Positions 1 through 64,000 of a DNA stretch of 64,000 nucleotides are shown piece by piece. This DNA comes from Salinivenus lutea (GTDB lineage: Bacteria > Bacteroidota > Rhodothermia > Rhodothermales > Salinibacteraceae): the NCBI GenBank assembly GCA_002894685.1, contig NCRC01000006.1, positions 62,001 through 126,000 on the forward strand, given 5' to 3'. The notes beneath the pieces are model-generated. The model had not been told where the DNA came from. It searched no databases and saw nothing but the letters and a program-made list of their open reading frames with translations. Numbering within the stretch: position 1 is the stretch's first letter; each line of letters starts with the position of its first letter. The position numbers and the translations under genes were made by a program.

Positions 1-296
1 GCGCCGAGCCACCCCGTGTCGGTAAGGACGAGCACGTACAGGCTGCCCGAGAAGACAAGGGTGCCGGCCAGGAAGCAGTACCCGGCCCAGTCAATTGCGC
101 CGCCCCAGCCCTGGGCCGTTGCCCAGCTGACCACGAGCAGGGCGAGGGCGTGGTACATCTGGTACGTGACCGCCGTGTGGAACGTGTCCAGGCGGTCCGG
201 CGACACGCGGCCCTCCAGTCCGTGTGCGCCGAAGGCGCCGGCCGCCACGGCAAGGCCCGCCAGAACGGCGCCGCAGGCGAGAAAGAAGCGGGTCAT
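1..296 (-). CDS. DUF423 family small membrane protein (partial, 3' end cut by window)
   Basis: The first 98 codons of a minus-strand gene running off the left edge. The protein begins MTRFFLACGAVLAGLAVAAG, followed by AFGAHGLEGRVSPDRLDTFHTAVTYQMYHALALL, the hallmark start of the DUF423 (YgdD-like) inner-membrane family (GAFGAHGL, then a Y-x-MYHALALL helix). Three hydrophobic segments are visible before the cut; the family is usually about 120 residues with four. Function is unknown in the family. It lies 36 bases downstream of rsfS on the same strand, so it may be the last gene of the rsfS transcript. The ATG at 294-296 is the only start that gives the full first helix. Confidence 0.85.
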   Translation of the reverse strand, partial: MTRFFLACGAVLAGLAVAAGAFGAHGLEGRVSPDRLDTFHTAVTYQMYHALALLVVSWATAQGWGGAIDWAGYCFLAGTLVFSGSLYVLVLTDTGWLG

Positions 297-332
297 GAGG
301 AGATGAAGCGGATTCTCGGGGAGCGGGCGTAG

Positions 333-800
333 CTATTCGTCGTCGGGGGAGCGGCGAAGCTCCTGGAGAAAGTCGATCTCCGACGCATCCCCCTCCGGCG
401 AAATCGTCTCGCTTTCGGCCTCTCCCCACAGGCGCTCGATGCGGTAGTGCTCGCGCCGCGACGGGAGAAAGACGTGCACCACCACATCCACGTAGTCGAG
501 CACCACCCACCGCAGATGGTCGGTGCCCTCCGTTTTCCAGGGCTGCTCGCCACACTGTTCCTCAATCCGTTCGCTGACCCCGCGGGCGATGGCGCGCACC
601 TGCAGGTCGGAGTCGCCGGAGCCGATCACGAAAAAGTCGGCCATGCTGCTCACTTCGCGCAGGTCAATTACCGTGATGTCGTGGGCCTTTTTCTCGGCCA
701 TGGCGTTCACGGCGTGGGCGGCGAGCGCAGGGCCGGTGTTCTCCGGGGCGCGGGCCGTGGGGGATTCGGCGGTCGAGGGGGAGGAGTCGGGGGAAGCCAT
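333..800 (-). CDS. rsfS: Ribosomal silencing factor RsfS (Iojap family)
   Basis: 155-residue protein that in characterised bacteria binds uL14 on the 50S subunit and blocks subunit joining when nutrients are short. The core begins near residue 30 (AHAVNAMAEKKAHDITVIDL) and contains the family signatures SSMADFFVIGSGDSDLQVRA and, later, DHLRWVVLDYVDVVVHVF and the YRIERLWG tail. Family members are about 105-130 residues; this one carries about 25 extra polar residues at the N-terminus and an acidic C-terminal tail (PEGDASEIDF...PDDE), typical of halophile proteins. It lies 69 bases after the LytR_C gene in the same direction; linkage of rsfS to LytR-type genes is common. Confidence 0.93.
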   Translation of the reverse strand: MASPDSSPSTAESPTARAPENTGPALAAHAVNAMAEKKAHDITVIDLREVSSMADFFVIGSGDSDLQVRAIARGVSERIEEQCGEQPWKTEGTDHLRWVVLDYVDVVVHVFLPSRREHYRIERLWGEAESETISPEGDASEIDFLQELRRSPDDE

Positions 801-869
801 GCACTTAGGGCATTGGTGGGTGGATACGTGGAGGAAAAACGAACCGGCGGTTGGGCCGGGAATGTCCGA

Positions 870-1331
870 TCACTGCTGAAAGGGGCGAAGGTCGGTGTAG
901 TCGCGGCCAATGACGACGGAGGCGTCGAGGTAGTACTGTCGGCGGATCTCCTGGCGGACGCGACTGGCCGGGAGCCCAAGGGCCTCGGCGACCTTGCGGG
1001 CGGCCTCTCGGTTGCCAACGCGGTCGATCACAACGGACTGCTGCTGGTCGAACGACGAATAGTTGCCCACGTCGACGACGTCGAAGCCGCTGTCACGCAG
1101 GAACTGCGTCGTGCGGGCCGCGAGCCCGTCGATGCCGGCGCCGTTGCGCACCTCTACCTGGATGACCGAGCCGACCAGGGCGGTCGAGTCGTCGGCCGGG
1201 CGCTCGGGGCTCGGGGGAGAGACAAACGCTCGCGAGGCGACCGCGTAGAGCAGCACCGCAACCGCCAGCCCCCCTACGACGAGGGCGGCGTTCAGCGCCC
1301 CGTTGCCAACTTGAGATTGCCACGAAGCCAT
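870..1331 (-). CDS. LytR C-terminal-domain membrane-anchored protein
   Basis: 153 residues: one N-terminal membrane helix (about 12-30, ALNAALVVGGLAVAVLLYAV), a short linker rich in Pro and acidic residues, and a LytR_C-type domain from about 52 (IQVEVRNGAGIDGLAARTTQ) to the end (QEIRRQYYLDASVVIGRDY). LytR_C domains occur at the end of cell-envelope attenuator proteins and as stand-alone anchored proteins; the precise role is unknown. I chose the ATG at 1331; an ATG at 1403 would add 24 residues rich in Arg/Ala before the helix, which is less typical. It is followed by rsfS in the same direction. Confidence 0.75.
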   Translation of the reverse strand: MASWQSQVGNGALNAALVVGGLAVAVLLYAVASRAFVSPPSPERPADDSTALVGSVIQVEVRNGAGIDGLAARTTQFLRDSGFDVVDVGNYSSFDQQQSVVIDRVGNREAARKVAEALGLPASRVRQEIRRQYYLDASVVIGRDYTDLRPFQQ

Positions 1332-1417
1332 AGGCACAAGACTGAGCCATCCAAACACAAAAGCGCGGCAGGCCGGGCGGCGTGCCGCGCTTCGCGTCCG
1401 CAAGACGGGCGGCGCGG

Positions 1418-1933
1418 CTAATTCTGCCAGAAGAGGGTGCTCCTGGGACGGAAGGCGCTGCTGCTACGCGAATGGTATCCGTACGGGCTCATGTAGCGGT
1501 TGTAGGGCCGTTGCTGCACCTGCACCCGAAACTCCATGTTTTCGGAGGGGCGGTACGCCACCTCGGCGTTGCGGAGGTAGACCCGCGGCTCCTGACTCCC
1601 GAAGGTGTTTCCGCCCGTAAACGGGTGGGCCACGCTCACGTCGGCGCGGGCGGCCCAGTTGGAGTTAAATTGCCACATCATCGAGCTCGTGTACGTGCCC
1701 ATGGAGCTCGTCTCGCCCCCAAAGGAGGAGAACGAGGCCTCGTAGGAATGACTCATGCGGAAATGCTCGGCGCCAAAGAGATCCCCGAGCGCATTCACGG
1801 CGGCCGAGCCGGTATCATACAGCTGGGTCTGGACCGAGCGGCTTTGCTGGGCCGTTTCCCGGAGCTGGGCCTGGGCCGGGGCCATCACGCTCAGCATAAA
1901 CGCGAGGCACAGGAGCGAAAGAGCGGTGCGCAT
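1418..1933 (-). CDS. Secreted hypothetical protein, possibly outer-membrane
   Basis: 171 residues with a clear signal peptide (MRTALSLLCLAFMLSVMAPA, cleavage after AQA). The mature part starts with a Gln/Ser-rich helix, then alternating aromatic and polar stretches (MWQFNSNWAARADVSVAHPF, VAYRPSENMEFRVQVQQRPY) that resemble beta-hairpins of an outer-membrane or surface protein, ending in FWQN. I do not recognise a family. The start is set by a strong Shine-Dalgarno (GGAGG, five bases before the ATG at 1933); a longer reading frame to 2029 is rejected for that reason. It is divergent from tsaD, with 170 bases between them. Confidence 0.7.
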   Translation of the reverse strand: MRTALSLLCLAFMLSVMAPAQAQLRETAQQSRSVQTQLYDTGSAAVNALGDLFGAEHFRMSHSYEASFSSFGGETSSMGTYTSSMMWQFNSNWAARADVSVAHPFTGGNTFGSQEPRVYLRNAEVAYRPSENMEFRVQVQQRPYNRYMSPYGYHSRSSSAFRPRSTLFWQN

Positions 1934-1937
1934 GAGA

Positions 1938-1944
1938 ACCTCCG
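1938..1944 (-). promoter_or_regulatory. Shine-Dalgarno site fixing the start at 1933
   Basis: On the minus strand the bases before the ATG read GACGGAGG-TTCTC-ATG. A GGAGG core at near-ideal spacing is uncommon in this window, where most genes lack a clear site, and it decides between the ATG at 1933 and an upstream in-frame start. Confidence 0.65.
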
Positions 1945-2103
1945 TCGTCGGTTCGGAAGGGTGCGTAGCAGAGGCAAATGTTTGTCCACGACACCATACC
2001 CTGAACGGGCTGGTTTGTTCGGGCTTCACGCGCGCGGAGGATCCCGTGCCGATTTGTCCGCGTGAACAGGAGCGCTCCGGCTCAGTGTCTGCTCCGTCTT
2101 CCC

Positions 2104-3108
2104 ATGCGCATCCTCGGCCTCGAAAGCTCGTGCGACGACACGGCCGCCGCCGTGCTCGACGACGGGGCGGTGCGGTCCAGCGTCGTCTCGTCGCAGGCCG
2201 ATCTGCACGAGGACTACGGCGGGGTGGTGCCGGAGCTGGCCTCGCGCAACCACCAGCGCTACATCGTGCCGGTGGTGGAGGCGGCCCTCGAGGAGGCCGA
2301 GGTGTCCCCGTCCACCCTCGACGCGGTGGCCGTCACCTACGGGCCGGGCCTTCCGGGCTCGCTCCTGGTGGGGCTGAGCTTCGGAAAAGCCTTTGCCCGC
2401 GGGCTCGACGTGCCCCTGCTGGGCGTGAACCACCTGGAGGGGCATCTCTACTCGGCGGATGTGAAGGGGCCGCCCGTCCCCCGCCCGTACCTCTGCCTTG
2501 TCGTGTCCGGCGGGCACACCGAACTGGTGCACGTGACGGAGGATCGCGAGCATCGGGTGTTGGGGCGCACGCGCGACGACGCGGCGGGCGAGGCGTTCGA
2601 CAAGACCGCGCAGCTGTTTGGGCTCGGCTACCCCGGTGGCCCGGCGATCGACCGGCACGCGCAGGCGGGCGACCCGGCCTTCCACGAGTTCCCGCGCACC
2701 CGCCTCGACGACTACGACTTCTCGTTCAGCGGCCTCAAAACGTCGGTGCTCTACTACCTCCGCGACCGCCCGGACGATGAGCGCACCCGCCTGCTGGCCG
2801 ACCATCGCGCCGACCTCTGCGCGTCGGTGCAGGCCGCGGTGGTGGACGCGCTCGTGGATGCCACCCGCCGGGCCGCCGCCGAGACGGGGGCGGCCCACGT
2901 GGCCGTGGTGGGCGGCGTGGCGGCCAACTCGGCCCTCCGCCGTCAAATGAAAGAGGCCGGAACCCACGACGGATTCGAGGTGCACGTGCCGCCGCTCGCC
3001 TACTGTACCGACAACGCGGCGATGATTGCCAACGTGGGCCGGATGCACCTGGACACGGGGCGGGACAGCCCGCCCACCCTCGACGTTGCGCCCAACCTTC
3101 AACTGTGA
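2104..3108 (+). CDS. tsaD: tRNA N6-adenosine threonylcarbamoyltransferase TsaD
   Basis: 334 residues, the usual length. TsaD, with TsaB and TsaE, transfers the threonylcarbamoyl group to A37 of tRNAs reading ANN codons. Seen: the N-terminal RILGLESSCDDTAAAV, the metal-binding NHLEGHLYS (the usual HxEGH with the first His as N-H-L-E-G-H), the VSGGHTELV loop, FDKTAQLFGLGYPGGPAIDR, FSFSGLKTSVLYY, and the C-terminal VGGVAANSALR and YCTDNAAMIA motifs. The ATG at 2104 begins directly with the ASKHA fold; an in-frame ATG 42 bases upstream gives a poor extension. mltG follows 95 bases downstream on the same strand. Confidence 0.97.
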   Translation: MRILGLESSCDDTAAAVLDDGAVRSSVVSSQADLHEDYGGVVPELASRNHQRYIVPVVEAALEEAEVSPSTLDAVAVTYGPGLPGSLLVGLSFGKAFARGLDVPLLGVNHLEGHLYSADVKGPPVPRPYLCLVVSGGHTELVHVTEDREHRVLGRTRDDAAGEAFDKTAQLFGLGYPGGPAIDRHAQAGDPAFHEFPRTRLDDYDFSFSGLKTSVLYYLRDRPDDERTRLLADHRADLCASVQAAVVDALVDATRRAAAETGAAHVAVVGGVAANSALRRQMKEAGTHDGFEVHVPPLAYCTDNAAMIANVGRMHLDTGRDSPPTLDVAPNLQL

Positions 3109-3203
3109 CGCCCCGTCATGTGGCTCAACACGCCGGGTGAGCGTGCGTTGATCGATTCCGACATGCGGGGGCTGCGCTCTTTCCCCACGACCTGCGACTT
3201 CGT

Positions 3204-4244
3204 ATGCTGACCCGTCGTGCCCTGGTCGTTGTTGCGGCCTCGTGCCTGCTCCTCAGCGGGATTGGGCTTGGGGGCGGCGGACTGTTGGTGTTTGGCCCCA
3301 ACACGACGCCCGACACGCCACGCAGTGTCATCGTGCCCCGCGACGCGACGCTGGAGGCAACGATCGACTCGCTGCAGGCCCAGGACATTCTCGCCGCCCC
3401 GTCCACGTTCCGGCTGCTGGCGACCGTGACCGGGTGGGGCGATCAGATGAAGGCCGGCCACTATCGCATTCGCGGCGGGCAGTCGAACTACCACCTCCTC
3501 GATCGCCTGCGGCGGGGCCTCCAGGACCCGGTGCGCCTGACGATCCCGCCCGGCACGCGGCCCGAGACGATGGCCCAGGTCGTGGGGCGCCGCCTTGAAC
3601 TGACGCCCCAGGCGTTCCGGACGGCCCTGCGCGACACGAGCCTCGCCCGCGAGCTGGGCACGACGCCGGAGCAGCTGTTTGGGTACATGATGCCGGAGAC
3701 GTACGAGCTCTACTGGCACACCTCGCCCGAGCGGGTGGTGCGTCGCGTGAAGGCGTCGTTCGATCGGTTCTACGAGCGCCACCTGGCCGCCGGGGCCGAC
3801 AGCCTCGGCCTCTCGAAGCAGGAGGTTATCACGCTGGCGTCCATCGTGGAGTGGGAGGCGTTGCTCGACGAGGAGAAGCCCAAGATCGCCGGGGTGTATG
3901 TGAACCGCCTCCGCGACGGCTGGCGCCTGCAGGCCGATCCTACGATCCAGTACGTGCTCCTCCAGACCGAGGGGGAGCGCACGCGGCGCGTGCTCTACGA
4001 CGACCTGGAGATCGACCACCCCTACAACACCTACCAGATTCGCGGCCTGCCGCCGGGGCCCATCACCAACCCGTCGCCCTCGTCGCTCCGCGCCGCCACG
4101 CAGCCCGCGCAGCACGACTACTACTACTTTGCGGCGACGGGCGACGGGGGGCACACCTTCAGCCGCACCCTGCGGGAGCACAACCGCGCCGCGGACAAGT
4201 ACCAGCGCCGCCTGGAGCGGCGGGCGGAGGAGAACTCGCGGTAG
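3204..4244 (+). CDS. mltG: Endolytic murein transglycosylase MltG
   Basis: 346 residues. MltG-family enzymes cut nascent peptidoglycan glycan strands at the inner membrane and are thought to end chain growth. One N-terminal membrane helix (about 4-28, RRALVVVAASCLLLSGIGLG) is followed by a periplasmic LysM-like part (about 45-115) and the YceG catalytic domain. The catalytic Glu is E216 in LASIVEWEA, and the family motifs FGYMMPETYELYW, IAGVYVNRLRDGWRLQADPT and YNTYQIRGLPPGPITNPS are intact. The gene ends 6 bases from the convergent FadL-family gene, leaving no room for a separate terminator. Confidence 0.95.
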   Translation: MLTRRALVVVAASCLLLSGIGLGGGGLLVFGPNTTPDTPRSVIVPRDATLEATIDSLQAQDILAAPSTFRLLATVTGWGDQMKAGHYRIRGGQSNYHLLDRLRRGLQDPVRLTIPPGTRPETMAQVVGRRLELTPQAFRTALRDTSLARELGTTPEQLFGYMMPETYELYWHTSPERVVRRVKASFDRFYERHLAAGADSLGLSKQEVITLASIVEWEALLDEEKPKIAGVYVNRLRDGWRLQADPTIQYVLLQTEGERTRRVLYDDLEIDHPYNTYQIRGLPPGPITNPSPSSLRAATQPAQHDYYYFAATGDGGHTFSRTLREHNRAADKYQRRLERRAEENSR

Positions 4245-4250
4245 TCGCGG

Positions 4251-5891
4251 TTAGAACTGGTACCGCACGCCCACCTGGAACTGGTTGCGGATCACATCCT
4301 CGTCGATGACCGGCGGGGGCGTGCCTTCCACAATGTCGTTCTGGATGAGCGAGGGGTCGGGCTGGGGGTACGGCTGGAACTGATCCTGCGTGCGCTCCTG
4401 CATCCAGCCCGCGTCCAGGATGAGCTGCTCGCTGAAGGGGTAGCTCAGGCCCAGCGAGAAAAAGGTGCGTGCCCGATCTTCCGTCTCGCCGTCGAGGGTC
4501 GTGATCTCAAACGAGCGGGGGTCGGGGCGATACCCCGCGCCGCCCCGGGCGGTCAGCCCGCCGGCGAACTGATATTCGACGCCGCCCCGCCAGTTGAATA
4601 CGGCGCGGAAGTCGTCCTCGATGGTTTCATTGGCGACGGGGAAGTCGAACGACTCGGAGTCGAGCGAGAGGGTGGACCAGTCCACGAACTCCACGTCGGC
4701 GGCCACGCGCAGGCGCCCGGTGTCGTACGCCAGCCCGGCCCCGTAGCGCCAGGGCGTGCGCACGCTGTAGTCGAAGGTGCCCCGGGCCTCATCCTCGTCC
4801 GGGTCGTCGCCGTAGGCCAGCGGGCCGCCCTCGCTGAAGGTCGTTCGGACGAACGCATCGGTAAAGTCCTCGCTGACACTGGTCCACGTGGGCGTTTCGG
4901 CCGTCAGCCCGAGACGGAGGGTCGGCGTGAGGTCGGCCGAGAGGCCCAGCCGCAGGTTGAAGCCCGTCAGGTCCGACTCAAAGTTCTCCCGGAACGTGAC
5001 GGTCTCCAGCCCGAAGCGGTCCGAGGCGCCGTCGAGGTCCCCGTCGACCTCGTAGCCCGCGTTCTCGTTGAAGGCGTCGATCTCTTCCACCTCATTCTCA
5101 AAGAAGTAGCGCCCGATAGTGACGTTGGCCGTCGCGCCCGCCATCACGCCCGGGGCGATCGCCACGGCGCCGCCGAAGTTCAGTTCGTTGAGGCGGCCCT
5201 CCCGGCGAACGGTGCCCTCCTGCACGATGCGCGTACCGGGGAAAACGGCGGGCTCGAAGGGATACTCGCCGGCCTGAAAGTCGCCGCCGAAGAACTCGGT
5301 GGCACCGCCCGTAAACCCGACGAAGGGCCGGATTGGGGTGACGACCGGGAGGCCGTCGTCGTCGACGCTCCACTCGTTCCCCTCGGCGAAGGCGGGGAGG
5401 AGGAACTGCGTGATGGAGTTTTGCTCGTTCTCGCCGCGGTAGCGGAGGGTGCGGTCGAAGGTGCTCGTCTGCGTGAAGCCGAGGGCGAGGACGAGGGACC
5501 CCTGCGCGGTGGGGGCGCGGTAGACCCCGGCGAAGGAGCCGAGGCGGACCGACGACGCCGAGCCGTCCCGCCCGAAGCGGGAGGCGCTGCCCACCTGGTA
5601 CGACGCATCGTCGGTGGCGCTCAGAAGGCTCATGCTGCCCGCAAACTCGGAGGTTTCGTAGAAGCCCAGGCCCGCCGGGTTCGTGTACAGGGCGCTCAGG
5701 TCGGCCCATCCGGCGGTGCCGGCGCCGCTCATGCCCAGGGCGCGTGCGCCGATGGCGGGCTCCCGGAGGGAGAGGCGCAGGGCGTCGTCGGCCGTTTGGG
5801 CCTGGACGGGCAGCGCGGCGAGGGCGAGGAGCAGGCCGCCGCCCAGCGCGGCGAGGAGGCGAGCGGGAGACGGCAGCAGGGTCGGGAGCAT
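4251..5891 (-). CDS. OmpP1/FadL/TodX-family outer-membrane protein
   Basis: 546 residues with a signal peptide (hydrophobic LLAALGGGLLLALAALPVQA, cleavage near AQA-QT). The mature N-terminus ALRLSLREPAIGARALGMSG, then AGTAGWADLSALYTNPAGLGF, is the diagnostic start of the FadL/OmpP1 family; these are 14-stranded barrels that take up hydrophobic compounds. The rest is alternating beta strands with acidic loops (DDPDEDEARG, EVEEIDAFNENAG), and it ends VIRNQFQVGVRYQF with a C-terminal Phe as expected for barrel assembly. The substrate cannot be told from sequence. It is convergent with mltG and sits 136 bases downstream of the lipoprotein gene at 6028-7425. Confidence 0.85.
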   Translation of the reverse strand: MLPTLLPSPARLLAALGGGLLLALAALPVQAQTADDALRLSLREPAIGARALGMSGAGTAGWADLSALYTNPAGLGFYETSEFAGSMSLLSATDDASYQVGSASRFGRDGSASSVRLGSFAGVYRAPTAQGSLVLALGFTQTSTFDRTLRYRGENEQNSITQFLLPAFAEGNEWSVDDDGLPVVTPIRPFVGFTGGATEFFGGDFQAGEYPFEPAVFPGTRIVQEGTVRREGRLNELNFGGAVAIAPGVMAGATANVTIGRYFFENEVEEIDAFNENAGYEVDGDLDGASDRFGLETVTFRENFESDLTGFNLRLGLSADLTPTLRLGLTAETPTWTSVSEDFTDAFVRTTFSEGGPLAYGDDPDEDEARGTFDYSVRTPWRYGAGLAYDTGRLRVAADVEFVDWSTLSLDSESFDFPVANETIEDDFRAVFNWRGGVEYQFAGGLTARGGAGYRPDPRSFEITTLDGETEDRARTFFSLGLSYPFSEQLILDAGWMQERTQDQFQPYPQPDPSLIQNDIVEGTPPPVIDEDVIRNQFQVGVRYQF

Positions 5892-6027
5892 GGAGGAGGG
5901 GAGGGTTGGTCCGAAAGGGAAGCGTCGGGGTCAGACACACCGGGGGCACGGTCCCGGGTCAGGTTGGGACAAGCCCCCGGTGGGGTGGGCGAGGTGGAGG
6001 GCCCGAAAGACAAGCGTCGCCGGGCGG

Positions 6028-7425
6028 CTACCGATCCCCGTCATCGTCGCTTCGGCCCCGTCGGCCGCCGCGGTCCGAATCGCTCGACGATCCGGAGGAA
6101 CGGGAGCCGCGGGCCTGGGTGCCCGAGTCATCGGAGGACGAGGAGCGGGTGCGGGGCGAGGTCGAGCGCTCCGGCGTGGTGCGGGTGCGGCCCGAGCGCG
6201 TTCGGGTCTCGGGGGCGTTCCAGGACTCAGACGTCCACTCCCGGGGGGAGGACTCGCGCCGCTGCACCCGGTCCTCGCGGAGCTGCTCGTACAGACGCTG
6301 GTCGCGGCGGAGCTGGTCGAGGTCCAGCCGGCTCTCGATTCGAGACGTGCGGGCGGGACCGATGCGGCCGGTAGGGGCGCGGCGCAACTCCTCCGATTGC
6401 AGTCGGCCGGTGCTGTCGCGCCGAAACCGCGGGGCGGCACTGTTTCCGTCGCGGGCATTCCGCTCAGCCCCCCTCATCGGGCGGGCGGCCTGGTCGGCCC
6501 GTGCCCGATTGGTGCGGGCGCGGGCGTTCTCGTTGTCGGTGTCGCGTCCGCTTCGACGGCCCGTTCGGCGGTCCGGTGTGCGCTCGGGCTCGCGCTCCCG
6601 GACCGTGCGGTTCGCTCCGCGGTCGTTGTCGGTTCGGCCGGGGCGCGTGGCCCGACCCACCCGTCCGTTGCCGGTCCGATCCGACGAGGCCCTTCCCGTC
6701 GTGGCCCGGCGCGGGGTGTCGTCCCGATCGCTGCCGCGTACCGACCGCCCAATGCGAGCGTTGTCGTTCGTGGGGACCGACCGGCGTGCGGCGCGGCGCG
6801 CCTCGCCCGCGTCGCGGGAGACGACGTCGCGCGTGCTCTGGCCTACGGTGCCGCCGCGCGGACGGTACGTGCGGCCCGCAAACGACCGATCCTCATCGAA
6901 GTCGTCGTCGAAGTAGTAGTAATTGTTCGTGTAGTAGCGCGGGCCGAAGGGCGAGTACCCGTAGCGGTGCCACGAGGAGTAGCGCCACGGCCGGTGGTAG
7001 TAGAACGGCGACCCGAAGTGGAACGACAGCGAGAAGCGCGTCCCGGAGGGATAGAACGAGTCGTGGTAGAACGGGTCGTGGTACCAGTCGTCGAAGTAGG
7101 TGCGGTACCGGTACGGCGCGCCGTACTTGTATTTGTACTTGTACTCGTACAGGTATTCGTACTCGTCCGCGTAGGCCATCTCGTCGTAGCGATCGTCGTA
7201 GCGCACCCCCACGCCGTCGCGGTATTCGCGGCGGTACTCATCGGCGTACTGCGGCGTCTCCGCCCGGTCTGCGGTGCGGGTTTGCTGCTTGTCCGGGGCC
7301 GAGCGGCCCGTGTCAGCCGTCTGAAGCTGCGTGTAGCAGCCCGTGAGTCCCAGGGAGAGCACCACGAGAAGAACGGGAGAGACCCAGCCCCTCAGCGAGC
7401 GGGTCCAGAACGAAGCGTGAATCAT
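6028..7425 (-). CDS. Tyr-rich/Arg-rich lipoprotein of unknown function
   Basis: 465 residues. A lipoprotein signal (hydrophobic PVLLVVLSLGLTGC, lipobox LTGC) precedes a mature start CYTQLQTAD. Residues about 60-190 are extraordinarily rich in Tyr, Arg and Asp (YEYLYEYKYKYKYG, FGPRYYTNNYYYFDDDFDED). The remaining C-terminal half is low-complexity Arg/Thr/Ser/Asp, with many R-T-R and R-D-R repeats, ending in an SSSDSDRGGRRGRSDDDGDR-like tail. No enzyme motif is visible. The start at 7425 is chosen because it gives the lipobox at residue 28; a longer frame would bury the signal. The next gene upstream (7784-9133) encodes a lipoprotein with the same LTGCYT(Q/K)L signature and a similar Ser/Arg/Asp tail, so the two look like diverged paralogues. 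Confidence 0.65.
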   Translation of the reverse strand: MIHASFWTRSLRGWVSPVLLVVLSLGLTGCYTQLQTADTGRSAPDKQQTRTADRAETPQYADEYRREYRDGVGVRYDDRYDEMAYADEYEYLYEYKYKYKYGAPYRYRTYFDDWYHDPFYHDSFYPSGTRFSLSFHFGSPFYYHRPWRYSSWHRYGYSPFGPRYYTNNYYYFDDDFDEDRSFAGRTYRPRGGTVGQSTRDVVSRDAGEARRAARRSVPTNDNARIGRSVRGSDRDDTPRRATTGRASSDRTGNGRVGRATRPGRTDNDRGANRTVREREPERTPDRRTGRRSGRDTDNENARARTNRARADQAARPMRGAERNARDGNSAAPRFRRDSTGRLQSEELRRAPTGRIGPARTSRIESRLDLDQLRRDQRLYEQLREDRVQRRESSPREWTSESWNAPETRTRSGRTRTTPERSTSPRTRSSSSDDSGTQARGSRSSGSSSDSDRGGRRGRSDDDGDR

Positions 7426-7783
7426 AATGATCACCCCGGCAGGATAGGTGGCAGACGATGTCACTCTTGTACGCGAGGACTCGCCAAAAGTTACCGAGCG
7501 AGGCTCGCTCGGAACGGCAGAGTACAACGACAAAGGAGCAAATCTCATGCGGGCTTTCCGCCGTTCACTGAGGAAGCCGCAATGAGAGGGGCTGTGGTAA
7601 CAATTCCCGCCGGAAAGGGGGGCGGGAAGGAGGGGCGGAAGACATCAGTCCCCGTTCGGGGAGGGCGACCGTCCAGGGAAAGGGACACTTCGGAGATGAA
7701 ATCCAACAGTTGGGGGCCGCCCCCCCTTCCCCGATCGGGGCCGGCCCGCCTCTCGTGCAATCGGTCCGTGGCCTCCAAATTGT
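7426..7783. other. 358-base intergenic region with palindromes between two lipoprotein genes
   Basis: No gene is supported here. The part next to 7425 holds the leader and probable promoter of the downstream lipoprotein gene, with a perfect 9+1+9 inverted repeat at 7494-7512. The part next to 7784 holds GC-rich inverted repeats: TCCCCG-TT-CGGGGA at 7649-7662 and CCCCGATCGGGG at 7729-7740. These could serve as a terminator for the upstream gene, but no U-run follows on the minus strand. Confidence 0.5.
7486..7512 (-). promoter_or_regulatory. Operator-like palindrome abutting a possible -7 element
   Basis: The inverted repeat CCGAGCGAG-G-CTCGCTCGG (7494-7512) is perfect, with nine-base arms and a one-base centre. 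On the minus strand it is followed at once by TAACTTTT (7493-7486), which resembles the Bacteroidota -7 element TAnnTTTG, about 60 bases before the lipoprotein start at 7425. A palindrome in the spacer of a promoter is a classic repressor site; no convincing -33 TTG was found, so the promoter assignment is tentative. Confidence 0.45.
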
Positions 7784-9133
7784 CTACCGGTCGGAGTCTT
7801 CGCGTCCCGTGCGGCCGGACGAGGACGACTCTCCGTCGGAGTCCGACGAGTCTACCGACCGTCCGGACGACGAGGAGCCGGAATCGGACGACGCCCGATC
7901 CCTGATGGAACGGCCCGTTGTACCACGGGAGCGATCGCCTCCGGAGACGGATCGGTCGGCGGTCGCGGAACCGGCGGTTCGTCCCCGCCGACGCTCCAGG
8001 CGGTCGAGAAGCTCGGACGAACGCACGTCACTGAACGGCGAGTCGGATGCGTCGGAGGGGGACGCTCGACCGCCCGACCGGCTGCCGTACAGCTGTCCTC
8101 GGGCCGCCCGCCGAATCGTCTCCACACGCAGACCGAGGTCGCCCTCGGCCGCCCGGGACGGAGTGGACGACCGGCCGGAGGGACCGACGCGCTGCGTGTG
8201 CAGATGTTGAAGCAGGACCACTCGCTCTTGCGGGGACAGTCCCTCGCGGACGGATTCGGTCAACGACGCAACCTCTTCACTCGAGAGCGTCTCGATCTCC
8301 GAGGGCACGTCGAGCGTCGCCTCTCGGTCCTTCGACGAGGCGTCCGCAGACAAGAGGGCAGGGGCGTTTTCGCGCGGACGCTCTTCTTCCGAATTGAGGG
8401 TGTGGACGTTCGCACTGCGCTTCATCGTGGCACGCTGATCAGACAGCCGCGAGGCGACGGCGAAGGAGGCGCTCGGCCGGGAGGGGAGGGCCTGCGCCGG
8501 GTCGAAGGAGCCGGACGGAAGGAAAAAGAAATCCGCGGACGTGTACTGAAGCCCACTGCAGAGGCCTCCAAAGTTGGGGTCGTACGAATAGGGGCTGCAG
8601 TAGAAGCTCGCCGTACTGCGGACGCTATTTTGCGGGTTAATAAACGTGTCGATCCGCTGTCGGAGCTCGGCCAGGCGGGTGTACCGGAGATCGTACGTGG
8701 CGTAGAGAGGGTCCCCAAAGAAGTTTCCGTAGAAGCCCGGGTGGTCCAGCCTGAAGTTGTTGAGCCGTTCCCGGTACGTTGAGCGACTGATCTCACTGTC
8801 GGATCGCTCCTTCAGCAGGCGGGTCGCCTGCTTCACAAGGGCCCGGTCGGAGGCGTCCAGGTGCTCTAGGGCATAATGGTCAACGTCCTGGAAGAAGTCG
8901 TCGACGGCGTCTTGCGTGTCCGTGCTGGACGACTGCGTGCGGTCGGCGGCGTCGGAGGGCGGGGGCTCCTCCGAAACAGCCGGTGCGTCGGTCGTTGTCT
9001 GCCCCAGCGTGGACTCCGAGGAAGCCACCGTCCCGAGCTTCGTGTAACAGCCCGTCAGTGCCAAGGCGAGCACAAGGGTCGCAAAGAGAGGAAGTGCATT
9101 GCCCCGTGAGATTCCCCGAAAGAGAAATGACAT
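7784..9133 (-). CDS. Low-complexity lipoprotein of unknown function (paralogue-like to 6028-7425)
   Basis: 449 residues. The signal peptide (NALPLFATLVLALALTGC) ends in lipobox LTGC and the mature protein starts CYTKLGTV. A Ser/Thr/Glu-rich linker is followed by an ordered helical part (about 75-175: FFQDVDHYALEHLDASDRAL, LVKQATRLLKERSD, TRLAELRQRIDTF), a segment with aromatic and Cys residues (FYCSPYSYDPNFGGLCSGLQ), then a long disordered Ser/Arg/Asp tail (RSVDSSDSDGESSSSGRTGR). The helical part suggests oligomerisation. No known domain is recognised. The ATG at 9133 gives a compact signal peptide; an earlier start at 9166 is possible. Divergent from proS. Confidence 0.6.
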   Translation of the reverse strand: MSFLFRGISRGNALPLFATLVLALALTGCYTKLGTVASSESTLGQTTTDAPAVSEEPPPSDAADRTQSSSTDTQDAVDDFFQDVDHYALEHLDASDRALVKQATRLLKERSDSEISRSTYRERLNNFRLDHPGFYGNFFGDPLYATYDLRYTRLAELRQRIDTFINPQNSVRSTASFYCSPYSYDPNFGGLCSGLQYTSADFFFLPSGSFDPAQALPSRPSASFAVASRLSDQRATMKRSANVHTLNSEEERPRENAPALLSADASSKDREATLDVPSEIETLSSEEVASLTESVREGLSPQERVVLLQHLHTQRVGPSGRSSTPSRAAEGDLGLRVETIRRAARGQLYGSRSGGRASPSDASDSPFSDVRSSELLDRLERRRGRTAGSATADRSVSGGDRSRGTTGRSIRDRASSDSGSSSSGRSVDSSDSDGESSSSGRTGREDSDR

Positions 9134-9372
9134 ACCATTTTGCACCCATTTTGGGGAGACATGCACGGAAAGAATGAGATTTGATGAAGGGTGTTTCCAA
9201 AGAGGAGGCGGGGCGGGCCGACAGATCTGGAGAAACGACGAACACCGCGGATCGCCGTTGAAAAGCGCATCGGATGGGGCCTACGTTGGTACCTGTCCCC
9301 TTGCGGCCCCAGAGGGTGCTCCCCGGCCCGTGAGGCTTTTCCGTATCTGTTACACGAGACCACCCGACGCCC

Positions 9373-10845
9373 ATGGCCGACGCCGTCACTCCCCGCGACG
9401 AGGACTATTCGCAGTGGTATCAAGATGTGGTCCGCAACGGCCAGCTGGCCGAGAACTCGCCCGCCCGCGGGTGCATGATCATTAAGCCCAACGGGATGGC
9501 CCTGTGGGAGAACATGCGGGACCAACTGGACCAGATGTTCAAGGACACGGGCCACGAGAACTACTACTTTCCGCTCTTCATCCCGGAGCGCTTCATGGAG
9601 CGGGAGGCCGAGCACGTGGAGGGCTTCGCCAAAGAGTGCGCGGTGGTCACCCACTCGCGCCTCACGCAGGATGAGGAGGGCAACCTGATCCCGGACCCGG
9701 ACTCGAAGCTGGGCGAGAACTACATCGTGCGTCCCACCTCCGAGACCATCATCTGGGACACGTACAGCAAGTGGATCCAGTCGTACCGCGACCTGCCGCT
9801 GCTCTACAACCAGTGGGCCAACGTGGTGCGGTGGGAGATGCGGCCGCGCCTCTTCCTGCGCACCGCCGAGTTTCTGTGGCAGGAGGGCCACACCGCCCAC
9901 GCCACGCGCGAGGAGGCCGTCGAAGAGGCCGAGCGGATGCTGGACGTCTACACCACGTTTGCGGAGGACTACATGGCGATGCCGGTGATGCAGGGCCGCA
10001 AGACGGCCAGCGAGCGGTTTCCCGGCGCGGTGGACACCTACTGCATCGAGGCGCTCATGCAGGACGGCAAGGCGCTGCAGGCGGGCACCAGCCACTTCCT
10101 CGGGCAGAACTTTGCGAAGGCGTTCGACTGCACGTTCACCGACGAGAACAACGAGGAGTCCTACGTCTGGGCCACCTCGTGGGGCGTCTCGACGCGCCTC
10201 ATCGGCGGCCTCATCATGACCCATTCCGACGACCAGGGCCTCGTGCTGCCGCCCAAGCTGGCGCCGCATCAGGTCGTGATCGTGCCCCTCTTCTTCGACG
10301 ACGACCAGGAACAGCCGGTCATGGAGAAGTGCGAGCAGCTTCGGGAGAAGTTGGAGGACCAGGGCATTCGCGTGAAGATGGACGACAACCACACGCAGAG
10401 CCCCGGCTGGCGCTTCAGCGAGCACGAGGTGCGGGGCGTGCCGGTGCGCCTCGCCGTGGGCCCGCGCGACCTGGAGAACGACAACGTCGAGGTGGCCCGC
10501 CGCGACACGCAGTCGAAGGAGGTGGTGCCGCAGGACGGCATTGTGGACCGGGTGCTCGACCTGCTCGACGAGGTGCAACAGGGCCTCTACGACCAGGCCC
10601 AGGCGCGCTACGAGGACAACACCCACGTGGTCGACGACTACGACGCCTTCCAGGAGGTCATCGAGGAGGGCGGCTTCGTGTGGGCGCACTGGGACGGCAC
10701 CGAGGAGACCGAGGCCCGCATCCAGGAGGAAACGTCGGCGACGATCCGCCTCATTCCCTTTGACCGCGAGGACCACGAGACCGGCGTCGACATGGTCACG
10801 GGCGAGCCGTCCGAGGGCCGCGTGCTCTTTGCCCAGGCGTATTAA
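9373..10845 (+). CDS. proS: Proline--tRNA ligase, archaeal/eukaryotic-type (ProS type 3)
   Basis: 490 residues; charges tRNA-Pro. It lacks the editing insertion of the long E. coli-type enzyme and follows the short type-3 layout. Class II motif 1 region ([20 protein letters not shown]), motif 2 ([20 protein letters not shown], then EGHTAH) and motif 3 ([20 protein letters not shown], then [10 protein letters not shown]) are all present, followed by the anticodon-binding domain (about 290-400) and the C-terminal extension ending FAQAY. A C-terminal Tyr is characteristic of this type, where its carboxylate reaches the active site. The start ATG at 9373 gives the typical N-terminus with [12 protein letters not shown]. 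Confidence 0.96.
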
Positions 10846-10964
10846 CTCGGACGGGACGCGGGGCCGGTGGACAGGCGGGCGGCGCGCAAGGGGAACACCC
10901 GTTCAGCGTGAGAAGTGCGTATGAACGCCTATGAATCACTGTTCGCCTTCTCCCTCCATCCCCC

Positions 10965-12278
10965 ATGCCGCCGTCCTCCCTCAATCCGTTTGGGTCCGAT
11001 GCCCCCGAGGACGCCCCCGACGATGAGTCGTCGGGGCAGGCCGCGTCGTCGCCGGAGGAGGCCCGGGCCGCGGCCGAAGACGCCCTGGCCCGCATTGAGG
11101 CGATGGCGGACCTGGACGAGGACCCGGACGAGGACAGCGGGGCGGCGTCTGCGCAAACCTCCGCGGAGGCGGCGAGTGCCGAGCCGTCGGGTGACCCGGC
11201 GGACGGGCCAGCCCCAGTCGGCGCGTCCGCGACAGGGGCCGATGTGGCGGACGGACGGCCCCCGGAGGATCAGTGCGAGAACTGCGGGGCCCTCCTCGAC
11301 GGCCCGTACTGCTCGCAGTGCGGACAGAAGGCCGCCGACCGCATCGTGCCGATCTGGCACATGATCAACGAGGGGCTGGAGGCCGTTGTGGAGCTCGACC
11401 TGCGGGTGCTCAAGACCCTCCCGAAGTTTCTTTTCCTGCCCGGTCGGCTCACGAAGGAGTACCTGAACGGGCGCCGGCAGCGCTACATCCGGCCCTTCCG
11501 GCTGTACCTGTTCGCCACATTTCTTCTGTTTACGGTCCTCGCGTTCACCACTACGGGCGGGATGGGCTTTCCCTTTCCCCCGGCGGCGACGACGGTCCCC
11601 GCCGACACGGCGCAGGCATCCACGGCGTCGGTTGTGCCGGACGGGACGGCCCCCACGGCGGCGGGCGCGAACGACACGATCGCCGCCCCGGAGGGACTTT
11701 CGGAGAGCCTTCCCGCACAGAGTGGAGAGGCGCGGGTCTTTGGGGACCAGGAGGCACGAAACCGGCTCGCGAACCAGATCGAGCAGGACACGAGCGATTT
11801 CCAGGTCCACCTGTTCGACGACCCGGCGACGAACGAGCGCCTCGAACACATCCTCCGCCGCAAGTCGGCGCAGACGGTCCGCAATCCGTGGGAATTCGTG
11901 GGCAGCATGATCGATCGGGGGCCGTACGTCATGTTTCTGGTGCTCCCGATCTTCGCGTTCCTCCTCAAGCTGCTCTATATCCGGCGCGGGCGGCTGTTCG
12001 TCGAGCATATGATTTTCAGCCTCCACGTGCACGCCCACGCCTTCTTCGCGTTTACTGTGGGCATTCTGATGGGGGAGTCGGACATTGGGTGGGTGAACAC
12101 GGCAGCGGTGTTTGTTGAGCTGTCGCCGCTCCTGTACGTCGTGTTGGCGATGCGGCACGTGTACGAGCAGGGGATAATCAAGACCGGCCTGAAGGCCTTC
12201 CTGCTTTTCGTGCTGTACTCCATCGTTCTGTCGTTTGGGCTGGTTTTTCTGCTCCTCCTCGCCCTTCTCCTGATGTAG
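10965..12278 (+). CDS. DUF3667 zinc-ribbon membrane protein
   Basis: 437 residues. The first 100 residues are acidic and low-complexity (DEDPDEDSGAASAQTSAEAA). A four-Cys zinc ribbon follows at about 103-121 (CENCGALLDGPYCSQCGQ), then a DUF3667 core (LRVLKTLPKFLFLPGRLTKE, YLNGRRQRYIRPFRLYLFAT) leading into about five membrane helices, with a long extracytoplasmic loop of acidic residues between the first and second (about 195-310). The family occurs mainly in Bacteroidota and has no known function. A PAP2-like membrane protein gene starts 30 bases downstream, so the two are probably co-transcribed. Confidence 0.78.
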   Translation: MPPSSLNPFGSDAPEDAPDDESSGQAASSPEEARAAAEDALARIEAMADLDEDPDEDSGAASAQTSAEAASAEPSGDPADGPAPVGASATGADVADGRPPEDQCENCGALLDGPYCSQCGQKAADRIVPIWHMINEGLEAVVELDLRVLKTLPKFLFLPGRLTKEYLNGRRQRYIRPFRLYLFATFLLFTVLAFTTTGGMGFPFPPAATTVPADTAQASTASVVPDGTAPTAAGANDTIAAPEGLSESLPAQSGEARVFGDQEARNRLANQIEQDTSDFQVHLFDDPATNERLEHILRRKSAQTVRNPWEFVGSMIDRGPYVMFLVLPIFAFLLKLLYIRRGRLFVEHMIFSLHVHAHAFFAFTVGILMGESDIGWVNTAAVFVELSPLLYVVLAMRHVYEQGIIKTGLKAFLLFVLYSIVLSFGLVFLLLLALLLM

Positions 12279-12308
12279 CCGGGGCCGCCCTCGTCCGCGT
12301 CCGCCGTC

Positions 12309-13136
12309 GTGCACGAGCGGCCAGGCCGGGGCGCGAGGAACACATTCGCTCTTCTCGCGGCATACGGGATCCTGCTCCTGATTGTCGTCTTTGAGGGGGC
12401 AACGCCGACTGTCGTCCTGCCGGAGGTGCTCACGCGTATGGAACTGCCTGGTCCCGATTCCGACGTCTCGGTGGGAAGAGACCCTGCGCCCGGGGTGGGA
12501 TTGTGGATTGCGGTTGTTGTCAGCTACGTGGTCAACCCGCTCGTGCTGCCGCCGGCGGTGTACGGGCTCGTGCTCGGGCATGTCGGCGCGCCGGGGGGCG
12601 AGATTGCCACGGGCGTGGGCATCGCGGCGTTCTTTCTGGCCGTGGTGCCGCTTGTGCACGTGGGGTGGATGCGGTGGCAGGGCCGGGTGGCCTCCCTGGA
12701 GATTCGAGACCGACGCAAGCGCACCGAGCCGTTTCTGGGCGTGCTGGCGGCGGGCGGGGCCGCCCTCGGGGCCATCGTTCTTGTTCAGGACGTGGGGCGC
12801 GGCCTGCTCATGGCGCTTGTTGGGTGTCACCTTCTCAATACGGGGCTCCTGTTTCTGATCACCACGCAGTGGAAGATTTCCGTTCACTGTGCGTCCGTGG
12901 CGGGGGCCCTGGGGACGCTCGTCTACGCCCGAATGCATGTGCCGGGGACCCTGTTGCGGACGGGCGCTGTGGCCGAGGCGGTGCTGCTGGCCGGGGCCGT
13001 GCTGGTGCCCCTGCTGCTCTGGGCGCGGGTGCGAAGCCGGGCGCACACGCTGGGACAGGCGACGGCGGGGACGGTGATGGGGCTTGTGGCGCCGTACGCG
13101 GAGCTGTACGTGATCGGGGCGGGCATGGCCGCGTAG
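12309..13136 (+). CDS. PAP2-like integral membrane protein (putative phosphatase)
   Basis: 275 residues with about seven membrane helices. Two segments recall the phosphatidic acid phosphatase type 2 active site: TQWKISVHCASVAGALGTLV (S-x-H, motif 2) and RVRSRAHTLGQATAGTVMGL (R-x-x-x-H with a following Gly, motif 3). The canonical motif 1 (KxxxxxxRP) is not clear, though RRKRTEPFLG at about 136-145 lies in the right place. If active it would hydrolyse a lipid phosphate or undecaprenyl-type pyrophosphate at the membrane. The start is a GTG at 12309; no ATG is suitably placed. It follows the DUF3667 gene by 30 bases. Confidence 0.55.
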   Translation: MHERPGRGARNTFALLAAYGILLLIVVFEGATPTVVLPEVLTRMELPGPDSDVSVGRDPAPGVGLWIAVVVSYVVNPLVLPPAVYGLVLGHVGAPGGEIATGVGIAAFFLAVVPLVHVGWMRWQGRVASLEIRDRRKRTEPFLGVLAAGGAALGAIVLVQDVGRGLLMALVGCHLLNTGLLFLITTQWKISVHCASVAGALGTLVYARMHVPGTLLRTGAVAEAVLLAGAVLVPLLLWARVRSRAHTLGQATAGTVMGLVAPYAELYVIGAGMAA

Positions 13137-13228
13137 CCGGGCCCCAGGAGCACGGACCGGAACTTTTCGTGGCCGGGCCGCTGTAGTGAATCTGTCCGGT
13201 TCGGTTCGCGTCTTCGGACCGGCCCTCA

Positions 13229-13236
13229 TATCTTTG
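13229..13236 (+). promoter_or_regulatory. Bacteroidota-type -7 promoter element upstream of the TonB receptor gene
   Basis: TATCTTTG matches the Bacteroidota -7 consensus TAnnTTTG exactly. It lies 98 bases before the receptor ATG, implying a 5' untranslated leader of about 90 bases. No good -33 TTG is seen upstream (the region is GC-rich), so the call rests on the -7 match and location. Confidence 0.5.
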
Positions 13237-13333
13237 GCTGCGCACGTGTTCTCCTGAACAGCACGACGTCCCGCATCGACGATCGGTACTGCTTCTGTTT
13301 TTCGTCTCCCCGCACTGCGCCTGTCCGTCCGCG

Positions 13334-15814
13334 ATGCGTGTTCTCTCCGCCCTGTTTTTCAGTGCGTGCTGTCTTTTTAGTGTGCTTCCCGTCCAGGCCC
13401 AGACGTGGGGCCGCGTGACCGGCACGGTGACGGATGCGGACGATGGGACGCCGCTGCCGGGCGTCACGATCGTTGTGCGCGGGACGGACTACGGCACGGC
13501 GACGAACCCGGAGGGCCGCTACTCGATGCGTCTGCCCACCGGGCAATACGCGCTCCGCTTCTCCTCGGTCGGCTTCGCGACGCGCACCGACTCGGTTGTT
13601 GTGAGGGAGGACGGACCGGCCCGCCTCGACGTGGCGCTCCCGCCCCGCGTGACGGAGATGGAGGAGGTGACGGTGGTCGACTCGGCGGGGGCCCAGGCGG
13701 CGGGCGTCTACCGGGTCGATCCGGAGGAGGTGCAGGACATTCCGACGCCCTTCAAGGACGGCTTCCGGGCCCTCAAGACCGTGCCGGGGGTGGCCACGAA
13801 TAATGAGCTCTCTCAGCAGTACTCCGTGCGGGGCGGGGGGTACAACGAGAACCTCATCTTCGTGAACGGCTTCGAGGTGTTTATGCCGTTCCGACCGCGG
13901 CAGGGGGAGCAGGAGGGCCTGGGCCTGCTCAACCCGGCCCTCGCGACGGACATGACGTTCTACACCGGCGGCTTTCCGGTGCGCTACGGCGGCAAGCTGT
14001 CCTCGGCGCTCGACGTGCAGTACGCCCAGCCCGAAGACCAATCGCTCACCGGCTCGGCTGACCTGTCGACCCTCGACGCGAGCCTGCACGCCCAGTCCTC
14101 CGCCCTCGACGGCGACCTGGGCTGGGCGGTGGGCGTCCGGCGCGCGCAGCCGGGCCGCTTCTTCGGGACGCAGGACCTGAAGGGCGACTACAGCCCTCAG
14201 TTTACCGACCTGCAGGGCTCGTTTGTGTACCGCCTCAGCGAGGCCGTGTCGGTGGAGGCGCTCGGCATCTGGACCGACAACGAGTTTGAGCTGGAGCCGG
14301 AGGAGCGGACGACCTACTTCGGCGTCATTAGCCTCGACCCCGAGCGGCCGTCCGATTTTAAGGCCCTTCGCTCCAACCTCAACGGGGCCCGCAACGACGG
14401 CTACCGGACCAAGGTGGCCGGGGTGCGCCTCAACACCGACCCCACCGACCAACTCCGCCTGCAGCACAGCCTCGGCTATTTCGGCACGCGGGAAACCGAG
14501 TCGTTCGACATTACGAGTGACCAGCGGGTCTGCCAGGTGGACCCCACCGGCGGCGCGACCGATGCCAACTGCTTCCTCATCGGGCAGGCCGAGCGCACCA
14601 GCGTGGCGGACAATGCAGTGGAGGTGCGGCGCCTGACGGGAAAGGGGCGCTACGAGTACACGTTGAACCGGCACGCGCTTGCGGCGGGCTGGCACGTGCG
14701 TGATTTGCACTTCGACGACCGCCTGAACGAGAAAACGGTGATCACGGGGCAGCGCGAGAGCGGGACGCAGGAGCGCATCGTGGTGGACAGCCTCCGCGAC
14801 CGCGCCGTCTTCAGCGAGCAGCAGGCCGGCTTTTTTGTGCAGGACGCGGTAGACGTCCTCCCGGAGCGCGACCGACTCGTGCTCACGGGCGGCGTGCGGT
14901 CCGACTACTACACCTTCAACGACGAGTGGACGGTGTCGCCCCGCCTTTCGGCCCGCTTCTCGTACAACGACCAGCTGACGCTCACCGGCTCGTGGGGGAT
15001 TTATCACCAGCAGCCGACCTACCGCGAGCTTCGGGGGACGCCGGAGGACGGGCTCTCCATTAGCGATGCCCTGAACCGCAACATCCGCTCCCAGCGGTCG
15101 ATGCAGGTGGTCGTCGGCGGCGAGTACTTCTTCCCGGACAGCCGGCTGTACCTGCGGGCCGAAGGGTACTACAAGGACCTCGACGACATCATCTCGTACA
15201 CCATCGACGACGTGCGTGTCGACTACTCCGGGCAGAACGACGCCGACGGCTACACCTACGGCCTCGACTTGCAGCTGCGGGGCGAGTTTGTGCCCGGGCT
15301 GGAGAGCCGCTTCAACTACAGTTTTATGGTGGCACGGGAGCGTTTTAAGGACGAGGTGCTGGCCAGCTACGAGGATCCGACGCTTCGGGAAAACCGGCAG
15401 GGCCTCATTCCGCGTCCCACCGACCAGCGCCACACCTTCTCGGCGTTTGTGCAGGACTACGTGCCGGGCGACGAGTCGTGGAAGCTGCACATCCGTCTGC
15501 TCTACGGCAGCGGCCTGCCCTACACCAGTACGAACCCGGGGCCGGAGATCAACGGGGCACAGTTCCGCATCCCGGGCGAGCGCATGGCCGGACGCCTGCC
15601 GGCGTACCGGCGCGTCGACGTGGGGGCGACGAAGGAGATTGAGATTGTGGAGGAGGGCCTCTCGGCGCCCGTTACGCTCGACCTCACGCTGGAGGTGCTC
15701 AATCTCTTCGACATGGACAACACGGTCGACTACTCCTGGACGCGCAACTTCCAGCGCGTGCCGAAGCGCCTCACGCCCCGCACGCTCAACGTGCGCGCCC
15801 ACCTCACCTTTTAG
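13334..15814 (+). CDS. TonB-dependent outer-membrane receptor with carboxypeptidase-like N-terminal domain
   Basis: 826 residues. A signal peptide (MRVLSALFFSACCLFSVLPV, cleavage AQA) is followed by a CarboxypepD_reg-like domain (about 26-112, VTGTVTDADDGTPLPGVTIV ... NPEGRYSMRLPTGQYALRFS), a TonB plug (about 125-240, DIPTPFKDGFRALKTVPGVA, YSVRGGGYNENLIFVNGFEV) and a 22-strand barrel. The C-terminal region has the expected aromatic strands (DLTLEVLNLFDMDNTVDYSW). It imports some ligand with TonB/ExbBD energy. It has no adjacent SusD-type partner, so it is not a standard SusC. It is convergent with the GH97 gene 51 bases away. Confidence 0.9.
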   Translation: MRVLSALFFSACCLFSVLPVQAQTWGRVTGTVTDADDGTPLPGVTIVVRGTDYGTATNPEGRYSMRLPTGQYALRFSSVGFATRTDSVVVREDGPARLDVALPPRVTEMEEVTVVDSAGAQAAGVYRVDPEEVQDIPTPFKDGFRALKTVPGVATNNELSQQYSVRGGGYNENLIFVNGFEVFMPFRPRQGEQEGLGLLNPALATDMTFYTGGFPVRYGGKLSSALDVQYAQPEDQSLTGSADLSTLDASLHAQSSALDGDLGWAVGVRRAQPGRFFGTQDLKGDYSPQFTDLQGSFVYRLSEAVSVEALGIWTDNEFELEPEERTTYFGVISLDPERPSDFKALRSNLNGARNDGYRTKVAGVRLNTDPTDQLRLQHSLGYFGTRETESFDITSDQRVCQVDPTGGATDANCFLIGQAERTSVADNAVEVRRLTGKGRYEYTLNRHALAAGWHVRDLHFDDRLNEKTVITGQRESGTQERIVVDSLRDRAVFSEQQAGFFVQDAVDVLPERDRLVLTGGVRSDYYTFNDEWTVSPRLSARFSYNDQLTLTGSWGIYHQQPTYRELRGTPEDGLSISDALNRNIRSQRSMQVVVGGEYFFPDSRLYLRAEGYYKDLDDIISYTIDDVRVDYSGQNDADGYTYGLDLQLRGEFVPGLESRFNYSFMVARERFKDEVLASYEDPTLRENRQGLIPRPTDQRHTFSAFVQDYVPGDESWKLHIRLLYGSGLPYTSTNPGPEINGAQFRIPGERMAGRLPAYRRVDVGATKEIEIVEEGLSAPVTLDLTLEVLNLFDMDNTVDYSWTRNFQRVPKRLTPRTLNVRAHLTF

Positions 15815-15865
15815 GCACGGAGCGCGCCCGGGGCTGAACGTGCGGATCCGCTGCGGCGCTACCGG

Positions 15866-18001
15866 CTACTCGGCCCCGAGCGCGTCGTACTGGGTCTCGT
15901 CCTCGGCGGTGGCCGGGACGAGGCGGAGGGCCTGGCCCCCGCTCCGCGCCAGGTCGGCCTCGATGGTGTCGTCGGCCGAGACGAGCCCCCGACGAATCCG
16001 GTAGGCGTGCGGGGCGTCCTCGTAGTCCGCCTCCGGGCCGTCCTCGTAGACGTGCGCCACGTACGTCTGTCCCTCGGGGAGGAAGTCGAGCGAGAGGTCG
16101 ACGGTGCGGGCCTCCTCGTTGGTGATGGTGCCCACGTACCACTCCGCCGTGCCTTTCTGCTGGCGGGCGATGGCGACGTGCGTGCCAATACCGGCCCGGA
16201 GCACGTGGCTCTCGCTCCAGTCCGCGGGCAGGTGGCGGAGGAACTCGGTGGCCTCGTGGTCCTCGTAGTTTTCGACGAGGTCGGCGGCCATCTGCACCGG
16301 GCTGTAGAGGATGATCTCGTTGGCGAGCTGCTTCGCCAGGGTGGTGTACACGCGGTTGTCCGGCATAATCTCCTCCGGCGTCAGGTTGAAGATGCCGGGC
16401 GTGTAGTCGAGCGGCCCGGCGACCATCCGCGTGAACGGAAGGATGGTGGTGTGGGACGGCGGGTTGCCCTCGCTCCAGGCGTTGTACTCCATGCCGCGCA
16501 CGCCCTCCCGCGTCATCATGTTGGGCCAGGTGCGGCGGATGCCGGTCGGCTTGACCGGCTCGTGGGCGTTGATCGCGATCTGGTGCTTGGCGGCCAGCTT
16601 CACCACCTCGCGGTAGTGGGTCACCATCTGCTGGCCGTGGTGGTGGACGCCCTCCGGTCGAATCATGCCCGCGTAGCCGGTCTTCACGGCCGGGACGCCT
16701 ACGGAGTCGTAGAGCGCGTATGCGTCGGCCATCTGCTCTTCGTAGCTCGGCACGTCGCCGCCGGTTTCGTGGTGGCCCATGAGCGCCACGCCCCGCTCGC
16801 GGCCGTACGCGGTTACCTCTTCGAGGTCGAAGTCGTCGTACGACTCGGTAAAGTCAAAGGCCCCTTCCTCGCCCCAGTCTTCCCAGCCGAGGTTCCAGCC
16901 TTCGACGAGCACCGCGTCGATGTCGTGCTCGGCGGCAAAGTCCATGTAGCGCTTGGTGCGCTCGGTGGTCGCGCCGTGGGTGTCCTGCCGGCCCCACGAG
17001 TAGCGGCCGATGTGCATGCCCCACCAGATGCCAACGTACGTCATCGGCTCGATCCAGTCGGGGTCGTCGATTTTCGAGGGCTCGTTCAGGTTTTCAATGA
17101 GGTGCGACTCGACGAGCGCGCCGGGCCGCTCCGCAATCTGGAGGGTGCGCCAGGGGGTTTCGTGCGGGGTGGAGGCTTTTACCTTGAGGCCGTCGGGCCA
17201 CGGCACAAGGGCGCTCTGCAGCGTGGTCGGCTCGCCGGGGACGGCCTGGAGGGTCATGCTGGAATAGTCGGTGAGGGCGGCCTCGTGGACGGCGATGTAC
17301 CGGTCCTCGTCGGGGCTCCGAAGGGTGAGGGGCGTGTTGACGGCGCCCGGGTCGGCCTGCTTCGAGGTGCTATCGAACGGCGTGCCATCGGCGTCCTCCT
17401 CGAGATACGAGTTGTAGCTGACAGCCGATGCGCTGTCGTTAATGGCGCTGAGCGGCGTCTGGGCGTAGCGCCACTCGTAGCCGTCGTAGTCGTCGGGAAT
17501 CCACCAGCTCGTGTGGTCGTCCGTGAAGCGGAACTGGGTGTCCTCCGAGGCGATGCGCAGGCTGTCGATGCCGGACCGTTCGGGCCATCGGTAGCGGAAG
17601 GCCACGCCGTCGTCGTAGGCCCGGAAGACGAGGGTGAGGCGGCGCCCCGCGTCGTTTTGCTCCTGCAGGTCCACCGTCATCTCGCGGTAGTGGTTCACGA
17701 CGGTCGAGTCCGTGCCCCAAACGGGCGTCCAGGTCGTGTCCACTGTGCGCGTCCGCGTCGCCGTCACCACAAAGTCGTTGGTCATGGGCGGGGCGTTTTC
17801 GAACGTAAAGCCCATGGGGGAGGGCGCGACCACCGTGTCGCCGTCGGCCACGACGCTGTAGTGGGGGTGGCCGTCGGGCAGGGAGAGGCCGACGCGGAGC
17901 GACTCGTCGGGCGACGCAACGTCGGTTGCGGTGCCGCCGGGGGAGCAGCCGAGGGCAACGAGGGCGGTGGCGAGGAGGGAGAGGAGCAGGCGAAGCGACA
18001 T
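15866..18001 (-). CDS. Glycoside hydrolase family 97 lipoprotein (SusB-like, inverting type predicted)
   Basis: 711 residues. Lipoprotein signal with lipobox LVALGC (Cys19). The N-terminal beta domain (about 30-290) and the (beta/alpha)8 domain (IWWGMHIGRYSWG, VLVEGWNLGWEDW) are typical of GH97, which acts on alpha-glucosides or alpha-galactosides. The glutamates of MGHHET, INAHEPVKPTG and GVRGMEYNAW align by recollection with the catalytic/calcium glutamates of inverting SusB, while the position of the Asp nucleophile in retaining members reads VKTGYAG, so an inverting alpha-glucosidase is predicted. PFTRMVAGPLDYTPGIF is also a family signature. It probably acts in the periplasm or outer membrane on maltodextrins. 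Confidence 0.92.
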   Translation of the reverse strand: MSLRLLLSLLATALVALGCSPGGTATDVASPDESLRVGLSLPDGHPHYSVVADGDTVVAPSPMGFTFENAPPMTNDFVVTATRTRTVDTTWTPVWGTDSTVVNHYREMTVDLQEQNDAGRRLTLVFRAYDDGVAFRYRWPERSGIDSLRIASEDTQFRFTDDHTSWWIPDDYDGYEWRYAQTPLSAINDSASAVSYNSYLEEDADGTPFDSTSKQADPGAVNTPLTLRSPDEDRYIAVHEAALTDYSSMTLQAVPGEPTTLQSALVPWPDGLKVKASTPHETPWRTLQIAERPGALVESHLIENLNEPSKIDDPDWIEPMTYVGIWWGMHIGRYSWGRQDTHGATTERTKRYMDFAAEHDIDAVLVEGWNLGWEDWGEEGAFDFTESYDDFDLEEVTAYGRERGVALMGHHETGGDVPSYEEQMADAYALYDSVGVPAVKTGYAGMIRPEGVHHHGQQMVTHYREVVKLAAKHQIAINAHEPVKPTGIRRTWPNMMTREGVRGMEYNAWSEGNPPSHTTILPFTRMVAGPLDYTPGIFNLTPEEIMPDNRVYTTLAKQLANEIILYSPVQMAADLVENYEDHEATEFLRHLPADWSESHVLRAGIGTHVAIARQQKGTAEWYVGTITNEEARTVDLSLDFLPEGQTYVAHVYEDGPEADYEDAPHAYRIRRGLVSADDTIEADLARSGGQALRLVPATAEDETQYDALGAE

Positions 18002-18131
18002 GAACCGGGGGCGTTGGGAGCGGAGCGGGCCGGGCGGATGCCCAGCCCCGTGCTCCCCCGAATATAGGAGGTAGCGTCGCGGGTCTCAACGGGAGGCCGG
18101 CCGAGCGGGCGGCGCTCCGCTCGGTGCCGCG

Positions 18132-18647
18132 TTACGGGGCGTCCTCGTCTTCGGTGCGCTGGTCGAGGGCGGGGCGGCCGGAGGTGTCGGTTCCGGCCAA
18201 CTGGCGTTGCACCTTCTCGGGGTCGACGCGCTTCCATACCTCCCGCAACTCGTAGTCTTCGACTTTGCCCGTGTGGTACCAGGTGTCTCCCTCCACCCGA
18301 ATTTCGAACCGGATGGTGGTGCCGGAGAAGGCGGGATCGGAATGGTACTGGATGTGCTCGATGTACAGGTCGCGCTCCGGGTGGTACTCGTAGCGTCCGC
18401 CCCCGGCCAGGACCGTCTCGCCGTCCTCCGTCTCCCGGCCCCAGGCAAAGTGTGTCGAATTGAGAATCTTGTAGCTGGGGCCCCACCGATCGCTGATTTC
18501 CTCCACCGAGTCCGGGTACACCCGCTCCTGCGACACCATGCGCCAGGTGCCTTCCAGTTTGTTGGCGGGGAGCTGGCCGAGGGCGGCGACGGGGCAGCCG
18601 ACGAGAAGGGCGAGGACGACGATGAGCGTGCGACGCAGAGGGTGCAT
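18132..18647 (-). CDS. Secreted lipocalin-like protein (DUF4488-like)
   Basis: 171 residues. Signal peptide (RRTLIVVLALLVGCPVAALG), then a compact beta-barrel-like domain: LEGTWRMVSQERVYPDSVEE near the N-terminus (the 'L-x-G-T-W' start of lipocalin-like proteins), TRFEIRVEGDTWYHTGKVED and REVWKRVDPE near the end, with a disordered acidic tail (TEDEDAP). The resemblance to DUF4488/lipocalin-like proteins is by motif only; the ligand is unknown. The start is ATG at 18647: a GGAGG lies eight bases before it, whereas an ATG two codons upstream would be only two bases from the same site. Confidence 0.65.
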   Translation of the reverse strand: MHPLRRTLIVVLALLVGCPVAALGQLPANKLEGTWRMVSQERVYPDSVEEISDRWGPSYKILNSTHFAWGRETEDGETVLAGGGRYEYHPERDLYIEHIQYHSDPAFSGTTIRFEIRVEGDTWYHTGKVEDYELREVWKRVDPEKVQRQLAGTDTSGRPALDQRTEDEDAP

Positions 18648-18700
18648 GGTCATCACCTCCCGGGGTGGGGTTGGAAAATATGTGTAGAAAACTTGAGGTA

Positions 18701-18729
18701 AAAGTACAGGAAACATGAATGGTTGTCAA
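18701..18729 (-). promoter_or_regulatory. Promoter of the lipocalin-like gene
   Basis: On the minus strand TTGACA (18729-18724) is separated by exactly 17 bases from TACTTT (18706-18701), followed by TA. This fits a classical sigma-70-type promoter, and TACTTTTA also resembles the Bacteroidota -7 TAnnTTTG. It lies in an AT-rich patch between the gdh terminator and the start at 18647, giving a leader of about 45 bases with a strong Shine-Dalgarno. It is the best-formed promoter in the window. Confidence 0.7.
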
Positions 18730-18764
18730 CCCAGGGAGTGGGCGAGGGGACGCCCTGGGCCAAC

Positions 18765-18798
18765 AAAAAAACCCCGTCCCGGCGGCGCCGGAACGGGG
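18765..18798 (-). terminator. Rho-independent terminator of glutamate dehydrogenase
   Basis: On the minus strand CCCCGTTCCGGC-GCC-GCCGGGACGGGG forms a 12-base-pair stem (one G-U pair) with a 3-base loop, directly followed by seven U residues (A run 18765-18771 on the plus strand). It begins 27 bases after the gdh stop codon and insulates the lipocalin-like gene. It is the clearest intrinsic terminator in the window. Confidence 0.92.
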
Positions 18799-18824
18799 CG
18801 GGAGAGCCGTATGGGAGATCGCGC

Positions 18825-20294
18825 CTACGGGAAGATGCCCATTTGATTGTAGGACTTGGCAATCTTGTCGATGGCGCTGATGAAGGCGGCGGTCCGCATG
18901 TCGACGCCGTGTTCTTCGCGATTCTCGCGGATCTCGTTGTAGGCGAACGTCATCGTGTCCTCCAGGCCCGAGTTCACGAGGTCGCGCTCACTGGCGCCGA
19001 AGCCGATGCGCTTGATCAGGTCGTCCAGCAGTTGCTCGTCGAAGTCCTGGTCCGTGAGTTCGTCCACGGCCCGGAGGATGCGTTCGGCGTTTTGCTCTTC
19101 GAAGCGACGGCTCATGCGCCCGTGGCGCACGTGCGACAGGTTGCGGAGCCACTCGAAGTAGGAGACGGTGACGCCGCCGGCGTTCAGGTACACGTCGGGG
19201 ATGAGGAGGACGTTCTTCTCGGTGAGGATGGCGTCGGCCTCCGAGGTGACGGGGCCGTTGGCGGCCTCGCCGATGATGCTGGCCTGGATGTCCGGGGCGT
19301 TGTCGGCGGTGATGACGCCCTCCAGCGCGGCCGGGATGAGGATGTCGCAGGGCAGCTCCAGCGCCTTGGCGGACGTCTCCACGTTCCGGGCCCCCGGAAA
19401 GTCGAGGATCGAGTCGGTCTCCTGGCGGTGGGCCACCACGGCGTCCACATCGAGGCCGTCGGGGTCGTAGATGCCGCCCTCAATTTCGGCGATGCCCACG
19501 ATGTTGGCGTGCCCCTCGTCCTGGAGGAACGTGGCGGCGTGGTAGCCGACATTGCCCAGCCCCTGAATCACGACGTCCTTGCCCTCCAGCCCCACGTCGA
19601 GGCCGAGGCGGTTCATGTCCTTCTCGTACTGGCACGCCTCCCGGATGCCGTAGAACACGCCCTTACCGGTGGCCTCGGTGCGGCCCCGCACGCCGCCCTG
19701 GCCCACCGGCTTCCCCGTCACGCAGGCCAGCGAGTTCAGGTCGTCGTCGCCGATCTGGTGCATCGTATCCATGATCCACGACATCTCGCGCTCGCCCGTC
19801 CCGTAGTCGGGCGCCGGCACGTCGGTCCCCGGCCCGATGAAGTCCTTGCGCGCCATTTCGAAGGTGAAGCGGCGCGTAATGCGCTCCAGCTCGTCCTGCG
19901 AGTAGTTGCGGGCGTCGATGCACACGCCGCCCTTTGCGCCGCCAAAGGGCACGTCCACGATGGCGCACTTGTAACTCATGAGCGCCGAAAGGGCCATCAC
20001 CTCGTCCACATTCACGTTCGGCGCGTAGCGGAGGCCGCCCTTCGTGGGCTTCTTGTGGTGGCTGTGCTCGGCCCGGTAGGCCCGGACGACATCGATGGAG
20101 CCGTCGTCCCGCTTGATGGGGAACTCAAACCGGATGATGTTGTCGCAGGCGCGGATCTGGTGCAGCACCCCAATCTGGTGGTCCGTGTGCTCCGCGGCGG
20201 CGTCAAACATCTTGTTGACCTGGCCGAAGAAGCCATGCTCCGTGCTGTTCTGGGATTCGACGTTCGTCTGAGGGGAGGTCGAAGATGAACTCAT
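18825..20294 (-). CDS. gdhA: Glutamate dehydrogenase (Glu/Leu/Phe/Val family)
   Basis: 489 residues. Interconverts glutamate and 2-oxoglutarate plus ammonia; in a salt-adapted cell it would also set the pool of the counter-ion glutamate. The substrate domain (about 60-240) has KGGLRYAPNVNVDEVMALSA, the catalytic Lys in VDVPFGGAKGG and GPGTDVPAPDYGTGEREMSW; the NAD(P) domain has the Rossmann motif VVIQGLGNVGYHAATFL. The C-terminus RTAAFISAIDKIA is typical. Start at 20294; the ORF upstream of it (Arg-rich) is not coding-like. It faces the APC permease gene across 246 bases and opens the transport island. Confidence 0.93.
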   Translation of the reverse strand: MSSSSTSPQTNVESQNSTEHGFFGQVNKMFDAAAEHTDHQIGVLHQIRACDNIIRFEFPIKRDDGSIDVVRAYRAEHSHHKKPTKGGLRYAPNVNVDEVMALSALMSYKCAIVDVPFGGAKGGVCIDARNYSQDELERITRRFTFEMARKDFIGPGTDVPAPDYGTGEREMSWIMDTMHQIGDDDLNSLACVTGKPVGQGGVRGRTEATGKGVFYGIREACQYEKDMNRLGLDVGLEGKDVVIQGLGNVGYHAATFLQDEGHANIVGIAEIEGGIYDPDGLDVDAVVAHRQETDSILDFPGARNVETSAKALELPCDILIPAALEGVITADNAPDIQASIIGEAANGPVTSEADAILTEKNVLLIPDVYLNAGGVTVSYFEWLRNLSHVRHGRMSRRFEEQNAERILRAVDELTDQDFDEQLLDDLIKRIGFGASERDLVNSGLEDTMTFAYNEIRENREEHGVDMRTAAFISAIDKIAKSYNQMGIFP

Positions 20295-20540
20295 GAGACG
20301 GGCATCAGGAAACGCGTGAGATGGACACGAGATACTGTTTTTAAGAGAGAAGGTGTATGTCCCAACTGCAAGCGCTTCCAGGCGAATTCGCACGGTGGGG
20401 CCCCCGCCGACCCTCGGCCTGGTTGCGTCAACGGAAGTGGGGGCGGGTCCGTCTCGCCTCTCTCCGGGACCGAGTCTAGAAAGCATTCGGAACGTTCTTC
20501 TTCGCCGCCGGCCCGTCTCGCGGGTCCGATTACAGTCATC

Positions 20541-21905
20541 ATGAGCACGTCCCGCCCTTCTTCTGCGACGGAGACGGAGCCCCAGGAGCTTGAGCGGACG
20601 CTCGGGCTCCTCCCCGCACTGGCCATCGGTACGGGCACCATGGTGGGCGCGGGCATCTTCGTGTTTCCGGGACTGGCGGCGGGCCAAGCGGGGCCCGCGG
20701 CCATGATTTCGTTCGCCATCGGGGCCGTTATCGCCCTGCTCGTGGCCCTCCCGACCTCGGAGCTCGCCACCGCGATGCCCGAGAGCGGCGGGGGCTACTA
20801 CTTCGTCTCGCGGGCCCTCGGCCCCCTCGCCGGCTGCATGGTGGGGATTGGGCAGTGGCTGGGGCTGGTGTTTGCCTCCGCGTTCTACCTAATGGGGTTT
20901 GGGCATTACCTGTCCGACCTCTTCCGCGAGCTGGGCGTCGGCCTGCCCCTCTCGGTGGTGGGGCTGGCCCTGGGGATGGGCGTTCTCTTGACGGCCGTTA
21001 GCATCACGGGCACGGAAAACACAGGGGACCTGCAAAACTGGATCGTGGGCAGCCTGCTCGCCATCCTCGGGGGCTTTCTCGGGCACGGAGGGCTGGATGC
21101 GCTCGGGGTGTTTGGGCGACAGCAGGTGCCGGAGGCGTTTTTCCCGTACGGGACCCTGCCGGTCTTCACGACCGCGGCGCTGGTCTTTACGTCGTATCTG
21201 GGCTTTGTCCAGATTGCGACCGTGGCGGGGGAGATCAAAAATCCCGCCCGCAACCTGCCTCGGTCCATGATCGGGAGCGTGCTGCTGGTGGGCACCCTCT
21301 ACGTGCTGACGATCTTTATCGCTACCAGCCTACTGGGCAGCGAGAAGCTTGCGGTGCTGGGCGAGACGGCCATCGTGAACGTGGGGCGGGCCATCGCCGG
21401 CACGTTCGGCGCCGCGGCCCTGCTCGGCGGCGGCCTGCTGGCCACGCTGTCGAGTGCCAATGCGTCGATCCTCAGCGCCTCCCGGTCCATCTACGCCCTG
21501 AGTCGCGACGACCTCGTGCCGCCCCAGGTGGAGCGCATCAACACGCGGTACCGCACGCCCCACGTGGCCCTCCTGATGGCCGGCGGGCCGATCCTGGCAC
21601 TCATCCTCTACGGCCGCGTCGAGGTGCTCGCCGAGGTGGCCTCCCTGCTCCATCTTTTCATGTACGGGCTCATCTGCGTGGCCCTCCTCGTGCTACGACA
21701 GACCGCCCCGGAAGGGTATGCCCCAACCTTTCGGTGTCCCGGCTATCCGGTCGTCCCGGTCCTGGGCGCCCTGTCGAGCTTTGGGCTCGTCGGGTTTATG
21801 AGCGCGCTGTCCATCGCGCTGGGCGGCGGCATTCTTCTCGTCACGGCAGGGTGGTACCTGTACTACGCACGAACCGTCACCATACCGGCACTTCCCCATG
21901 ACTGA
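20541..21905 (+). CDS. APC-family amino-acid permease (first of four in the island)
   Basis: 454 residues, about 12 membrane helices. The N-terminal helix carries the APC hallmark AIGTGTMVGAGIFVFPGLAA (G-x-G motif for the substrate carboxylate), and LPTSELATAMPESGGGYYFV marks helix 2. VTVAGEIKNPARNLPRSMIG lies after helix 6. These proteins carry neutral or cationic amino acids; the substrate cannot be fixed. The stop overlaps the following USP gene by eight bases, so translation is coupled. The permease lacks its own cytoplasmic tail, and the separate USP may take that role. Start at the ATG at 20541; the upstream part of the reading frame is Arg/Ser-rich and not coding-like. Confidence 0.88.
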   Translation: MSTSRPSSATETEPQELERTLGLLPALAIGTGTMVGAGIFVFPGLAAGQAGPAAMISFAIGAVIALLVALPTSELATAMPESGGGYYFVSRALGPLAGCMVGIGQWLGLVFASAFYLMGFGHYLSDLFRELGVGLPLSVVGLALGMGVLLTAVSITGTENTGDLQNWIVGSLLAILGGFLGHGGLDALGVFGRQQVPEAFFPYGTLPVFTTAALVFTSYLGFVQIATVAGEIKNPARNLPRSMIGSVLLVGTLYVLTIFIATSLLGSEKLAVLGETAIVNVGRAIAGTFGAAALLGGGLLATLSSANASILSASRSIYALSRDDLVPPQVERINTRYRTPHVALLMAGGPILALILYGRVEVLAEVASLLHLFMYGLICVALLVLRQTAPEGYAPTFRCPGYPVVPVLGALSSFGLVGFMSALSIALGGGILLVTAGWYLYYARTVTIPALPHD

Positions 21906-22656
21906 CGCTGCCGCGCGGCCCTCCTCCATTCTCGTCGACGTGGAGCTCCCGGACCCGGCCCCCCTCGACCCAGAGCTCATCCGCGTCCTCTCGTCGCTGC
22001 GGGTGGTGCTCCTCGGGTGGTTTGCGGTGCCGGAGCAGACGAGCCCGGCGCAGGCCCGGGATCAGTTTGGCGACGACGCCCAGGCGGCCCTCGACACGAT
22101 CGCGCAGCGGTTTGAGGCGGTGGGGGCCGACGTCACGACGCGGCTCGTCTTTACCGGGGACGAGCTCGACACGATCAGCCGAATCAGCGTGGAGGAGAAC
22201 TGCGACGCGGTCCTCGTGCCGGCCCCGGCGGACCGCGTGGCCCTGCGGCGCGTGCTGGTGCCGTTTCGGGGCCTGCACAATGCCCGGCGCATTGCCCCCT
22301 TTGTGGCCGATCTTGTGCAGGATCATACGACGGACGTGACGCTCCTCCATATCCTCGAAGAGGGCGAGACCGAGGCGTCTTCGCTGTCGGACGTGCTCGA
22401 ACCGGCGGCGGCCATGATGCGAGAGCAGGGCCTCGACGCGGACCTCCTGACGCTCGACGCCCGGGCGACGGACGACCCAACCGATGCCATCGTGGAGCGG
22501 TCGGCCGAGTACGACCTCGTCGTGTTGGGCGAAACCGAGCCCTCAATTCGCACCATTCTTTTCGGCACAGTGCCGGAGCAGATTGTGCAGCGGGCGCAGG
22601 TCCCCGTCCTCGTAGTGCGGAAGGGGGGCGAGATGGAAGAGGGAGGAAACAACTGA
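21898..22656 (+). CDS. Tandem universal stress protein (USP), partner of the preceding permease
   Basis: 252 residues forming two USP-like halves: about 9-112 (SSILVDVELPDPAPL, SSLRVVLLGWFAVPEQTSPA) and about 115-245 (RRVLVPFRGLHNARRIAPFV, YDLVVLGETEPSIRTILFGT). The second half has a near-standard nucleotide-binding loop, LGETEPS...LFGT; the first half has none. From memory, this arrangement and the string VPEQTSPAQARDQF resemble haloarchaeal USPs linked to amino-acid transporters; transfer is inferred, not shown. Eight-base overlap with the permease suggests a complex or co-regulation. Confidence 0.83.
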   Translation: MTDAAARPSSILVDVELPDPAPLDPELIRVLSSLRVVLLGWFAVPEQTSPAQARDQFGDDAQAALDTIAQRFEAVGADVTTRLVFTGDELDTISRISVEENCDAVLVPAPADRVALRRVLVPFRGLHNARRIAPFVADLVQDHTTDVTLLHILEEGETEASSLSDVLEPAAAMMREQGLDADLLTLDARATDDPTDAIVERSAEYDLVVLGETEPSIRTILFGTVPEQIVQRAQVPVLVVRKGGEMEEGGNN

Positions 22657-23190
22657 CGCAGGTGGGCGGTCGGGGGCCCGCCCCGCCGCTTCCGGTCAAC
22701 AGGTCGGCATACGCTGCAGAAGAGCGGCGCCAGCACAGGGAGCGAGCGGACCGATCCCGAACCAACCCTGGCAGCGCAAGTACAGGGCTCAACCGCAAGC
22801 CCCCGACATCCCTTCGGGGCCAACGGTGACCTTGCGGATGGCATAAGATGTCCTTTGCTGAAAGCCTGCCCTCTGGCTACCTCCTCTTTGCCCTCTCGTT
22901 TGGCCTCTTTGGCTCCACTCCCAACGTGGTCTCCGACCAGGCCAACTGGTCGGTGCTCTCGGTGCGCAGTTAATGCCCGACACCCTCTCGATCCGGGCCG
23001 TCGAGGAGGGCACGCGCCTGCGGGAATCGGTGGGGGTCACCTCCTCGCCCGAAGAATAAAAGAACAGGACGCCCCGAGCGCTTGACGGAATGGGGAGCAG
23101 TGATCACGTTGGACCCGGGACGCTTGTGTATCCCCCCCGGTGCCCCGACGTTGTGCGTGTTTTTTTCTCTGATGTCCTCCTTTGCGAATT
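22657..23190. other. 534-base gap between USP and APC-USP genes, no gene assigned
   Basis: Apart from the hairpin just after the USP stop and an inverted repeat at 22801-22819 (CCCCGA-7-TCGGGG), I see two very short plus-strand frames: 41 codons at 22848-22973 with one hydrophobic stretch (GYLLFALSFGLFG), and 28 codons at 22973-23059, which start on the last base of the first stop. Neither has a recognised homologue or ribosome site, so I do not call them genes; they may be relics. The 3' part should hold the promoter of the permease at 23191. Confidence 0.45.
22664..22683 (+). terminator. Possible terminator hairpin after the USP gene
   Basis: GGGCGG-(8 bases)-CCGCCC begins eight bases after the USP stop. 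It is GC-rich but has no U-run, so it is at best a weak or Rho-assisted terminator. Confidence 0.3.
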
Positions 23191-25455
23191 ATGGCTGCAG
23201 ATGAATCCGCGCCCGAACAGGAGCTCGCCCGTGATCTCGGGTTTTTGGAGGCATACACCATCGGCGTCGGGACGATGATCGGGGCCGGCATCTTCGTGCT
23301 GCCGGGCATTGTGGCGAACAACGCCGGACCGGCCGGCATGATTTCGTTTCTGATTGGCGGCGTGGTATCGCTCCTCACGGCCCTGTCGCTTTCAGAGCTG
23401 GCCACCGGTATGCCGAAGGCCGGCGGCAGCTACTACTACGTGAACACTGCGCTTGGCAGCTTCTTCGGCTCCATCGTCGGCTGGAGCATGTGGGGCGGCC
23501 TCATGTTCGCGACCGCCTTCTACATGCTCGGCTTTGGGCAGTACCTCACGTACTTCATGCCGCTGGGGGAGACCGGTGTGGCCATCGCCGCGCTTGTCAT
23601 GGCAGGACTACTTGTCGGCGTCAACTACCGAGGGGTGAAAGAGGCCGGGTCGCTCCAGAACCTGATCGTGATTTTGCTGATCGGGTTCATCCTCGTCTTC
23701 CTGTCCTTTGGGGTCTTCAACATCGACTGGGGCACCTTCCGCCCCTTCAACCCGAATGGCTGGGGGGCTGTGGCCTCCACCGCCGCCACCGTGTACGTCA
23801 CGTTCATTGGCTTCGAGGTGATCGCCACGAGTGCGGAGGAGATCAAGAATCCGGGGCGCAACCTGCCGCTCTCCATGATCGCCTCGGTGCTTACGCCCAC
23901 GGTGTTCTACGTGCTCGTGATGCTGGTATCGACCGGGGTGCTGCCGGTGGCCGAGCTGGCCGAGTCCTACATCCCGGTCGCCGATGTCGCCGATCAGTAC
24001 CTGGGGGAGATCGGGGCCCTCATGATGGTGCTTGGGGCGGTGCTGGCCACCGTTTCCAGCGCCAACGCGTCGATTCTGTCGGCGGCCCGCGTCAACTTTG
24101 CAATGGGGCGCGACAAGATTCTGACGAGCTGGCTCAACAACATCCATCCGGACTACCGGACACCCTACCGGGCCATCCTCGTGACGGGCGCTGTCATTCT
24201 GGGGCTCATCGCGCTCGGGGTGGGCATCGAGACGCTGGCCGACGTGGCGAGCTTTGCCTACCTCGTCACGTACGCGCTGGTGCACGTGGCCGTGTTCGTG
24301 ATGCGGCGGGCCGAGCCCGAGGGCTACGACCCCGACTTCCGACTTCCCGGACTGGCCTACCCGATCGTGCCGATTCTGGGCTTCTTCTCGTGCATCGTCA
24401 TTGTGGCCCAGATGCGCCCGCTCGTGCTCTTCATCGGCGGTGGCATCCTGCTGGTCGGTGTGGTCTGGTACCTGGTGTACGCCCGAACGCGAGCCGTGAA
24501 GCCAAGCCTCGTGGGCGAGGCGATCGCGGCGGAGGGGCGCCGCGTCCCTCCCAGCGGCCGCTACCGGGTGGTCATTCCCATCGCCAACCCGAACACCGAA
24601 CAGTTTCTCTTACGCTTGGGGGCCGCTATTGCCTCCGGGCACGCGGACGCAAATGGGCGCGAGGCTGAGCTCATTGCCGTCAGTGTCATCGAGGTGCCAC
24701 AGCAGACGTCTCTTGAGCAGGGCATTCAGTTCGAGGAGGAGCGCGTGCAGCGGCAGCAGGAGCTCCTGAAGAACGCCCGGGCGATGGCCGAAGACCTCAA
24801 CGTCGGCATTCGGACGCGGGCCATTGTGGGGCGCAGTGTCGGGGATGCTATCTTGAACGTTGTGGAGGAGGAACGGGCCTCCCACGTGGTACTTGGCTGG
24901 ACGGGGAGGCGCAAGCGGTTCGAGCACATCCTGGGGACCAACATCGACCCGATCGTTCGGGAAACGTCCTGCGAATTGACGGTCGTTAAGAAAGGCCCCA
25001 AGAAAGAGGTGGGAGAGGTGGTGGCCCTGGTGGGGCAGGGGCCCTACACCCGCCTGGCGGCCCGCCGCGCCGCCGAATTTTCTCAGAGCGATCCGGATGC
25101 CGGCCTGACCATGCTCAACGTCCAGCGCCCGGCGGAGAACGGGGAGTACGATCCGGAGGAAGAGGGGCGCGCGTTGATCGAGTCGGTCGCAAAAGAAGCG
25201 AACGTTGACGAGGACTACAAGGAACGCGTCCTCGTTGCCGACGGCGACATTCGCGAAACCCTGCTCGATGCGGTAGAAGATTACGACACGATCTGTGTGG
25301 GGGCCACCCGGAGCACGGCCGTGGCGCAGGCCCTCTTCGGGTCCATTCCGGAGGAGATTGGCGAGAAAAGTGAGGGCACCGTGGCGCTGGCCCGGGGGGC
25401 CGTGTATCAGCCGCGCTCCGTTTCACAGGGACTCATCGACTGGCTGTCGGGATAA
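23191..25455 (+). CDS. APC amino-acid permease with C-terminal USP tandem
   Basis: 754 residues. Permease domain about 1-435 with the APC motif IGVGTMIGAGIFVLPGIVAN and helix-2 LSELATGMPKAGGSYYYVNT. The cytoplasmic tail holds USP1 (about 448-600) and USP2 (about 605-735). USP1 has an exact nucleotide-binding motif G-2x-G-9x-G-T at G569, G572 and G582-T583 (GWTGRRKRFEHILGT), so ATP binding is predicted; USP2 has an imperfect one (GATRSTAVAQALFGS, Arg in place of the second Gly). A tail that binds nucleotide suggests transport gated by cell energy state. The start is the ATG at 23191; a TTG three codons earlier is less likely. It is convergent with ktrA 5 bases away. Confidence 0.9.
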   Translation: MAADESAPEQELARDLGFLEAYTIGVGTMIGAGIFVLPGIVANNAGPAGMISFLIGGVVSLLTALSLSELATGMPKAGGSYYYVNTALGSFFGSIVGWSMWGGLMFATAFYMLGFGQYLTYFMPLGETGVAIAALVMAGLLVGVNYRGVKEAGSLQNLIVILLIGFILVFLSFGVFNIDWGTFRPFNPNGWGAVASTAATVYVTFIGFEVIATSAEEIKNPGRNLPLSMIASVLTPTVFYVLVMLVSTGVLPVAELAESYIPVADVADQYLGEIGALMMVLGAVLATVSSANASILSAARVNFAMGRDKILTSWLNNIHPDYRTPYRAILVTGAVILGLIALGVGIETLADVASFAYLVTYALVHVAVFVMRRAEPEGYDPDFRLPGLAYPIVPILGFFSCIVIVAQMRPLVLFIGGGILLVGVVWYLVYARTRAVKPSLVGEAIAAEGRRVPPSGRYRVVIPIANPNTEQFLLRLGAAIASGHADANGREAELIAVSVIEVPQQTSLEQGIQFEEERVQRQQELLKNARAMAEDLNVGIRTRAIVGRSVGDAILNVVEEERASHVVLGWTGRRKRFEHILGTNIDPIVRETSCELTVVKKGPKKEVGEVVALVGQGPYTRLAARRAAEFSQSDPDAGLTMLNVQRPAENGEYDPEEEGRALIESVAKEANVDEDYKERVLVADGDIRETLLDAVEDYDTICVGATRSTAVAQALFGSIPEEIGEKSEGTVALARGAVYQPRSVSQGLIDWLSG

Positions 25456-25460
25456 TCAGC

Positions 25461-26132
25461 TTACGAGGTGGAGGCGTTGGCCATCTCCGTTACCTCGTCG
25501 AGTGTTTCGTCCGTTCCGGCGAGGATGAGGGTGTCGGTTCGCTCCAGGGGCTCGTCCGGGTCCGGGGGCACAATCATCTTGTCCGCCGCCGTGTCGTGGA
25601 TGCCGACGACCGACACGCCGTATTTTGATCGCACCGAGAGCTCGCGTAGCGTGTGGCCCCGCCAGTTGTCGGGCACCACAAGTTCCTCGACGCTCAGGTT
25701 GCGGGCCATTTTTACGTAGTTGAGTACGCCCTTTTCCGAAATGCGGCTTGCGAGATTGATTCCGGACTCCCGCTCCGGGAAAATTGTCTCGGCGACCCCC
25801 AGCTTTCGCATGATGCGCGCATGGTTGTCGGAGATCACCTTGACGTAGACCCTCTCGACCCCGAGGTCCGTCAGGGCCATCGTCGCCAGAATACTGGCCG
25901 TGATATCGTCGCCGGTGCTCACTACGGCCGCATCGCCCTCACTGGCGCCCACCTCGTCCAGCGTCTTTGTATCGCGCCCATCCCCCACGGCGGCCCGTGA
26001 GCAGTGGGGGGCGATCTCGTCCACCGCCTGCTCATCCACGTCCAGCGCGATGACGTCGTGCCCGCGGCTGTAGAGAGCCTCGGCCACGCTGGATCCAAAG
26101 TTGCCGAGGCCGACGATGACAAAGCGATTCAT
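25461..26132 (-). CDS. ktrA: KtrA-type potassium uptake regulatory subunit (RCK)
   Basis: 223 residues. RCK_N Rossmann domain from the start (FVIVGLGNFGSSVAEALYSR, GxGxxG, with the acidic D-V-D at the end of beta-2) and an RCK_C domain from about 140 (LVVPDNWRGHTLRELSVRSK ... PLERTDTLILAGTDETLDEV). KtrA forms an octameric ring that binds ATP/ADP and gates the KtrB channel-like transporter. It follows ktrB by 29 bases on the same strand and is the last gene of a five-gene minus-strand run; its 3' end is 5 bases from the convergent permease. Confidence 0.93.
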   Translation of the reverse strand: MNRFVIVGLGNFGSSVAEALYSRGHDVIALDVDEQAVDEIAPHCSRAAVGDGRDTKTLDEVGASEGDAAVVSTGDDITASILATMALTDLGVERVYVKVISDNHARIMRKLGVAETIFPERESGINLASRISEKGVLNYVKMARNLSVEELVVPDNWRGHTLRELSVRSKYGVSVVGIHDTAADKMIVPPDPDEPLERTDTLILAGTDETLDEVTEMANASTS

Positions 26133-26161
26133 AAGGTGGGTGCGCGAAGGTTGAAAGAGAG

Positions 26162-27571
26162 TTATCCGATCGAAACGTCCTCGTAGGCGTAGCGAAAGTC
26201 GCCGAGCCGTTTGGGGCTGCGGGCCATGGCCGCCGCGAACGTGAGCGTGCCCACGCGGCCGATGAACATGAGCACGACCGTGAGGAGGCGGCCGGGGGGC
26301 GACAGATTGCCGGTGGCCCCCATCGAAAGGCCCACGGTGTTGAAGGCACTCACGGCCTCAAACATGTACGTGAGAAATGCGGGGACGCCGCCGGCCGCCG
26401 GAACCTCCAACCAGCTGAAGACGAAGATGCCGACCGTTACGATGCCGAACGCGACGATAAAGAGGCCCATGGCCTTCTGAAGGGTCGATTCCGGGATGGT
26501 ACGGTTCGAAATGCTGGTGGTCGGTTTGCCCCGGAGGCGCGACCAGGCCAGGAAGCCGAGCAGGGCAAAGGTTGTTGTCTTGATCCCCCCCGCCGTGGAG
26601 CCGGGCGAGCCGCCGATCATCATGTAGAGGATGGTTAGAAAGTTGGTGCCGGAGGTCGTTTCTCCATACGGAATGGTGTTGAAGCCGGCGGTGCGGGGCG
26701 TGATGCTGGCGAAGAGCCCGTTGACGAGGCGTTCAGCCAGGGTCATTCCGGCGAGCGTGTTGTGCCACTCGAACGCCGTGAAGGCTGCCCATCCCGCCAC
26801 GATGAGGAATGCGGTCGTGCCGAGCACAATCTGGGAGTGGACGGACAGGCGAAACCGATCCTCTTTTTGGCGTTTTCGTCCCCACAGGTTGATCTCCTCC
26901 AGCGTCAGAAAGCCGAGGCCGCCCAGGACGATGAGCGACATCACCACCATCAGCAGCGGGAGGTTTCCCTGAAAGGCCTCCAGGGAGGTCGTAAACGTTG
27001 AAAAGCCGGCGTTGCAGAAGGCGCTCACGGTGTGGAAAATCGAGTGCCACACGGCCCCGGTCCACCCGAAGCGCGGGACCCAAAAGATGTAGAGCAAGAC
27101 GCCTCCGATGACCTCGGCCACGAAGGTAAAGCGAAAGACGGCCCAGGTGAGTGATTTGTAGTCAATATCCCCCACTACCTCGGCCGGCCCGCCGGCCAAC
27201 GTCTCGTGACGGAGGGATAGGCGTTGGCCGAGTGCCACGATGATCACGGAGGTAAACGAGATGATCCCGAGCCCGCCGAGCTGGATGAGGAGGAGGATGT
27301 ACGCCTGGCCCCACGTCGTAAAATACTCGGCCGTGTCCACCACGATAAGTCCCGTCACGCAGATGGCGCTGGTGGCGGTGAAGAGGGCATCCACCCAGTT
27401 CAGGGGCGGTCCGGTGTAAAGGCCGGGCAGCACCATGAATCCAATGGTGCCCAGCGTAACGAGGAGCAGAAACGACCCGACGAAGAGCTGAGACGGGCTC
27501 AGTGCTCGCCACCACGAGCGGAGAAATGAACGCGGGGGGGTGGGGAAGTCGTCGATCGCAGGAGAGTCCAT
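26162..27571 (-). CDS. ktrB: KtrB-type potassium transporter membrane subunit
   Basis: 469 residues; sodium-dependent K+ uptake. The four selectivity-filter loops are intact: ATSAICVTGLIVVD, HTVSAFCNAGFSTF, SITPRTAGFNTIPYG and EAVSAFNTVGLSMGA, each with the conserved filter Gly. The N-terminus is a short polar segment before the first helix. This closely matches the KtrB/TrkH branch and pairs with ktrA downstream. The start is the ATG at 27571; the TTG immediately upstream is unlikely. It sits 170 bases after the histidine kinase gene, so it may have its own promoter or share the two-component transcript. Confidence 0.93.
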   Translation of the reverse strand: MDSPAIDDFPTPPRSFLRSWWRALSPSQLFVGSFLLLVTLGTIGFMVLPGLYTGPPLNWVDALFTATSAICVTGLIVVDTAEYFTTWGQAYILLLIQLGGLGIISFTSVIIVALGQRLSLRHETLAGGPAEVVGDIDYKSLTWAVFRFTFVAEVIGGVLLYIFWVPRFGWTGAVWHSIFHTVSAFCNAGFSTFTTSLEAFQGNLPLLMVVMSLIVLGGLGFLTLEEINLWGRKRQKEDRFRLSVHSQIVLGTTAFLIVAGWAAFTAFEWHNTLAGMTLAERLVNGLFASITPRTAGFNTIPYGETTSGTNFLTILYMMIGGSPGSTAGGIKTTTFALLGFLAWSRLRGKPTTSISNRTIPESTLQKAMGLFIVAFGIVTVGIFVFSWLEVPAAGGVPAFLTYMFEAVSAFNTVGLSMGATGNLSPPGRLLTVVLMFIGRVGTLTFAAAMARSPKRLGDFRYAYEDVSIG

Positions 27572-27741
27572 CAATCACGAGGTGGCGTTTCGGGGACGGT
27601 CTCATGGAAACCCCTCAGGGCACCACGCCTTGGGACCGCTGTGCGTGGTGAGTGATTCGTGGGGCACGGCGGAATGGGCATTCTCTTTCGCCCCCACCTA
27701 CCACGACAGACACTGGAAAGGGTCCCTGTTCATGAAAGGAT

Positions 27742-29577
27742 TCAAGGGGTGGCCGATGCAATCGGCAGAGTAAAGGTGAACCTACTGCCCTCCCCTGGCG
27801 TCGAGTCGACCCAGATGCGCCCATCGTGGGCATGGATAATTTCCTGTGCAATGGCGAGCCCAAGCCCCGTCCCTCCCGAGGCCTGATCGCTATCGATCTG
27901 CACGAACTTATCGAAGATCTTCGACTGGTACTCGTAGGGAATGCCGGCGCCCTCGTCCTGGACGGAGATGTGGACCGACCCGCCGACCATCCGGCCGGAG
28001 ATACACACCTGGTCGCCGGCCTCGGAGTAGCGGAGGGCGTTGGAGAGAAGGTTGTTGAGGACCCACGTCACTTTATTCGGATCGGCCTTTACCGCAGGCA
28101 GATTATCACGCAGGTCGACCTCAAATTCAATCCCGGCGTCCTCCGCCTGTGCCCGAAGGGCCTCCACAGCCTTTTCGCACATCAGGCCCACTGGGATCGA
28201 CTCAATATCCATCTCCATGCGCCCGGATTCAATCTTCGAAAGGTCTAACAGATCATCAATTAGTGCCCGCAGACGCTCAATATCGTCAATCGCGGCCGCC
28301 ATGAGTTCACGGTCGCGTGCGTCAAAGGCGTCCTCGTGGCGTTCATTCAACAGGCGGACGCTCATGCCGATGCTCGTGAGCGGGGTTTTGAGTTCATGGG
28401 AGGCCGTAGCCACGAACTCGCTTTTGAGGCGGTTGAGCTCCTGCAGTTCGGTGACGTCGCGCAGAAGTAGGATGGCGGCGAGCATTTCCTCGTCGGCGTC
28501 ACGGACCGGGTTCACGACAAACTGGAAGTGGCGGAGATCTCCCTCCCGCTCTACAGTGAGCGTGTCGCCAGGCTCACTCGGGGCGGACTTCTCTCCCGAC
28601 TCGATCGTCTCCCGAATTTGCTGGAACAGCCGCTCGTTTCGCAGGGCTTCAAGCACATGATGACCCTCCACCTCGTCGCGGCGGATCTCCAGTACCCACT
28701 CGGCGGTCGGGTTCATGTTAATGACATCGTAGTCGGCGTTCACGACTAACAATCCGTCATCGATGCTCTGTAGAATCGCTTCGCTCTTGCGCTGCTCCGC
28801 CATGATCTTCTCAATGTTGAGGTCGCGGTACGAGCGCAACTCCGCGGCCATATCGTTGAACTGGTCGGCGAGGCTGCCGAGCTCGTCGGTGGCGCCAGTC
28901 TGCACCTCTACGTCGTAGTCGCCAGCCGCGATCTTTTGGGTGGCGGCCTCCACCTTTTGGATGGGACGCACGATGCGCCCCGCCAGCACCACGCTAATCA
29001 CGAGTCCGAGCACGATGGCACCCACCCCGATGCCGCCCACCGACCAGATGGCGCGCGTCGCAACCGACTCGGCCCGTTCGGAGGCCTGGACCATCGTCTG
29101 CTGGTTGAGATTTCGCAAATCGCCGGCGGCTCCCCGGACAGCCTGGAAGGTGGGGAGCATGGTCGTCTCGTACGGCCGTGTCCCGTAGGTGCTGGGGGTC
29201 TGGAGCAGGGAGTCAAAACGAACCGTGTACAGATCGAACGTAGAGTCGATGCGTGCGAGGACGGTCTCTTCGCCCTCAATCGTGATGTTGTCCTGCGCCC
29301 GGGCCAGCCAGCGCGACACCTGATTTTGATTGCGCCGAAACTGCTGGAGGCCCTGCTCCCGATTCTGGAGGTGCAACAGCACGGCGCTGTCCATGCGCTC
29401 CAGGCCGTTGATCATGTTCTCCGCGGCGATGATGCTCCGGTAGTTTTCGCTCAGGATGGCCTCCGAAGCACTCCCAAGGTTTTGGATATTCGTGAGGGCC
29501 CACCCGAGCACGAGGCCCAGAAGGAGCAGGACGGTGCCATTCGCCAGCAGAATTTTCGTGCGAACGGTCCAGGTCAT
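27742..29577 (-). CDS. Membrane-bound sensor histidine kinase (HAMP-PAS-HisKA)
   Basis: 611 residues. Layout: TM1 about 8-28; periplasmic helical domain 30-177 rich in coiled-coil pattern (LLHLQNREQGLQQFRRNQNQ, four-helix-bundle-like); TM2 about 178-199 (SVGGIGVGAIVLGLVISVVL); HAMP 200-252 (RIVRPIQKVEAATQKIAAGD); PAS about 262-370; HisKA with phospho-acceptor H394 in SHELKTPLTSIG; HATPase (N box NNLLSNALRYS, G1 VQDEGAGIPYEYQ, G2 GGTGLGLAI) to about 607. The layout resembles KinB/NtrB-like kinases. It precedes ktrBA and follows two response regulators, so it probably senses an envelope or osmotic cue for K+ control. Confidence 0.93.
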   Translation of the reverse strand: MTWTVRTKILLANGTVLLLLGLVLGWALTNIQNLGSASEAILSENYRSIIAAENMINGLERMDSAVLLHLQNREQGLQQFRRNQNQVSRWLARAQDNITIEGEETVLARIDSTFDLYTVRFDSLLQTPSTYGTRPYETTMLPTFQAVRGAAGDLRNLNQQTMVQASERAESVATRAIWSVGGIGVGAIVLGLVISVVLAGRIVRPIQKVEAATQKIAAGDYDVEVQTGATDELGSLADQFNDMAAELRSYRDLNIEKIMAEQRKSEAILQSIDDGLLVVNADYDVINMNPTAEWVLEIRRDEVEGHHVLEALRNERLFQQIRETIESGEKSAPSEPGDTLTVEREGDLRHFQFVVNPVRDADEEMLAAILLLRDVTELQELNRLKSEFVATASHELKTPLTSIGMSVRLLNERHEDAFDARDRELMAAAIDDIERLRALIDDLLDLSKIESGRMEMDIESIPVGLMCEKAVEALRAQAEDAGIEFEVDLRDNLPAVKADPNKVTWVLNNLLSNALRYSEAGDQVCISGRMVGGSVHISVQDEGAGIPYEYQSKIFDKFVQIDSDQASGGTGLGLAIAQEIIHAHDGRIWVDSTPGEGSRFTFTLPIASATP

Positions 29578-29712
29578 GCGAAGCGGACACTTGGTGAAGG
29601 AAGAGATGCTGGAGGGAAGGAAAGAAGCGACTCGGGATAGCGTGATGCGCGACTGCGTGACGGGGGCGTTTCGCTTCTTCGCATCAAGCAGGCAGGCATC
29701 GCGGTCGCCGGC

Positions 29713-31377
29713 TCACGCTCCGGTTAGGCGTCGGCGGAGGCCCTCTAAAAACGAGGGAGAGGTGGCGTGCGGTCCCCGAACGAGTGCGATGGGAGACGCA
29801 GTTGACGCGGAGAGGCGACCGGAAAACGAGTCGGCATCCGAGACGGACCACGAGCCAGTACGGCCGGCTCCGACGCAGATCCGGTCACTAGCGGATGCGC
29901 ACCGGGCCGCAGCGGCCTGTACCTCCGATGAGACAATCACACGTCCCTCGTACTGCTCGTCCGCCAGGCCTGCCCGATCAGCTACGTCCCACAGGAGGCG
30001 CTGTCCCCTGTGTTCGAGGGCGTCGACACTTGCGGTTCCGTCGTTGGATTGGATGGTGAGGAGGGTCAAAGTCCCAACGCCGCTCCCCTGGGCCCACTCC
30101 CGCGCTCGGCGGGCCACAAACGGGGCGTGTGGACTGTCGGCAATGAAGGCCGTCACGTCCGCCCCTTCGCCAGGGGCCCCGTCCGTACCGGGCCGGAGGA
30201 GGGTGACCTCGCACGAAACTGCGTCCAGGACGTCAGTCCAACTTGTGTCCGGGGCCTCCCCGTTCGTTCCTGGCCAGCGGCCCACGAGGTGCTGCACGGA
30301 TCGATCGGCGATTGTATTTTCCACAACGGCGGCAGTTTGGTGCGCCACAACCGCCAGGGGGGTCACGCGAAGGGCACTGCCGTCCACCGATTCGGCCAGG
30401 GCCTCTAACTGCCACTGCACCTCCTGCAGGCGATCCTGGTGTGTCTCCTTGGCCTGCGAGAGAGTGAGCTGCCGCGGCACCTCCACGACGCTGAGAAGCA
30501 GACACTCGCCGTTCGCATGGGCTCCCGCCGAGGCAGCAGCGAGCTCTACGAGGGCCCGATGGTCTGCCGTCGGGCCGTCGGCCACGGATTCATCCAGGAC
30601 GGTGAGGACGCGGTGGGGGATGTCGTCTTCGCTCAGGGATCGGCTCGCGGTGGTGCGTCCTTCCGAAGTGTGCGCGCCGTCGGCATCCGATGGCGACGGT
30701 GGAAGAAGAGAGTCCGCCCGGTCGATGGGAAACTGATCGTTTTCCCGAAGACGGTCGAGCAAAAGCTGGGCCGTGGCGGTGGTTCCCTCCCGCTCCACGG
30801 CGGCCTCCAGGTGCCGACGGGCCGCTTCGAGGTTGCCGACCGTACCCTCCAGAAGCCCGAGCAAGGTGTGGGCCTCGGGCCGTGCCTCATCCTGGGCGAT
30901 TGCCTCCTCCAGGCAGTGACGTGCCGCAGTGGTGCGGCGGTACCGGAGGTGCCACGTGGCGAGTTGCACCCACTCGTCATAGGGGGTTGCGTCGGGCGGC
31001 GCGGAGGGCTCCCGAAAGACCTGCTCCACCAGGTCGCGGAGGGCATCGAGGCTAATAGGCTTGAGCAATACGTCGACGGCGCCACGGCGCATGGCCTGCA
31101 CGGCGTTTTTGACTGTGCCGTGGGCCGTCACGATGACGACCGGGAGCTCGGGGGCCTGGCGGCGCGTGCGCTCTAGCGTCTCCAACCCGCTGAGGCCCGG
31201 CATGCGGAGGTCGAGCAGTACGAGATCGTACTCGGCCTCGCCAAGTTGTGAGAGGGCCTCGGTCCCGTTCGGCACGGTGTCGACAGTCAGGCCGATGTCT
31301 TCGAGGGCCTGCCGGAGGGTGAGGCGGACGTTTTTCTCGTCGTCGACGACGAGCACGCGGGGGGCAGTTGTAGACAT
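29713..31377 (-). CDS. Response regulator with REC-TPR-USP-USP architecture
   Basis: 554 residues and no DNA-binding domain. REC about 6-118 (phospho-Asp D56 in LVLLDLRMPG, Lys106 in LLKPISL), a TPR-like helical repeat region about 135-210 (LATWHLRYRRTTAARHCLEE, EAHTLLGLLEGTVGNLEAAR), an acidic linker, and a tandem USP pair about 254-400 and 405-545. USP1 contains LLLSVVEVPRQLTLSQA, close to LIAVSVIEVPQQTSLEQG of the permease at 23191, and both proteins end with a similar block (IALVRG... and VALARG... followed by a GL-x4-L-T/S-G tail). Nucleotide motifs are degraded in both USPs. The USP module appears to derive from the same source as the permease tail; the regulator may act by binding a protein partner. 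Confidence 0.8.
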   Translation of the reverse strand: MSTTAPRVLVVDDEKNVRLTLRQALEDIGLTVDTVPNGTEALSQLGEAEYDLVLLDLRMPGLSGLETLERTRRQAPELPVVIVTAHGTVKNAVQAMRRGAVDVLLKPISLDALRDLVEQVFREPSAPPDATPYDEWVQLATWHLRYRRTTAARHCLEEAIAQDEARPEAHTLLGLLEGTVGNLEAARRHLEAAVEREGTTATAQLLLDRLRENDQFPIDRADSLLPPSPSDADGAHTSEGRTTASRSLSEDDIPHRVLTVLDESVADGPTADHRALVELAAASAGAHANGECLLLSVVEVPRQLTLSQAKETHQDRLQEVQWQLEALAESVDGSALRVTPLAVVAHQTAAVVENTIADRSVQHLVGRWPGTNGEAPDTSWTDVLDAVSCEVTLLRPGTDGAPGEGADVTAFIADSPHAPFVARRAREWAQGSGVGTLTLLTIQSNDGTASVDALEHRGQRLLWDVADRAGLADEQYEGRVIVSSEVQAAAARCASASDRICVGAGRTGSWSVSDADSFSGRLSASTASPIALVRGPHATSPSFLEGLRRRLTGA

Positions 31378-31433
31378 GACAGTGGAGACCTGATGGGGAA
31401 AGGATCGAATGGCGTTCCCGAACTCGGAGCGGT

Positions 31434-32102
31434 TTACTCAAGCCGGTAGTCGGCGGGGGTGCGTACCAACGGGGACCGACTGATGTTATCCCGGTTGTAC
31501 ATCGCAGGGTCATATCCCGGCTGCAGCGCCAGCGCGGACTGGTAATAGCGCTGGGCCTCCTCGTACTGATTGCTCAGTTGCATGAGTACACCGAGGAGGT
31601 TGAACGCCTCGGGCCGCGTGGCGTCGATCGCAAAGGCCTTCTGGACGTGCTGGCGGGCCTGCTCGTAGTCCTCGTTCCGAATCCCCGCCCGGGCGTCGCC
31701 GATGTGTTTGTCGTACGCCTCCCCGGAGTTCGGGGCCTCTTGCGCGAGCGTCTGTGCGACCGTCGTCCGGATCTGTTCAGGCGTAAACGGCTTGTGGATG
31801 AAATTCTCGGCGCCCTCGCGGATCATCTCGACGGCCTGATCGACGGTTCCGTGCGCCGTGACGATGATAACCGGCAGCTCCGGGCGGCGCTCTTTGATCG
31901 CATCGAGTACGTCCCGGCCGTCCATCTCCGGCATGCGAAGATCCAGGAGGACCAGGTCGCACTTGTTCTCTTCGATGTGATCGAGAGCCACCGGCCCACT
32001 CTCGGCCGTCGTGACATGGTACTCGGCATCTTCGAGTACTTGTTTGAGGGAGAGCCGGACAGAGGCCTCGTTGTCGACGATCAGAAGTCGGGGCGTGTTC
32101 AT
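31434..32102 (-). CDS. Response regulator, REC-TPR, no DNA-binding domain
   Basis: 222 residues. REC domain about 4-118 with phospho-Asp D54 in LVLLDLRMPEMDG, Thr/Ala switch VTAHGTVDQAVEM and Lys in FIHKPFTPEQIR. A TPR-like region follows (about 130-200: ARQHVQKAFAIDATRPEAFN, LLGVLMQLSNQYEEAQRYYQ), ending in a polar tail (SPLVRTPADYRLE). It is the first gene of the minus-strand run, 56 bases before the REC-TPR-USP gene; the two look like paralogues, the second having gained the USP tail. Output is probably by protein interaction. The start at 32102 follows a structured leader. Confidence 0.9.
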   Translation of the reverse strand: MNTPRLLIVDNEASVRLSLKQVLEDAEYHVTTAESGPVALDHIEENKCDLVLLDLRMPEMDGRDVLDAIKERRPELPVIIVTAHGTVDQAVEMIREGAENFIHKPFTPEQIRTTVAQTLAQEAPNSGEAYDKHIGDARAGIRNEDYEQARQHVQKAFAIDATRPEAFNLLGVLMQLSNQYEEAQRYYQSALALQPGYDPAMYNRDNISRSPLVRTPADYRLE

Positions 32103-32124
32103 ACGGAGGTGGTTTTATAGAAAA

Positions 32125-32176
32125 GAGCGATTGCGCCCCTCGGCGGTCGTCCCCGACCGTTAATCGCTCAAATCTA
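32125..32176 (-). promoter_or_regulatory. -7 promoter element and overlapping long inverted repeat upstream of the REC-TPR gene
   Basis: TAGATTTG (minus strand, 32176-32169) matches the -7 consensus TAnnTTTG exactly. The arms GAGCGATT (32125-32132) and AATCGCTC (32162-32169), eight bases each and perfect, enclose a second perfect hairpin CGGTCG-TCCC-CGACCG (32144-32159). The far arm overlaps the -7 element and the near arm is followed on the minus strand by TTTT. This could be an operator over the transcription start or a leader stem that acts as an attenuator for the regulator operon. No matching -33 TTG was found. Confidence 0.5.
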
Positions 32177-32202
32177 GTACCAGACCGGCTTGCCCCGGCT
32201 TC

Positions 32203-32224
32203 AGGCCGACTGAGCGGCTTTTTT
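32203..32224 (+). terminator. Orphan intrinsic-terminator-like hairpin
   Basis: GCCG (32205-32208), six-base loop, CGGC (32215-32218), then TTTTTT (32219-32224); A-T and G-T pairs can extend the stem to six. It points along the plus strand, where the only upstream sequence is the nested inverted repeat and the antisense of the regulator gene, so it might end a small or antisense RNA. The stem is short. Confidence 0.35.
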
Positions 32225-32502
32225 CCTGGATTGGCTCTCGTCCATCGTGCATTCTGCACGACGTGCCGCCTCCCTGAATTGCAAAATCCAAGACGAGAGA
32301 TCGGATCGTGTCGTCGTCGATAGGAGCAGTTACTCAACGCTTTCTTCACTGAAAGTCGTCTTGCTCCCGTTTCGGCCGGCCCGTCGTCGACACAGGCGGA
32401 CACGGGGGCGGTGAGAGGTTCGCCTTTTCGAACGGGCCGACGACCTGGCCCAGCATTTGTCTGTAGTTCCATCATCGCCCAGCGGGTCTTACGCTGAGAG
32501 GT

Positions 32503-33110
32503 ATGTCCTCTGATGCTCTGTCCATTTGCTCGTCTATGGCTCCTCCCTCTGTCCGCTCGCGCCATTCGCCGCTCACCATTCTTGGGCGCGACGTCGGTGT
32601 GCTCCTCATGCTTCTCGACGTTCTCTTCCTACTCCCCCTTGCCGTGGCCCTGCTGTACGGGGAGACCTACACCGCGATGAGTTTTCTCGTGGGATCGGGC
32701 CTGAGCGCGGCCGTCGGGACGTTCCTCATTCTTCCGGACTACGGCGTGGCCGCCACGCTCTTCGACGCCGTTACCCACGCGATGACGGGACAGTCCACCG
32801 GGGGCTTTAGCACGCTCGACGACAGCATTGCGGGGTACGGGTCCTATGCCATGGAGCTGCTCCACATTCCGGCGATGCTGCTCGGGGCCATCGCGCTGCC
32901 CGTGTACTACGGCCTCCTCCAAAAGCGGTCGCTCCGGCCGCTCTGGGAGGACGTGCAGGCCCGGACGATGTGATCCTCGTCGCCATCGAGCGAAGCGGTG
33001 AGCTGCTCGTGCCAAAGGGCGACACCACGCTGCAGAGCGGCGACGTGGTTACGGTGTTGTCGCTGTCGGGCGTCACGGACAACCTCATGCGGAGCTTCGA
33101 GGCCAAATGA
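32503..33110 (+). pseudogene. Relic of trkH fused to a trkA-C (RCK_C) fragment
   Basis: The frame 32503-32973 (156 residues) begins with two hydrophobic helices (LLMLLDVLFLLPLAVALLYG), then jumps to the second filter loop of TrkH (FDAVTHAMTGQSTGGFSTLD, then DSIAGYGSYAMELLHIPAML) and ends soon after (LQKRSLRPLWEDVQAR). Loops 1, 3 and 4 of a functional K+ transporter are absent. From about 32964 a different reading frame encodes ILVAIERSGELLVPKGDTTL, then QSGDVVTVLSLSG, a typical RCK_C end, closing at TGA 33108-33110. So at least two internal deletions and a frame change joined trkH and trkA pieces. It is probably dead, though the first frame could still be translated. Confidence 0.75.
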
Positions 33111-33145
33111 CAGGGAGTGACATGACAGGGGGGACAGTCCGGCGC

Positions 33146-34519
33146 TTATTCCTCCGGAGACCCCGTGAGCCCATACCTCTTGCGCTTGCGGTAGAGGGTG
33201 GCCGGGTCGATGCCCAGCACCTCCGCGGCCCGGTCGAGCGTCTCGGTGGCCTCGACGACTCGCCGGACGTGCGCCTCCTCGATCGTCTCCAGCGACACGA
33301 GTGCGCCCACTCGTTCGGTTGGAGTCGCCTCCTCCCCGCCGGCAAGCGGCAGCTGTTCCCCGTCGATCCGCGGTTGCTTTGTCAGAATGACGACCCGCTC
33401 GATCACGTTGCGCAGCTCGCGGACGTTGCCGGGCCACGAGTGCGCCCGGAGCCCGTTCTCTGCGTCTCCGGTGAGTCCCTCGACGGGCCGGTTGTACTTG
33501 GACGAGAAATGCGCAATAAACCGACGCGCCAGCGGGAGAATGTCGTCTGGGCGCTCGCGGAGCGGGGGCACCGTGAGTTCGATCACGTTGAGCCGGTAGA
33601 GCAGGTCTTGCCGGAACGTGCCCTCGTCGACAGCGGCCTCCAGGTCCTGATTCGTCGCGGCCAGGAGCCGCACGTTCGCCGACCGCGTCACCGGGTCGCC
33701 GACACGCTCATATTCCTTGTCCTCGATGAAGCGCAACAGTTTCGGCTGGAGGCCGGGCGGCAGGTCGCCGATTTCGTCGAGCAAGAGGGTGCCCCCTTCC
33801 GCCTGCGACACGCGCCCCGGGTGGGTCTCGGTGGCCCCGGTGAACGCCCCCTTCGCGTGCCCGAAGAGCTCGCTCTCCAGCAGGTCCTTCGACAGCGACG
33901 GGCAGTGGACCGTGACGAACGGTTCGTCAGACCGCGGGCTCCACCCGTGAATGGCCCGGGCCAGGCGTCCCTTCCCGGTCCCGTGTTCGCCGCGCAGTAG
34001 CACGGTGACGTCCTCCACGGCGACCTCCCGGGCCGTGTGCACCACCTCCTGCATCGCCGGATCGGTCGGGTCGAACGGGGCATCGACCTCCTCCCGTGCC
34101 GCTCGGTCCTCGAAGAGCTCCACCTTTCGCTCCAGGTTGCGCCGCTCGGCGGCCTTCTCGGCGGCCTGCCGGACCTGCGCCGGGGTGAAGGGCTTGGGGA
34201 GGTAGTCAGTGGCTCCGCGGCGCATCGCCTCCACCGCCGAATCGATTGAGGAATGGGCCGTGATCACGAGCACTTGCAGGTGGGGCTGCTCGTCGAGCAG
34301 CTCCGGCAGGAGGTCCATCCCGGACGTGCTCGGCAGCCGCAGATCCAGAAACGCGAGGTCGTACGGACGGCGCCGAATCGCTTCGAGCGCCGATTCGGCC
34401 CCGCCTGCCTCCGTAACCTTGTAACCCTCTCCTTCCAGGCAGACTCGCAGAGAATTGCGGATGCGGGGCTCGTCGTCAATAACGAGAATGCGCAGGGGGG
34501 AAGGCACAGTTGTACCCAT
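33146..34519 (-). CDS. NtrC-family sigma-54-dependent response regulator
   Basis: 457 residues. REC domain about 10-122 (phospho-Asp D59 in LAFLDLRLPSTSG), AAA+ domain about 150-385 with Walker A GEHGTGKGRLAR (His replaces the usual Ser), GAFTGA loop in KGAFTGATETH, Walker B GGTLLLDEIGDLP and the arginine-finger region LLYRLNVIELTVPPLRERPD, and a Fis-type HTH about 415-450 (LDRAAEVLGIDPATLYRKRK). An intact GAFTGA implies contact with sigma-54, which must be encoded elsewhere. It is the only DNA-binding regulator among the three REC proteins here and is divergent from the antiporter operon. Start chosen at 34519; the longer frame is not coding-like. Confidence 0.92.
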   Translation of the reverse strand: MGTTVPSPLRILVIDDEPRIRNSLRVCLEGEGYKVTEAGGAESALEAIRRRPYDLAFLDLRLPSTSGMDLLPELLDEQPHLQVLVITAHSSIDSAVEAMRRGATDYLPKPFTPAQVRQAAEKAAERRNLERKVELFEDRAAREEVDAPFDPTDPAMQEVVHTAREVAVEDVTVLLRGEHGTGKGRLARAIHGWSPRSDEPFVTVHCPSLSKDLLESELFGHAKGAFTGATETHPGRVSQAEGGTLLLDEIGDLPPGLQPKLLRFIEDKEYERVGDPVTRSANVRLLAATNQDLEAAVDEGTFRQDLLYRLNVIELTVPPLRERPDDILPLARRFIAHFSSKYNRPVEGLTGDAENGLRAHSWPGNVRELRNVIERVVILTKQPRIDGEQLPLAGGEEATPTERVGALVSLETIEEAHVRRVVEATETLDRAAEVLGIDPATLYRKRKRYGLTGSPEE

Positions 34520-34734
34520 AGAGCATACGTTTCGGAGCAGAGAGGACAGGATCGTGGTATGCGGTGAAAGAACAATTCGTTTGCATCGGTAAGGGGCGGC
34601 GAGACTCGAACATCGGGGAGCTTCGTTTGTCCCCGATTGCGGACCGTTTTTTCGCCTTGTACCCTGTGGGATGCCTCTCTCCTTCTCGATAAGCAGTTCT
34701 GCGGCCGTCGGGCCCCGTCTCATCTCCCCTGCCC

Positions 34735-36363
34735 ATGATCGAATTTGAACTAATCCACAGCCTGGGGGTCATGGTGCTTGCCGCGCTGGGCGTGACCGTG
34801 GTCGCGCGGGCCGTTCGGGTGCCGAATATCGTCGCGTACATCGGGGCGGGGCTGTTGCTGGGGCCGGTCCTCGGCGTGCTGGACGTGACCCACACCATCG
34901 AGCTGATCTCGGAATTCGGAATTGTCCTCCTGCTCTTTCTGGTGGGGCTGGAGCTGAGCCTCGACAAGATCAAGGAGGTGGGCACGACGGCGTTCGTGGC
35001 GGGCGGGGTGCAGATGGGCGGCACGGCCCTGGGCGGCGGCCTGTTGGCCGGGCTCTTCGGGGTCCCGATCGTCGAAGCCATTGTGATGGCCGTGGCGGTG
35101 ATGTTCAGCAGCACGGTCGTCGTGGTCAAGCTGCTCGAAAAGCGGGGGGACCTGGAGGCTCCGTACGGACAGATCGCGGTCGGGGTGCTGCTCGTGCAGG
35201 ACCTGGTGGTGGTGTTGGTCCTCACCTTCGTGGCCGGGCTCTCGGGGCCCAATGAGCTGGCGTGGGCGGACGTGGCCTGGGGGCTGGGGCAGGCTTTTGT
35301 GGGAATGGCTCTTCTGGGGGGCGCGATCGTGGCGGCGGCCCGGTACGTATTGCCGCCCGCCATCCAGTGGATTTCAGAGATGACGGATGGGCTGTTCATC
35401 TGGAGCCTGTTCTGGTGTTTTCTGGTGGTGCTGGGGGCGGAGGCCCTGCACCTGTCGCCCGAGCTGGGGGCCTTTCTGGCCGGCATCGCCCTCGCCCAGC
35501 TGCCCCAGTGCCACGAGCTGCGCCATCGCGTGCATCCGCTCATGAACGTCTTTATCATCGTCTTCTTCGTGGCGCTCGGCCTCCAGATGGAGCTGGGGGC
35601 GGCCCTCGACCGGTGGCCCCTCGCCCTGGCGCTCACCGTCTTCGTGATGAGCATCAAGCCGCTCCTCTTGTTCGGCGTGCTCCCCCGCCTGGGGCACGAC
35701 GAGGAGACCTCGTTCCGGACCGGGGTGAGCCTGGCGCAGGTCAGTGAGTTTTCGCTCATCTTCGGCGCCCTGGCGGTCTCGACGGGCCTGATCGACGAGA
35801 CCCTGCTGTCGGTCCTCACGCTCGTGGGCCTGCTCACCTTTGCGCTGTCGGCCTTCCTGCTCCTGTACAACGACCGCCTCTACGCCGCCGTCCGCCCCTA
35901 CCGCCCGCTGGCGTGGCTGGGGGCCCGGCAGGACGCGCCGACGCGCCCCAACGACGGGATCCGCGGCCACGTCCTCGTCGTGGGCATGAACACGCTCGGC
36001 CGCTGCCTCGCCGACCGGCTGACGGCGGCGGGGGAGACCGTCGTGGCCATCGACACCGATCCCGACAAGCTCGCGCCCCTTGCGGTGCGCACCGTCCACG
36101 GCAACGCCATCCACAAAACAACGCGCGAGGAGGCCCACTGGGACGCGGCCCGCCTCATTGTCTCCACCCTCAGCATCGAAGGCACCAACAACCTGCTGGC
36201 CTACCACGCACAACGGGCCGGCGTGCCGTGCAGCATCCACGCGTTCGATCGCACCAGCGAAGAGAGCCTTCGGTCCCTCGGGGTCGATCATCTGATTCGG
36301 TCGAAGCACGAGGGGGCCCGGCGCCTGCTCCACGAATTGGAATCGAGGGAGGTGTTGGCATGA
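34735..36363 (+). CDS. CPA2 cation/proton antiporter with C-terminal RCK_N domain (KefB-like)
   Basis: 542 residues. About 12 membrane helices in 1-395 with family motifs VPNIVAYIGAGLLLGPVLGV, EFGIVLLLFLVGLELSLDKI and VMFSSTVVVVKLLEKRGDLE. A cytoplasmic NAD-binding RCK_N domain follows from about 410 (GHVLVVGMNTLGRCLADRLT) to the end; no RCK_C. CPA2 members exchange K+ or Na+ for H+. The stop shares an ATGA overlap with the next antiporter gene, so the two are co-translated and may form a heteromer. It is divergent from the sigma-54 activator, with 215 bases between. Confidence 0.92.
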   Translation: MIEFELIHSLGVMVLAALGVTVVARAVRVPNIVAYIGAGLLLGPVLGVLDVTHTIELISEFGIVLLLFLVGLELSLDKIKEVGTTAFVAGGVQMGGTALGGGLLAGLFGVPIVEAIVMAVAVMFSSTVVVVKLLEKRGDLEAPYGQIAVGVLLVQDLVVVLVLTFVAGLSGPNELAWADVAWGLGQAFVGMALLGGAIVAAARYVLPPAIQWISEMTDGLFIWSLFWCFLVVLGAEALHLSPELGAFLAGIALAQLPQCHELRHRVHPLMNVFIIVFFVALGLQMELGAALDRWPLALALTVFVMSIKPLLLFGVLPRLGHDEETSFRTGVSLAQVSEFSLIFGALAVSTGLIDETLLSVLTLVGLLTFALSAFLLLYNDRLYAAVRPYRPLAWLGARQDAPTRPNDGIRGHVLVVGMNTLGRCLADRLTAAGETVVAIDTDPDKLAPLAVRTVHGNAIHKTTREEAHWDAARLIVSTLSIEGTNNLLAYHAQRAGVPCSIHAFDRTSEESLRSLGVDHLIRSKHEGARRLLHELESREVLA

Positions 36364-37934
36364 CGGAACTCGCAATTCTTTTGGGACTGGCCGCCGTCGG
36401 CTTTGGGCTGGCGCGCTGGACGCACGTGCCGGCCATTCCGTTTTTGCTCGTGGGCGGGCTCGCGCTCAGTGCATCCGGCGCCGTGGGCGATCCTGAGTTC
36501 GTCGAGAACGTACTGTTTCTGAGCGTCTCCGTCTTGCTGTTTGTGGCAGGGACGGACCTGAGCCTCGAGCGCGTGGGGCCGTTTGCGGGCGGCGCGGTCA
36601 AAATCGGCCTTGTGCAGTTTGTAGGCCTTGCCGGGGCGGGACTCGGCATTGCGTATGGACTCGATTACGGCCCGACCGACGCCCTGTATCTGGCCCTGGC
36701 CCTGGCCGCCAGTTCGACGATCGTCGGGGTGCGCCTGCTGCAGCGCCGGCAGCAGATGTTTGAGCCGTTTGGGCGCACGGTGCTCGGGGTGCTCCTCCTG
36801 CAGGACATTCTTGTCGTGCTCCTCCTGCCCCTCCTCATCCAACTCCCGGGCGGCCCGTTAGCCATCTTCGGCAGCCTGGGCGGGACGGCCCTTCTGCTTG
36901 TCGGCGTCGGCATCGTCATGAAGGGGGTCGTGCCGCTGCTCTTAGAGAGCGAACTCGACGCCGAGACCCAGCTCCTTGCGGTGCTCGGAGTGTTGTTCGG
37001 CTTCATGGGGGCGGCCTGGTGGCTCCACGTGCCGCTCTTCGCCGCGGCCTTTCTGGCGGGCGTATCGCTCTCAGGGTTTCCGTTCAGCGGCATCGTGCAC
37101 GGGGAAATGCAGCCGCTCTACGACTTTTTCTCGGCCCTCTTTTTCGTGGCGCTGGGCGGCGCCGCGGCCCTTCCCGACCTTGCCCTGCTGGGGCACGCGG
37201 CCCTCTTCACCGGGGCCGTGCTGATAATTACTCCGCTCCTTGTCACCGTCGTGGGCGAGTGGGCCGGCCTGGTGGCGCGCCCCGCCCTGGAGAGCGGGCT
37301 GCTGCTGTCGCAGACGAGCGAGCTGTCGCTGGTGGTGGGGCTGCAGGCCCTCGTCGTCGGCCAAATTGGGGGCGAGGTGTTTTCCGTGATCGTGCTCACC
37401 ACCGTGTTTACCATGATCGCTACGCCGATCCTGACGAGCGAGGTGGTGGTGCGGGAGCTCGTGCGGTGGCACCCGTCGCGCCGCTCGGGGGCGCTGCCGG
37501 AGGTGCCGAGCAACCACGTGCTTTTGCTCGGCGGGGGGCAGAGCGTGCGTCCGGTTCTGCGCCTCCTCCGCGAATCGGACTACGAGGCGGTGGTCGTCGA
37601 CGAAGATCCGGCGGTGGTTGAGCGGCTCCGGGCCCGGGGTGTGACGTGCGTGCGGGGCGATGGCGGCGACCTCTCGGTACTCCTGGAGGCGGGGGCGGCG
37701 CAGGCCCAGGTCATCGTGTCGACCCTTCGGGATCCATCGTCGCTCGGGCCGCTGCTCGACTACGTAAGCGACCGGGTGCCCGTCCTCGTCCGTGTCTTCG
37801 AGGACGCGGAGGCCGAGTGGGTGACGGCGCGAGGGGGAACGCCCATTCCGTTTGCCCACGCCGCCGCCGATGCGTTTATGGACTGGTTTGAGCAACAGGC
37901 GCCCACGGACTCGGCCGTCGGGGATGCCAAGTAG
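36360..37934 (+). CDS. Second CPA2 antiporter with RCK_N domain
   Basis: 524 residues, related to but distinct from the preceding antiporter. About 12 helices (RWTHVPAIPFLLVGGLALSA, VLFLSVSVLLFVAGTDLSLE, LALAASSTIVGVRLLQRRQQ), then a cytoplasmic Rossmann domain from about 380 (NHVLLLGGGQSVRPVLRLLR). The membrane half is shorter and the helix-4 region (ASSTIVGVRLLQRRQ) is of the KefB/NhaK kind. The start ATG overlaps the TGA of the first gene (ATGA), a sign of coupled translation and of a two-subunit antiporter. Confidence 0.9.
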   Translation: MTELAILLGLAAVGFGLARWTHVPAIPFLLVGGLALSASGAVGDPEFVENVLFLSVSVLLFVAGTDLSLERVGPFAGGAVKIGLVQFVGLAGAGLGIAYGLDYGPTDALYLALALAASSTIVGVRLLQRRQQMFEPFGRTVLGVLLLQDILVVLLLPLLIQLPGGPLAIFGSLGGTALLLVGVGIVMKGVVPLLLESELDAETQLLAVLGVLFGFMGAAWWLHVPLFAAAFLAGVSLSGFPFSGIVHGEMQPLYDFFSALFFVALGGAAALPDLALLGHAALFTGAVLIITPLLVTVVGEWAGLVARPALESGLLLSQTSELSLVVGLQALVVGQIGGEVFSVIVLTTVFTMIATPILTSEVVVRELVRWHPSRRSGALPEVPSNHVLLLGGGQSVRPVLRLLRESDYEAVVVDEDPAVVERLRARGVTCVRGDGGDLSVLLEAGAAQAQVIVSTLRDPSSLGPLLDYVSDRVPVLVRVFEDAEAEWVTARGGTPIPFAHAAADAFMDWFEQQAPTDSAVGDAK

Positions 37935-38086
37935 GACGGAATAAGTTCACGAACGCGTCGTTGGAGGGAATTGCACTTGCATCCGCGCCCCATCATCTTA
38001 GGCTCCGAACCGTCCAGGCCAGAGGGCGTCGGGGGAGCACGTCGAGGGGCCGCTCGACCAACTGCGCATTTTGTATCCGCTACACG

Positions 38087-39427
38087 ATGAAAGTGGTCAT
38101 CATCGGCGTCGGACAGGTCGGGCGCAGCGTGGCCCACGCGCTGTCGACGGCCCACGAGGTCGTCGTGGTCGACAAAGACGCCGAGCGCCTCGACTCGGTG
38201 CGGTCCGAGACGGATGTGCTGACCTATGAAGGAAACGGGGCCAAGGTCGACGTGCTGAAGGCGGCGGGGGTGCCAGACGCCGACCTCGTGATTGGCAGCA
38301 CCAGCGACGATCAGAGCAACATTCTGATTTGCAGCACGGCCCGGGCACTTCACCGGGAGGCGTTTACCATCGCCCGCGTGGCCGAGACGGAGTACCTCGC
38401 CACGTGGTCGCAGCTGCGGGAGGCGTTCAATGTCGACTTTATGGTGGGGGCCGATCACCTCACGGCCCGCAGCATCGTGGAGGTGGCCGGCCTCCCCACG
38501 GCCCGGGATGTGGAGTATTTTGGGCAGGGGCGGGTCGTGATGGCCGAGTTTACGATTCCGGAGGAGAGCCCGGTTGCGGACCGTGTCGTCCAGAATCTCA
38601 ACCTGAACGAGGGAGTGAACCTCGTCGCTACCTTCAGCGACGAGACGATGGAGATTGTACGCGGGGCGACGCGACTCCGGGCGGGCATTCGGCTGCTGGT
38701 GGTGGGGCGGCCGAGCCAGGTGGAGCGGTTTGCGATGACGCTTACCCCTCAGGTTCGACGACAAAAGATCCGTCACGTTCTCATTCTCGGCGGGGGCGAG
38801 ATCGGGTATCAGACGGCGCGTTTGTTTGAGCAGCGCGGCCTGGAGCCGCGCCTTGTCGAACAGGACCCGGAGCGCGCCCAGGTGTTGGCCCGGGAGCTTC
38901 CCGACACGCTGGTGCTGCAAGATGACGCCATGGACCCGTCGTTCCTGCGCCGCCAGGGCGTAGCGGACGCCGACCTCGTGGTGTCGGCCCTCACGCCCGA
39001 CGAGCGCAACCTGCTGACGTCTGTTCTGGGCCGGGAGCTGGGGGCGTCGCAGGTCGTCTCGGTGGTCCACAACAAAAAATACGAGTCGGTCTTTGCCAGC
39101 AGCGGCATCGACGTGACGATCCATCCGCGCCGAGAAGTCATCGAGGAAATCCTTCGCCACACCCGCACACGGGGCGTTGAGAAAATTACGTTCATCGAGG
39201 GCGACCGGGGAGAGGTGGTGGAAGTAGAGCTCGCGGACGACAGTCGTCTGACGGGGCGCCCGCTTCAGGAGGCCGCCCAGGACGTGCCCCACAATTTTGT
39301 GCTCGGGGCCCTCATTCGGGAGGATGAGGTGCTCATTCCACGCGGGAAGACGGTGCTTCGAGGGGGCGACCATCTCGTCCTGTTCGTGGACGCAGACGTT
39401 GCGGACGAGGTGTTGGGGGCCATATGA
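38087..39427 (+). CDS. trkA: Trk potassium uptake regulatory protein TrkA (two RCK units)
   Basis: 446 residues, the usual length. Two RCK_N-RCK_C units: the first has VIIGVGQVGRSVAHAL with the acidic residue DKD at the end of beta-2, and RCK_C about 145-225; the second has HVLILGGGEIGYQTARLFEQ and RCK_C about 365-445 (ELADDSRLTGRPLQEAAQDV, IPRGKTVLRGGDHLVLFVDA). It forms the cytoplasmic nucleotide-sensing ring of Trk. The stop TGA overlaps the trkH ATG (ATGA). Start chosen at 38087; the frame upstream is Arg/Ser-rich and not protein-like. Confidence 0.95.
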   Translation: MKVVIIGVGQVGRSVAHALSTAHEVVVVDKDAERLDSVRSETDVLTYEGNGAKVDVLKAAGVPDADLVIGSTSDDQSNILICSTARALHREAFTIARVAETEYLATWSQLREAFNVDFMVGADHLTARSIVEVAGLPTARDVEYFGQGRVVMAEFTIPEESPVADRVVQNLNLNEGVNLVATFSDETMEIVRGATRLRAGIRLLVVGRPSQVERFAMTLTPQVRRQKIRHVLILGGGEIGYQTARLFEQRGLEPRLVEQDPERAQVLARELPDTLVLQDDAMDPSFLRRQGVADADLVVSALTPDERNLLTSVLGRELGASQVVSVVHNKKYESVFASSGIDVTIHPRREVIEEILRHTRTRGVEKITFIEGDRGEVVEVELADDSRLTGRPLQEAAQDVPHNFVLGALIREDEVLIPRGKTVLRGGDHLVLFVDADVADEVLGAI

Positions 39428-40923
39428 TTGTCGGTCGTCGCTTGCGTCGCGTGTGCAGCGTACTGGGGCCTGTTCTTAAGTGGTTTGCGGCGCTCTTTCT
39501 GGTGCCGATCGCCACGGCGCTCTACCACGGCGAGCCCGTGGGGCCCTTCCTCGCCCCCCTCGCCGTCTCGTTTGCCCTCGGCGCGGCGGGCGAATGGGTG
39601 GGGCGCGACAGCGATCTCACCGTCGACGACGGGTTTTTGCTCGTCACGCTCACCTGGATCGGGGTGTCGCTTCTGGGGAGCATTCCCTATCTCATGAGCG
39701 GCACCGGGAGCTTTGCGGTGCCGGTGAACGCGATCTTCGAGAGCTTCAGCGGCTTCTCGGCCACCGGGTCCACAATCCTGCTGGACATCTCCATCGAAAA
39801 GCACGGGGCGGCGCTCATGCTCTGGCGACAACTCACGCAGTGGGTGGCCGGCATGGGCATCCTCGCGCTGGCGGTGGCCGTCCTGCCGCGCCTGTCGGCC
39901 GGAGGGGCCCAGTTCCTCGACGCGGAGGTGCCGGGGCCGCGCCTGGAGCGCCTCACGCCCCACATTGCGGAGACGGCCCGGCGCCTGTGGCTGCTGTACC
40001 TCGGGTGCTCGGTGGTGCTTCTGGTCCTGCTGCTGGGCGTGCACTACGGCGGATTGGCGCCCAACATGACGCCCTATCAGGCCCTGGCACACGTGTTTAC
40101 GACCATCCCCTCCGGCGGATTTTCCCCCAAGGCGCGGAGCATTGAGGCGTTCGCGCCGGCGGTGCAGTGGATCATTATCCCGTTCATGTTTGTGGCGGCG
40201 ATGAACTTCACGCTGCTCTGGCAGACGATCTTTTCCGACCCGAAGGCCCCCGCCCGCGATCCGGAGTTTCGGGTCTATCTGTCGATTTGTGCGGGGGGAA
40301 GCCTGCTGGTGAGCCTCATGCTGTGGGGCGACGGGCAGTTCGCCACCCTCGAGGAGACGGTCCGGCAGGGCACGTTCCAGACCGCCACGCTGCTCACGAC
40401 GACCGGCTACGCGAGCACTGACTTTGCCGTCTGGGGCGAAGAGGTCCTTGCCGTCCTGCTCCTTCTGATGTTTGCGAGCGGGTGCGTGGGAAGCACGTCC
40501 GGCGGCCTCAAGCTCATGCGCTGGATCGTCGGGATGAAGGTCATCGGGCGGGAGCTCTTTCAGATGATTCACCCCTCGTCCGTGCGGCCCATGTGGCTGG
40601 GGCGGCGGACGGTCAAAGAGCCGGTGGTGCGCGGCATTCTGGTGGTGATTCTTACGTACCTGCTGCTGGTGGTGGGGGGGACCGGGGTTGTGGCCGTGGA
40701 CGCCTACCGGGCCGGGGTGGACATGGCCCTCGGCGAGGCCCTGACCGGCACGCTGGCCGTGCTGGGGAATATCGGGCCGGGCTTCGGCACGCTCGGGCCC
40801 ATGGGCGGATTCGAGGCGCTGCCGGCCACGACGAAGGTGTTCATGTGCCTGCTGATGGTGGCCGGGCGGCTGGAGGTGATGACATTTCTCGTTGTGCTGG
40901 CGCCCAGCTACTGGCGAGGGTGA
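39424..40923 (+). CDS. trkH: Trk potassium transporter membrane subunit TrkH
   Basis: 499 residues. The four filter loops are present: FESFSGFSATGSTIL, HVFTTIPSGGFSPKA, ATLLTTTGYASTDF and LAVLGNIGPGFGTLG. The protein begins with a short cytoplasmic Arg-rich stretch (MIVGRRLRRVC) and helix one, and has the longer TrkH N-terminal helix pair rather than the KtrB layout. Four-base overlap with trkA gives a coupled Trk pair. A second K+ uptake system (KtrAB) lies 12 kb away, on the opposite strand. Confidence 0.95.
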   Translation: MIVGRRLRRVCSVLGPVLKWFAALFLVPIATALYHGEPVGPFLAPLAVSFALGAAGEWVGRDSDLTVDDGFLLVTLTWIGVSLLGSIPYLMSGTGSFAVPVNAIFESFSGFSATGSTILLDISIEKHGAALMLWRQLTQWVAGMGILALAVAVLPRLSAGGAQFLDAEVPGPRLERLTPHIAETARRLWLLYLGCSVVLLVLLLGVHYGGLAPNMTPYQALAHVFTTIPSGGFSPKARSIEAFAPAVQWIIIPFMFVAAMNFTLLWQTIFSDPKAPARDPEFRVYLSICAGGSLLVSLMLWGDGQFATLEETVRQGTFQTATLLTTTGYASTDFAVWGEEVLAVLLLLMFASGCVGSTSGGLKLMRWIVGMKVIGRELFQMIHPSSVRPMWLGRRTVKEPVVRGILVVILTYLLLVVGGTGVVAVDAYRAGVDMALGEALTGTLAVLGNIGPGFGTLGPMGGFEALPATTKVFMCLLMVAGRLEVMTFLVVLAPSYWRG

Positions 40924-41088
40924 GGAACGCACCGGGCCGCCCATCGTGGGGCGCTGGCCCACCGGGACCGATGCGCGTCGCGTTCGGCTTTGCGTGCGTG
41001 AACGGTGCGGGACGATGGTGGAGGCGATCCGGGGCGTTCCGCCTGTCGCGGCCCCTCATGTCCTTTTTCGAAACGTTGGGGAGCGTAT

Positions 41089-43299
41089 ATGCCGAAAGAG
41101 TTAGAGCGCGACCTGGGATTGCCCTCGGTCCTGGCCATCAGCATTGGCGCCATGGTGGGGAGCGGTATTTTTATTCTTCCCGCCCTGGCGATGAAAATGA
41201 CGGGGCCGGCGGTGGTGCTGGCCTACCTGCTGGCGGGAGTGCTCGTGCTCCCCGCCGCGCTGAGTAAGGCGGAGATGGCGACGGCCATGCCGGAGGCCGG
41301 AGGCACGTACGTCTACATCGAGCGCGGGATGGGGCCTCTCATGGGCAGCATCGCCGGCATCGGCACGTGGTTCTCGCTCTCGTTCAAGGGGGCGCTCGCG
41401 CTCGTCGGTGGCGCGCCCTACATCGTCCTCCTGTTCGACGTGCCCCCTCAGGCGCTGGCGCTGGGCATTGCGACCGTGCTCATTGGGGTCAACCTGCTGG
41501 GGGTCAAGCAGACGGGGCGGGTGCAGGTGGCCCTCGTGGCGGTGATGCTCGCGGCCATGGTATGGTTCGTGGGGGGAAGCCTCGGGGACGTGGATCCGGT
41601 TCGGTTCGAGGGGTTCTTCGATCAGGGCCTCGGGGGGCTGCTGGCGGCCACCGGGTTTGTGTACGTGTCGTACGCCGGGGTCACCAAGGTGGCCAGTGTG
41701 GCGGAGGAAATTGAAAATCCGGACCGCAACATTCCGCTCGGCCTGCTCGGGTCGCTCGGGTTTACAACGCTCCTGTACGTCCTGGTGGTGACCGTCATTG
41801 TGGGGGCGGCGCCGACGGCCGACCTTGCGGGCTCGTCGACCCCCGTGGCCGATGTGGCCGGCAGCACGCTCATTCAGTGGGGCGTGCTCGTGGTGGTCCT
41901 GGCGGCCATCCTGGCACTTGTGAGTACGGCCAACGCGGGACTCCTGTCCGCCTCGCGCTATCCCTTCGCCATGAGCCGCGACCGGCTGGTGCCCGACGCG
42001 CTCCAGCACGTGAGCGACCGGTTCGATACCCCCACGACCGCCATCACGCTGACCGGCGGCGTCATGCTCGCCATGATCGCGTTCGTGCCGATCGACGACA
42101 TCGCCAAGCTGGGCAGTGCGTTTAAGATTCTCGTGTTCATTCTGGTGAACCTGGCGCTGGTGGCCTTTCGCGAGAGCGACCTCGACGACTACAATCCGTC
42201 GTTCCGGGACCCGATGTACCCGTGGACGCAGGGCGTTGGGGTGGTGGGCGGGCTGGCGTTGCTGAGCCAGATGGGCGCGGTGCCTTTTGTGGGGGCGCTT
42301 CTAATCACGGGCGTCAGCATCCTCTGGTACTATGCCTATGCCCGCCGCCGGGTGACGCGGGAGGGCGTGGTGCGGGACGAGCTCCGGCGCCGGGTGGGGG
42401 AGCGTGCGGCGGAACGCACGCGCGTCGCGTTCGAGGAGACGACCGAGGCGGATCGTGTGGTGGTGGGGGTCACCGAAGAGGTTCGTCCGGATCGCGAGGC
42501 GCACCTGGTGAAGATGGGGGCGGCGCTCGCCCGGGGAAGCAACGGATGCCTCTCTGTGGTCCGATTCGACGCGGTGCCCGACCAGCTCCCCCTGGAGCCG
42601 GCCGCCGAGATGCAGTCGCCCGACGACGTGGAGTTCGAGGCCCGCATGGACCGCCTGGCCGAGACGCTCGAGGTGCCGTTCGAGTACGGAGAGGTGGTGA
42701 GCCACGACGTGCGCCACGCCGTGGCGAACTTTGCCCGGCACCACGAGGTGGACCTGCTGGTGCTGGGGCGAACCGTGGGCGAGGAGCGGTCCTGGCGGGA
42801 TGAGCAGGAGCTGGACTGGATTGGCCGCCACTGCTCCTCCGATCTCCTGCTCGTCGAGCCCACGCCCCTTGCCGTGCTCAACCGCATTGCCCTGGTTACG
42901 GACAGCGGGCCCTTTGATCCGCTCAAGGTGCGGCTGGTGGACGCCCTCGCGACGGCGGCGGATGCCTCCATCGTCCTCGTTCACGCGATGCCGGCGGACG
43001 CGACGGAGGAACAGCGCGTCCCCATCCGGGCCTACCACGAGGACCTGATGGCGCTGTGTGCAGGACCCGTCGAGTCGGTCATCACGGAGGGGGAGGAGCC
43101 CGCGACGGTTGCGTGGGCCGCGGGCTCGGCCGACCTCGTCGTGGTGGAGAGTGACGCCTCCTGGTGGGGCCGGCTTCTCGACAGCCGGGAGCCGCACCAC
43201 ATTGTCGAGGCCTTCGGGGGGCCCGCCCTCGTGGTGCGCCCGCACCAGGCCCGGCAGCCGGGCCTCCTCAAACGCCTTCTGGAGCGGAGTGCATTTTAG
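41089..43299 (+). CDS. APC amino-acid permease with C-terminal USP tandem (degraded nucleotide motifs)
   Basis: 736 residues. Permease about 1-430 with AISIGAMVGSGIFILPALAM and LSKAEMATAMPEAGGTYVYI, and the loop SVAEEIENPDRNIPLGLLGS. USP1 (about 455-600) and USP2 (about 610-725) form the tail; USP1 has LGRTVGEERSWRDEQELDW in place of the ATP loop and USP2 has SDASWWGRLLDSREP, both lacking the Gly-rich signature. So this tail probably no longer binds ATP as classical USPs do. GGGGAG lies seven bases before the ATG at 41089, supporting this start over an upstream one. Follows trkH by 165 bases on the same strand. Confidence 0.9.
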   Translation: MPKELERDLGLPSVLAISIGAMVGSGIFILPALAMKMTGPAVVLAYLLAGVLVLPAALSKAEMATAMPEAGGTYVYIERGMGPLMGSIAGIGTWFSLSFKGALALVGGAPYIVLLFDVPPQALALGIATVLIGVNLLGVKQTGRVQVALVAVMLAAMVWFVGGSLGDVDPVRFEGFFDQGLGGLLAATGFVYVSYAGVTKVASVAEEIENPDRNIPLGLLGSLGFTTLLYVLVVTVIVGAAPTADLAGSSTPVADVAGSTLIQWGVLVVVLAAILALVSTANAGLLSASRYPFAMSRDRLVPDALQHVSDRFDTPTTAITLTGGVMLAMIAFVPIDDIAKLGSAFKILVFILVNLALVAFRESDLDDYNPSFRDPMYPWTQGVGVVGGLALLSQMGAVPFVGALLITGVSILWYYAYARRRVTREGVVRDELRRRVGERAAERTRVAFEETTEADRVVVGVTEEVRPDREAHLVKMGAALARGSNGCLSVVRFDAVPDQLPLEPAAEMQSPDDVEFEARMDRLAETLEVPFEYGEVVSHDVRHAVANFARHHEVDLLVLGRTVGEERSWRDEQELDWIGRHCSSDLLLVEPTPLAVLNRIALVTDSGPFDPLKVRLVDALATAADASIVLVHAMPADATEEQRVPIRAYHEDLMALCAGPVESVITEGEEPATVAWAAGSADLVVVESDASWWGRLLDSREPHHIVEAFGGPALVVRPHQARQPGLLKRLLERSAF

Positions 43300-43498
43300 T
43301 GGAAGCAAGGAGGAAGCCCAAAAGGGGCGGGGGCCACGCCGCGAGCCCTCTGCTCCCCTCTCCCTCCGGCGGGGCGGCGCGAAACGAGACGGTCTTTTTA
43401 CAGGATCCGCGTCAAGTTTCGGAGAGGGTGGGAACCGTTTCCCCCCTGTCTCGGCTTTAGTTCCCTCCGATCTTTTCCCTCTGACTCCCTGATTTCCT

Positions 43499-45631
43499 AT
43501 GGCCTCAGGATCCTCCCTCCAGAAGGACCTGACGCTCTACGACGTCTACGCGATTAGCACGGGGGCGATGTTTAGCTCCGGCTTTTTCCTGCTCCCGGGC
43601 ATCGCGGCGGCGGAGACGGGGCCGTCGGTGATTCTCGCGTATCTCGTTGCGGGTCTGCTCATTCTGCCCTCTATGTACAGCATGGCGGAGCTGTCGACGG
43701 CCATGCCGAAGGCGGGGGGCACGTACTACTTTCTCGACCGCGCGCTCGGCCCCCTCGCAGGCACGGTCGGCGGCCTGGGCACGTGGCTCGCGCTCGTCTT
43801 CAAAAGCGCGTTTGCGCTGATTGGGATGGGGGCGTACCTCGCCATCTACGTGGAGGTGCCCATCAAGCCGCTGGCCGCGGCGCTCACCGTGGCGTTTGGG
43901 GTCCTCAACATTGTGGGGGCCAAGGAAAGCAGCTGGCTCCAACGCATCCTCGTGACAGTGCTCGTGACGGTGCTCGCCTTCTACGCCGCACAGGGCATCT
44001 TCTCGGTGTGGGGCGGGCAGAGCGCCGTCGGCGGGGCGGCGGGGGAGTTCAGCCCCTTCTTCACGGAGGGGGCGCGCGGCTTCCTCGCCACCATCGGCAT
44101 CGTGTTCGTGTCGTACGCCGGGCTCACCAAGGTGGCGAGCGTGGCCGAGGAGGTGAAAAACCCCGACCGCAACATTCCGCTGGGCATGATCCTGTCGCTG
44201 CTTACGGCGACGGCGATCTACGTGCTGGGCGTGGCCATCATGGTGGCCATCCTCCCGGCTTCGGACCTCCACGCCGACCTCACGCCGGTGTACACCTCCG
44301 GGGAGGTCTTCTTCAACTGGCTGCCCTACGCGCTGGGGCCGATCCTCATCGTCGTGGCGGCCGTGGCCGCGTTTGCCTCCACCGGCAATGCGGGCATCAT
44401 GTCCGCCTCGCGCTATCCGCTGGCCATGGCGCGCGACCGCCTCTTGCCCGACAGCTTCGCCACCATTGGGCGGTTCAACACGCCCACCCGCTCGATTCTG
44501 GTGACGGTGGCGCTCATGCTCGTCATCATCTTTGTGCTGTCCGAGGAGGGGGTGGCCAAGCTGGCCAGTGCGTTTCAGTTGCTCATCTTTGCGCTTCTCA
44601 ACTTTGCGGTCATCGTGATGCGGGAGAGCGGCATTCCCTCCTACGCGCCGGGCTACCGCTCCCCGCTCTATCCCTGGATGCAGGTGGCCGGCATTGCCAT
44701 CCCGTTCTTCCTCATTTCGGAGATGGGCACGCTCGCCATCGTCTTCACCGGAATCGTGGTGCTCTTCGGGATCGGGTGGTACTTCTACTACGCCCGCACC
44801 GTCCCGCGCGAGGGGGCCATCTTTCACCTGTTCGCCCGCCTGGGGCGGCAGCGCTACGACGGCCTCGACCGCGAACTGCAGACGATTCTGGAAGAGAAGG
44901 GCGTGGGGCACGACACCGCCTTCGACCGGCTCGTGGCCCGCTCGGACGTCATTCACCTCGATGAGCCGAAGCTGTACGAGGATGTGGTGGAGGAGGTGGC
45001 CGGACGCCTGGCCGATCAGTACGGCATCTCCACCGAGACGCTGAAGCATGGCTTTTTGGAGGGCGCGCCCTACAGTGCCGTGTCGGTGTCCCACGGGGCG
45101 GCCCTGCCCTACTGCCGGCTCGACGGGATCGAGGAGCCGAAGATGGTGATGGTGCATTGCCAGTCGGGCATCTGCGTCAACCTGAAGGACGACATTGAAG
45201 AGATCGACCTGTCCGAGCCGGTCTATGCCTTCTTCTTCCTGGTCAGTCCGAAGGACGACGAGGGGGAGCACCTCCGCACGCTGGCGACGCTCGCCAATCG
45301 GGTCGACGAGGAGCAATTCCTGGTCGAGTGGCGCGCGGCGACCGACGAGCAGGAAGTAAAAGAGAGCCTGCTGCACCACGAGCGCTACCTCACGCTCCAC
45401 CTGCTGTCGGGGACGAACACGGAGGAGTTCATCGACCGCTCGGTCTCGGAGCTCAACCTGCCGGCGGGGGTGCTCGTGGCGCTCGTGCGTCGGGACGAAC
45501 AGATCCTCGTGCCGTCGGGCACGACGACGCTGGAGGAGGGCGACCGGGTGACGATCATCGGCAATCCCGCCGGCATCCAGCGCCTCTACGAGCTGTACCG
45601 GACCGGGGAGCGAGAGGGCGTCGTGAAGTAG
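43499..45631 (+). CDS. APC permease fused to EIIA-like and RCK_C domains
   Basis: 710 residues. Permease about 1-440 (AISTGAMFSSGFFLLPGIAA; the motif has Ser-Ser in place of Gly-Ala). The tail has a PTS EIIA type-2-like domain about 465-620 (EEVAGRLADQYGISTETLKH, GAALPYCRLDGIEEPKMVMV, PVYAFFFLVSPKDDEGEHLR) and an RCK_C domain about 635-700 (LNLPAGVLVALVRRDEQILV, PSGTTTLEEGDRVTIIG). In PtsN-like proteins the equivalent of 'GAALPY' reads 'GIAIPH', with the phosphorylated His; here that residue is Tyr538. The domain is therefore likely a non-phosphorylated sensor. Followed 98 bases later by an outer-membrane protein gene. Confidence 0.88.
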   Translation: MASGSSLQKDLTLYDVYAISTGAMFSSGFFLLPGIAAAETGPSVILAYLVAGLLILPSMYSMAELSTAMPKAGGTYYFLDRALGPLAGTVGGLGTWLALVFKSAFALIGMGAYLAIYVEVPIKPLAAALTVAFGVLNIVGAKESSWLQRILVTVLVTVLAFYAAQGIFSVWGGQSAVGGAAGEFSPFFTEGARGFLATIGIVFVSYAGLTKVASVAEEVKNPDRNIPLGMILSLLTATAIYVLGVAIMVAILPASDLHADLTPVYTSGEVFFNWLPYALGPILIVVAAVAAFASTGNAGIMSASRYPLAMARDRLLPDSFATIGRFNTPTRSILVTVALMLVIIFVLSEEGVAKLASAFQLLIFALLNFAVIVMRESGIPSYAPGYRSPLYPWMQVAGIAIPFFLISEMGTLAIVFTGIVVLFGIGWYFYYARTVPREGAIFHLFARLGRQRYDGLDRELQTILEEKGVGHDTAFDRLVARSDVIHLDEPKLYEDVVEEVAGRLADQYGISTETLKHGFLEGAPYSAVSVSHGAALPYCRLDGIEEPKMVMVHCQSGICVNLKDDIEEIDLSEPVYAFFFLVSPKDDEGEHLRTLATLANRVDEEQFLVEWRAATDEQEVKESLLHHERYLTLHLLSGTNTEEFIDRSVSELNLPAGVLVALVRRDEQILVPSGTTTLEEGDRVTIIGNPAGIQRLYELYRTGEREGVVK

Positions 45632-45636
45632 ACGGT

Positions 45637-45662
45637 CCGGTTGCCGACACCGGTTGCCGACA
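45637..45662 (+). repeat. 13-base tandem direct repeat after the permease gene
   Basis: CCGGTTGCCGACA occurs twice without a gap, five bases after the permease stop codon. It is a simple two-copy duplication; no function is implied, though it could be a slippage or insertion scar. Confidence 0.8.
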
Positions 45663-45729
45663 GGGCGGCCGCCGGTTCGGATCCCCCCTGCACATTTGCA
45701 TCACCGTGGCACCTGAAGACCCACTTCGC

Positions 45730-46509
45730 ATGATGGTACGCACTGGCTCCGTTCAGACGACGCTTGTTGGCCTTGTGGCGATCGTGTGTGCGCTGGGCAT
45801 GGCCCCCGCGGCCCACGGGCAGATTGCCCCCGACCGCCCCGGCTTTGGGGACGGAGCGACCACCGTCGCGCCCGGCACGGTCCAGCTCGGCCTCGGGTAC
45901 GCACTGGATCGGGAGACCGGCCGCGCCCCGGGCGAGACGATTCATGAGTTTGGTCAGGTGCTGCTCCGGACGGGCGTGACCCGGGCGCTGGAGGTGCGCG
46001 GCGGCGTGGGGTCGTTGAAGGCCACCGCGGACGGCAGCGGCTACGAGGGCCTCGCCCTCGGCACCAAGCTCCGGCTCCTGCGCACGCCCCGGACGGCCCT
46101 GAGCGGGGTGGCCACCACGTCCGTCCCGGTGGGCACCGGCGCGTTTGCGCCGGGCGACCGGCGGGCCCGCCAGGAGCTGAAGCTGGCGTTCGACGGGGCG
46201 CTGGGGGAGGGGCTCGTGCTCTCCGTAAACAGTGGGGCGTCGTTTTTCTACGACGCGGGCCTGCAGGACGAGCGGGCCCTCGAAGGGCTTTTCATTCCCA
46301 CCCTGTCCGTCGGGCTCTCCGAAACGACGGGCGCCTACGTGGGGTACGCCGGCTTCTACGGCAAAAGCACCAACCGAAACTGGGTGGAGGGCGGCCTCAC
46401 GTTCACGCCCAACGCCGACACGCAGTTCGACGTGAACACCGGGCTGCGGGTGGACGACAACGTCGACACCGGATTCTTCGTGGGGCTCGGCCTGGCCACC
46501 CGCTTCTAA
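45730..46509 (+). CDS. Outer-membrane beta-barrel protein (transporter/Phenol_MetA_deg-like)
   Basis: 259 residues. Signal peptide (VQTTLVGLVAIVCALGMAPA, cleavage near AHG-Q) then a mature start IAPDRPGFGDGATTVAPGTV, typical of the 'Phenol_MetA_deg/transporter' family of small barrels, with alternating strands and a C-terminal Phe (GLGLATRF). Role unknown; the family is not confined to phenol metabolism. Two tandem ATG codons (45730 and 45733) are possible starts. It is the last gene of the transport island on the plus strand, 98 bases after the fused permease. Confidence 0.78.
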   Translation: MMVRTGSVQTTLVGLVAIVCALGMAPAAHGQIAPDRPGFGDGATTVAPGTVQLGLGYALDRETGRAPGETIHEFGQVLLRTGVTRALEVRGGVGSLKATADGSGYEGLALGTKLRLLRTPRTALSGVATTSVPVGTGAFAPGDRRARQELKLAFDGALGEGLVLSVNSGASFFYDAGLQDERALEGLFIPTLSVGLSETTGAYVGYAGFYGKSTNRNWVEGGLTFTPNADTQFDVNTGLRVDDNVDTGFFVGLGLATRF

Positions 46510-46553
46510 TCACTCCCCCGCCGCGCTCGCTTGATTCTTTCGAGGACCGTTCC

Positions 46554-47420
46554 ATGGACATCGACGCGACCACGCGGGTGGTGACGCTGCTGGGCCACCC
46601 GGTCGAGCATTCGCAGTCCCCGCGGATCCACAATACGGCCTTTCGGGCCCAGGACGTAAACGCCGTCTACGTGGCGACGCCGGTGCGGGCGGAGGACCTG
46701 CGCGCGGCGGTCGACGGGCTCCGGGCGCTCCAGTTTTTGGGGGCGAACGTGACGGTGCCGCACAAAGAGGCCGTGCGCCCGCTGCTCGACACGGTCAGCG
46801 AACGGGCGGCGGCCGTGGGGGCGGTCAATACGATTGTTCGGGAGACGCGTGCGGACGGCCCCGATCGGCTCCGTGGCGACAACACGGACGTGGAGGGCTT
46901 CCTGGCGCCGCTGGGCGAGGTGGGCGCGCCCCTCGACGGCGCGCCGATGCTAGTGTTTGGGGCCGGGGGGGCGGCGCGGGCGGTGGTGTACGGACTGCTC
47001 GACCGCTACACGCCCGAGCGCCTCACCCTGGTGGCCCGTCGGCCCGAGCAGGCCGAGCAGCTGGCCGCCGACCTGTCCGGGCACGACGCGCAGGGGGCCC
47101 TCCGCGTAACGACGTTTGCGGACGCGGCCCCGGCGGTGCGGAGCAGCCGCCTGCTGGTGAACGCCACGCCCCTCGGCATGGCCCCGACCCCGGAAGAGAC
47201 CCCGTGGCCGGCGGCCGACGACTTTGGGGCCGACCAGGTGGCGTACGACCTCGTGTACGCGCCGGAGGAGACGCGTTTTCTTCGCGACGCGGCTGCCCAG
47301 GGCGCGACGCCCATCGGCGGCCTCGACATGTTGGTCGAACAGGCCGCCGCGGCCTACGCCCAGTGGACGGGCGCGGAGATGCCCCGAGAGACTGTGTACC
47401 ACGCCCTCCGAGACGCGTAG
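46554..47420 (+). CDS. aroE: Shikimate dehydrogenase
   Basis: 288 residues. Reduces 3-dehydroshikimate to shikimate with NADPH. Substrate-binding motifs GHPVEHSQSPRIHNTAF near the start and GANVTVPHKEAVRPLLD with the catalytic Lys; Asp in DNTDVEGFL; the NADP-binding loop VFGAGGAARAVVYGL; and the C-terminal motif GGLDMLVEQAAAAYAQWTG. Length is normal. GAGG about nine bases before the ATG supports this start. Convergent with the ABC ATPase gene, 18 bases away. Confidence 0.95.
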   Translation: MDIDATTRVVTLLGHPVEHSQSPRIHNTAFRAQDVNAVYVATPVRAEDLRAAVDGLRALQFLGANVTVPHKEAVRPLLDTVSERAAAVGAVNTIVRETRADGPDRLRGDNTDVEGFLAPLGEVGAPLDGAPMLVFGAGGAARAVVYGLLDRYTPERLTLVARRPEQAEQLAADLSGHDAQGALRVTTFADAAPAVRSSRLLVNATPLGMAPTPEETPWPAADDFGADQVAYDLVYAPEETRFLRDAAAQGATPIGGLDMLVEQAAAAYAQWTGAEMPRETVYHALRDA

Positions 47421-47438
47421 GTTGCGGGGACGAACGGC

Positions 47439-48098
47439 CTACGCCGCCGGCTCGGCGGGCGACATCGAGTCGAGCGTGAGCGTGTCGTCGGCCAGGGGGG
47501 CGAGGGCGTCGGTGAGGTGACTGGCGACCACGGCCAGCCCGCCGTCGGCGACGAAGTCCTCAATCAACGCCACCGTGGCCTCCGTCGTGGCCGTGTCGAG
47601 GCTGCGAAGGGGCTCATCCATCAGGAGCACGTCGGGGTCGGCGATCAGGGCGGCGGCGATCTGGGCCTTCTGCGTCATGCCGCTGGAATAGGTGCCGATG
47701 CGGTTGGTCCGCCGCTCGTCGAGCTGGAGGCGGTCGAGCAGGGCAGCGATGCGGTCGGGGCCGTCGTCGGCCCAACCGTCGCGGCTCCGCAGGATCCACT
47801 CCAGCAGCTCCGGGGCGGTCAGGTGCTCCGGCAGGCCCACCCCGGCGTGGACGAGGCCCACGTGGGCGAGGTAGCGGTGGGGATGGGCGTGCACGGCGAG
47901 GTCGCCGTACTGCACCGTGCCGGAGGTGGGGTAGGCCAGCACCGACAGCAGGCGCAGGAGCGTCGTTTTTCCGGCCCCGTTGGGGCCGACGAGCACCGTG
48001 AGCGTACCGGGAGAGAAGCGGTGCGACAAGGCGTCCAGCACGGGCGGGCCGTCGCCGTACCGCTTGGTAACGTCGGTGAGTACGAGGGAGGAGGCCAT
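47439..48098 (-). CDS. ABC transporter ATP-binding protein
   Basis: 219 residues. Walker A VGPNGAGKTTLLRL, Q-loop region VGLVHAGVGLPEHL, signature YSSGMTQKAQIAAAL (SSGM in place of LSGGQ, as in CcmA and some exporters), Walker B DVLLMDEPLRSLD and H-loop VASH. The short, single-domain form is that of CcmA/YxlF-type exporters. The gene immediately upstream on the same strand (48165-49472) encodes a large membrane protein and is probably its permease. Substrate unknown. Confidence 0.93.
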   Translation of the reverse strand: MASSLVLTDVTKRYGDGPPVLDALSHRFSPGTLTVLVGPNGAGKTTLLRLLSVLAYPTSGTVQYGDLAVHAHPHRYLAHVGLVHAGVGLPEHLTAPELLEWILRSRDGWADDGPDRIAALLDRLQLDERRTNRIGTYSSGMTQKAQIAAALIADPDVLLMDEPLRSLDTATTEATVALIEDFVADGGLAVVASHLTDALAPLADDTLTLDSMSPAEPAA

Positions 48099-48164
48099 GG
48101 CCGGGGGAGAAGCGAGCGGAGGCAGATGAGCGAACGCGAGCGGTCGGAGGCGGTCCGGGGGCCA

Positions 48165-49472
48165 CTACGCGGCGGCCCGGCGCGCCCGGCCCTCGTGGGC
48201 GCCCGTGGCGACGGCGGCGGCGACGAGCGACAGCCCCCCGTGGACGCCCGCCCACAGGCCCACCCAGGCGAGGCCGTAGGTGTCATCGAAGAGGGCCACC
48301 AGGGCGAGGCTGCCGGCGTGTGCGCCGAGCCACCGAAGGTTCACGAAGGTGCGCGTGCCCACCCAGTCGCCGATCGATTGCAGGGTCAGTTGAAAGGGCG
48401 GGGGGGCGGCGGTGGGCGTCGCCAGCAGGCCGCACGTGGCGGTCTGTGCGATGAAGACGACGGCCAGGTAGCCGGCGACGAGCGAGGAGGGCGCGCCCCG
48501 CAGGCAGAGCAGCCAGAGGCCGGCGTGGGCCAGCGCCACGAGACGCCCCAGCGGCAGCCGCCGATCCAGTTGTCGCAGGCTGGCCCAGACCGAGGGGCGC
48601 CAGCGGGGCAGCACCCAGTAGAGGGCCGAGTACGGCACCGGCTCCCGCTCCGATGCGCGGACGCCTCCGCCCATCACCTCGGCGTAGAAGGCCGTCGTCT
48701 GGTAGAAGTGCCGGTCGTACCCCCGCCGATGCCGCCGCAGTCGGAGGGCGGCCCAGCCGACCAGGGCCAGGCCGACGCCCCAGGCCACCACCGGGAGGCC
48801 CGCCTGCACCGCGGCCCCGTTCACCAGGATCGCCGTGAGGGCCACCGCAAAGCAGCGGGTGGTGGCGAAGAGGGCCGGCACGAGGCCGCGCGGCAGGCTG
48901 ACGCCCTGCCCGCGCTCCTCGACGGCCCGGGCGTACCACGTGCCCGCCTGCCCCTCCTGCCAGGCCTGCGACCGCGGCCCGAGCGTCGCAAAGTGCACAA
49001 AGCTGTCGCCCGCCGCGCCCCCCATGAGGAGGAGGGCCTGTCCCAGCGCGGCCGTCTTGGCACCCAGGTGCTGGAGGGGCGCGGCCGGGTCGGCGTACGC
49101 CAGGAGCGCCGCCGGGACGATCGCGAGCGCCAGCAGCGGCCCCATCCGGCCGAGCTGGTAGCGCAGCAGCCGGGCAGGAGGGTAGTTGAGGCGCTGCAGC
49201 AGCGTCGTGTTCGGGTCGGGGAGAAGCACGTTGGGCGGGGCGAGGGCAAACACGCCGGACGCGGCCAGGGCCCAGAGGCGCAGCCCCGAGGTCCGCGTGC
49301 CCACATCCGCCCCCACGCCCAGGAGCGCGGCGGCCCCGCAGAGCAGGACCAGCAGCCCCCCGTAGGCCAGGCGCTGTGCGCCGGCGGAGGCGCGGAGCGA
49401 AAACCGATCGGACGACACGACGGACACGAGAGCGACGGGAGTGAGAAATTCTTCAGCGGACACCGTCAACAT
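48165..49472 (-). CDS. Multi-pass membrane protein, probable ABC exporter permease
   Basis: 435 residues with about ten hydrophobic segments (LAYGGLLVLLCGAAALLGVG, GPLLALAIVPAALLAYADPA, ALFATTRCFAVALTAILVNG). Arg-rich cytoplasmic loops (LRLRRHRRGYDRHF; RWRPSVWASLRQLDRRL) separate them. I do not recognise a family, but it precedes the ABC ATPase gene by 66 bases on the same strand, so a permease role is inferred. The start is the ATG at 49472; the much longer open frame upstream is an antisense artefact rich in Arg/Pro. Divergent from the gene at 49652. Confidence 0.6.
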   Translation of the reverse strand: MLTVSAEEFLTPVALVSVVSSDRFSLRASAGAQRLAYGGLLVLLCGAAALLGVGADVGTRTSGLRLWALAASGVFALAPPNVLLPDPNTTLLQRLNYPPARLLRYQLGRMGPLLALAIVPAALLAYADPAAPLQHLGAKTAALGQALLLMGGAAGDSFVHFATLGPRSQAWQEGQAGTWYARAVEERGQGVSLPRGLVPALFATTRCFAVALTAILVNGAAVQAGLPVVAWGVGLALVGWAALRLRRHRRGYDRHFYQTTAFYAEVMGGGVRASEREPVPYSALYWVLPRWRPSVWASLRQLDRRLPLGRLVALAHAGLWLLCLRGAPSSLVAGYLAVVFIAQTATCGLLATPTAAPPPFQLTLQSIGDWVGTRTFVNLRWLGAHAGSLALVALFDDTYGLAWVGLWAGVHGGLSLVAAAVATGAHEGRARRAAA

Positions 49473-49651
49473 AGATCCGCCACGCAGCGATGTCCACGGC
49501 CCCACGGAAAAGATCGAGCCAATCCAGACGACGCGATCGGGGGGGCGTCTCCCTGTCCCCAAACGACCCATGCCCCGCGGCGTTGGAAACCCGCCTCCCC
49601 TCCGGCGCATGTACACGCCGGTCGCCCGCTTGCACACAGGACGCCGTCGCC

Positions 49652-51172
49652 ATGACCAGCCGTCTCGCCGACCCGCTGTACCATCGCCTCCGCCGCACCT
49701 TCCCGCCGGGCTCCCCCTACACCCGGGCCGACTGGGACGAGGAGACGATGCCGGCGGTCGTGCGGCACTTTCTGGAGCACCGTCTGCGCCAGCACAGCCG
49801 CCGCGAGGTGCGCCAGATGCGTCGGGCCCGCACCAACTGGGTCGACTACGACCATCCCGAGATGGAGGCGGCGGTCCGGACCTTTTTCGACGCCGTGGCC
49901 GCCCACACGCGCGTGCCGGCCGACGCCTGGGACGACACGCTGCGCCACGCGGTCGACTACACCACCGCCTACCTGGTGCGGCCCGTGCCCGTGCTCGTCG
50001 AGTTTGTCTACGGCGACCAGGACGGCCCCCTGGCCCTCGACGCCATCCGCCAGCGGATGCAGTTCTTTCGGCCGTATCCGTATCTTCGCGAGGCGGTGCG
50101 GGCCTACGCCGAGAAGCGCGACCAGGAGGCCGTGGCCCGCGACACGTTCGCGTCCGTGCTGGGGCGGGTGGACGAGGGCATCGCTTCGGACGTCGGCGCG
50201 GACCGTTGGCTCCAGCTCCTGAGCCCCCTGTTCGAGGTGGGCCGGTACGCCCTCGGACAGGAGCGGCTGCCGGTGCCGGTGCTCCGCATCTTCTTTGAGG
50301 AAAAGGGGCAGGCGGGCCTTGCGGAGCGCCTGGCGGAGCACGCCCGGGAGGGAACGGATGAAATCGGGGCGGAGGCGCTTGCCCGCCTGATCGACGGGCA
50401 GGGGGAGCAGGGGGACGAGGAGACCGAGCGGGCGTCCACGGCGGCCTCGCCCTTCCCGGAGGGGCCGTCCGCGTCGTCCCCTCCGGCCAACGACGAGCCC
50501 CAGCCGGTATGGGGCGTGTCGCGGACTGACGACGAGGCCGAGGCCCCGGCCCCGGAGCGGGCGCCCGGAAGCGAGGAGCCGCTCTGGAAACAGTTCCAGA
50601 AAGGGCAGGAGGGCGCCTCGCGCGCCAATACCGCGGAACGGAACGGGGGGCGGGACACGCCCCGATGGGCACAGTTTCGCCAGGAGCGCAACACGCGGGC
50701 CGACCAGATTGCCGACGCCTCAGGCTCGGACGGGGCCGAACGGGCGTCGCCGACCCAGACGGGGCAAGACCGCACGGAGGAGGGCCGGCCCGAGCGGGAA
50801 GATGCCGGCGCCGGTCGGTCCCCCACGGACGGGGCGTCCATGCCCGCCACGAATTCGGAATCGGACCCCGATCGCTCGTTTCCAGCGGGTGCCTCATCCT
50901 CCGCCGGCCCCGACGATCTGGAAGCGCTCGAGCGTGAGATTCTGGGGGCGAAAAACCCGTCGCACCGCGAGCGCTACGTGAAGGAGCTGTTCGATGGCGA
51001 CGCGTCGGCCTACCGGCAGGTGCTCCGTCGCCTCCGCACGGCGGACACGTGGAGCGAGGCGTCCGACATCATTGCGAGCGACATTTTCCGCGCCCACAAG
51101 GTGAATATCTACAGCGACGCCGCCGTGCACTTCACGAACACCGTGGAGGCGCGCTTTCGGGAGCGCGGCTGA
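49652..51172 (+). CDS. Hypothetical protein with two folded ends and a long acidic disordered linker
   Basis: 506 residues, no recognised domain. The N-terminal part (about 1-235) is helical (VRHFLEHRLRQHSRREVRQM, DDTLRHAVDYTTAYLVRPVP, FRPYPYLREAVRAYAEKRDQ). The middle (about 250-410) is low-complexity, rich in Glu, Ser, Pro and Ala, with a repeated short motif LWKQFQKGQ / RWAQFRQERN. The C-terminal 85 residues form a compact helical segment (DLEALEREILGAKNPSHRER, YVKELFDGDASAYRQVLRRL, EASDIIASDIFRAHKVNIYS). The start at 49652 begins a folded N-terminus; an earlier ATG adds an Arg-rich segment. Function unknown. Confidence 0.65.
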   Translation: MTSRLADPLYHRLRRTFPPGSPYTRADWDEETMPAVVRHFLEHRLRQHSRREVRQMRRARTNWVDYDHPEMEAAVRTFFDAVAAHTRVPADAWDDTLRHAVDYTTAYLVRPVPVLVEFVYGDQDGPLALDAIRQRMQFFRPYPYLREAVRAYAEKRDQEAVARDTFASVLGRVDEGIASDVGADRWLQLLSPLFEVGRYALGQERLPVPVLRIFFEEKGQAGLAERLAEHAREGTDEIGAEALARLIDGQGEQGDEETERASTAASPFPEGPSASSPPANDEPQPVWGVSRTDDEAEAPAPERAPGSEEPLWKQFQKGQEGASRANTAERNGGRDTPRWAQFRQERNTRADQIADASGSDGAERASPTQTGQDRTEEGRPEREDAGAGRSPTDGASMPATNSESDPDRSFPAGASSSAGPDDLEALEREILGAKNPSHRERYVKELFDGDASAYRQVLRRLRTADTWSEASDIIASDIFRAHKVNIYSDAAVHFTNTVEARFRERG

Positions 51173-51272
51173 TGGTCGCTCTGCGCTTGACGCAGAACGC
51201 CCTTCTGCCCCCGTCCCGGGCGTGGAGCGACGCGGCAGGGGGCACGAGTTACCCCCGGTATTCGCGAGCCTC

Positions 51273-51740
51273 CTACTCCTCCGTGACGGTCTCAAAGATC
51301 TGCCGCATCTCCCTGCGGAGGGCCTCTGGAGGCGTGGCCCGCGTGTCGCCGACCCGGAGCGTAACGGTGGAGGTCTCGGCCATCAGGAGAAACGTTTCTT
51401 GTCCAAAGTAGACCGAGGTCGGCCCGACCTCGTCGTCCGCGGGGCGCTGGACCTCCAGGATCGGCAGGGAGTCGCCGTCTTGCAGAAGCTGGATGGGCGA
51501 CTGATCGTCGGCGCCGATGAGGCGCAGGCCCCAGCGGGTCGTGTCCGGCGCCGAAATCCCAAAGGCGCGCGCCGAGAGCCTGTCTGCCAGCACGTGCGGC
51601 TCGGCCGTGAGGGTGGTGGTTTCGCCGCTCCCGGGCCCCTCGACGGTGGTTACGTTTCCGGACTGGGCCACTGCGGGGAGGACGCCGAACAGAAGCCACA
51701 GAAGGCCGGGCAGCGCGAGGAGGGCGAGTCGGGGACGCAT
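51273..51740 (-). CDS. Secreted hypothetical protein
   Basis: 155 residues. Signal peptide (RPRLALLALPGLLWLLFGVL, cleavage near AVAQSG) and a mature part of mainly beta character (TTLTAEPHVLADRLSARAFG, SVYFGQETFLLMAETSTVTL), ending in a short helix (ALRREMRQIFETVTEE). No family recognised. Starts further upstream are rejected because the signal peptide begins at this ATG. Convergent with the gene at 49652-51172 and divergent from pgeF. Confidence 0.65.
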   Translation of the reverse strand: MRPRLALLALPGLLWLLFGVLPAVAQSGNVTTVEGPGSGETTTLTAEPHVLADRLSARAFGISAPDTTRWGLRLIGADDQSPIQLLQDGDSLPILEVQRPADDEVGPTSVYFGQETFLLMAETSTVTLRVGDTRATPPEALRREMRQIFETVTEE

Positions 51741-51905
51741 GGTGGGATCGCTGTTGAGAAGAAGGCAACAGGTGCAGGGTATAGACGCATGGCGGGGCCG
51801 GGCGTTCGCTTTCGTGGCCCGAGGCCGGGCGGGGGAGGCGGCGAACCATTGGGTTGGGGCTCGCGGTAGATCTACTGTCTGCCGTTCGATTTTCCGTCTC
51901 CCCCG

Positions 51906-52673
51906 ATGCCGCCCACGCCTGCTCACACTCGCGCGCCGGTTCTCCGTCCCGCGATCTTTTCCGACATGCCCACCGTCACCGCCGGGATTAGCACGCGGCG
52001 CGGCGGGGTCAGCGGGCCGCCGTACGACACGCTCAACGTGGGGCGTCACGTGGGCGACGACCCTGTGAGTGTGGAAGAGAACCGGCGGCGGTTCTGCGCG
52101 GCCCTCGACACGGATCCCGCCTGGCTCGTAACGGCCGGACAGGTGCACGGGGCGACGGTCCGGGCGGTGGAGGCGCCCCGCCACGAGCCGTTCTGCGACG
52201 GGCTGGTGAGCAGCACCCCGCGGCTGCTTCTTGCGATTGCGGTGGCCGACTGTGCGCCGGTCCTGCTGGCCGACCCTGCCGCGGGGGTCGTTGGGGCGTG
52301 CCACGCCGGGTGGCGCGGCGCGGTGGCCGGCATTGCCGCCCGCACGGTCCGAGCGATGGCCGAGCACGGCGCCCGCCCGGACGCCCTGCGGGCGCACGTG
52401 GGGCCGTGCCTCTCCCGGGAGGCGTTCGAGGTGGGGCCCGAGGTGGCCGCCCAGTTCGACGCGGCGGTGGTGCACCGTCGCGAGGCGTGGCCCCGGCCGC
52501 ACGTCGACCTGAAGGCGGCGCTGTGTCGCCAGCTGCGCGACGCCGGCCTCGCGGATGATCACATTGAGGCGTCCGACCATTGCACGCTCCGGGAGGACGA
52601 CACCTTCTTTTCGCATCGGGGGTCGGGGGGGACGACGGGGCGCATGTTCGGGGCCATCGTCCTGCGTCCGTGA
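51906..52673 (+). CDS. pgeF: Peptidoglycan editing factor PgeF (YfiH/laccase-domain family)
   Basis: 255 residues. The PgeF family removes wrongly incorporated L-Ser-type residues from peptidoglycan precursors and has a copper/zinc His-Cys site. Motifs in order: TAGISTRRGGVSGPPYDTLN, VGDDPVSVEENRRRF, TAGQVHGATVRAV, VADCAPVLLADP, CHAGWRGAVAGI, GPCLSREAFEVG and FFSHRGSGGTTGRM. All metal-site residues (His in QVHG, Cys in ADCAP, His in CHAGW) are kept. The start at 51906 keeps the N-terminal strand; a shorter start at 51966 is possible. Confidence 0.92.
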   Translation: MPPTPAHTRAPVLRPAIFSDMPTVTAGISTRRGGVSGPPYDTLNVGRHVGDDPVSVEENRRRFCAALDTDPAWLVTAGQVHGATVRAVEAPRHEPFCDGLVSSTPRLLLAIAVADCAPVLLADPAAGVVGACHAGWRGAVAGIAARTVRAMAEHGARPDALRAHVGPCLSREAFEVGPEVAAQFDAAVVHRREAWPRPHVDLKAALCRQLRDAGLADDHIEASDHCTLREDDTFFSHRGSGGTTGRMFGAIVLRP

Positions 52674-52724
52674 CGCGCCCCCCGACCGCATCCGCTGTCT
52701 CTCTGCGCTTCTCCGCCCCGCCTC

Positions 52725-53711
52725 GTGCCCGTTGTCGATTCGACCTACACGCCGCCCCCCTTCCTGTCCGGCGGCCACCTCCAGACCCTGTTCTCCTCGG
52801 TGGCCCGTCGGGTCGATTTTGCGTACGACCGCCGCGAGCGCATCGAGACGCCGGACGGGGACTTTCTGGAGCTCCACTGGGCCGGGCCGCGGTCCCCAGA
52901 GGGGCCAAACCGCAACAGCGAGCGCGTGGCCGTGCTCACCCACGGGCTGGAGGGCAGCGTCGACCGTCAGTACATGCGCGGCATGGCACGGGCGCTGGTC
53001 CGCCGCGGCTGGACCGTGTGCGCCTGGAACCTGCGCGGCTGCGGGGCGGCGATGAACCGGCGCCCCATCACCTATCACAGCGGCAAGACGGAGGATCTGG
53101 CCGCGGTGGTGAGGCATGTTCGGGGGCGGGGCTACGACGACGTGTCGCTGGTCGGCTTTAGCCTCGGGGGCAACCTCACGCTCAAGTACCTCGGCGAACG
53201 CGGCGCCCGGGCGGCCGACCTGCGGGGGGCGGTGGCGTTTTCGGTGCCGGTCGACCTGGAGGCGGCGTCGCACCGGATTGCGCACTGGACGAACCGGCAC
53301 TACACGGCGTATTTTCTGCGCTCGCTTCGGGAGAAGATCCGGGTGAAGGCGGACCAGCACCCCGGGGTGGTGCGGACCGACGCCCTCGAGCACGTGCGCA
53401 CGCTCCGCGACTTCGACGATGCGTATACGGCGCCGCTCAACGGCTTTCGCACCGCGGACACGTACTACCGCCGTGCCAGCAGCAAGCCGCTCCTGTCAGA
53501 GATCGCCGTGCCCACGCTGCTGGTGAACGCCGCGAACGATCCCTTCCTCGCCGACGCCTGCTACCCGTGGGCCGCGGCGCGGGGGCATCGCCACGTGTCG
53601 TTGGAGGTGCCGGCGAGCGGAGGGCACGTGGGGTTCGTGTCGTTCCGGGGCGAGGCGTACTGGTCCGAGCGCCGGACGGCGTCCTTTCTGGCCGCACAGT
53701 CGGGGGCGTGA
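52725..53711 (+). CDS. Alpha/beta-fold hydrolase, YheT/EMB8 family
   Basis: 328 residues. N-terminal YTPPPFLSGGHLQTLFSS is the hallmark of the YheT family, followed by a classical alpha/beta hydrolase: oxyanion region LTHGLEGS, nucleophile Ser in GFSLGGNLTLKYL, acid Asp in VNAANDPFLAD and His in ASGGHVGFV. The catalytic triad is complete. Substrate unknown; family members are esterases in some plants and bacteria. The start is a GTG at 52725 (no suitable ATG). It follows pgeF by 51 bases on the same strand. Confidence 0.88.
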   Translation: MPVVDSTYTPPPFLSGGHLQTLFSSVARRVDFAYDRRERIETPDGDFLELHWAGPRSPEGPNRNSERVAVLTHGLEGSVDRQYMRGMARALVRRGWTVCAWNLRGCGAAMNRRPITYHSGKTEDLAAVVRHVRGRGYDDVSLVGFSLGGNLTLKYLGERGARAADLRGAVAFSVPVDLEAASHRIAHWTNRHYTAYFLRSLREKIRVKADQHPGVVRTDALEHVRTLRDFDDAYTAPLNGFRTADTYYRRASSKPLLSEIAVPTLLVNAANDPFLADACYPWAAARGHRHVSLEVPASGGHVGFVSFRGEAYWSERRTASFLAAQSGA

Positions 53712-53718
53712 GGCGCCG

Positions 53719-54384
53719 CTAGGCGCGGGCCGCCGACCAGCGGACGTGGAGGGGCGCGTCGTCGTTGGGGCTTTCCTCAATGTGGACGTCGGACAGGCGG
53801 TCGAGCACCGCGGTGGCGTCGTCCAGCGCCTCGGGCGGGCTGTGGGACGCAATCCCGAGCACCGCGGCGCCGGCCCGCCGCGCCGACTCGATGCCGGCGG
53901 GGGCGTCCTCGAACACGAGGCAGTGCTCCGGGGGGAGTCCCAGGCGCTCGGCGGCCAGTTGGTACGGGTCGGGGGCGGGCTTGCCGTGCGCGACGTCGTC
54001 GGCCGTCACGAGGGTGTCGGGCATGGGCAGGCCGGTGGCCTGCAGGCGGCCCGTGGCCGTGGTGCGGCGTCCACTCGTGGCAATCGTCCACCGTCGTTCC
54101 GGCAGGGCGGCCAGGAGAGCCTCCGCGCCCGCAAAGGCCCGAAGCGCCCCGTCTTCCGGCGCGGCCAGCCGGTCCATGCGGTCCATTTCCTCCTGCAGGT
54201 CCAGGTGCGGCGCCACGGCCTCAATCACCTCCGCCATGGGGCGTCCGTGGTAGACGGCCTGGACCTCCTCAAACGGGATGTCGTGGTGGGCGGCCCACCG
54301 TTGCCAGCGCTGGCGAATGGCGGCCTGGGAATCGATCAGAACACCGTCCAGGTCGAAGAGGACGGCGTGGCAGGAAAGCGACAT
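53719..54384 (-). CDS. HAD-superfamily phosphatase (beta-phosphoglucomutase-like)
   Basis: 221 residues. Subfamily IA HAD fold: motif I VLFDLDGVLIDS (nucleophile and acid Asp), motif II TIATSGRR, motif III Lys in HGKPAPDPYQLAAER and motif IV VFEDAPAGIESARRAG. The cap domain lies between residues about 17 and 85. Related to sugar-phosphate phosphatases; the substrate is not determined. The gene faces YheT with 7 bases between them and lies 37 bases after recJ on the same strand, so it may be co-transcribed with recJ. Confidence 0.9.
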   Translation of the reverse strand: MSLSCHAVLFDLDGVLIDSQAAIRQRWQRWAAHHDIPFEEVQAVYHGRPMAEVIEAVAPHLDLQEEMDRMDRLAAPEDGALRAFAGAEALLAALPERRWTIATSGRRTTATGRLQATGLPMPDTLVTADDVAHGKPAPDPYQLAAERLGLPPEHCLVFEDAPAGIESARRAGAAVLGIASHSPPEALDDATAVLDRLSDVHIEESPNDDAPLHVRWSAARA

Positions 54385-54421
54385 GGAGGAGACCGGGTGG
54401 GGAGGGAACAGGGTCGAGGCG

Positions 54422-56179
54422 TTATTCGGATTCGAGGCGCAGGTCGCGCGCCTTCAGCTGGAGCGTGGTGCGCCCGTTCCACGTGTTGTCCTCCAGCGAG
54501 AACAGGAGCTCCAGCGGCTGGCCCTCGCGCTGGCTCTCCTTCAGGACGGAGAGCTTTTCGCCCATGTTGAACCCGATCACGTCGAAGGGGCGGGCGTCGG
54601 GTTGGTCGCGGTGGCGCACCTTGAACTTGAGGTGCTTGTCGTTCGACCCCACGGTGCGAGGGGAGCCGACCACCGCCAGCTCGCGGGCATGGAAGACGGG
54701 CGTCGGGTTGGCGGGGCCGAACGGGCCGAACTGCCGCAGCACGGCCCAGAACCGGTCGTCGATGGTGCCGATGACGCTCAGGTCAATCTCGGCGTCCACC
54801 TTGAGGGAGGGGCGCAGGAGCTCGGGCGTCACGCGCTCGCCCACCGCGGCGTCGAACCGGTCGCGGAAGGCGTCGATCTGGTCCTCGGTCAGCGACAGGC
54901 CGGCCGCGTGGTCGTGCCCGCCGAACTGGGTGAGCACGTCTTCGCAGTCGGCGAGCGCGTTGTAGATGTTGATGCCCTCGATCGAGCGGGCGGAGCCTTT
55001 GATCTCGTTGCCGTTGCGGGTGAGCATGATCGTGGGCTTGTGGAACCGCTCCACGATGCTGGAGGCCACGATGCCGATGACGCCGAGGTGCCAGTCCGGA
55101 TCGTAGAGCACGAGGGCGTGCGGGCTGCGCGAGGTGATCTGACGCTCGGCCTTCTCCACGGCGGCCTCCTCGGTGGCGTCGTCCAGTTCGCGCCGCTCGC
55201 GGTTGAGCGACTCCAGCTCGGCGGCCAGGGGCTCGGCGGTCGCGTAGTCGTCGCTCAGGAGCAGCTCGACGGCGGTCGAGGCATGGGCCATGCGCCCGGC
55301 CGCGTTGATGCGGGGCCCAATCGTAAAGACGATTTTGCCGGTGGAGGTGATGTCGGGCAGGTCGAGGCCGGCGGCGTCGGCGAGGGCCCGGAAGCCGGGG
55401 CGGTTGGTCTGTTGGAGGGCCCGGAGTCCCTCGGCCATCAGGATGCGGTTTTCCCCTTCGAGCGGCACGATGTCGCTGGCGGTGGCGACGCCCAGGAGGT
55501 CGAGGTAGTCGAAGGCCGTGGCAGGGTCCTCGTCGCGCCGGGCGAGGGTGGCCTGCACGAGCTTGAAGCCGAGGCCACACCCGGTGAGCTCCGTGAAGGG
55601 GTAGTCGTCATCTTCCCGCTTCGGATCGACCACGGCCAGGGCCCCGGGCAGTGTGTCCTTGGGCGTGTGGTGGTCGCAGATGATGAGGTCGAGCCCCTGC
55701 TCGCGGGCGTATTCGGCTTCCTCGTGGGCCGTAATGCCGCAGTCGAGAGCCACCACAAGCCCGGCGCCCCGCTCCTGAGCGGCATTAAGACCGCGCTTGC
55801 AGAGCCCGTATCCGTCCTCGTAGCGGTCCGGGATGAAGAACGAAGCATCGACGCCGCGGCGCCGGAGGAAGTCGGTGAGGAGTGTCGCCGCGGTGGTCCC
55901 GTCCACGTCGTAGTCGCCATACACGAGAACCGGCTCGCCCGTGTCGATGGCGCGGGCCAGGCGGTCGGCGGCCGTGGGCATGTCGGCCATGCCGAGCGGA
56001 TCGTGCAGGTCGGCCCGGTCGGCCCGGAAGAAGTGGCGGGCGTCGTCGAGATCGGTGATGCCGCGCAGGGCGAGGCTGCGGGCCAGCGGATGCGGAAGGT
56101 CGTTGAGCGCCTCCTGAAGGTGGCGGGTGTGTTCGGGGTCGTCGGGGCCGCGGGGAATCCAGCGGTAGGTCATCGACAT
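54422..56179 (-). CDS. recJ: Single-stranded-DNA-specific exonuclease RecJ
   Basis: 585 residues. 5'-3' exonuclease of the DHH superfamily in recombination and repair. Motifs: VLVYGDYDVDGTTAATLL (DxD), VVALDCGITAHEEA, IICDHHTPKDTLPGALAVVD (DHH), the DHHA1-type loop FGGHDHAAGLSLTE, and GPRINAAGRMAHAST (active-site Arg/Asn region). An OB-fold follows toward the C-terminus (LKFKVRHRDQPDARPFDVIG). Start chosen as the first of two close ATGs (56179; also 56173); the upstream extension is not coding-like. Divergent from rho across 514 bases. Confidence 0.93.
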   Translation of the reverse strand: MSMTYRWIPRGPDDPEHTRHLQEALNDLPHPLARSLALRGITDLDDARHFFRADRADLHDPLGMADMPTAADRLARAIDTGEPVLVYGDYDVDGTTAATLLTDFLRRRGVDASFFIPDRYEDGYGLCKRGLNAAQERGAGLVVALDCGITAHEEAEYAREQGLDLIICDHHTPKDTLPGALAVVDPKREDDDYPFTELTGCGLGFKLVQATLARRDEDPATAFDYLDLLGVATASDIVPLEGENRILMAEGLRALQQTNRPGFRALADAAGLDLPDITSTGKIVFTIGPRINAAGRMAHASTAVELLLSDDYATAEPLAAELESLNRERRELDDATEEAAVEKAERQITSRSPHALVLYDPDWHLGVIGIVASSIVERFHKPTIMLTRNGNEIKGSARSIEGINIYNALADCEDVLTQFGGHDHAAGLSLTEDQIDAFRDRFDAAVGERVTPELLRPSLKVDAEIDLSVIGTIDDRFWAVLRQFGPFGPANPTPVFHARELAVVGSPRTVGSNDKHLKFKVRHRDQPDARPFDVIGFNMGEKLSVLKESQREGQPLELLFSLEDNTWNGRTTLQLKARDLRLESE

Positions 56180-56693
56180 GAAACGGACGAGCGGAGCGGC
56201 GAACAGAACGGGCGAGACGACACTCATACTCTCCCCGCACGTCGAACGTTGCGTTGTGCATCGGCGTTTCTCGGGGAGCGGGAGGGAGGCCGTCGGGGGC
56301 CGGAGACCCGAAGTGGACACAAGGTGCGGATCATCCGGCGAGCCCACTTGTTACAACCGTCCCGCTTCTTCTAAAGCGACTATTGTCTCATAGATCTTTG
56401 ATTCCAGCCCGCCGTTCAGGGCCGTCGCGCGATCGCTCTTCGGGTGCGCTCCCCACCCCTTCCCGAAGTCCTAGACGCGCCGCACTGAGTGCGGAGAATG
56501 AGCGCTATGCTTCAGATCGACGTCGCTCCGTTCGCGTCTGGGGAGGGACCACGGCCGGGGCGAGGTCGGAGAAACGGTGGAGTGGACTCTTTTTGTCATC
56601 GCCGAACGGGAGGTCCTTGACGCATGTGCTCGCCTGGGCATGTGCCCCACGCTTGCGACTCCGGACGGCACGGACTGACTTTTTCGTCTACGT
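56180..56693 (+). other. 514-base region upstream of rho with palindromes, no gene assigned
   Basis: No protein or RNA gene is supported. Features: a hairpin CCGCAC-TGA-GTGCGG at 56480-56494 and a 12-base palindrome GGGCATGTGCCC at 56636-56647 about 50 bases before the rho start. The region may hold the recJ and rho promoters and a long rho leader, since rho genes are often autoregulated. No clean TAnnTTTG element was found (closest GATCTTTG around 56392). Confidence 0.45.
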
Positions 56694-58136
56694 ATGAAAA
56701 TCTCTACGCTACAAGAAAAAAAGCTCGACGAGCTCCGCGACATTGCCCGCGAGCTGGATCTTTCGAACTACTCCAAGCTGCGAAAGCAAGACCTGATCTA
56801 TCGCATCTTGGAGGCGCAGGCGGAAGGAACGGCTGCCGGCGACCCGGGGACGGTTGAGGAGGCTGCCGACCAGACGAACGGGGCGGAGGAGACGGCCGAC
56901 GCTGCGACCCGCCGGCCCGACAATGGGACCGAGGCCGCGGACGAGGCCGCGCCCGACGACGAGGGCGAGGCCTCCGGAAAGCCCGACTACATGCGTCGGT
57001 ACGACCCGAATGAGACGCCGCTTCGCGGCATGATCGAGAAGGCGGGCGTGCTGGAGATCCTCCCGGACGGGTATGGATTCCTCCGCTCCGACGAGTACAG
57101 CTACGAGTCGAGCCCCGACGACATCTACGTCTCGCCCTCCCAGATCAAGCGCTTTGGACTGGAGGAGGGCGACACCGTGCACGGCCGGGTGCGTCCGCCG
57201 AAGGAGGGGGAGAAGTTCTTTGCCCTCATCCAGGTCGACGAGGTCAACGGCTGCGACCCGGAGGAGGTGGAGGACCGGCGCGACTTTGACTTTCTCACGC
57301 CCATCTTCCCCCGTGAGCGGCTGACCCTGGAGACGGAGCCGGACGAATTCGGACCGCGCATCCTCGATCTCTTTGCCCCAATTGGAAAGGGGCAGCGGGG
57401 CCTCATCGTCTCGCCGCCGAAGGCCGGGAAGACGGTCCTGCTCCAGAAGATTGCCCACGGCATTACGACCAACCACCCGGAGGCGCACCTGCTGGTGCTG
57501 CTCATCGACGAGCGGCCCGAGGAGGTCACCGACATGGACCGGCGGGTGGACGGGGAGGTGATTGCGTCTACGTTCGACAAGGACCCGGAGCGCCACGTGG
57601 AGGTGGCCGACACGGTGCTCCGCAAGGTGCGGCGCCTCGTGGAGTCGGGGCAGGACGTGTGCGTGCTGCTCGACTCGATTACGCGCCTGGCGCGGGCCCA
57701 CAACGCGGTGACGCCGGGGCAGGGGCGCACCCTCAGCGGCGGCATCGAGGCCGGGGCGCTGCGCGGCCCCAAGCGCTTTTTCGGCGCGGCCCGCAACGTG
57801 GAAGAAGGGGGCTCACTCACCATTATCGGCACGGCCCTCGTCGACACGGGAAGCCGAATGGATGAGGTCATCTTTGAGGAGTTCAAGGGGACCGGCAACA
57901 TGGAGCTCGTGCTGGATCGCGAGATGGCCGACCGGCGCGTGTTTCCCGCCATCGACCTCATCCGGTCCGGCACCCGTCGGGAGGAAGAAATTCTTTCGAA
58001 GCCGGTCCTCAAGCGCGTGTGGGTCATGCGCAAGATCCTGGCCGACATGGAGCCGATCGAGGCAATGGAGTTTCTCCTCGACAAGATGCGTGGGACCGAG
58101 AGCAACGACGAGTTCCTGGAAGAGATGAACTCGTAG
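56694..58136 (+). CDS. rho: Transcription termination factor Rho
   Basis: 480 residues. Rho_N helical domain (about 1-45, [20 protein letters not shown]), an acidic linker (about 46-100, rich in Glu/Asp/Ala, longer than in E. coli), the cold-shock-type RNA-binding domain (about 115-190, [40 protein letters not shown]), and the RecA-like ATPase: Walker [14 protein letters not shown], Walker [18 protein letters not shown]-loop [17 protein letters not shown] and the R-loop region. The acidic insert is a halophile-like feature. Upstream leader discussed separately. Confidence 0.97.
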
Positions 58137-58143
58137 GGGGCAC

Positions 58144-58169
58144 GGCCCCGTCCTTGTGCGGTCGGGGCC
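58144..58169 (+). terminator. Possible terminator hairpin after rho
   Basis: GGCCCCG (58144-58150) pairs with CGGGGCC (58163-58169) with a 12-base loop, eight bases after the rho stop. No U-run follows. A second hairpin, GATTGGA-GTGGG-TCCAATC at 58196-58214, lies closer to the next gene and also has no U-run. Either could end rho transcription or lie in the promoter region of the protease gene. Confidence 0.35.
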
Positions 58170-58284
58170 CGGTGGGCGCGCGCCGCTAATGGGGCGATTG
58201 GAGTGGGTCCAATCAACGCAACCCATCCCGGCGGACTCGGTATGGAAGGCGTGCGTTCTCGATTGACTGCGCCTTCTGCCTACC

Positions 58285-61200
58285 ATGATTCGCCACCTAC
58301 TGTCGTTCTGTGTCCTTCTGTCGTTGCTTGTGCTGCCGACGGCGGCGCAAGACACCGATCCGTTCATGCGCCACCCGGCCGTGCATCCCGACGGCGACCG
58401 GGTGGCGTTCTCGTATCAGGGGGATCTCTGGACCGTGCCGACGAGCGGGGGACGGGCCGAACGTCTCACCGTCCACGAGGCCTATGAGGGCGAGCCCCGC
58501 TGGCGCCCCGACGGCTCCCAGATCGCCTTTACGAGCGACCGCTACGGCAACGACGACCTGTACGTGATGGAGGCGGACGGCAGCACGCCGGAACGCCTCA
58601 CGTACCACTCCACCGGCGACGCTCTGGGCGGGTGGACGCCGGACGGCTCGCTTCTCTTTTCCACAGAGCGCACCTACGTCCAGGCCGAGTGGAGCAGCGA
58701 GATCTACGAGGTGTCCGCCGAGGGCGGCACGCCCGACCGGCGCCTCGATGCCGTGGGCCAGTCCCCCCGTATGTCCCCGGATGGCCGCTTCATTGCCATT
58801 GAGCGGGGCTACAACGACCGCGGAAAGAAGGGCTACGAAGGGCCGGCCGACCGCGACGTGTGGGTCTACGACACCGAGAACGACACCTACACCCGAATCA
58901 CGACCTACGAGGGGAACGACCACAGCCCCGTGTGGACCGGGCCGCGCACCCTCCTCTACATCAGCGAGCAGAGCGGCACCTACAACGTTCATCGCCAGAC
59001 GATCACGGACCAGGGGGCGACCGACGGGGCGGCGGAGGCCGTCACCTCGTTCGACGAACACGGGGCCCGTGCCCTCAGCGCGAGCAGCGATGGGAGCGTC
59101 ATTGCCTTCGAACGGAAGGCCGACGTGTACGTGATCGAGAACGGCGGCGAGCCGCGCATGCTCGACGTCACGGTGCCGTCCGATTACCGGTTCAGCCCGA
59201 CCGAGCAGATGGAGATGACCGACGGCCTGCGCGACTACGCGGTGTCGCCGGACGGGGAGCAGATTGCCCTCGTGCTGCGGGGAGAGCTCTTCCTCATGCA
59301 GAATGAACCCGACGCGCCCCGCACCACGCGCCTCACCGAGCATGCGTACCGCGACCGCGACGTGGCGTGGACCAGCGATTCGACCCTCGTCTTTTCCTCC
59401 GACCGAAACGGGGGGCAGTACGACCTCTATCGCCTCTCCTCGGCCGATCCCGAGCACCCGGGCGACCTCTTCGATGCGCTGCAGCACGAGGTGACGCGCC
59501 TCACCGACACGCCCGAGGATGAGCGCGTCCTGGCGGTCGCCCCCGACCGCTCGCGCCTCGCCCTCCGCCGCGGCGCAATGACCGGCTACGGCGAGGGGCA
59601 GCTCCTCACCGCGAGCCTCTCCGCGGACGGCCTTGCGGAGGAGACCATCCTCGCGGACGGCTGGAACGCCCCGACGGACATTGCCTGGAGCCCCGACAGC
59701 GACTGGCTCGCCTACAGCCAGGAAAACCTCAACTTCAACTCCGAGGTCTACGTGCAGCGCGCCGACGGCAGCGGCGAGCGGGTGAACGTGAGCCAGCACC
59801 CACGCGGCGACAGCGACCCGGTGTGGAGCCCCGACGGCTCGAAGCTCGGCTTTACGTCCGACCGCAGCGGCGGCGACAATGACATCTGGTTCGTCTGGCT
59901 GCAGGAGGAGGACTGGGAAAAGACCGAGCGCGACTGGGAGGCCCTGGACGACGATCAGGACGCGGCGGCGGACGCCGAGGCCGAAAGCGAGGCCCCCGTG
60001 GACGTTGAGATCGACCTGGAGAACATCCACGACCGCCTCGAACACCTCACCAACATGCCGGGCGGCGAGGGCGACCCCGTCATCGGCAAAGACGGCGACA
60101 CGTTCTACTTCGTCGGCGGCCGCAGCCCGGGCCCGGCGGGGGCGGACTCGGACGTCGACCTCTACAGCATCCAGTGGGACGGATCGGAGCGCACCCGCCT
60201 CACGGAGCGCGACGTGAATCCCTACGGCCTCCGCCTGTCCCCGGATGCGTCGCAGCTTCTGTTCACCCACACCGGCGGCCGGCTTGCCCGCGTGCCCACC
60301 GCAAGCAAGGAGCTGGAGCGCCTTCCGTTTGCCGCGACCATGACCGTCAACCACGAGACGGAGCGCAAGCAGATCTTCGCCGAGCTGGGCCGCACCCTTC
60401 AGCAGGGCTTCTACGACCCCGACTTCCACGGCGACGATTGGAGCGCGCTGCGCGAGACCTACCGTCCCTGGGCCATGCAGGCCTCGACCACGGAGGACTT
60501 TCAGTACGTGGTGAACCTGATGCTCGGCGAGCTCAACGCCAGCCACATGGGCTACGGGGCGGGCGACCGGGCCGAGACGCAGGAGGAAGAGACCGGGCGC
60601 CTCGGCCTGGAGCTCGATCCGGTGGACGCCGGGGTGGAGGTGCAGCGGGTGGTGCCCCGCTCGCCCGCCGACCGCGAGGCCAGCACGCTCCGCGAGGGCG
60701 ACGTCATCACCGCCGTGGACGGCCGCTCGGTGGCCGACGCGCCCAACTTCTACGCGCTCCTGGAGGGCACGGCGGAAGAGAAGCTGCTCCTGTCCGTGAC
60801 CGGCCCGGAGGGCGAGGAGCGCACCGTCCGCATCCGGCCCACCGACGACCTCGGGGAGGAGCTCTACCGCGAGTGGGTCGAGGAGCGAAAAGAGTTGGTC
60901 GAGGAGTACTCGAACGGCCGCCTCGGCTACATCCACGTCGAGGGCATGAACTGGGAAAGCTTCGAGCACTTTGAGCGCGAGCTCTACGCCAGCGGGCACG
61001 ACAAGGAAGGGCTCGTGATTGACGTGCGGTACAACGGCGGCGGCTGGACGACCGACTACCTCATGACGGTGCTCAATGTGCGGCGCCACGCCTACACCGT
61101 GCCCCGCGGCGCCACCGACAGCCTCGAGCAGAACCACACGAAGTTCCGGGAGCACTACCCCTACGGCGAGCGCCTGCCCTACGCGGCCTGGACGAAGCCC

Positions 61201-61530
61201 ACCGCCGCCCTGGCCAACGAGAACAGCTACTCAAACGCCGAAATCTTCTCCCACGCGTTCAAGAACCTGGACCACGGCCCGCTGGTGGGGCAGCCCACCT
61301 TTGGGGCGGTCATCTCCACCGGGGCCGAAGGGTTCATCGACGGGTCGTACGCCCGCATGCCGTTCCGCGGCTGGTACGTGTACCAGACGGACGAAAACAT
61401 GGAGCACGGCCCGGCCCGCCCCGACGTCCGGGTGCAGAACCCCCCGGCCGTGAAGGCCACCGGCGAGGACCCGCAGCTGCGCCGCGCCGTCAACACGCTC
61501 CTCCAGCAGCTTGAGGAGGGCGACGAGTAG
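58285..61530 (+). CDS. Tricorn-like protease (S41 family), secreted
   Basis: 1081 residues, the normal length of Tricorn. Signal peptide (LLSFCVLLSLLVLPTAAQ) and mature start DTDPFMRHPAVHPDG. Beta-propeller repeats of the PD40/Tricorn type (about 25-330 and 340-650: WRPDGSQIAFTSDRYGNDDL, WSPDGSKLGFTSDRSGGDND). A PDZ domain about 770-850 (LRLGLELDPVDAGVEVQRVV, LREGDVITAVDGRSV), then the S41 catalytic domain: GRLGYIHVEGMNWESF, DVRYNGGGWTTDYLMTVL and NENSYSNAEIFSHAFK, where Ser983 aligns with the Tricorn nucleophile. It processes peptides outside the cytoplasm. Follows rho by 148 bases. Confidence 0.95.
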   Translation: MIRHLLSFCVLLSLLVLPTAAQDTDPFMRHPAVHPDGDRVAFSYQGDLWTVPTSGGRAERLTVHEAYEGEPRWRPDGSQIAFTSDRYGNDDLYVMEADGSTPERLTYHSTGDALGGWTPDGSLLFSTERTYVQAEWSSEIYEVSAEGGTPDRRLDAVGQSPRMSPDGRFIAIERGYNDRGKKGYEGPADRDVWVYDTENDTYTRITTYEGNDHSPVWTGPRTLLYISEQSGTYNVHRQTITDQGATDGAAEAVTSFDEHGARALSASSDGSVIAFERKADVYVIENGGEPRMLDVTVPSDYRFSPTEQMEMTDGLRDYAVSPDGEQIALVLRGELFLMQNEPDAPRTTRLTEHAYRDRDVAWTSDSTLVFSSDRNGGQYDLYRLSSADPEHPGDLFDALQHEVTRLTDTPEDERVLAVAPDRSRLALRRGAMTGYGEGQLLTASLSADGLAEETILADGWNAPTDIAWSPDSDWLAYSQENLNFNSEVYVQRADGSGERVNVSQHPRGDSDPVWSPDGSKLGFTSDRSGGDNDIWFVWLQEEDWEKTERDWEALDDDQDAAADAEAESEAPVDVEIDLENIHDRLEHLTNMPGGEGDPVIGKDGDTFYFVGGRSPGPAGADSDVDLYSIQWDGSERTRLTERDVNPYGLRLSPDASQLLFTHTGGRLARVPTASKELERLPFAATMTVNHETERKQIFAELGRTLQQGFYDPDFHGDDWSALRETYRPWAMQASTTEDFQYVVNLMLGELNASHMGYGAGDRAETQEEETGRLGLELDPVDAGVEVQRVVPRSPADREASTLREGDVITAVDGRSVADAPNFYALLEGTAEEKLLLSVTGPEGEERTVRIRPTDDLGEELYREWVEERKELVEEYSNGRLGYIHVEGMNWESFEHFERELYASGHDKEGLVIDVRYNGGGWTTDYLMTVLNVRRHAYTVPRGATDSLEQNHTKFREHYPYGERLPYAAWTKPTAALANENSYSNAEIFSHAFKNLDHGPLVGQPTFGAVISTGAEGFIDGSYARMPFRGWYVYQTDENMEHGPARPDVRVQNPPAVKATGEDPQLRRAVNTLLQQLEEGDE

Positions 61531-61647
61531 GCACCGGCCGGACGGGGACTTTCCCGAGAATGCCCGTCGCCCGGGGAACGGACCGCTTCCCGTCCGGTCC
61601 AAAACACTTGGCTCGTCGCACTCCCCCACGAATTGACTGCTTGCTCC

Positions 61648-62400
61648 ATGCCCGAGAACGTACAACTCCGCGCGTTGCTGTTCGACATGGACGGCGTCCT
61701 GGTGGACGTCTCGCGCTCCTACCGCCGCGCCATCGAGGAGACGGTTGAGCACTTCACCGGCCGGCAGATTGGCGAGAATGCCATTCAGCGCTACAAAAAC
61801 TACGGCGGGTTTGAGGACGACTGGAAGCTCACCCACGCCATCATCACCGACACGGCGATGGAGGTGCCCCTGAGCCGCGTGATCGAGGAGTTTCAGGACC
61901 GCTACCGGGGCGACGACTGGGACGGGTTCATCAACGAAGAGCCGCCCCTGATCGACGACGAGACGCTCGACACGCTTCGCGGCGACGGCCACATCCTGGG
62001 CATCGTGACCGGGCGGCCCGAGGAGGAGGCCCAGTGGACGCTCGAGCATCGGAATTGGACGGACTACTTTCCCCTCCTGGTGGGCAAAGAAAAGCAGGGG
62101 GAGCGTCCCAAGCCCGACCCCTTTCCCCTGGAGCACTCCCTCACCATGCTCGCCGCTGCGGGCTGCGACCTGTCCCCCGAGGAGGTGGCCTATGTCGGCG
62201 ACTCGGTCGACGACATGGAGGCTGCGCGCGAGGCCGGCATGTGGGCCATTGGGGTGGCGCCGCCCTACGTCGACGCCGCCGAGCACAAGCCCCTCCTGAA
62301 AGAAAAGGGAGCGCACTTGGTCATTGAGGACCCGAATGAACTCCCCGACGTGGCGGACACGCTCGGGGAGCGGGCCGTGCTGGGGGCCTCCACGCGGTAG
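61648..62400 (+). CDS. HAD-superfamily hydrolase (IA subfamily)
   Basis: 250 residues. Motif I LLFDMDGVLVDVSRSYRRAI, motif II GIVTGRP, motif III Lys in RPKPDPFPLEHSLTMLAA and motif IV VAYVGDSVDDMEAAREAGMW. The N-terminal cap region (about 20-90) with NAIQRYKNYGGFEDDWKLTH is typical of the HAD-IA group linked to phosphatases of unknown substrate (TIGR01548-like), some of which occur with histidine biosynthesis. The substrate is not assigned. The start ATG at 61648 is used; the ORF begins five codons earlier at a weaker site. Confidence 0.9.
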   Translation: MPENVQLRALLFDMDGVLVDVSRSYRRAIEETVEHFTGRQIGENAIQRYKNYGGFEDDWKLTHAIITDTAMEVPLSRVIEEFQDRYRGDDWDGFINEEPPLIDDETLDTLRGDGHILGIVTGRPEEEAQWTLEHRNWTDYFPLLVGKEKQGERPKPDPFPLEHSLTMLAAAGCDLSPEEVAYVGDSVDDMEAAREAGMWAIGVAPPYVDAAEHKPLLKEKGAHLVIEDPNELPDVADTLGERAVLGASTR

Positions 62401-62454
62401 CCGCCGTGGGGGCGACGCCTGGCAGGCCGAAGCACCGGAGAGACGAGCCGGCGG

Positions 62455-62991
62455 CTACGAGCCGTCCTCCACAAGAATTTCGACGCGTCGGTTTTCGCGG
62501 CGTCCCTCCGGGGTCTCGTTCGGGCCGGTGGGCGAGCGGGGCCCGAAGGCCTCGATCTCCAGTCCCTCCGTGCGGATGCCATGCTCGGTATCAAGGTAGT
62601 GAGCCACGGCGGCCGCGCGCTGGGCCGACAGGTACCAGTTGCTCGGATACGTATCCTGAAGCGTGGGGCCGATGGGCACGCTGTCGGTATAGCCCCGAAT
62701 CCGAAACTCGGCGTTCGGGTACTGCTCCTGAATGGTCTGTGCGTGCCGGTCGAGGCGCTCCTTGGCGCTGTCGAAAAGCCACGCGCTGCCCGACGGAAAA
62801 TACACCGCGGGTTCGAGGGACGTCCCGCTCGACGAGGCCCGGAGCGAGTCCCGCAGGGTTTGTGCCTGGCGCTCCAGGCGTTGGTTGGCGCTTTCCAGCG
62901 AGTCGACTCGGCTCTGCAGGGCCGGGTCGGGGCTCTGCTGACAGCCCGCGAGCAGGACAAGAGCGAGAAACGACAGGGCGAGCGTGCGCAT
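62455..62991 (-). CDS. OmpA-family lipoprotein with coiled coil
   Basis: 178 residues. Lipoprotein signal (TLALSFLALVLLAGC, lipobox LAGC). Coiled coil about 27-52 (ALQSRVDSLESANQRLERQA), then an OmpA-like peptidoglycan-binding domain: AVYFPSGSAWLFDSAKERLD, RIRGYTDSVPIGPT, SAQRAAAVAHYL and GRRENRRVEILVE. It anchors the outer membrane to peptidoglycan. The start ATG at 62991 gives a short signal of normal form. Convergent with the HAD gene at 54 bases. Confidence 0.92.
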   Translation of the reverse strand: MRTLALSFLALVLLAGCQQSPDPALQSRVDSLESANQRLERQAQTLRDSLRASSSGTSLEPAVYFPSGSAWLFDSAKERLDRHAQTIQEQYPNAEFRIRGYTDSVPIGPTLQDTYPSNWYLSAQRAAAVAHYLDTEHGIRTEGLEIEAFGPRSPTGPNETPEGRRENRRVEILVEDGS

Positions 62992-63298
62992 GAAATCAGG
63001 GCATCTGGAGGGGAGGGTGCACCGTCGATGGTCGCCATTGGCGGCGGCGAATGCAAGATTCTCCCGGAAATCCCCCCGCGCTCAAGGCCTGGGGCAGGGG
63101 GAAGGCCCCCCGACGACCGGCCCGGAGGCGCCGTGCGTCGGGAGGGGCGTCACGGGATCCTCGCACCGGCTTCACACTTGCAGAGGATCAACGGCGTCTT
63201 CGCCGGCTTTGCGAGGCCAATGCTTTGGTTATATCCCTGACCAGGGACGCACGCACGTCTTCTTTTCGGAATAGGGCCGCTCGACGCGCACGACGGCG
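62992..63298. other. 307-base divergent gap with an operator-like palindrome
   Basis: No gene is seen. The gap separates the OmpA-like lipoprotein (minus) from the SulP permease (plus). The most notable element is the perfect 14-base palindrome at 63234-63247, listed separately. The rest is GC-rich and shows no recognised signal. Confidence 0.5.
63231..63247 (+). promoter_or_regulatory. Operator-like palindrome upstream of the SulP permease
   Basis: TCCCTG-AC-CAGGGA (63234-63247) is a perfect inverted repeat with six-base arms. It overlaps an AT-rich stretch TTATAT (63229-63234) that could be a -10 element, about 50 bases before the permease ATG. This layout suits a repressor site; the promoter itself is tentative. 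Confidence 0.4.
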
Positions 63299-64000
63299 AT
63301 GTGGAACCAACTCCTGGCCTGGGGGCGCGATGCCCTCTATATCACGCAGTGGGCCTCGGACTATTCGACGGACACGCTCCAGCAGGACGCCACGGCGGGC
63401 CTCACGGTGGGCGTGATGCTCATTCCGCAGGGGATGGCGTACGCCGTGATTGCGGGGGTGCCGCCCATCTACGGCCTCTACGCCGGGCTCGTGCCGCTGC
63501 TCACGTACCCGCTGTTTGGGAGCTCGCGACAGCTGGCCCTCGGCCCGGTCGCCATCGACATGCTGATTGTGGCCGCGGGGATCGGGGCGCTGGCCCAGGC
63601 AGGCACGGACCGGTACGTCGCCCTCGCCATCCTGCTCACGGCCCTGGTGGGGCTCTTGCAGATGGCCATGGGGGCGATGAAGCTCGGCTTTGTGGCCAAT
63701 CTGCTATCGCGCCCGGTGATTGCCGGGCTCACCTCGGCGGCCTCGCTCATTATCGGAGCGAGTCAACTGGGCAACCTGCTGGGGGTGGAGCTCGGGCGGT
63801 CCCAGTACGTGCACGTGCTGCTGCGGGAGGCCGCACAGAACGCGGGAGAGGCTCATCTGCTCACCCTGGGCATCGGCCTCGCCTGCATCGCCGTCCTCGT
63901 GGGGCTTCCGCGCTGGCTTCCGCGCGTGCCCGAGGCCTTGGTGGTGGTGGCCGGGGGCGCGCTGGCCGGGTGGTTCTTTGAGCTCGACCAGCTCGGGGTG
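63299..64000 (+). CDS. SulP/SLC26-family anion permease (partial, 3' end beyond window)
   Basis: First 234 codons of a plus-strand gene running off the right edge. N-terminus MWNQLLAWGRDALYITQWAS leads into the SulP signature QQDATAGLTVGVMLIPQGMAY, then AVIAGVPPIYGLYAGLVPLL and TYPLFGSSRQLALGPVAIDM, which are diagnostic of sulfate/bicarbonate-type SulP transporters. Eight membrane helices are visible before the cut. Full-length members are about 550-700 residues with a C-terminal STAS domain, which is not seen here. The substrate (sulfate, bicarbonate or other anion) cannot be fixed. Confidence 0.93.
   Translation, partial: MWNQLLAWGRDALYITQWASDYSTDTLQQDATAGLTVGVMLIPQGMAYAVIAGVPPIYGLYAGLVPLLTYPLFGSSRQLALGPVAIDMLIVAAGIGALAQAGTDRYVALAILLTALVGLLQMAMGAMKLGFVANLLSRPVIAGLTSAASLIIGASQLGNLLGVELGRSQYVHVLLREAAQNAGEAHLLTLGIGLACIAVLVGLPRWLPRVPEALVVVAGGALAGWFFELDQLGV

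Follow-up and report, generated by a model that had tools for sequence, protein, structure and literature searches.

A response regulator with a permease-type USP-USP tail in a Trk transport locus of Salinivenus lutea

The regulator and its domains

The window considered here is a stretch of 64,000 nucleotides from the halophilic bacterium Salinivenus lutea (contig NCRC01000006.1, positions 62,001 to 126,000 of the forward strand). Within it, six genes follow one another on the minus strand: an NtrC-type sigma-54 regulator (33146-34723) whose GAFTGA motif is intact, a REC-TPR response regulator (31434-32102; open reading frame and Pfam), the REC-TPR-USP-USP response regulator that is the subject of this work (31377 down to 29713), a sensor kinase (27742-29577), the potassium transporter TrkH (26162-27574; Pfam E 6.9e-58) and the regulatory subunit TrkA (25461-26132; TrkA_N and TrkA_C by Pfam). 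The kinase is made up, according to Pfam, of a 4HB_MCP-like sensor, HAMP, PAS, HisKA and HATPase, and it is presumed to be cognate to the regulator because the two are adjacent and occur in the same genomes. On the plus strand, and convergent with trkA, lies a CAT-type amino-acid permease (23191-25455; Pfam and model), its stop codon 5 bp from that of trkA. Residues 456-754 of the permease (24556-25452, plus) form a cytoplasmic USP-USP tail homologous to that of the regulator.

The regulator is 554 amino acids long, and its features, all on the minus strand, are drawn from the open reading frame, Pfam, an alignment of orthologues and an AlphaFold model. A receiver domain (REC, residues 8-117; 31027-31356; Pfam E 2.5e-31) is followed by a TPR-like helical region (residues 132-211; 30745-30984), which scores 25.3 bits with TPR_14 against a Pfam cut-off of 23.5 bits. 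Then come a disordered, quickly evolving linker (residues 213-252; 30622-30741) and two USP-like domains, the first of which (residues 253-400; 30178-30621) has lost its nucleotide loops and retained a VPRQLTLSQ loop, while in the second (residues 405-540; 29758-30165) LTLLTIQ and IALVRG remain as core strands. The same layout is seen in the AlphaFold model (mean pLDDT 83, pTM 0.55): REC, then five helices of the TPR type, disorder in the linker at 225-249 where pLDDT falls below 50, and the USP-like alpha/beta fold twice over, with pLDDT mostly 80-95 in both lobes. Foldseek matches the model to the tandem USP 3cis. In the receiver, D12, D13, D56, T84 and K106 are identical across the alignment of the four regulator orthologues, and all active-site residues are present.

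Pfam does not readily see the pair of USP domains. The regulator scores 11.4 bits with PF00582 (Usp), where the gathering cut-off is 24, and it is missing from a genome-wide Pfam search for Usp, so a profile of permease tails had to be built specially. Nor does a Pfam scan taken to E values of 1 find any DNA-binding domain in the regulator, helix-turn-helix or other. The original prediction, made from the DNA sequence, of a REC-TPR-USP-USP protein with no DNA-binding domain, preceded by a REC-TPR gene that lacks the USP part, is borne out on both counts, REC and TPR by Pfam and the USP pair by the model.

A search for the same architecture in other genomes finds orthologues in Salinivenus iranica CB7 (76%), which falls in the same genus group as the window genome, in the metagenome-assembled genome (MAG) QS_3_64_15 (64%) and in the MAG SW_4_67_19 (G010), of another genus, where the open frame is of 445 codons and the TPR region is absent. 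Since it recurs in these three, the fusion of REC with USP domains is not an artefact of assembly. Among 27 genomes of the family, the kinase is found in the four that have the regulator and in no other. The regulator is present and no permease orthologue is detected in G018 (83% complete) and G010 (62% complete), the permease is present and the regulator is not in G012, and in S. iranica the two lie on different contigs.

Kinase, Trk and permease as neighbours

TrkH-TrkA is adjacent to the kinase and regulator in three of the four genomes (G000, G018 and G010), and in the fourth, that of S. iranica, the contig ends past the kinase. The constant partner of the regulator is HK-TrkH-TrkA, not the permease. 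In nine genomes of family f14, a 30% kinase orthologue and an NtrC regulator stand side by side, and TrkH-TrkA is no more than about 5 kb away (in one of the nine, TrkH alone is recognised). Kinases of this family are commonly paired with NtrC-type regulators in other Bacteroidota too, and the two genes adjoin at most of the loci sampled there that have such a kinase. Trk was found near the pair at none of 16 sampled loci in Bacteroidota other than Rhodothermia, and the idea of a pan-Bacteroidota Trk two-component system is rejected on that count.

Further afield, plasmid pMB03 of Acaryochloris sp. carries, in order, HK, REC-TPR, TrkA, TrkA and TrkG, and it is the sole plasmid among 72,556 with a near-full match to REC-TPR. 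A transposase region interrupts its kinase gene and separates the HAMP portion from the catalytic one.

The permease type has its own association with Trk. It and trkA-trkH converge in each of the six genomes of another genus (g32) that were examined, and in three haloarchaea (Halobellus, Halorubrum and Natrononativus) it lies upstream of trkA-trkH and in line with it; it is not beside Trk in S. iranica, in G012 or in the more divergent permeases sampled. Given these ties to trkA-trkH, in bacteria of a second genus as well as in haloarchaea, a link between regulator and permease is plausible. Adjacency alone would say little here, since the window is rich in both Trk and permease genes.

The stretch from 34735 to 46000 is a dense island of ion and amino-acid transport, with two NhaP-type antiporters bearing TrkA_N, two tailed permeases, and tandem TrkA (37961-39427) and TrkH (39424-40923). 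An amino-acid permease at 43499-45631 (plus) is fused to PTS EIIA_2-like and TrkA_C domains, a regulatory tail of a different kind. There is also a second trkH-trkA pair (G000 C3:45497-46909), 94% identical to that of the window and with no adjacent kinase or USP regulator. As for promoters, no match to TGGCACNNNNNTTGCW, one mismatch allowed, offers a sigma-54 promoter for the NtrC neighbour in the window, and sigma-70 promoters and terminators are not above chance.

Kinship and function of the tail

By BLASTP, the tail of the regulator matches that of the 23191-25455 permease with an E value of 6e-20, at 27% over 264 amino acids, collinear to the C-terminus. The strings from which the kinship was originally predicted are found in both proteins, LLLSVVEVPRQLTLSQ in USP1 of the regulator against LIAVSVIEVPQQTSLEQ in the permease, and at the ends IALVRG...GLRRRLTG against VALARG...GLIDWLSG. 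Their likeness is far above chance. On the profile built from permease tails alone, with no regulator included, the four regulators score 120-153 bits, as against a maximum of 1.1 bits for 300 shuffles of the window regulator's tail and 26-51 bits for stand-alone tandem USPs of the same genome. With a profile of the genome's own tandem USPs, the four regulators score 4-10 bits, and with another permease-tail profile 3-17 bits. These scores rule out a chance likeness of USP strings. A third protein named for comparison, the permease at 41089-43299 (plus), has a very divergent USP tail that scores 32 bits on the permease-tail profile and is not close to the regulator. The string VPxQxxLxQ is limited to the one permease clade and three of the four regulators, and it is absent from USPs and from other permease tails. 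Searches with the regulator tail through 296 Bacteroidota and 245 Rhodothermia genomes (overlapping samples, about 540 genomes together) match regulators and permease frames only, besides short fragments at contig edges, and the matches among plasmids are haloarchaeal amino-acid permeases.

The trees speak both to the kinship and to the donor. Regulators form one clade in ML trees (100/98 and 99/99), and a clade of regulators and permease tails has support of 99/99, or 90/96 with extra haloarchaeal rows. A topology that joins the regulators to stand-alone USPs is rejected (AU p 0.022). Judged from its sequence, then, the regulator tail belongs to the CAT-type permease-tail family. The original prediction had gone further and taken the neighbouring permease as the source. 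That part does not stand: regulators and Salinibacter permeases as one clade are neither favoured nor rejected (AU p 0.21 and 0.15), a position of the regulators outside all permeases gives AU p 0.31 and 0.38, and in the best tree they join the tails of haloarchaeal permeases with support of 91/93, which falls short of significance, on long regulator branches that may distort the placement. The regulator tails, that of another genus among them, lie on a single branch. The capture is therefore old, earlier than the split of the two genera, and the tail is not a recent copy of the neighbouring permease.

A structural comparison brings in another family of transporters. Among 50 structural matches listed for residues 254-538 of the model, the best solved ones are cytoplasmic domains of the SLC12 cation-chloride cotransporters (CCCs): 6vwa (Z 20.3, rmsd 3.2, 252 aligned), 7aio (Z 19.4) and the prokaryotic CCC 3g40 (Z 19.4). 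No tandem-USP structure is among the 50. In the model of the permease, a CCC-like tail is joined to a membrane domain of the CAT type (6f34, Z 46.6). A sequence profile of the regulator tail run against the PDB finds USPs and no CCC; the likeness to CCCs is structural only and belongs to a predicted model with a pTM of 0.55.

What sets the regulator tail apart from its relatives is the nucleotide site. The ATP motif G-x2-G-x9-G-[ST] is present in 26 of 28 bacterial permease tails, 6 of 8 archaeal ones and 8 of 9 of the genome's own USPs, and in 0 of 4 regulators, much as had been predicted from the intact motif of the permease and the degraded one of the regulator. Both lobes have lost their nucleotide loops, AN-P, G-W-x-G...GS and GxGP in all, or, by residue, Y/P/ANP, G367, G377, D381 and GxGP, and FGS in part. 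Nineteen of the 44 columns conserved in permease tails are kept by all three Salinibacter-type regulators, and these fall in the core strands, in the VPxQxxLxQ loop (E-x9-P-x-Q) and at R424 and R534. The c-di-AMP motif of KdpD is missing from all four regulators. In both USP lobes dN/dS is 0.16-0.23 against S. iranica and 0.18-0.4 against G018; it is 0.4-0.7 in the linker, and selection on USP2 is as strong as that on the receiver. By this measure the tail is under purifying selection. With the pocket lost and dN/dS low, it appears to be maintained, but not as a nucleotide binder, and the regulator tail probably cannot bind ATP or ADP.

What, then, is maintained? It is very improbable that these are ordinary USP domains with a general family likeness and no special relation to permeases. 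LLxVVEVP-like strands are common in USPs, and the tail profile matches USP structures by sequence, but more than 100 bits separate the scores on permease-tail and USP profiles, the C-terminus is shared collinearly with the permease, and the trees reject the USP grouping. Nor is it at all probable that the tail is a ligand-sensing input in the manner of KdpD, through which ATP or c-di-AMP acts on the receiver. The genome does encode a diadenylate cyclase domain, and the USP domain of KdpD binds c-di-AMP though it has no Walker-like motif (PMC8214093). This explanation is weakened because the pockets are lost: the nucleotide loops are gone from both lobes, and no regulator has the KdpD motif.

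An unlikely alternative is that the regulator is a phosphate sink, or a partner that sequesters the kinase, tuning the activation of NtrC by a kinase they share, and that the tail serves only oligomerisation or stability. Two non-DNA-binding receivers do lie between NtrC and kinase, two genes that adjoin at most of the Bacteroidota loci sampled for this kinase family, and the active site of the receiver is wholly intact. A sink, however, has no need of a 300-residue tail, and selection on USP2 matches that on the receiver. Doubtful, though less so, is the view that the tail acts on Trk alone: the regulator, once phosphorylated, would bind to TrkA or TrkH and control the uptake of K+, the permease being merely the historical source of a domain. 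Trk is the constant neighbour, the REC-TPR of Acaryochloris stands next to TrkA/TrkG with no USP tail, which shows that REC-TPR goes with Trk by itself, and two genomes with the regulator have no detected permease orthologue. Both of those genomes are incomplete, however, and the gain of this permease-type tail, and the purifying selection on it, would be left unexplained.

I propose, tentatively and at something short of an even chance, that the regulator is a phospho-controlled, nucleotide-blind mimic of a transporter tail, acting by protein contact on transport through Trk or the permease, a target that I infer. As a response regulator it is atypical in having an output domain derived from a transporter. 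That the output works through protein contact with transporters is favoured by the intact receiver, the lack of a DNA-binding part, the maintenance of a pocketless tail, and the repeated finding of kinase, Trk and permeases of this type together. All this suggests a response regulator that does not bind DNA and that uses the cytoplasmic domain of a transporter in trans as its output, the signal being passed on by contact with a transporter rather than with DNA.

According to this proposal, the membrane kinase would sense a salt, osmotic or K+ cue and phosphorylate the receiver of the regulator, and phosphorylation would free or position the tail. The tail might then pair with the cytoplasmic domains of transporters, as CCC tails pair with each other. 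Its most likely partner would be the permease's own tail, encoded in the same island of ion and amino-acid transport, or possibly the Trk gating complex; docking on the permease tail, or competition with it, as the original prediction had it, would be forms of such contact. As a partner probably blind to ATP and ADP, the regulator would set the activity of transport post-translationally, and the adjacent NtrC regulator would handle transcription. A more specific version, which I regard as possible but rather doubtful, makes the regulator a detachable transporter subunit: once phosphorylated, it would enter the dimer of cytoplasmic domains of the APC/CAT permease by swapping in its own USP pair, blind to nucleotides, or dock on Trk, or both, gating the transport of K+ and amino acids with no recourse to transcription.

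If the proposal is correct, transport in a bacterium is controlled by a two-component system that mimics the regulatory domain of the transporter itself. Halophiles of the salt-in type would then have a fast way of controlling K+ and osmotic state, and nature would offer a case in which the dimerising cytoplasmic domain of the APC/SLC12 type is used in trans. The regulators would also be compact soluble proteins with which to probe how such tails regulate transport.

Comparison with known systems

Both a kinase with a USP domain, KdpD (PMC8214093), and transporters with USP-like tails (PMC8280820) are already described. No description was found in the open-access literature of a response regulator with a USP pair of the transporter type at its end, or of a Trk-linked REC-TPR system, so that the architecture REC-TPR-USP-USP, unfamiliar when it was predicted, is provisionally so still.

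KdpD/KdpE resembles the system of the regulator in being a K+-linked two-component system with a USP domain that has no Walker-like ATP motif (PMC8214093). KdpD, however, has one USP, located in the kinase and acting as a c-di-AMP sensor, whereas the regulator has a pair at its C-terminus, no c-di-AMP motif and no annotated DNA binding. The kinase adjacent to the regulator, unlike KdpD, has no Pfam match to Usp. The HK and REC-TPR beside TrkA/TrkG on the Acaryochloris plasmid are like the window locus, 55% identical in the kinase core and 38% in REC-TPR, but there is no USP tail. TeaD and the stand-alone USPs found beside transporters link USP to transporter, as is the case here, except that TeaD binds ATP and has no receiver.

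CAT-type permeases with a USP-USP tail, from bacteria of the class and from haloarchaea, have sequence homology with the regulator over the whole tail, to the last residues. The regulator differs from them in having neither membrane domain nor nucleotide motif. The comparison with the cytoplasmic domain of the SLC12 CCCs is one of structure. In KCCs this domain is USP-like and serves an APC-superfamily transporter both for dimerisation and for nucleotide binding: the inner lobe holds the dimer interface, and the ATP/ADP site is like the one in TeaD, which regulates TeaABC as a subunit and is the nearest DALI match of the nucleotide site of KCC1 (PMC8280820). The regulator tail is joined to a receiver rather than to a membrane domain, has lost the nucleotide loops and is only about 11% identical, but it shares with the CCC domains (KCC, NKCC, 3g40) two USP-like lobes in a matching arrangement, at Z scores of 18-20.

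Follow-up and report, generated by a model that had tools for sequence, protein, structure and literature searches.

A composite of two truncated potassium-uptake genes lies on the forward strand at 32503–33110 of the window, that is, the whole 64,000-nucleotide stretch of Salinivenus lutea DNA analysed here. The first piece of this relic, trkH', is an open frame of 156 codons that runs from an ATG at 32503 to a TGA at 32971–32973. The second, trkA', occupies 32961–33110, is read in the −1 frame relative to trkH' and ends with a TGA at 33108–33110. The TGA closing trkH' overlaps a GTG of the TrkA frame (32970–32972). In Pfam, the 156-residue frame matches TrkH with an E-value of 9e-13 (47.9 bits, the cut-off being 27), and the match covers only positions 151–251 of the 502 in the profile. 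The −1 frame, read from 32970, matches TrkA_C (E 7.9e-8, positions 29–68 of 71) and includes the ILVAIERSGELLVPKGDTTL of an RCK_C end. NCBIfam assigns the same family names at scores far below the family cut-offs. The preliminary description of this DNA, made from the sequence alone, had reported a composite trkH/trkA-C at these positions with a clear RCK_C end in a different downstream frame; its coordinates and quoted residues proved exact.

To define what has been retained, we fitted the relic, with jumps permitted, to an alignment of eight intact TrkH proteins that represent its closest type. The N-terminal fragment (32503–32718) comprises the start codon and the first two transmembrane helixes, alignment columns 23–69. 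A junction scan places the first deletion junction at 32718/32719. It is in frame, and about 171 residues (columns 70–240, about 0.5 kb) are gone; the cut is uncertain over some 3–4 residues, with cuts after residue 69 or 72 scoring equally. The central fragment (32719–32970, columns 241–324), supported by both Pfam and the jump alignment, carries the second selectivity-filter loop TGQSTGGFSTLDDSI, aligned as TGQSTGGFST, together with the helix that follows. The frame had been credited with the first two helixes and the second filter loop only, so that the helix after the filter is to be added. Against the solved TrkH chain 4j9u_A, residues 204–276 are matched and residues 8–33 are matched weakly. 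TrkH homology stops after the ATG at 32968–32970.

The jump alignment places the second deletion junction at 32961–32970, where CCGGACGATG is readable in both frames: one gives TrkH R-T-M, as in Haloferax, and the other gives TrkA P-D-D. This overlap is possibly a microhomology, such as would be left behind by a deletion at a short repeat. Aligned with intact relatives, trkA' corresponds to TrkA columns 180–225 of 228, with homology from about 32961 to 33107. That is, it represents the last 46–48 residues of a TrkA. The spacer between TrkH and TrkA in intact relatives measures 24 to 122 bases (seven loci). Sized from such loci, the second deletion would have taken the TrkH C-terminus, the spacer, and TrkA residues 1 to about 172–180, some 1.2–1.3 kb. 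No direct repeats marking an insertion were found around the relic. One imperfect 14-nt inverted-repeat pair, 656 nt apart, was considered as an insertion mark and is taken to be chance.

A functional TrkH (PF02386) has four M1-pore-M2 repeats with four filter loops, of which the second alone could be aligned in the relic. Descent from TrkH (PF02386) is indicated by significant homology over the retained part. A TrkA/RCK protein combines TrkA_N with TrkA_C, and no TrkA_N domain was matched in the relic by Pfam. Compared with intact relatives, two large deletions disable the pair, and the second of them is not in frame; the interiors of trkH' and trkA' contain neither point stops nor frameshifts. 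A chance origin is excluded, as the two significant domain matches lie on one strand in the order found in all 10 intact loci examined (see below). Because three of the four TrkH pore filter loops and the whole TrkA NAD-binding domain are gone, the relic is reckoned to be non-functional, and its product should do nothing now. Judging from the known TrkH fold, the fused helix would presumably bring the surviving filter loop to the wrong face of the membrane.

A protein scan with one genome per species found 108 relatives of the relic TrkH, 80 of which were kept. The closest six, at 60–72% identity, come from five haloarchaea and Aliifodinibius salipaludis (Balneolaceae); the next stands at 48%. 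Over 79 residues, the central fragment and Haloferax TrkH share 73% identity. Across the phylum, 116 of 394 genomes match at E ≤ 0.001 and, the source genome aside, only two Balneolaceae genomes reach 56–60%, the others being at or below 48%. Within the order, matches at 1e-8 occur in 11 of 114 genomes, distant ones (39–46%) once the source genome is set aside, and no intact copy of the relic-type pair was found in the 113 other genomes. The plasmid scan gave 51 matching records, including three at 60–80%: one from Halobacterium hubeiense and two Halalkalicoccus jeotgali plasmids. At the DNA level, three of 41 genomes of relatives matched at E ≤ 0.001, namely the relic's own genome and two others with matches of 38–63 bases that are not the gene; the relic DNA thus has no counterpart in the rest of the genus. 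Among virus contigs, 11 stretches fit a search pattern and none encodes a relative.

A tree of 45 rows, the relic included, was drawn from 115 passing candidate proteins, the relic and six extra rows; excluded were two plasmid TrkH whose start codons lie late and L006, an apparent duplicate. The relic, which occupies 25% of the tree columns, joins haloarchaeal and Balneolaceae TrkH in a 10-row clade with support of 100/100. Its position as sister to the haloarchaeal rows is indecisive (94/65), and the test did not reject a grouping with Balneolaceae (p-AU 0.165). Those TrkH proteins of the host genus that the tree contained, including the intact one encoded at 39424–40923, are placed elsewhere. 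In all 10 relic-clade loci examined, trkA lies directly behind trkH and on its strand (two of the loci, L006 and L022, are probably from one genome). The usual TrkA in the clade is intact but short, at about 220 residues. The pair had been described as a once complete TrkH and TrkA collapsed by deletions. Pfam, the alignment and the gene order of the relatives bear this out, but the clade and the want of an intact copy in the order indicate that the lost pair was not of the host's resident type.

Thus, the relic is very probably the pseudogene of a haloarchaeal/Balneolaceae-type trkH-trkA operon, most likely gained horizontally and then destroyed by two deletions. A formerly whole operon in this genome is suggested by the relatives; no intact parent was found in the genus. 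We next consider other origins. The RCK_C piece might derive from another RCK gene, such as the Lrp/AsnC-type regulator of the haloarchaeal trk cassettes, making the composite a fusion of unrelated genes. The 46 residues do match the Halalkalicoccus regulator better than that organism's TrkA (49.3 against 43.1 bits), such regulators do carry TrkA_C, and the source genome has 19 TrkA_C matches. Nevertheless, the best match of trkA' is a TrkA, that of Aliifodinibius, at 53.5 bits, and Haloferax TrkA outscores its regulator (49.7 against 43.1 bits). Moreover, the regulator lies upstream and on the opposite strand in the two annotated plasmid cassettes, whereas the relic shows the trkH-then-trkA order of the 10 loci. 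A fusion of unrelated genes is therefore unlikely.

Still less probable is that the 156-residue frame is a real small gene, perhaps GTGA-coupled to the 46-residue RCK_C peptide and acting as a small membrane regulator. Such a gene would fit with a trkH' that is open from ATG to stop, its first deletion being in frame, with the GTG/TGA overlap at 32970–32973, and with the good conservation of the retained residues. There is also a precedent: an excerpt of PMC11078007 describes a short Thermotoga maritima trkA, once called a pseudogene, that proved functional. The Thermotoga gene, however, encodes a short TrkA and not a piece of one, short TrkAs being normal in the relic clade. Furthermore, the frame is present in only one genome among the 114 of the order, the RCK_C fragment begins after position 28 of the 71 in the domain, and a single filter loop of four is left. 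The preliminary description held that the same short frame conserved in a related strain would speak for a real gene; in DNA and protein searches, no relative has the frame. Lastly, misjoining in the source genome, a draft of 76 contigs, is a very improbable origin of the deletions, since the relic sits well inside contig C46 (at about position 94,500), no further full-length gene of this type is present in the assembly to be collapsed, and two misjoins within one gene pair would be required.

The genes flanking the relic are common to only two congeners, G011 and G012. The response-regulator gene at 29713–31377 is found at E ≤ 1e-30 in four of 27 family genomes, being full in the source genome, G012 and G011, and matched over about 125 residues only in G023. 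In G012 (locus L127), the sigma-54 activator gene ends at 6195 and the response regulator begins at 6415; between them, both the relic and the small response regulator of 31434–32102 are absent. In G011, the relic site falls between the ends of two contigs. The suggested search for an intact trkAH at this place in a relative thus finds an empty site in one congener and a break in the assembly of the other, and an intact trkH-trkA at the site was seen in none of the relatives examined.

A second collapsed pair is found in G011. Inside contig C17 (L129, 6853–8140), the orthologue of the window's intact trkA-trkH has TrkA residues 75–132 joined out of frame to TrkH residues 128–499, with about 355 TrkA residues and 127 TrkH residues missing. 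This collapse is a separate event in a different pair of the same island, and a misassembly is possible in a genome that is 83% complete and in about 130 contigs.

Several other features of the neighborhood were observed. In the response regulators at 29713–31377 and 31434–32102, TPR repeats replace the DNA-binding output; the former also resembles a universal stress protein, but only weakly and below the cut-off (Pfam E 0.48). Upstream of the latter is a palindrome, CGTGCATTCTGCACG (32246–32262), the core of which has one exact occurrence in the window. In G012, a near copy, ATCGTGCATTCTGCATGG, stands ahead of the next response regulator (L127, about 6260), and the palindrome is possibly a binding site. 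Two Na_H_Exchanger/TrkA_N antiporter genes (34735–37934) separate the sigma-54 activator from trkA in the window. In their place, G012 has a ribbon-helix-helix and PIN-domain pair (L127, 3348–4825) that looks like a toxin–antitoxin module. Farther along, at 43499–45631, an amino acid permease is fused to a PTS_EIIA_2-like domain and a TrkA_C domain.

The state of decay was gauged from conserved positions. Seven haloarchaeal proteins agree at 81 of the 133 TrkH columns retained; the relic differs from them at 18 of these, and two intact Balneolaceae proteins differ at 26 and 27. All nine intact proteins agree at 53 columns, and here the relic differs at six, four of them in the N-terminal segment. 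This conservation, with fragments free of point stops and frameshifts, argues that the gene was under selection until late. The collapse looks recent relative to the divergence. Codon-position counts of the relic against distant intact genes mostly reflect selection before the loss.

Three systems invite comparison with the relic. The haloarchaeal trk cassette, as found on Halobacterium hubeiense plasmid pSTJ002 and Halalkalicoccus jeotgali B3 plasmid 4, has the order regulator, usp, trkA, trkH, trkA, usp, trkH. Its trkH belongs to the relic's clade and, as in the relic, has a trkA, here a short one, immediately behind it. Identity to the cassette trkH over the retained columns is mostly 58–63%, the Halalkalicoccus gene being at 54–57%. 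The cassette genes are complete, whereas the relic consists of fragments of a trkH and the following trkA with no other cassette gene recognised alongside; a search of 32100–33200 for remnants of such genes gave, beyond TrkH, TrkA and RCK_C, only weak or antisense matches. The haloarchaeal plasmid loci L136 (1718–2461) and L137 (1137–1880) encode AsnC-type regulators with a terminal TrkA_C, beside trk cassettes. Variable islands with TrkAH genes are described in Halorubrum ezzemoulense in an excerpt of PMC11078007. The TrkH-TrkA pair of Aliifodinibius salipaludis shares the relic's clade and gene order and gives the best match of its TrkA end but, unlike the relic, is intact; identity over the retained TrkH columns is 52%. 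Finally, the resident TrkA-TrkH of the island (37961–40923) belongs to the same superfamily and function class. It differs in being of another clade, in having trkA before trkH, in its long two-RCK TrkA, and in being intact.

At the level of the island, Mongodin and colleagues are said to have described, in 2005, a "hypersalinity island" that Salinibacter ruber shares with haloarchaea. We take that island to resemble the one holding the relic, both presumably bearing potassium and amino-acid transporters. The S. ruber hypersalinity island is also mentioned in an excerpt of PMC5624296. A trkH-trkA relic of the present kind was not found among the listed literature on trkH pseudogenes, in general or in Salinibacter, the S. 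ruber genome paper aside.

The following history is proposed. A trkH-trkA pair would have been gained within an island of potassium and amino-acid transport genes; horizontal gain is the simplest account, and a direct transfer from haloarchaea is likely. Two deletions, possibly between short direct repeats, would then have destroyed the pair. We infer the transfer and its direction, as well as the mechanism and order of the deletions. The cell had been thought to be left with KtrAB and one intact TrkAH. Instead, TrkH is matched five times in the source genome, by the relic and by four full-length TrkH/KtrB-type frames, i.e., KtrB and TrkH in the window plus single genes on contigs C3 and C7. 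In the order, 89 of the 114 genomes show one or more TrkH matches. With four other such genes remaining, redundancy is the likely reason for the loss of the gained pair.

A broader suggestion, offered tentatively and rather less likely to hold than to fail, is that potassium-uptake pairs moving between haloarchaea and Salinibacter-like bacteria are repeatedly gained in the island and erased by deletions running from one member of a pair into its partner, the relic and the G011 collapse being two independent snapshots. Variable islands with TrkAH genes are described in Halorubrum ezzemoulense in an excerpt of PMC11078007.

For annotation, neither the 156-residue "TrkH family protein" nor the 46-residue RCK_C piece is to be counted as a transporter. 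As a dead gene of an ordinary kind, the relic makes a minor point of genome evolution: an archaeal-type potassium-uptake pair was apparently taken up and then discarded by a genome with several others. Salt-in bacteria and haloarchaea share transport genes, and the relic would show the loss side of that exchange.
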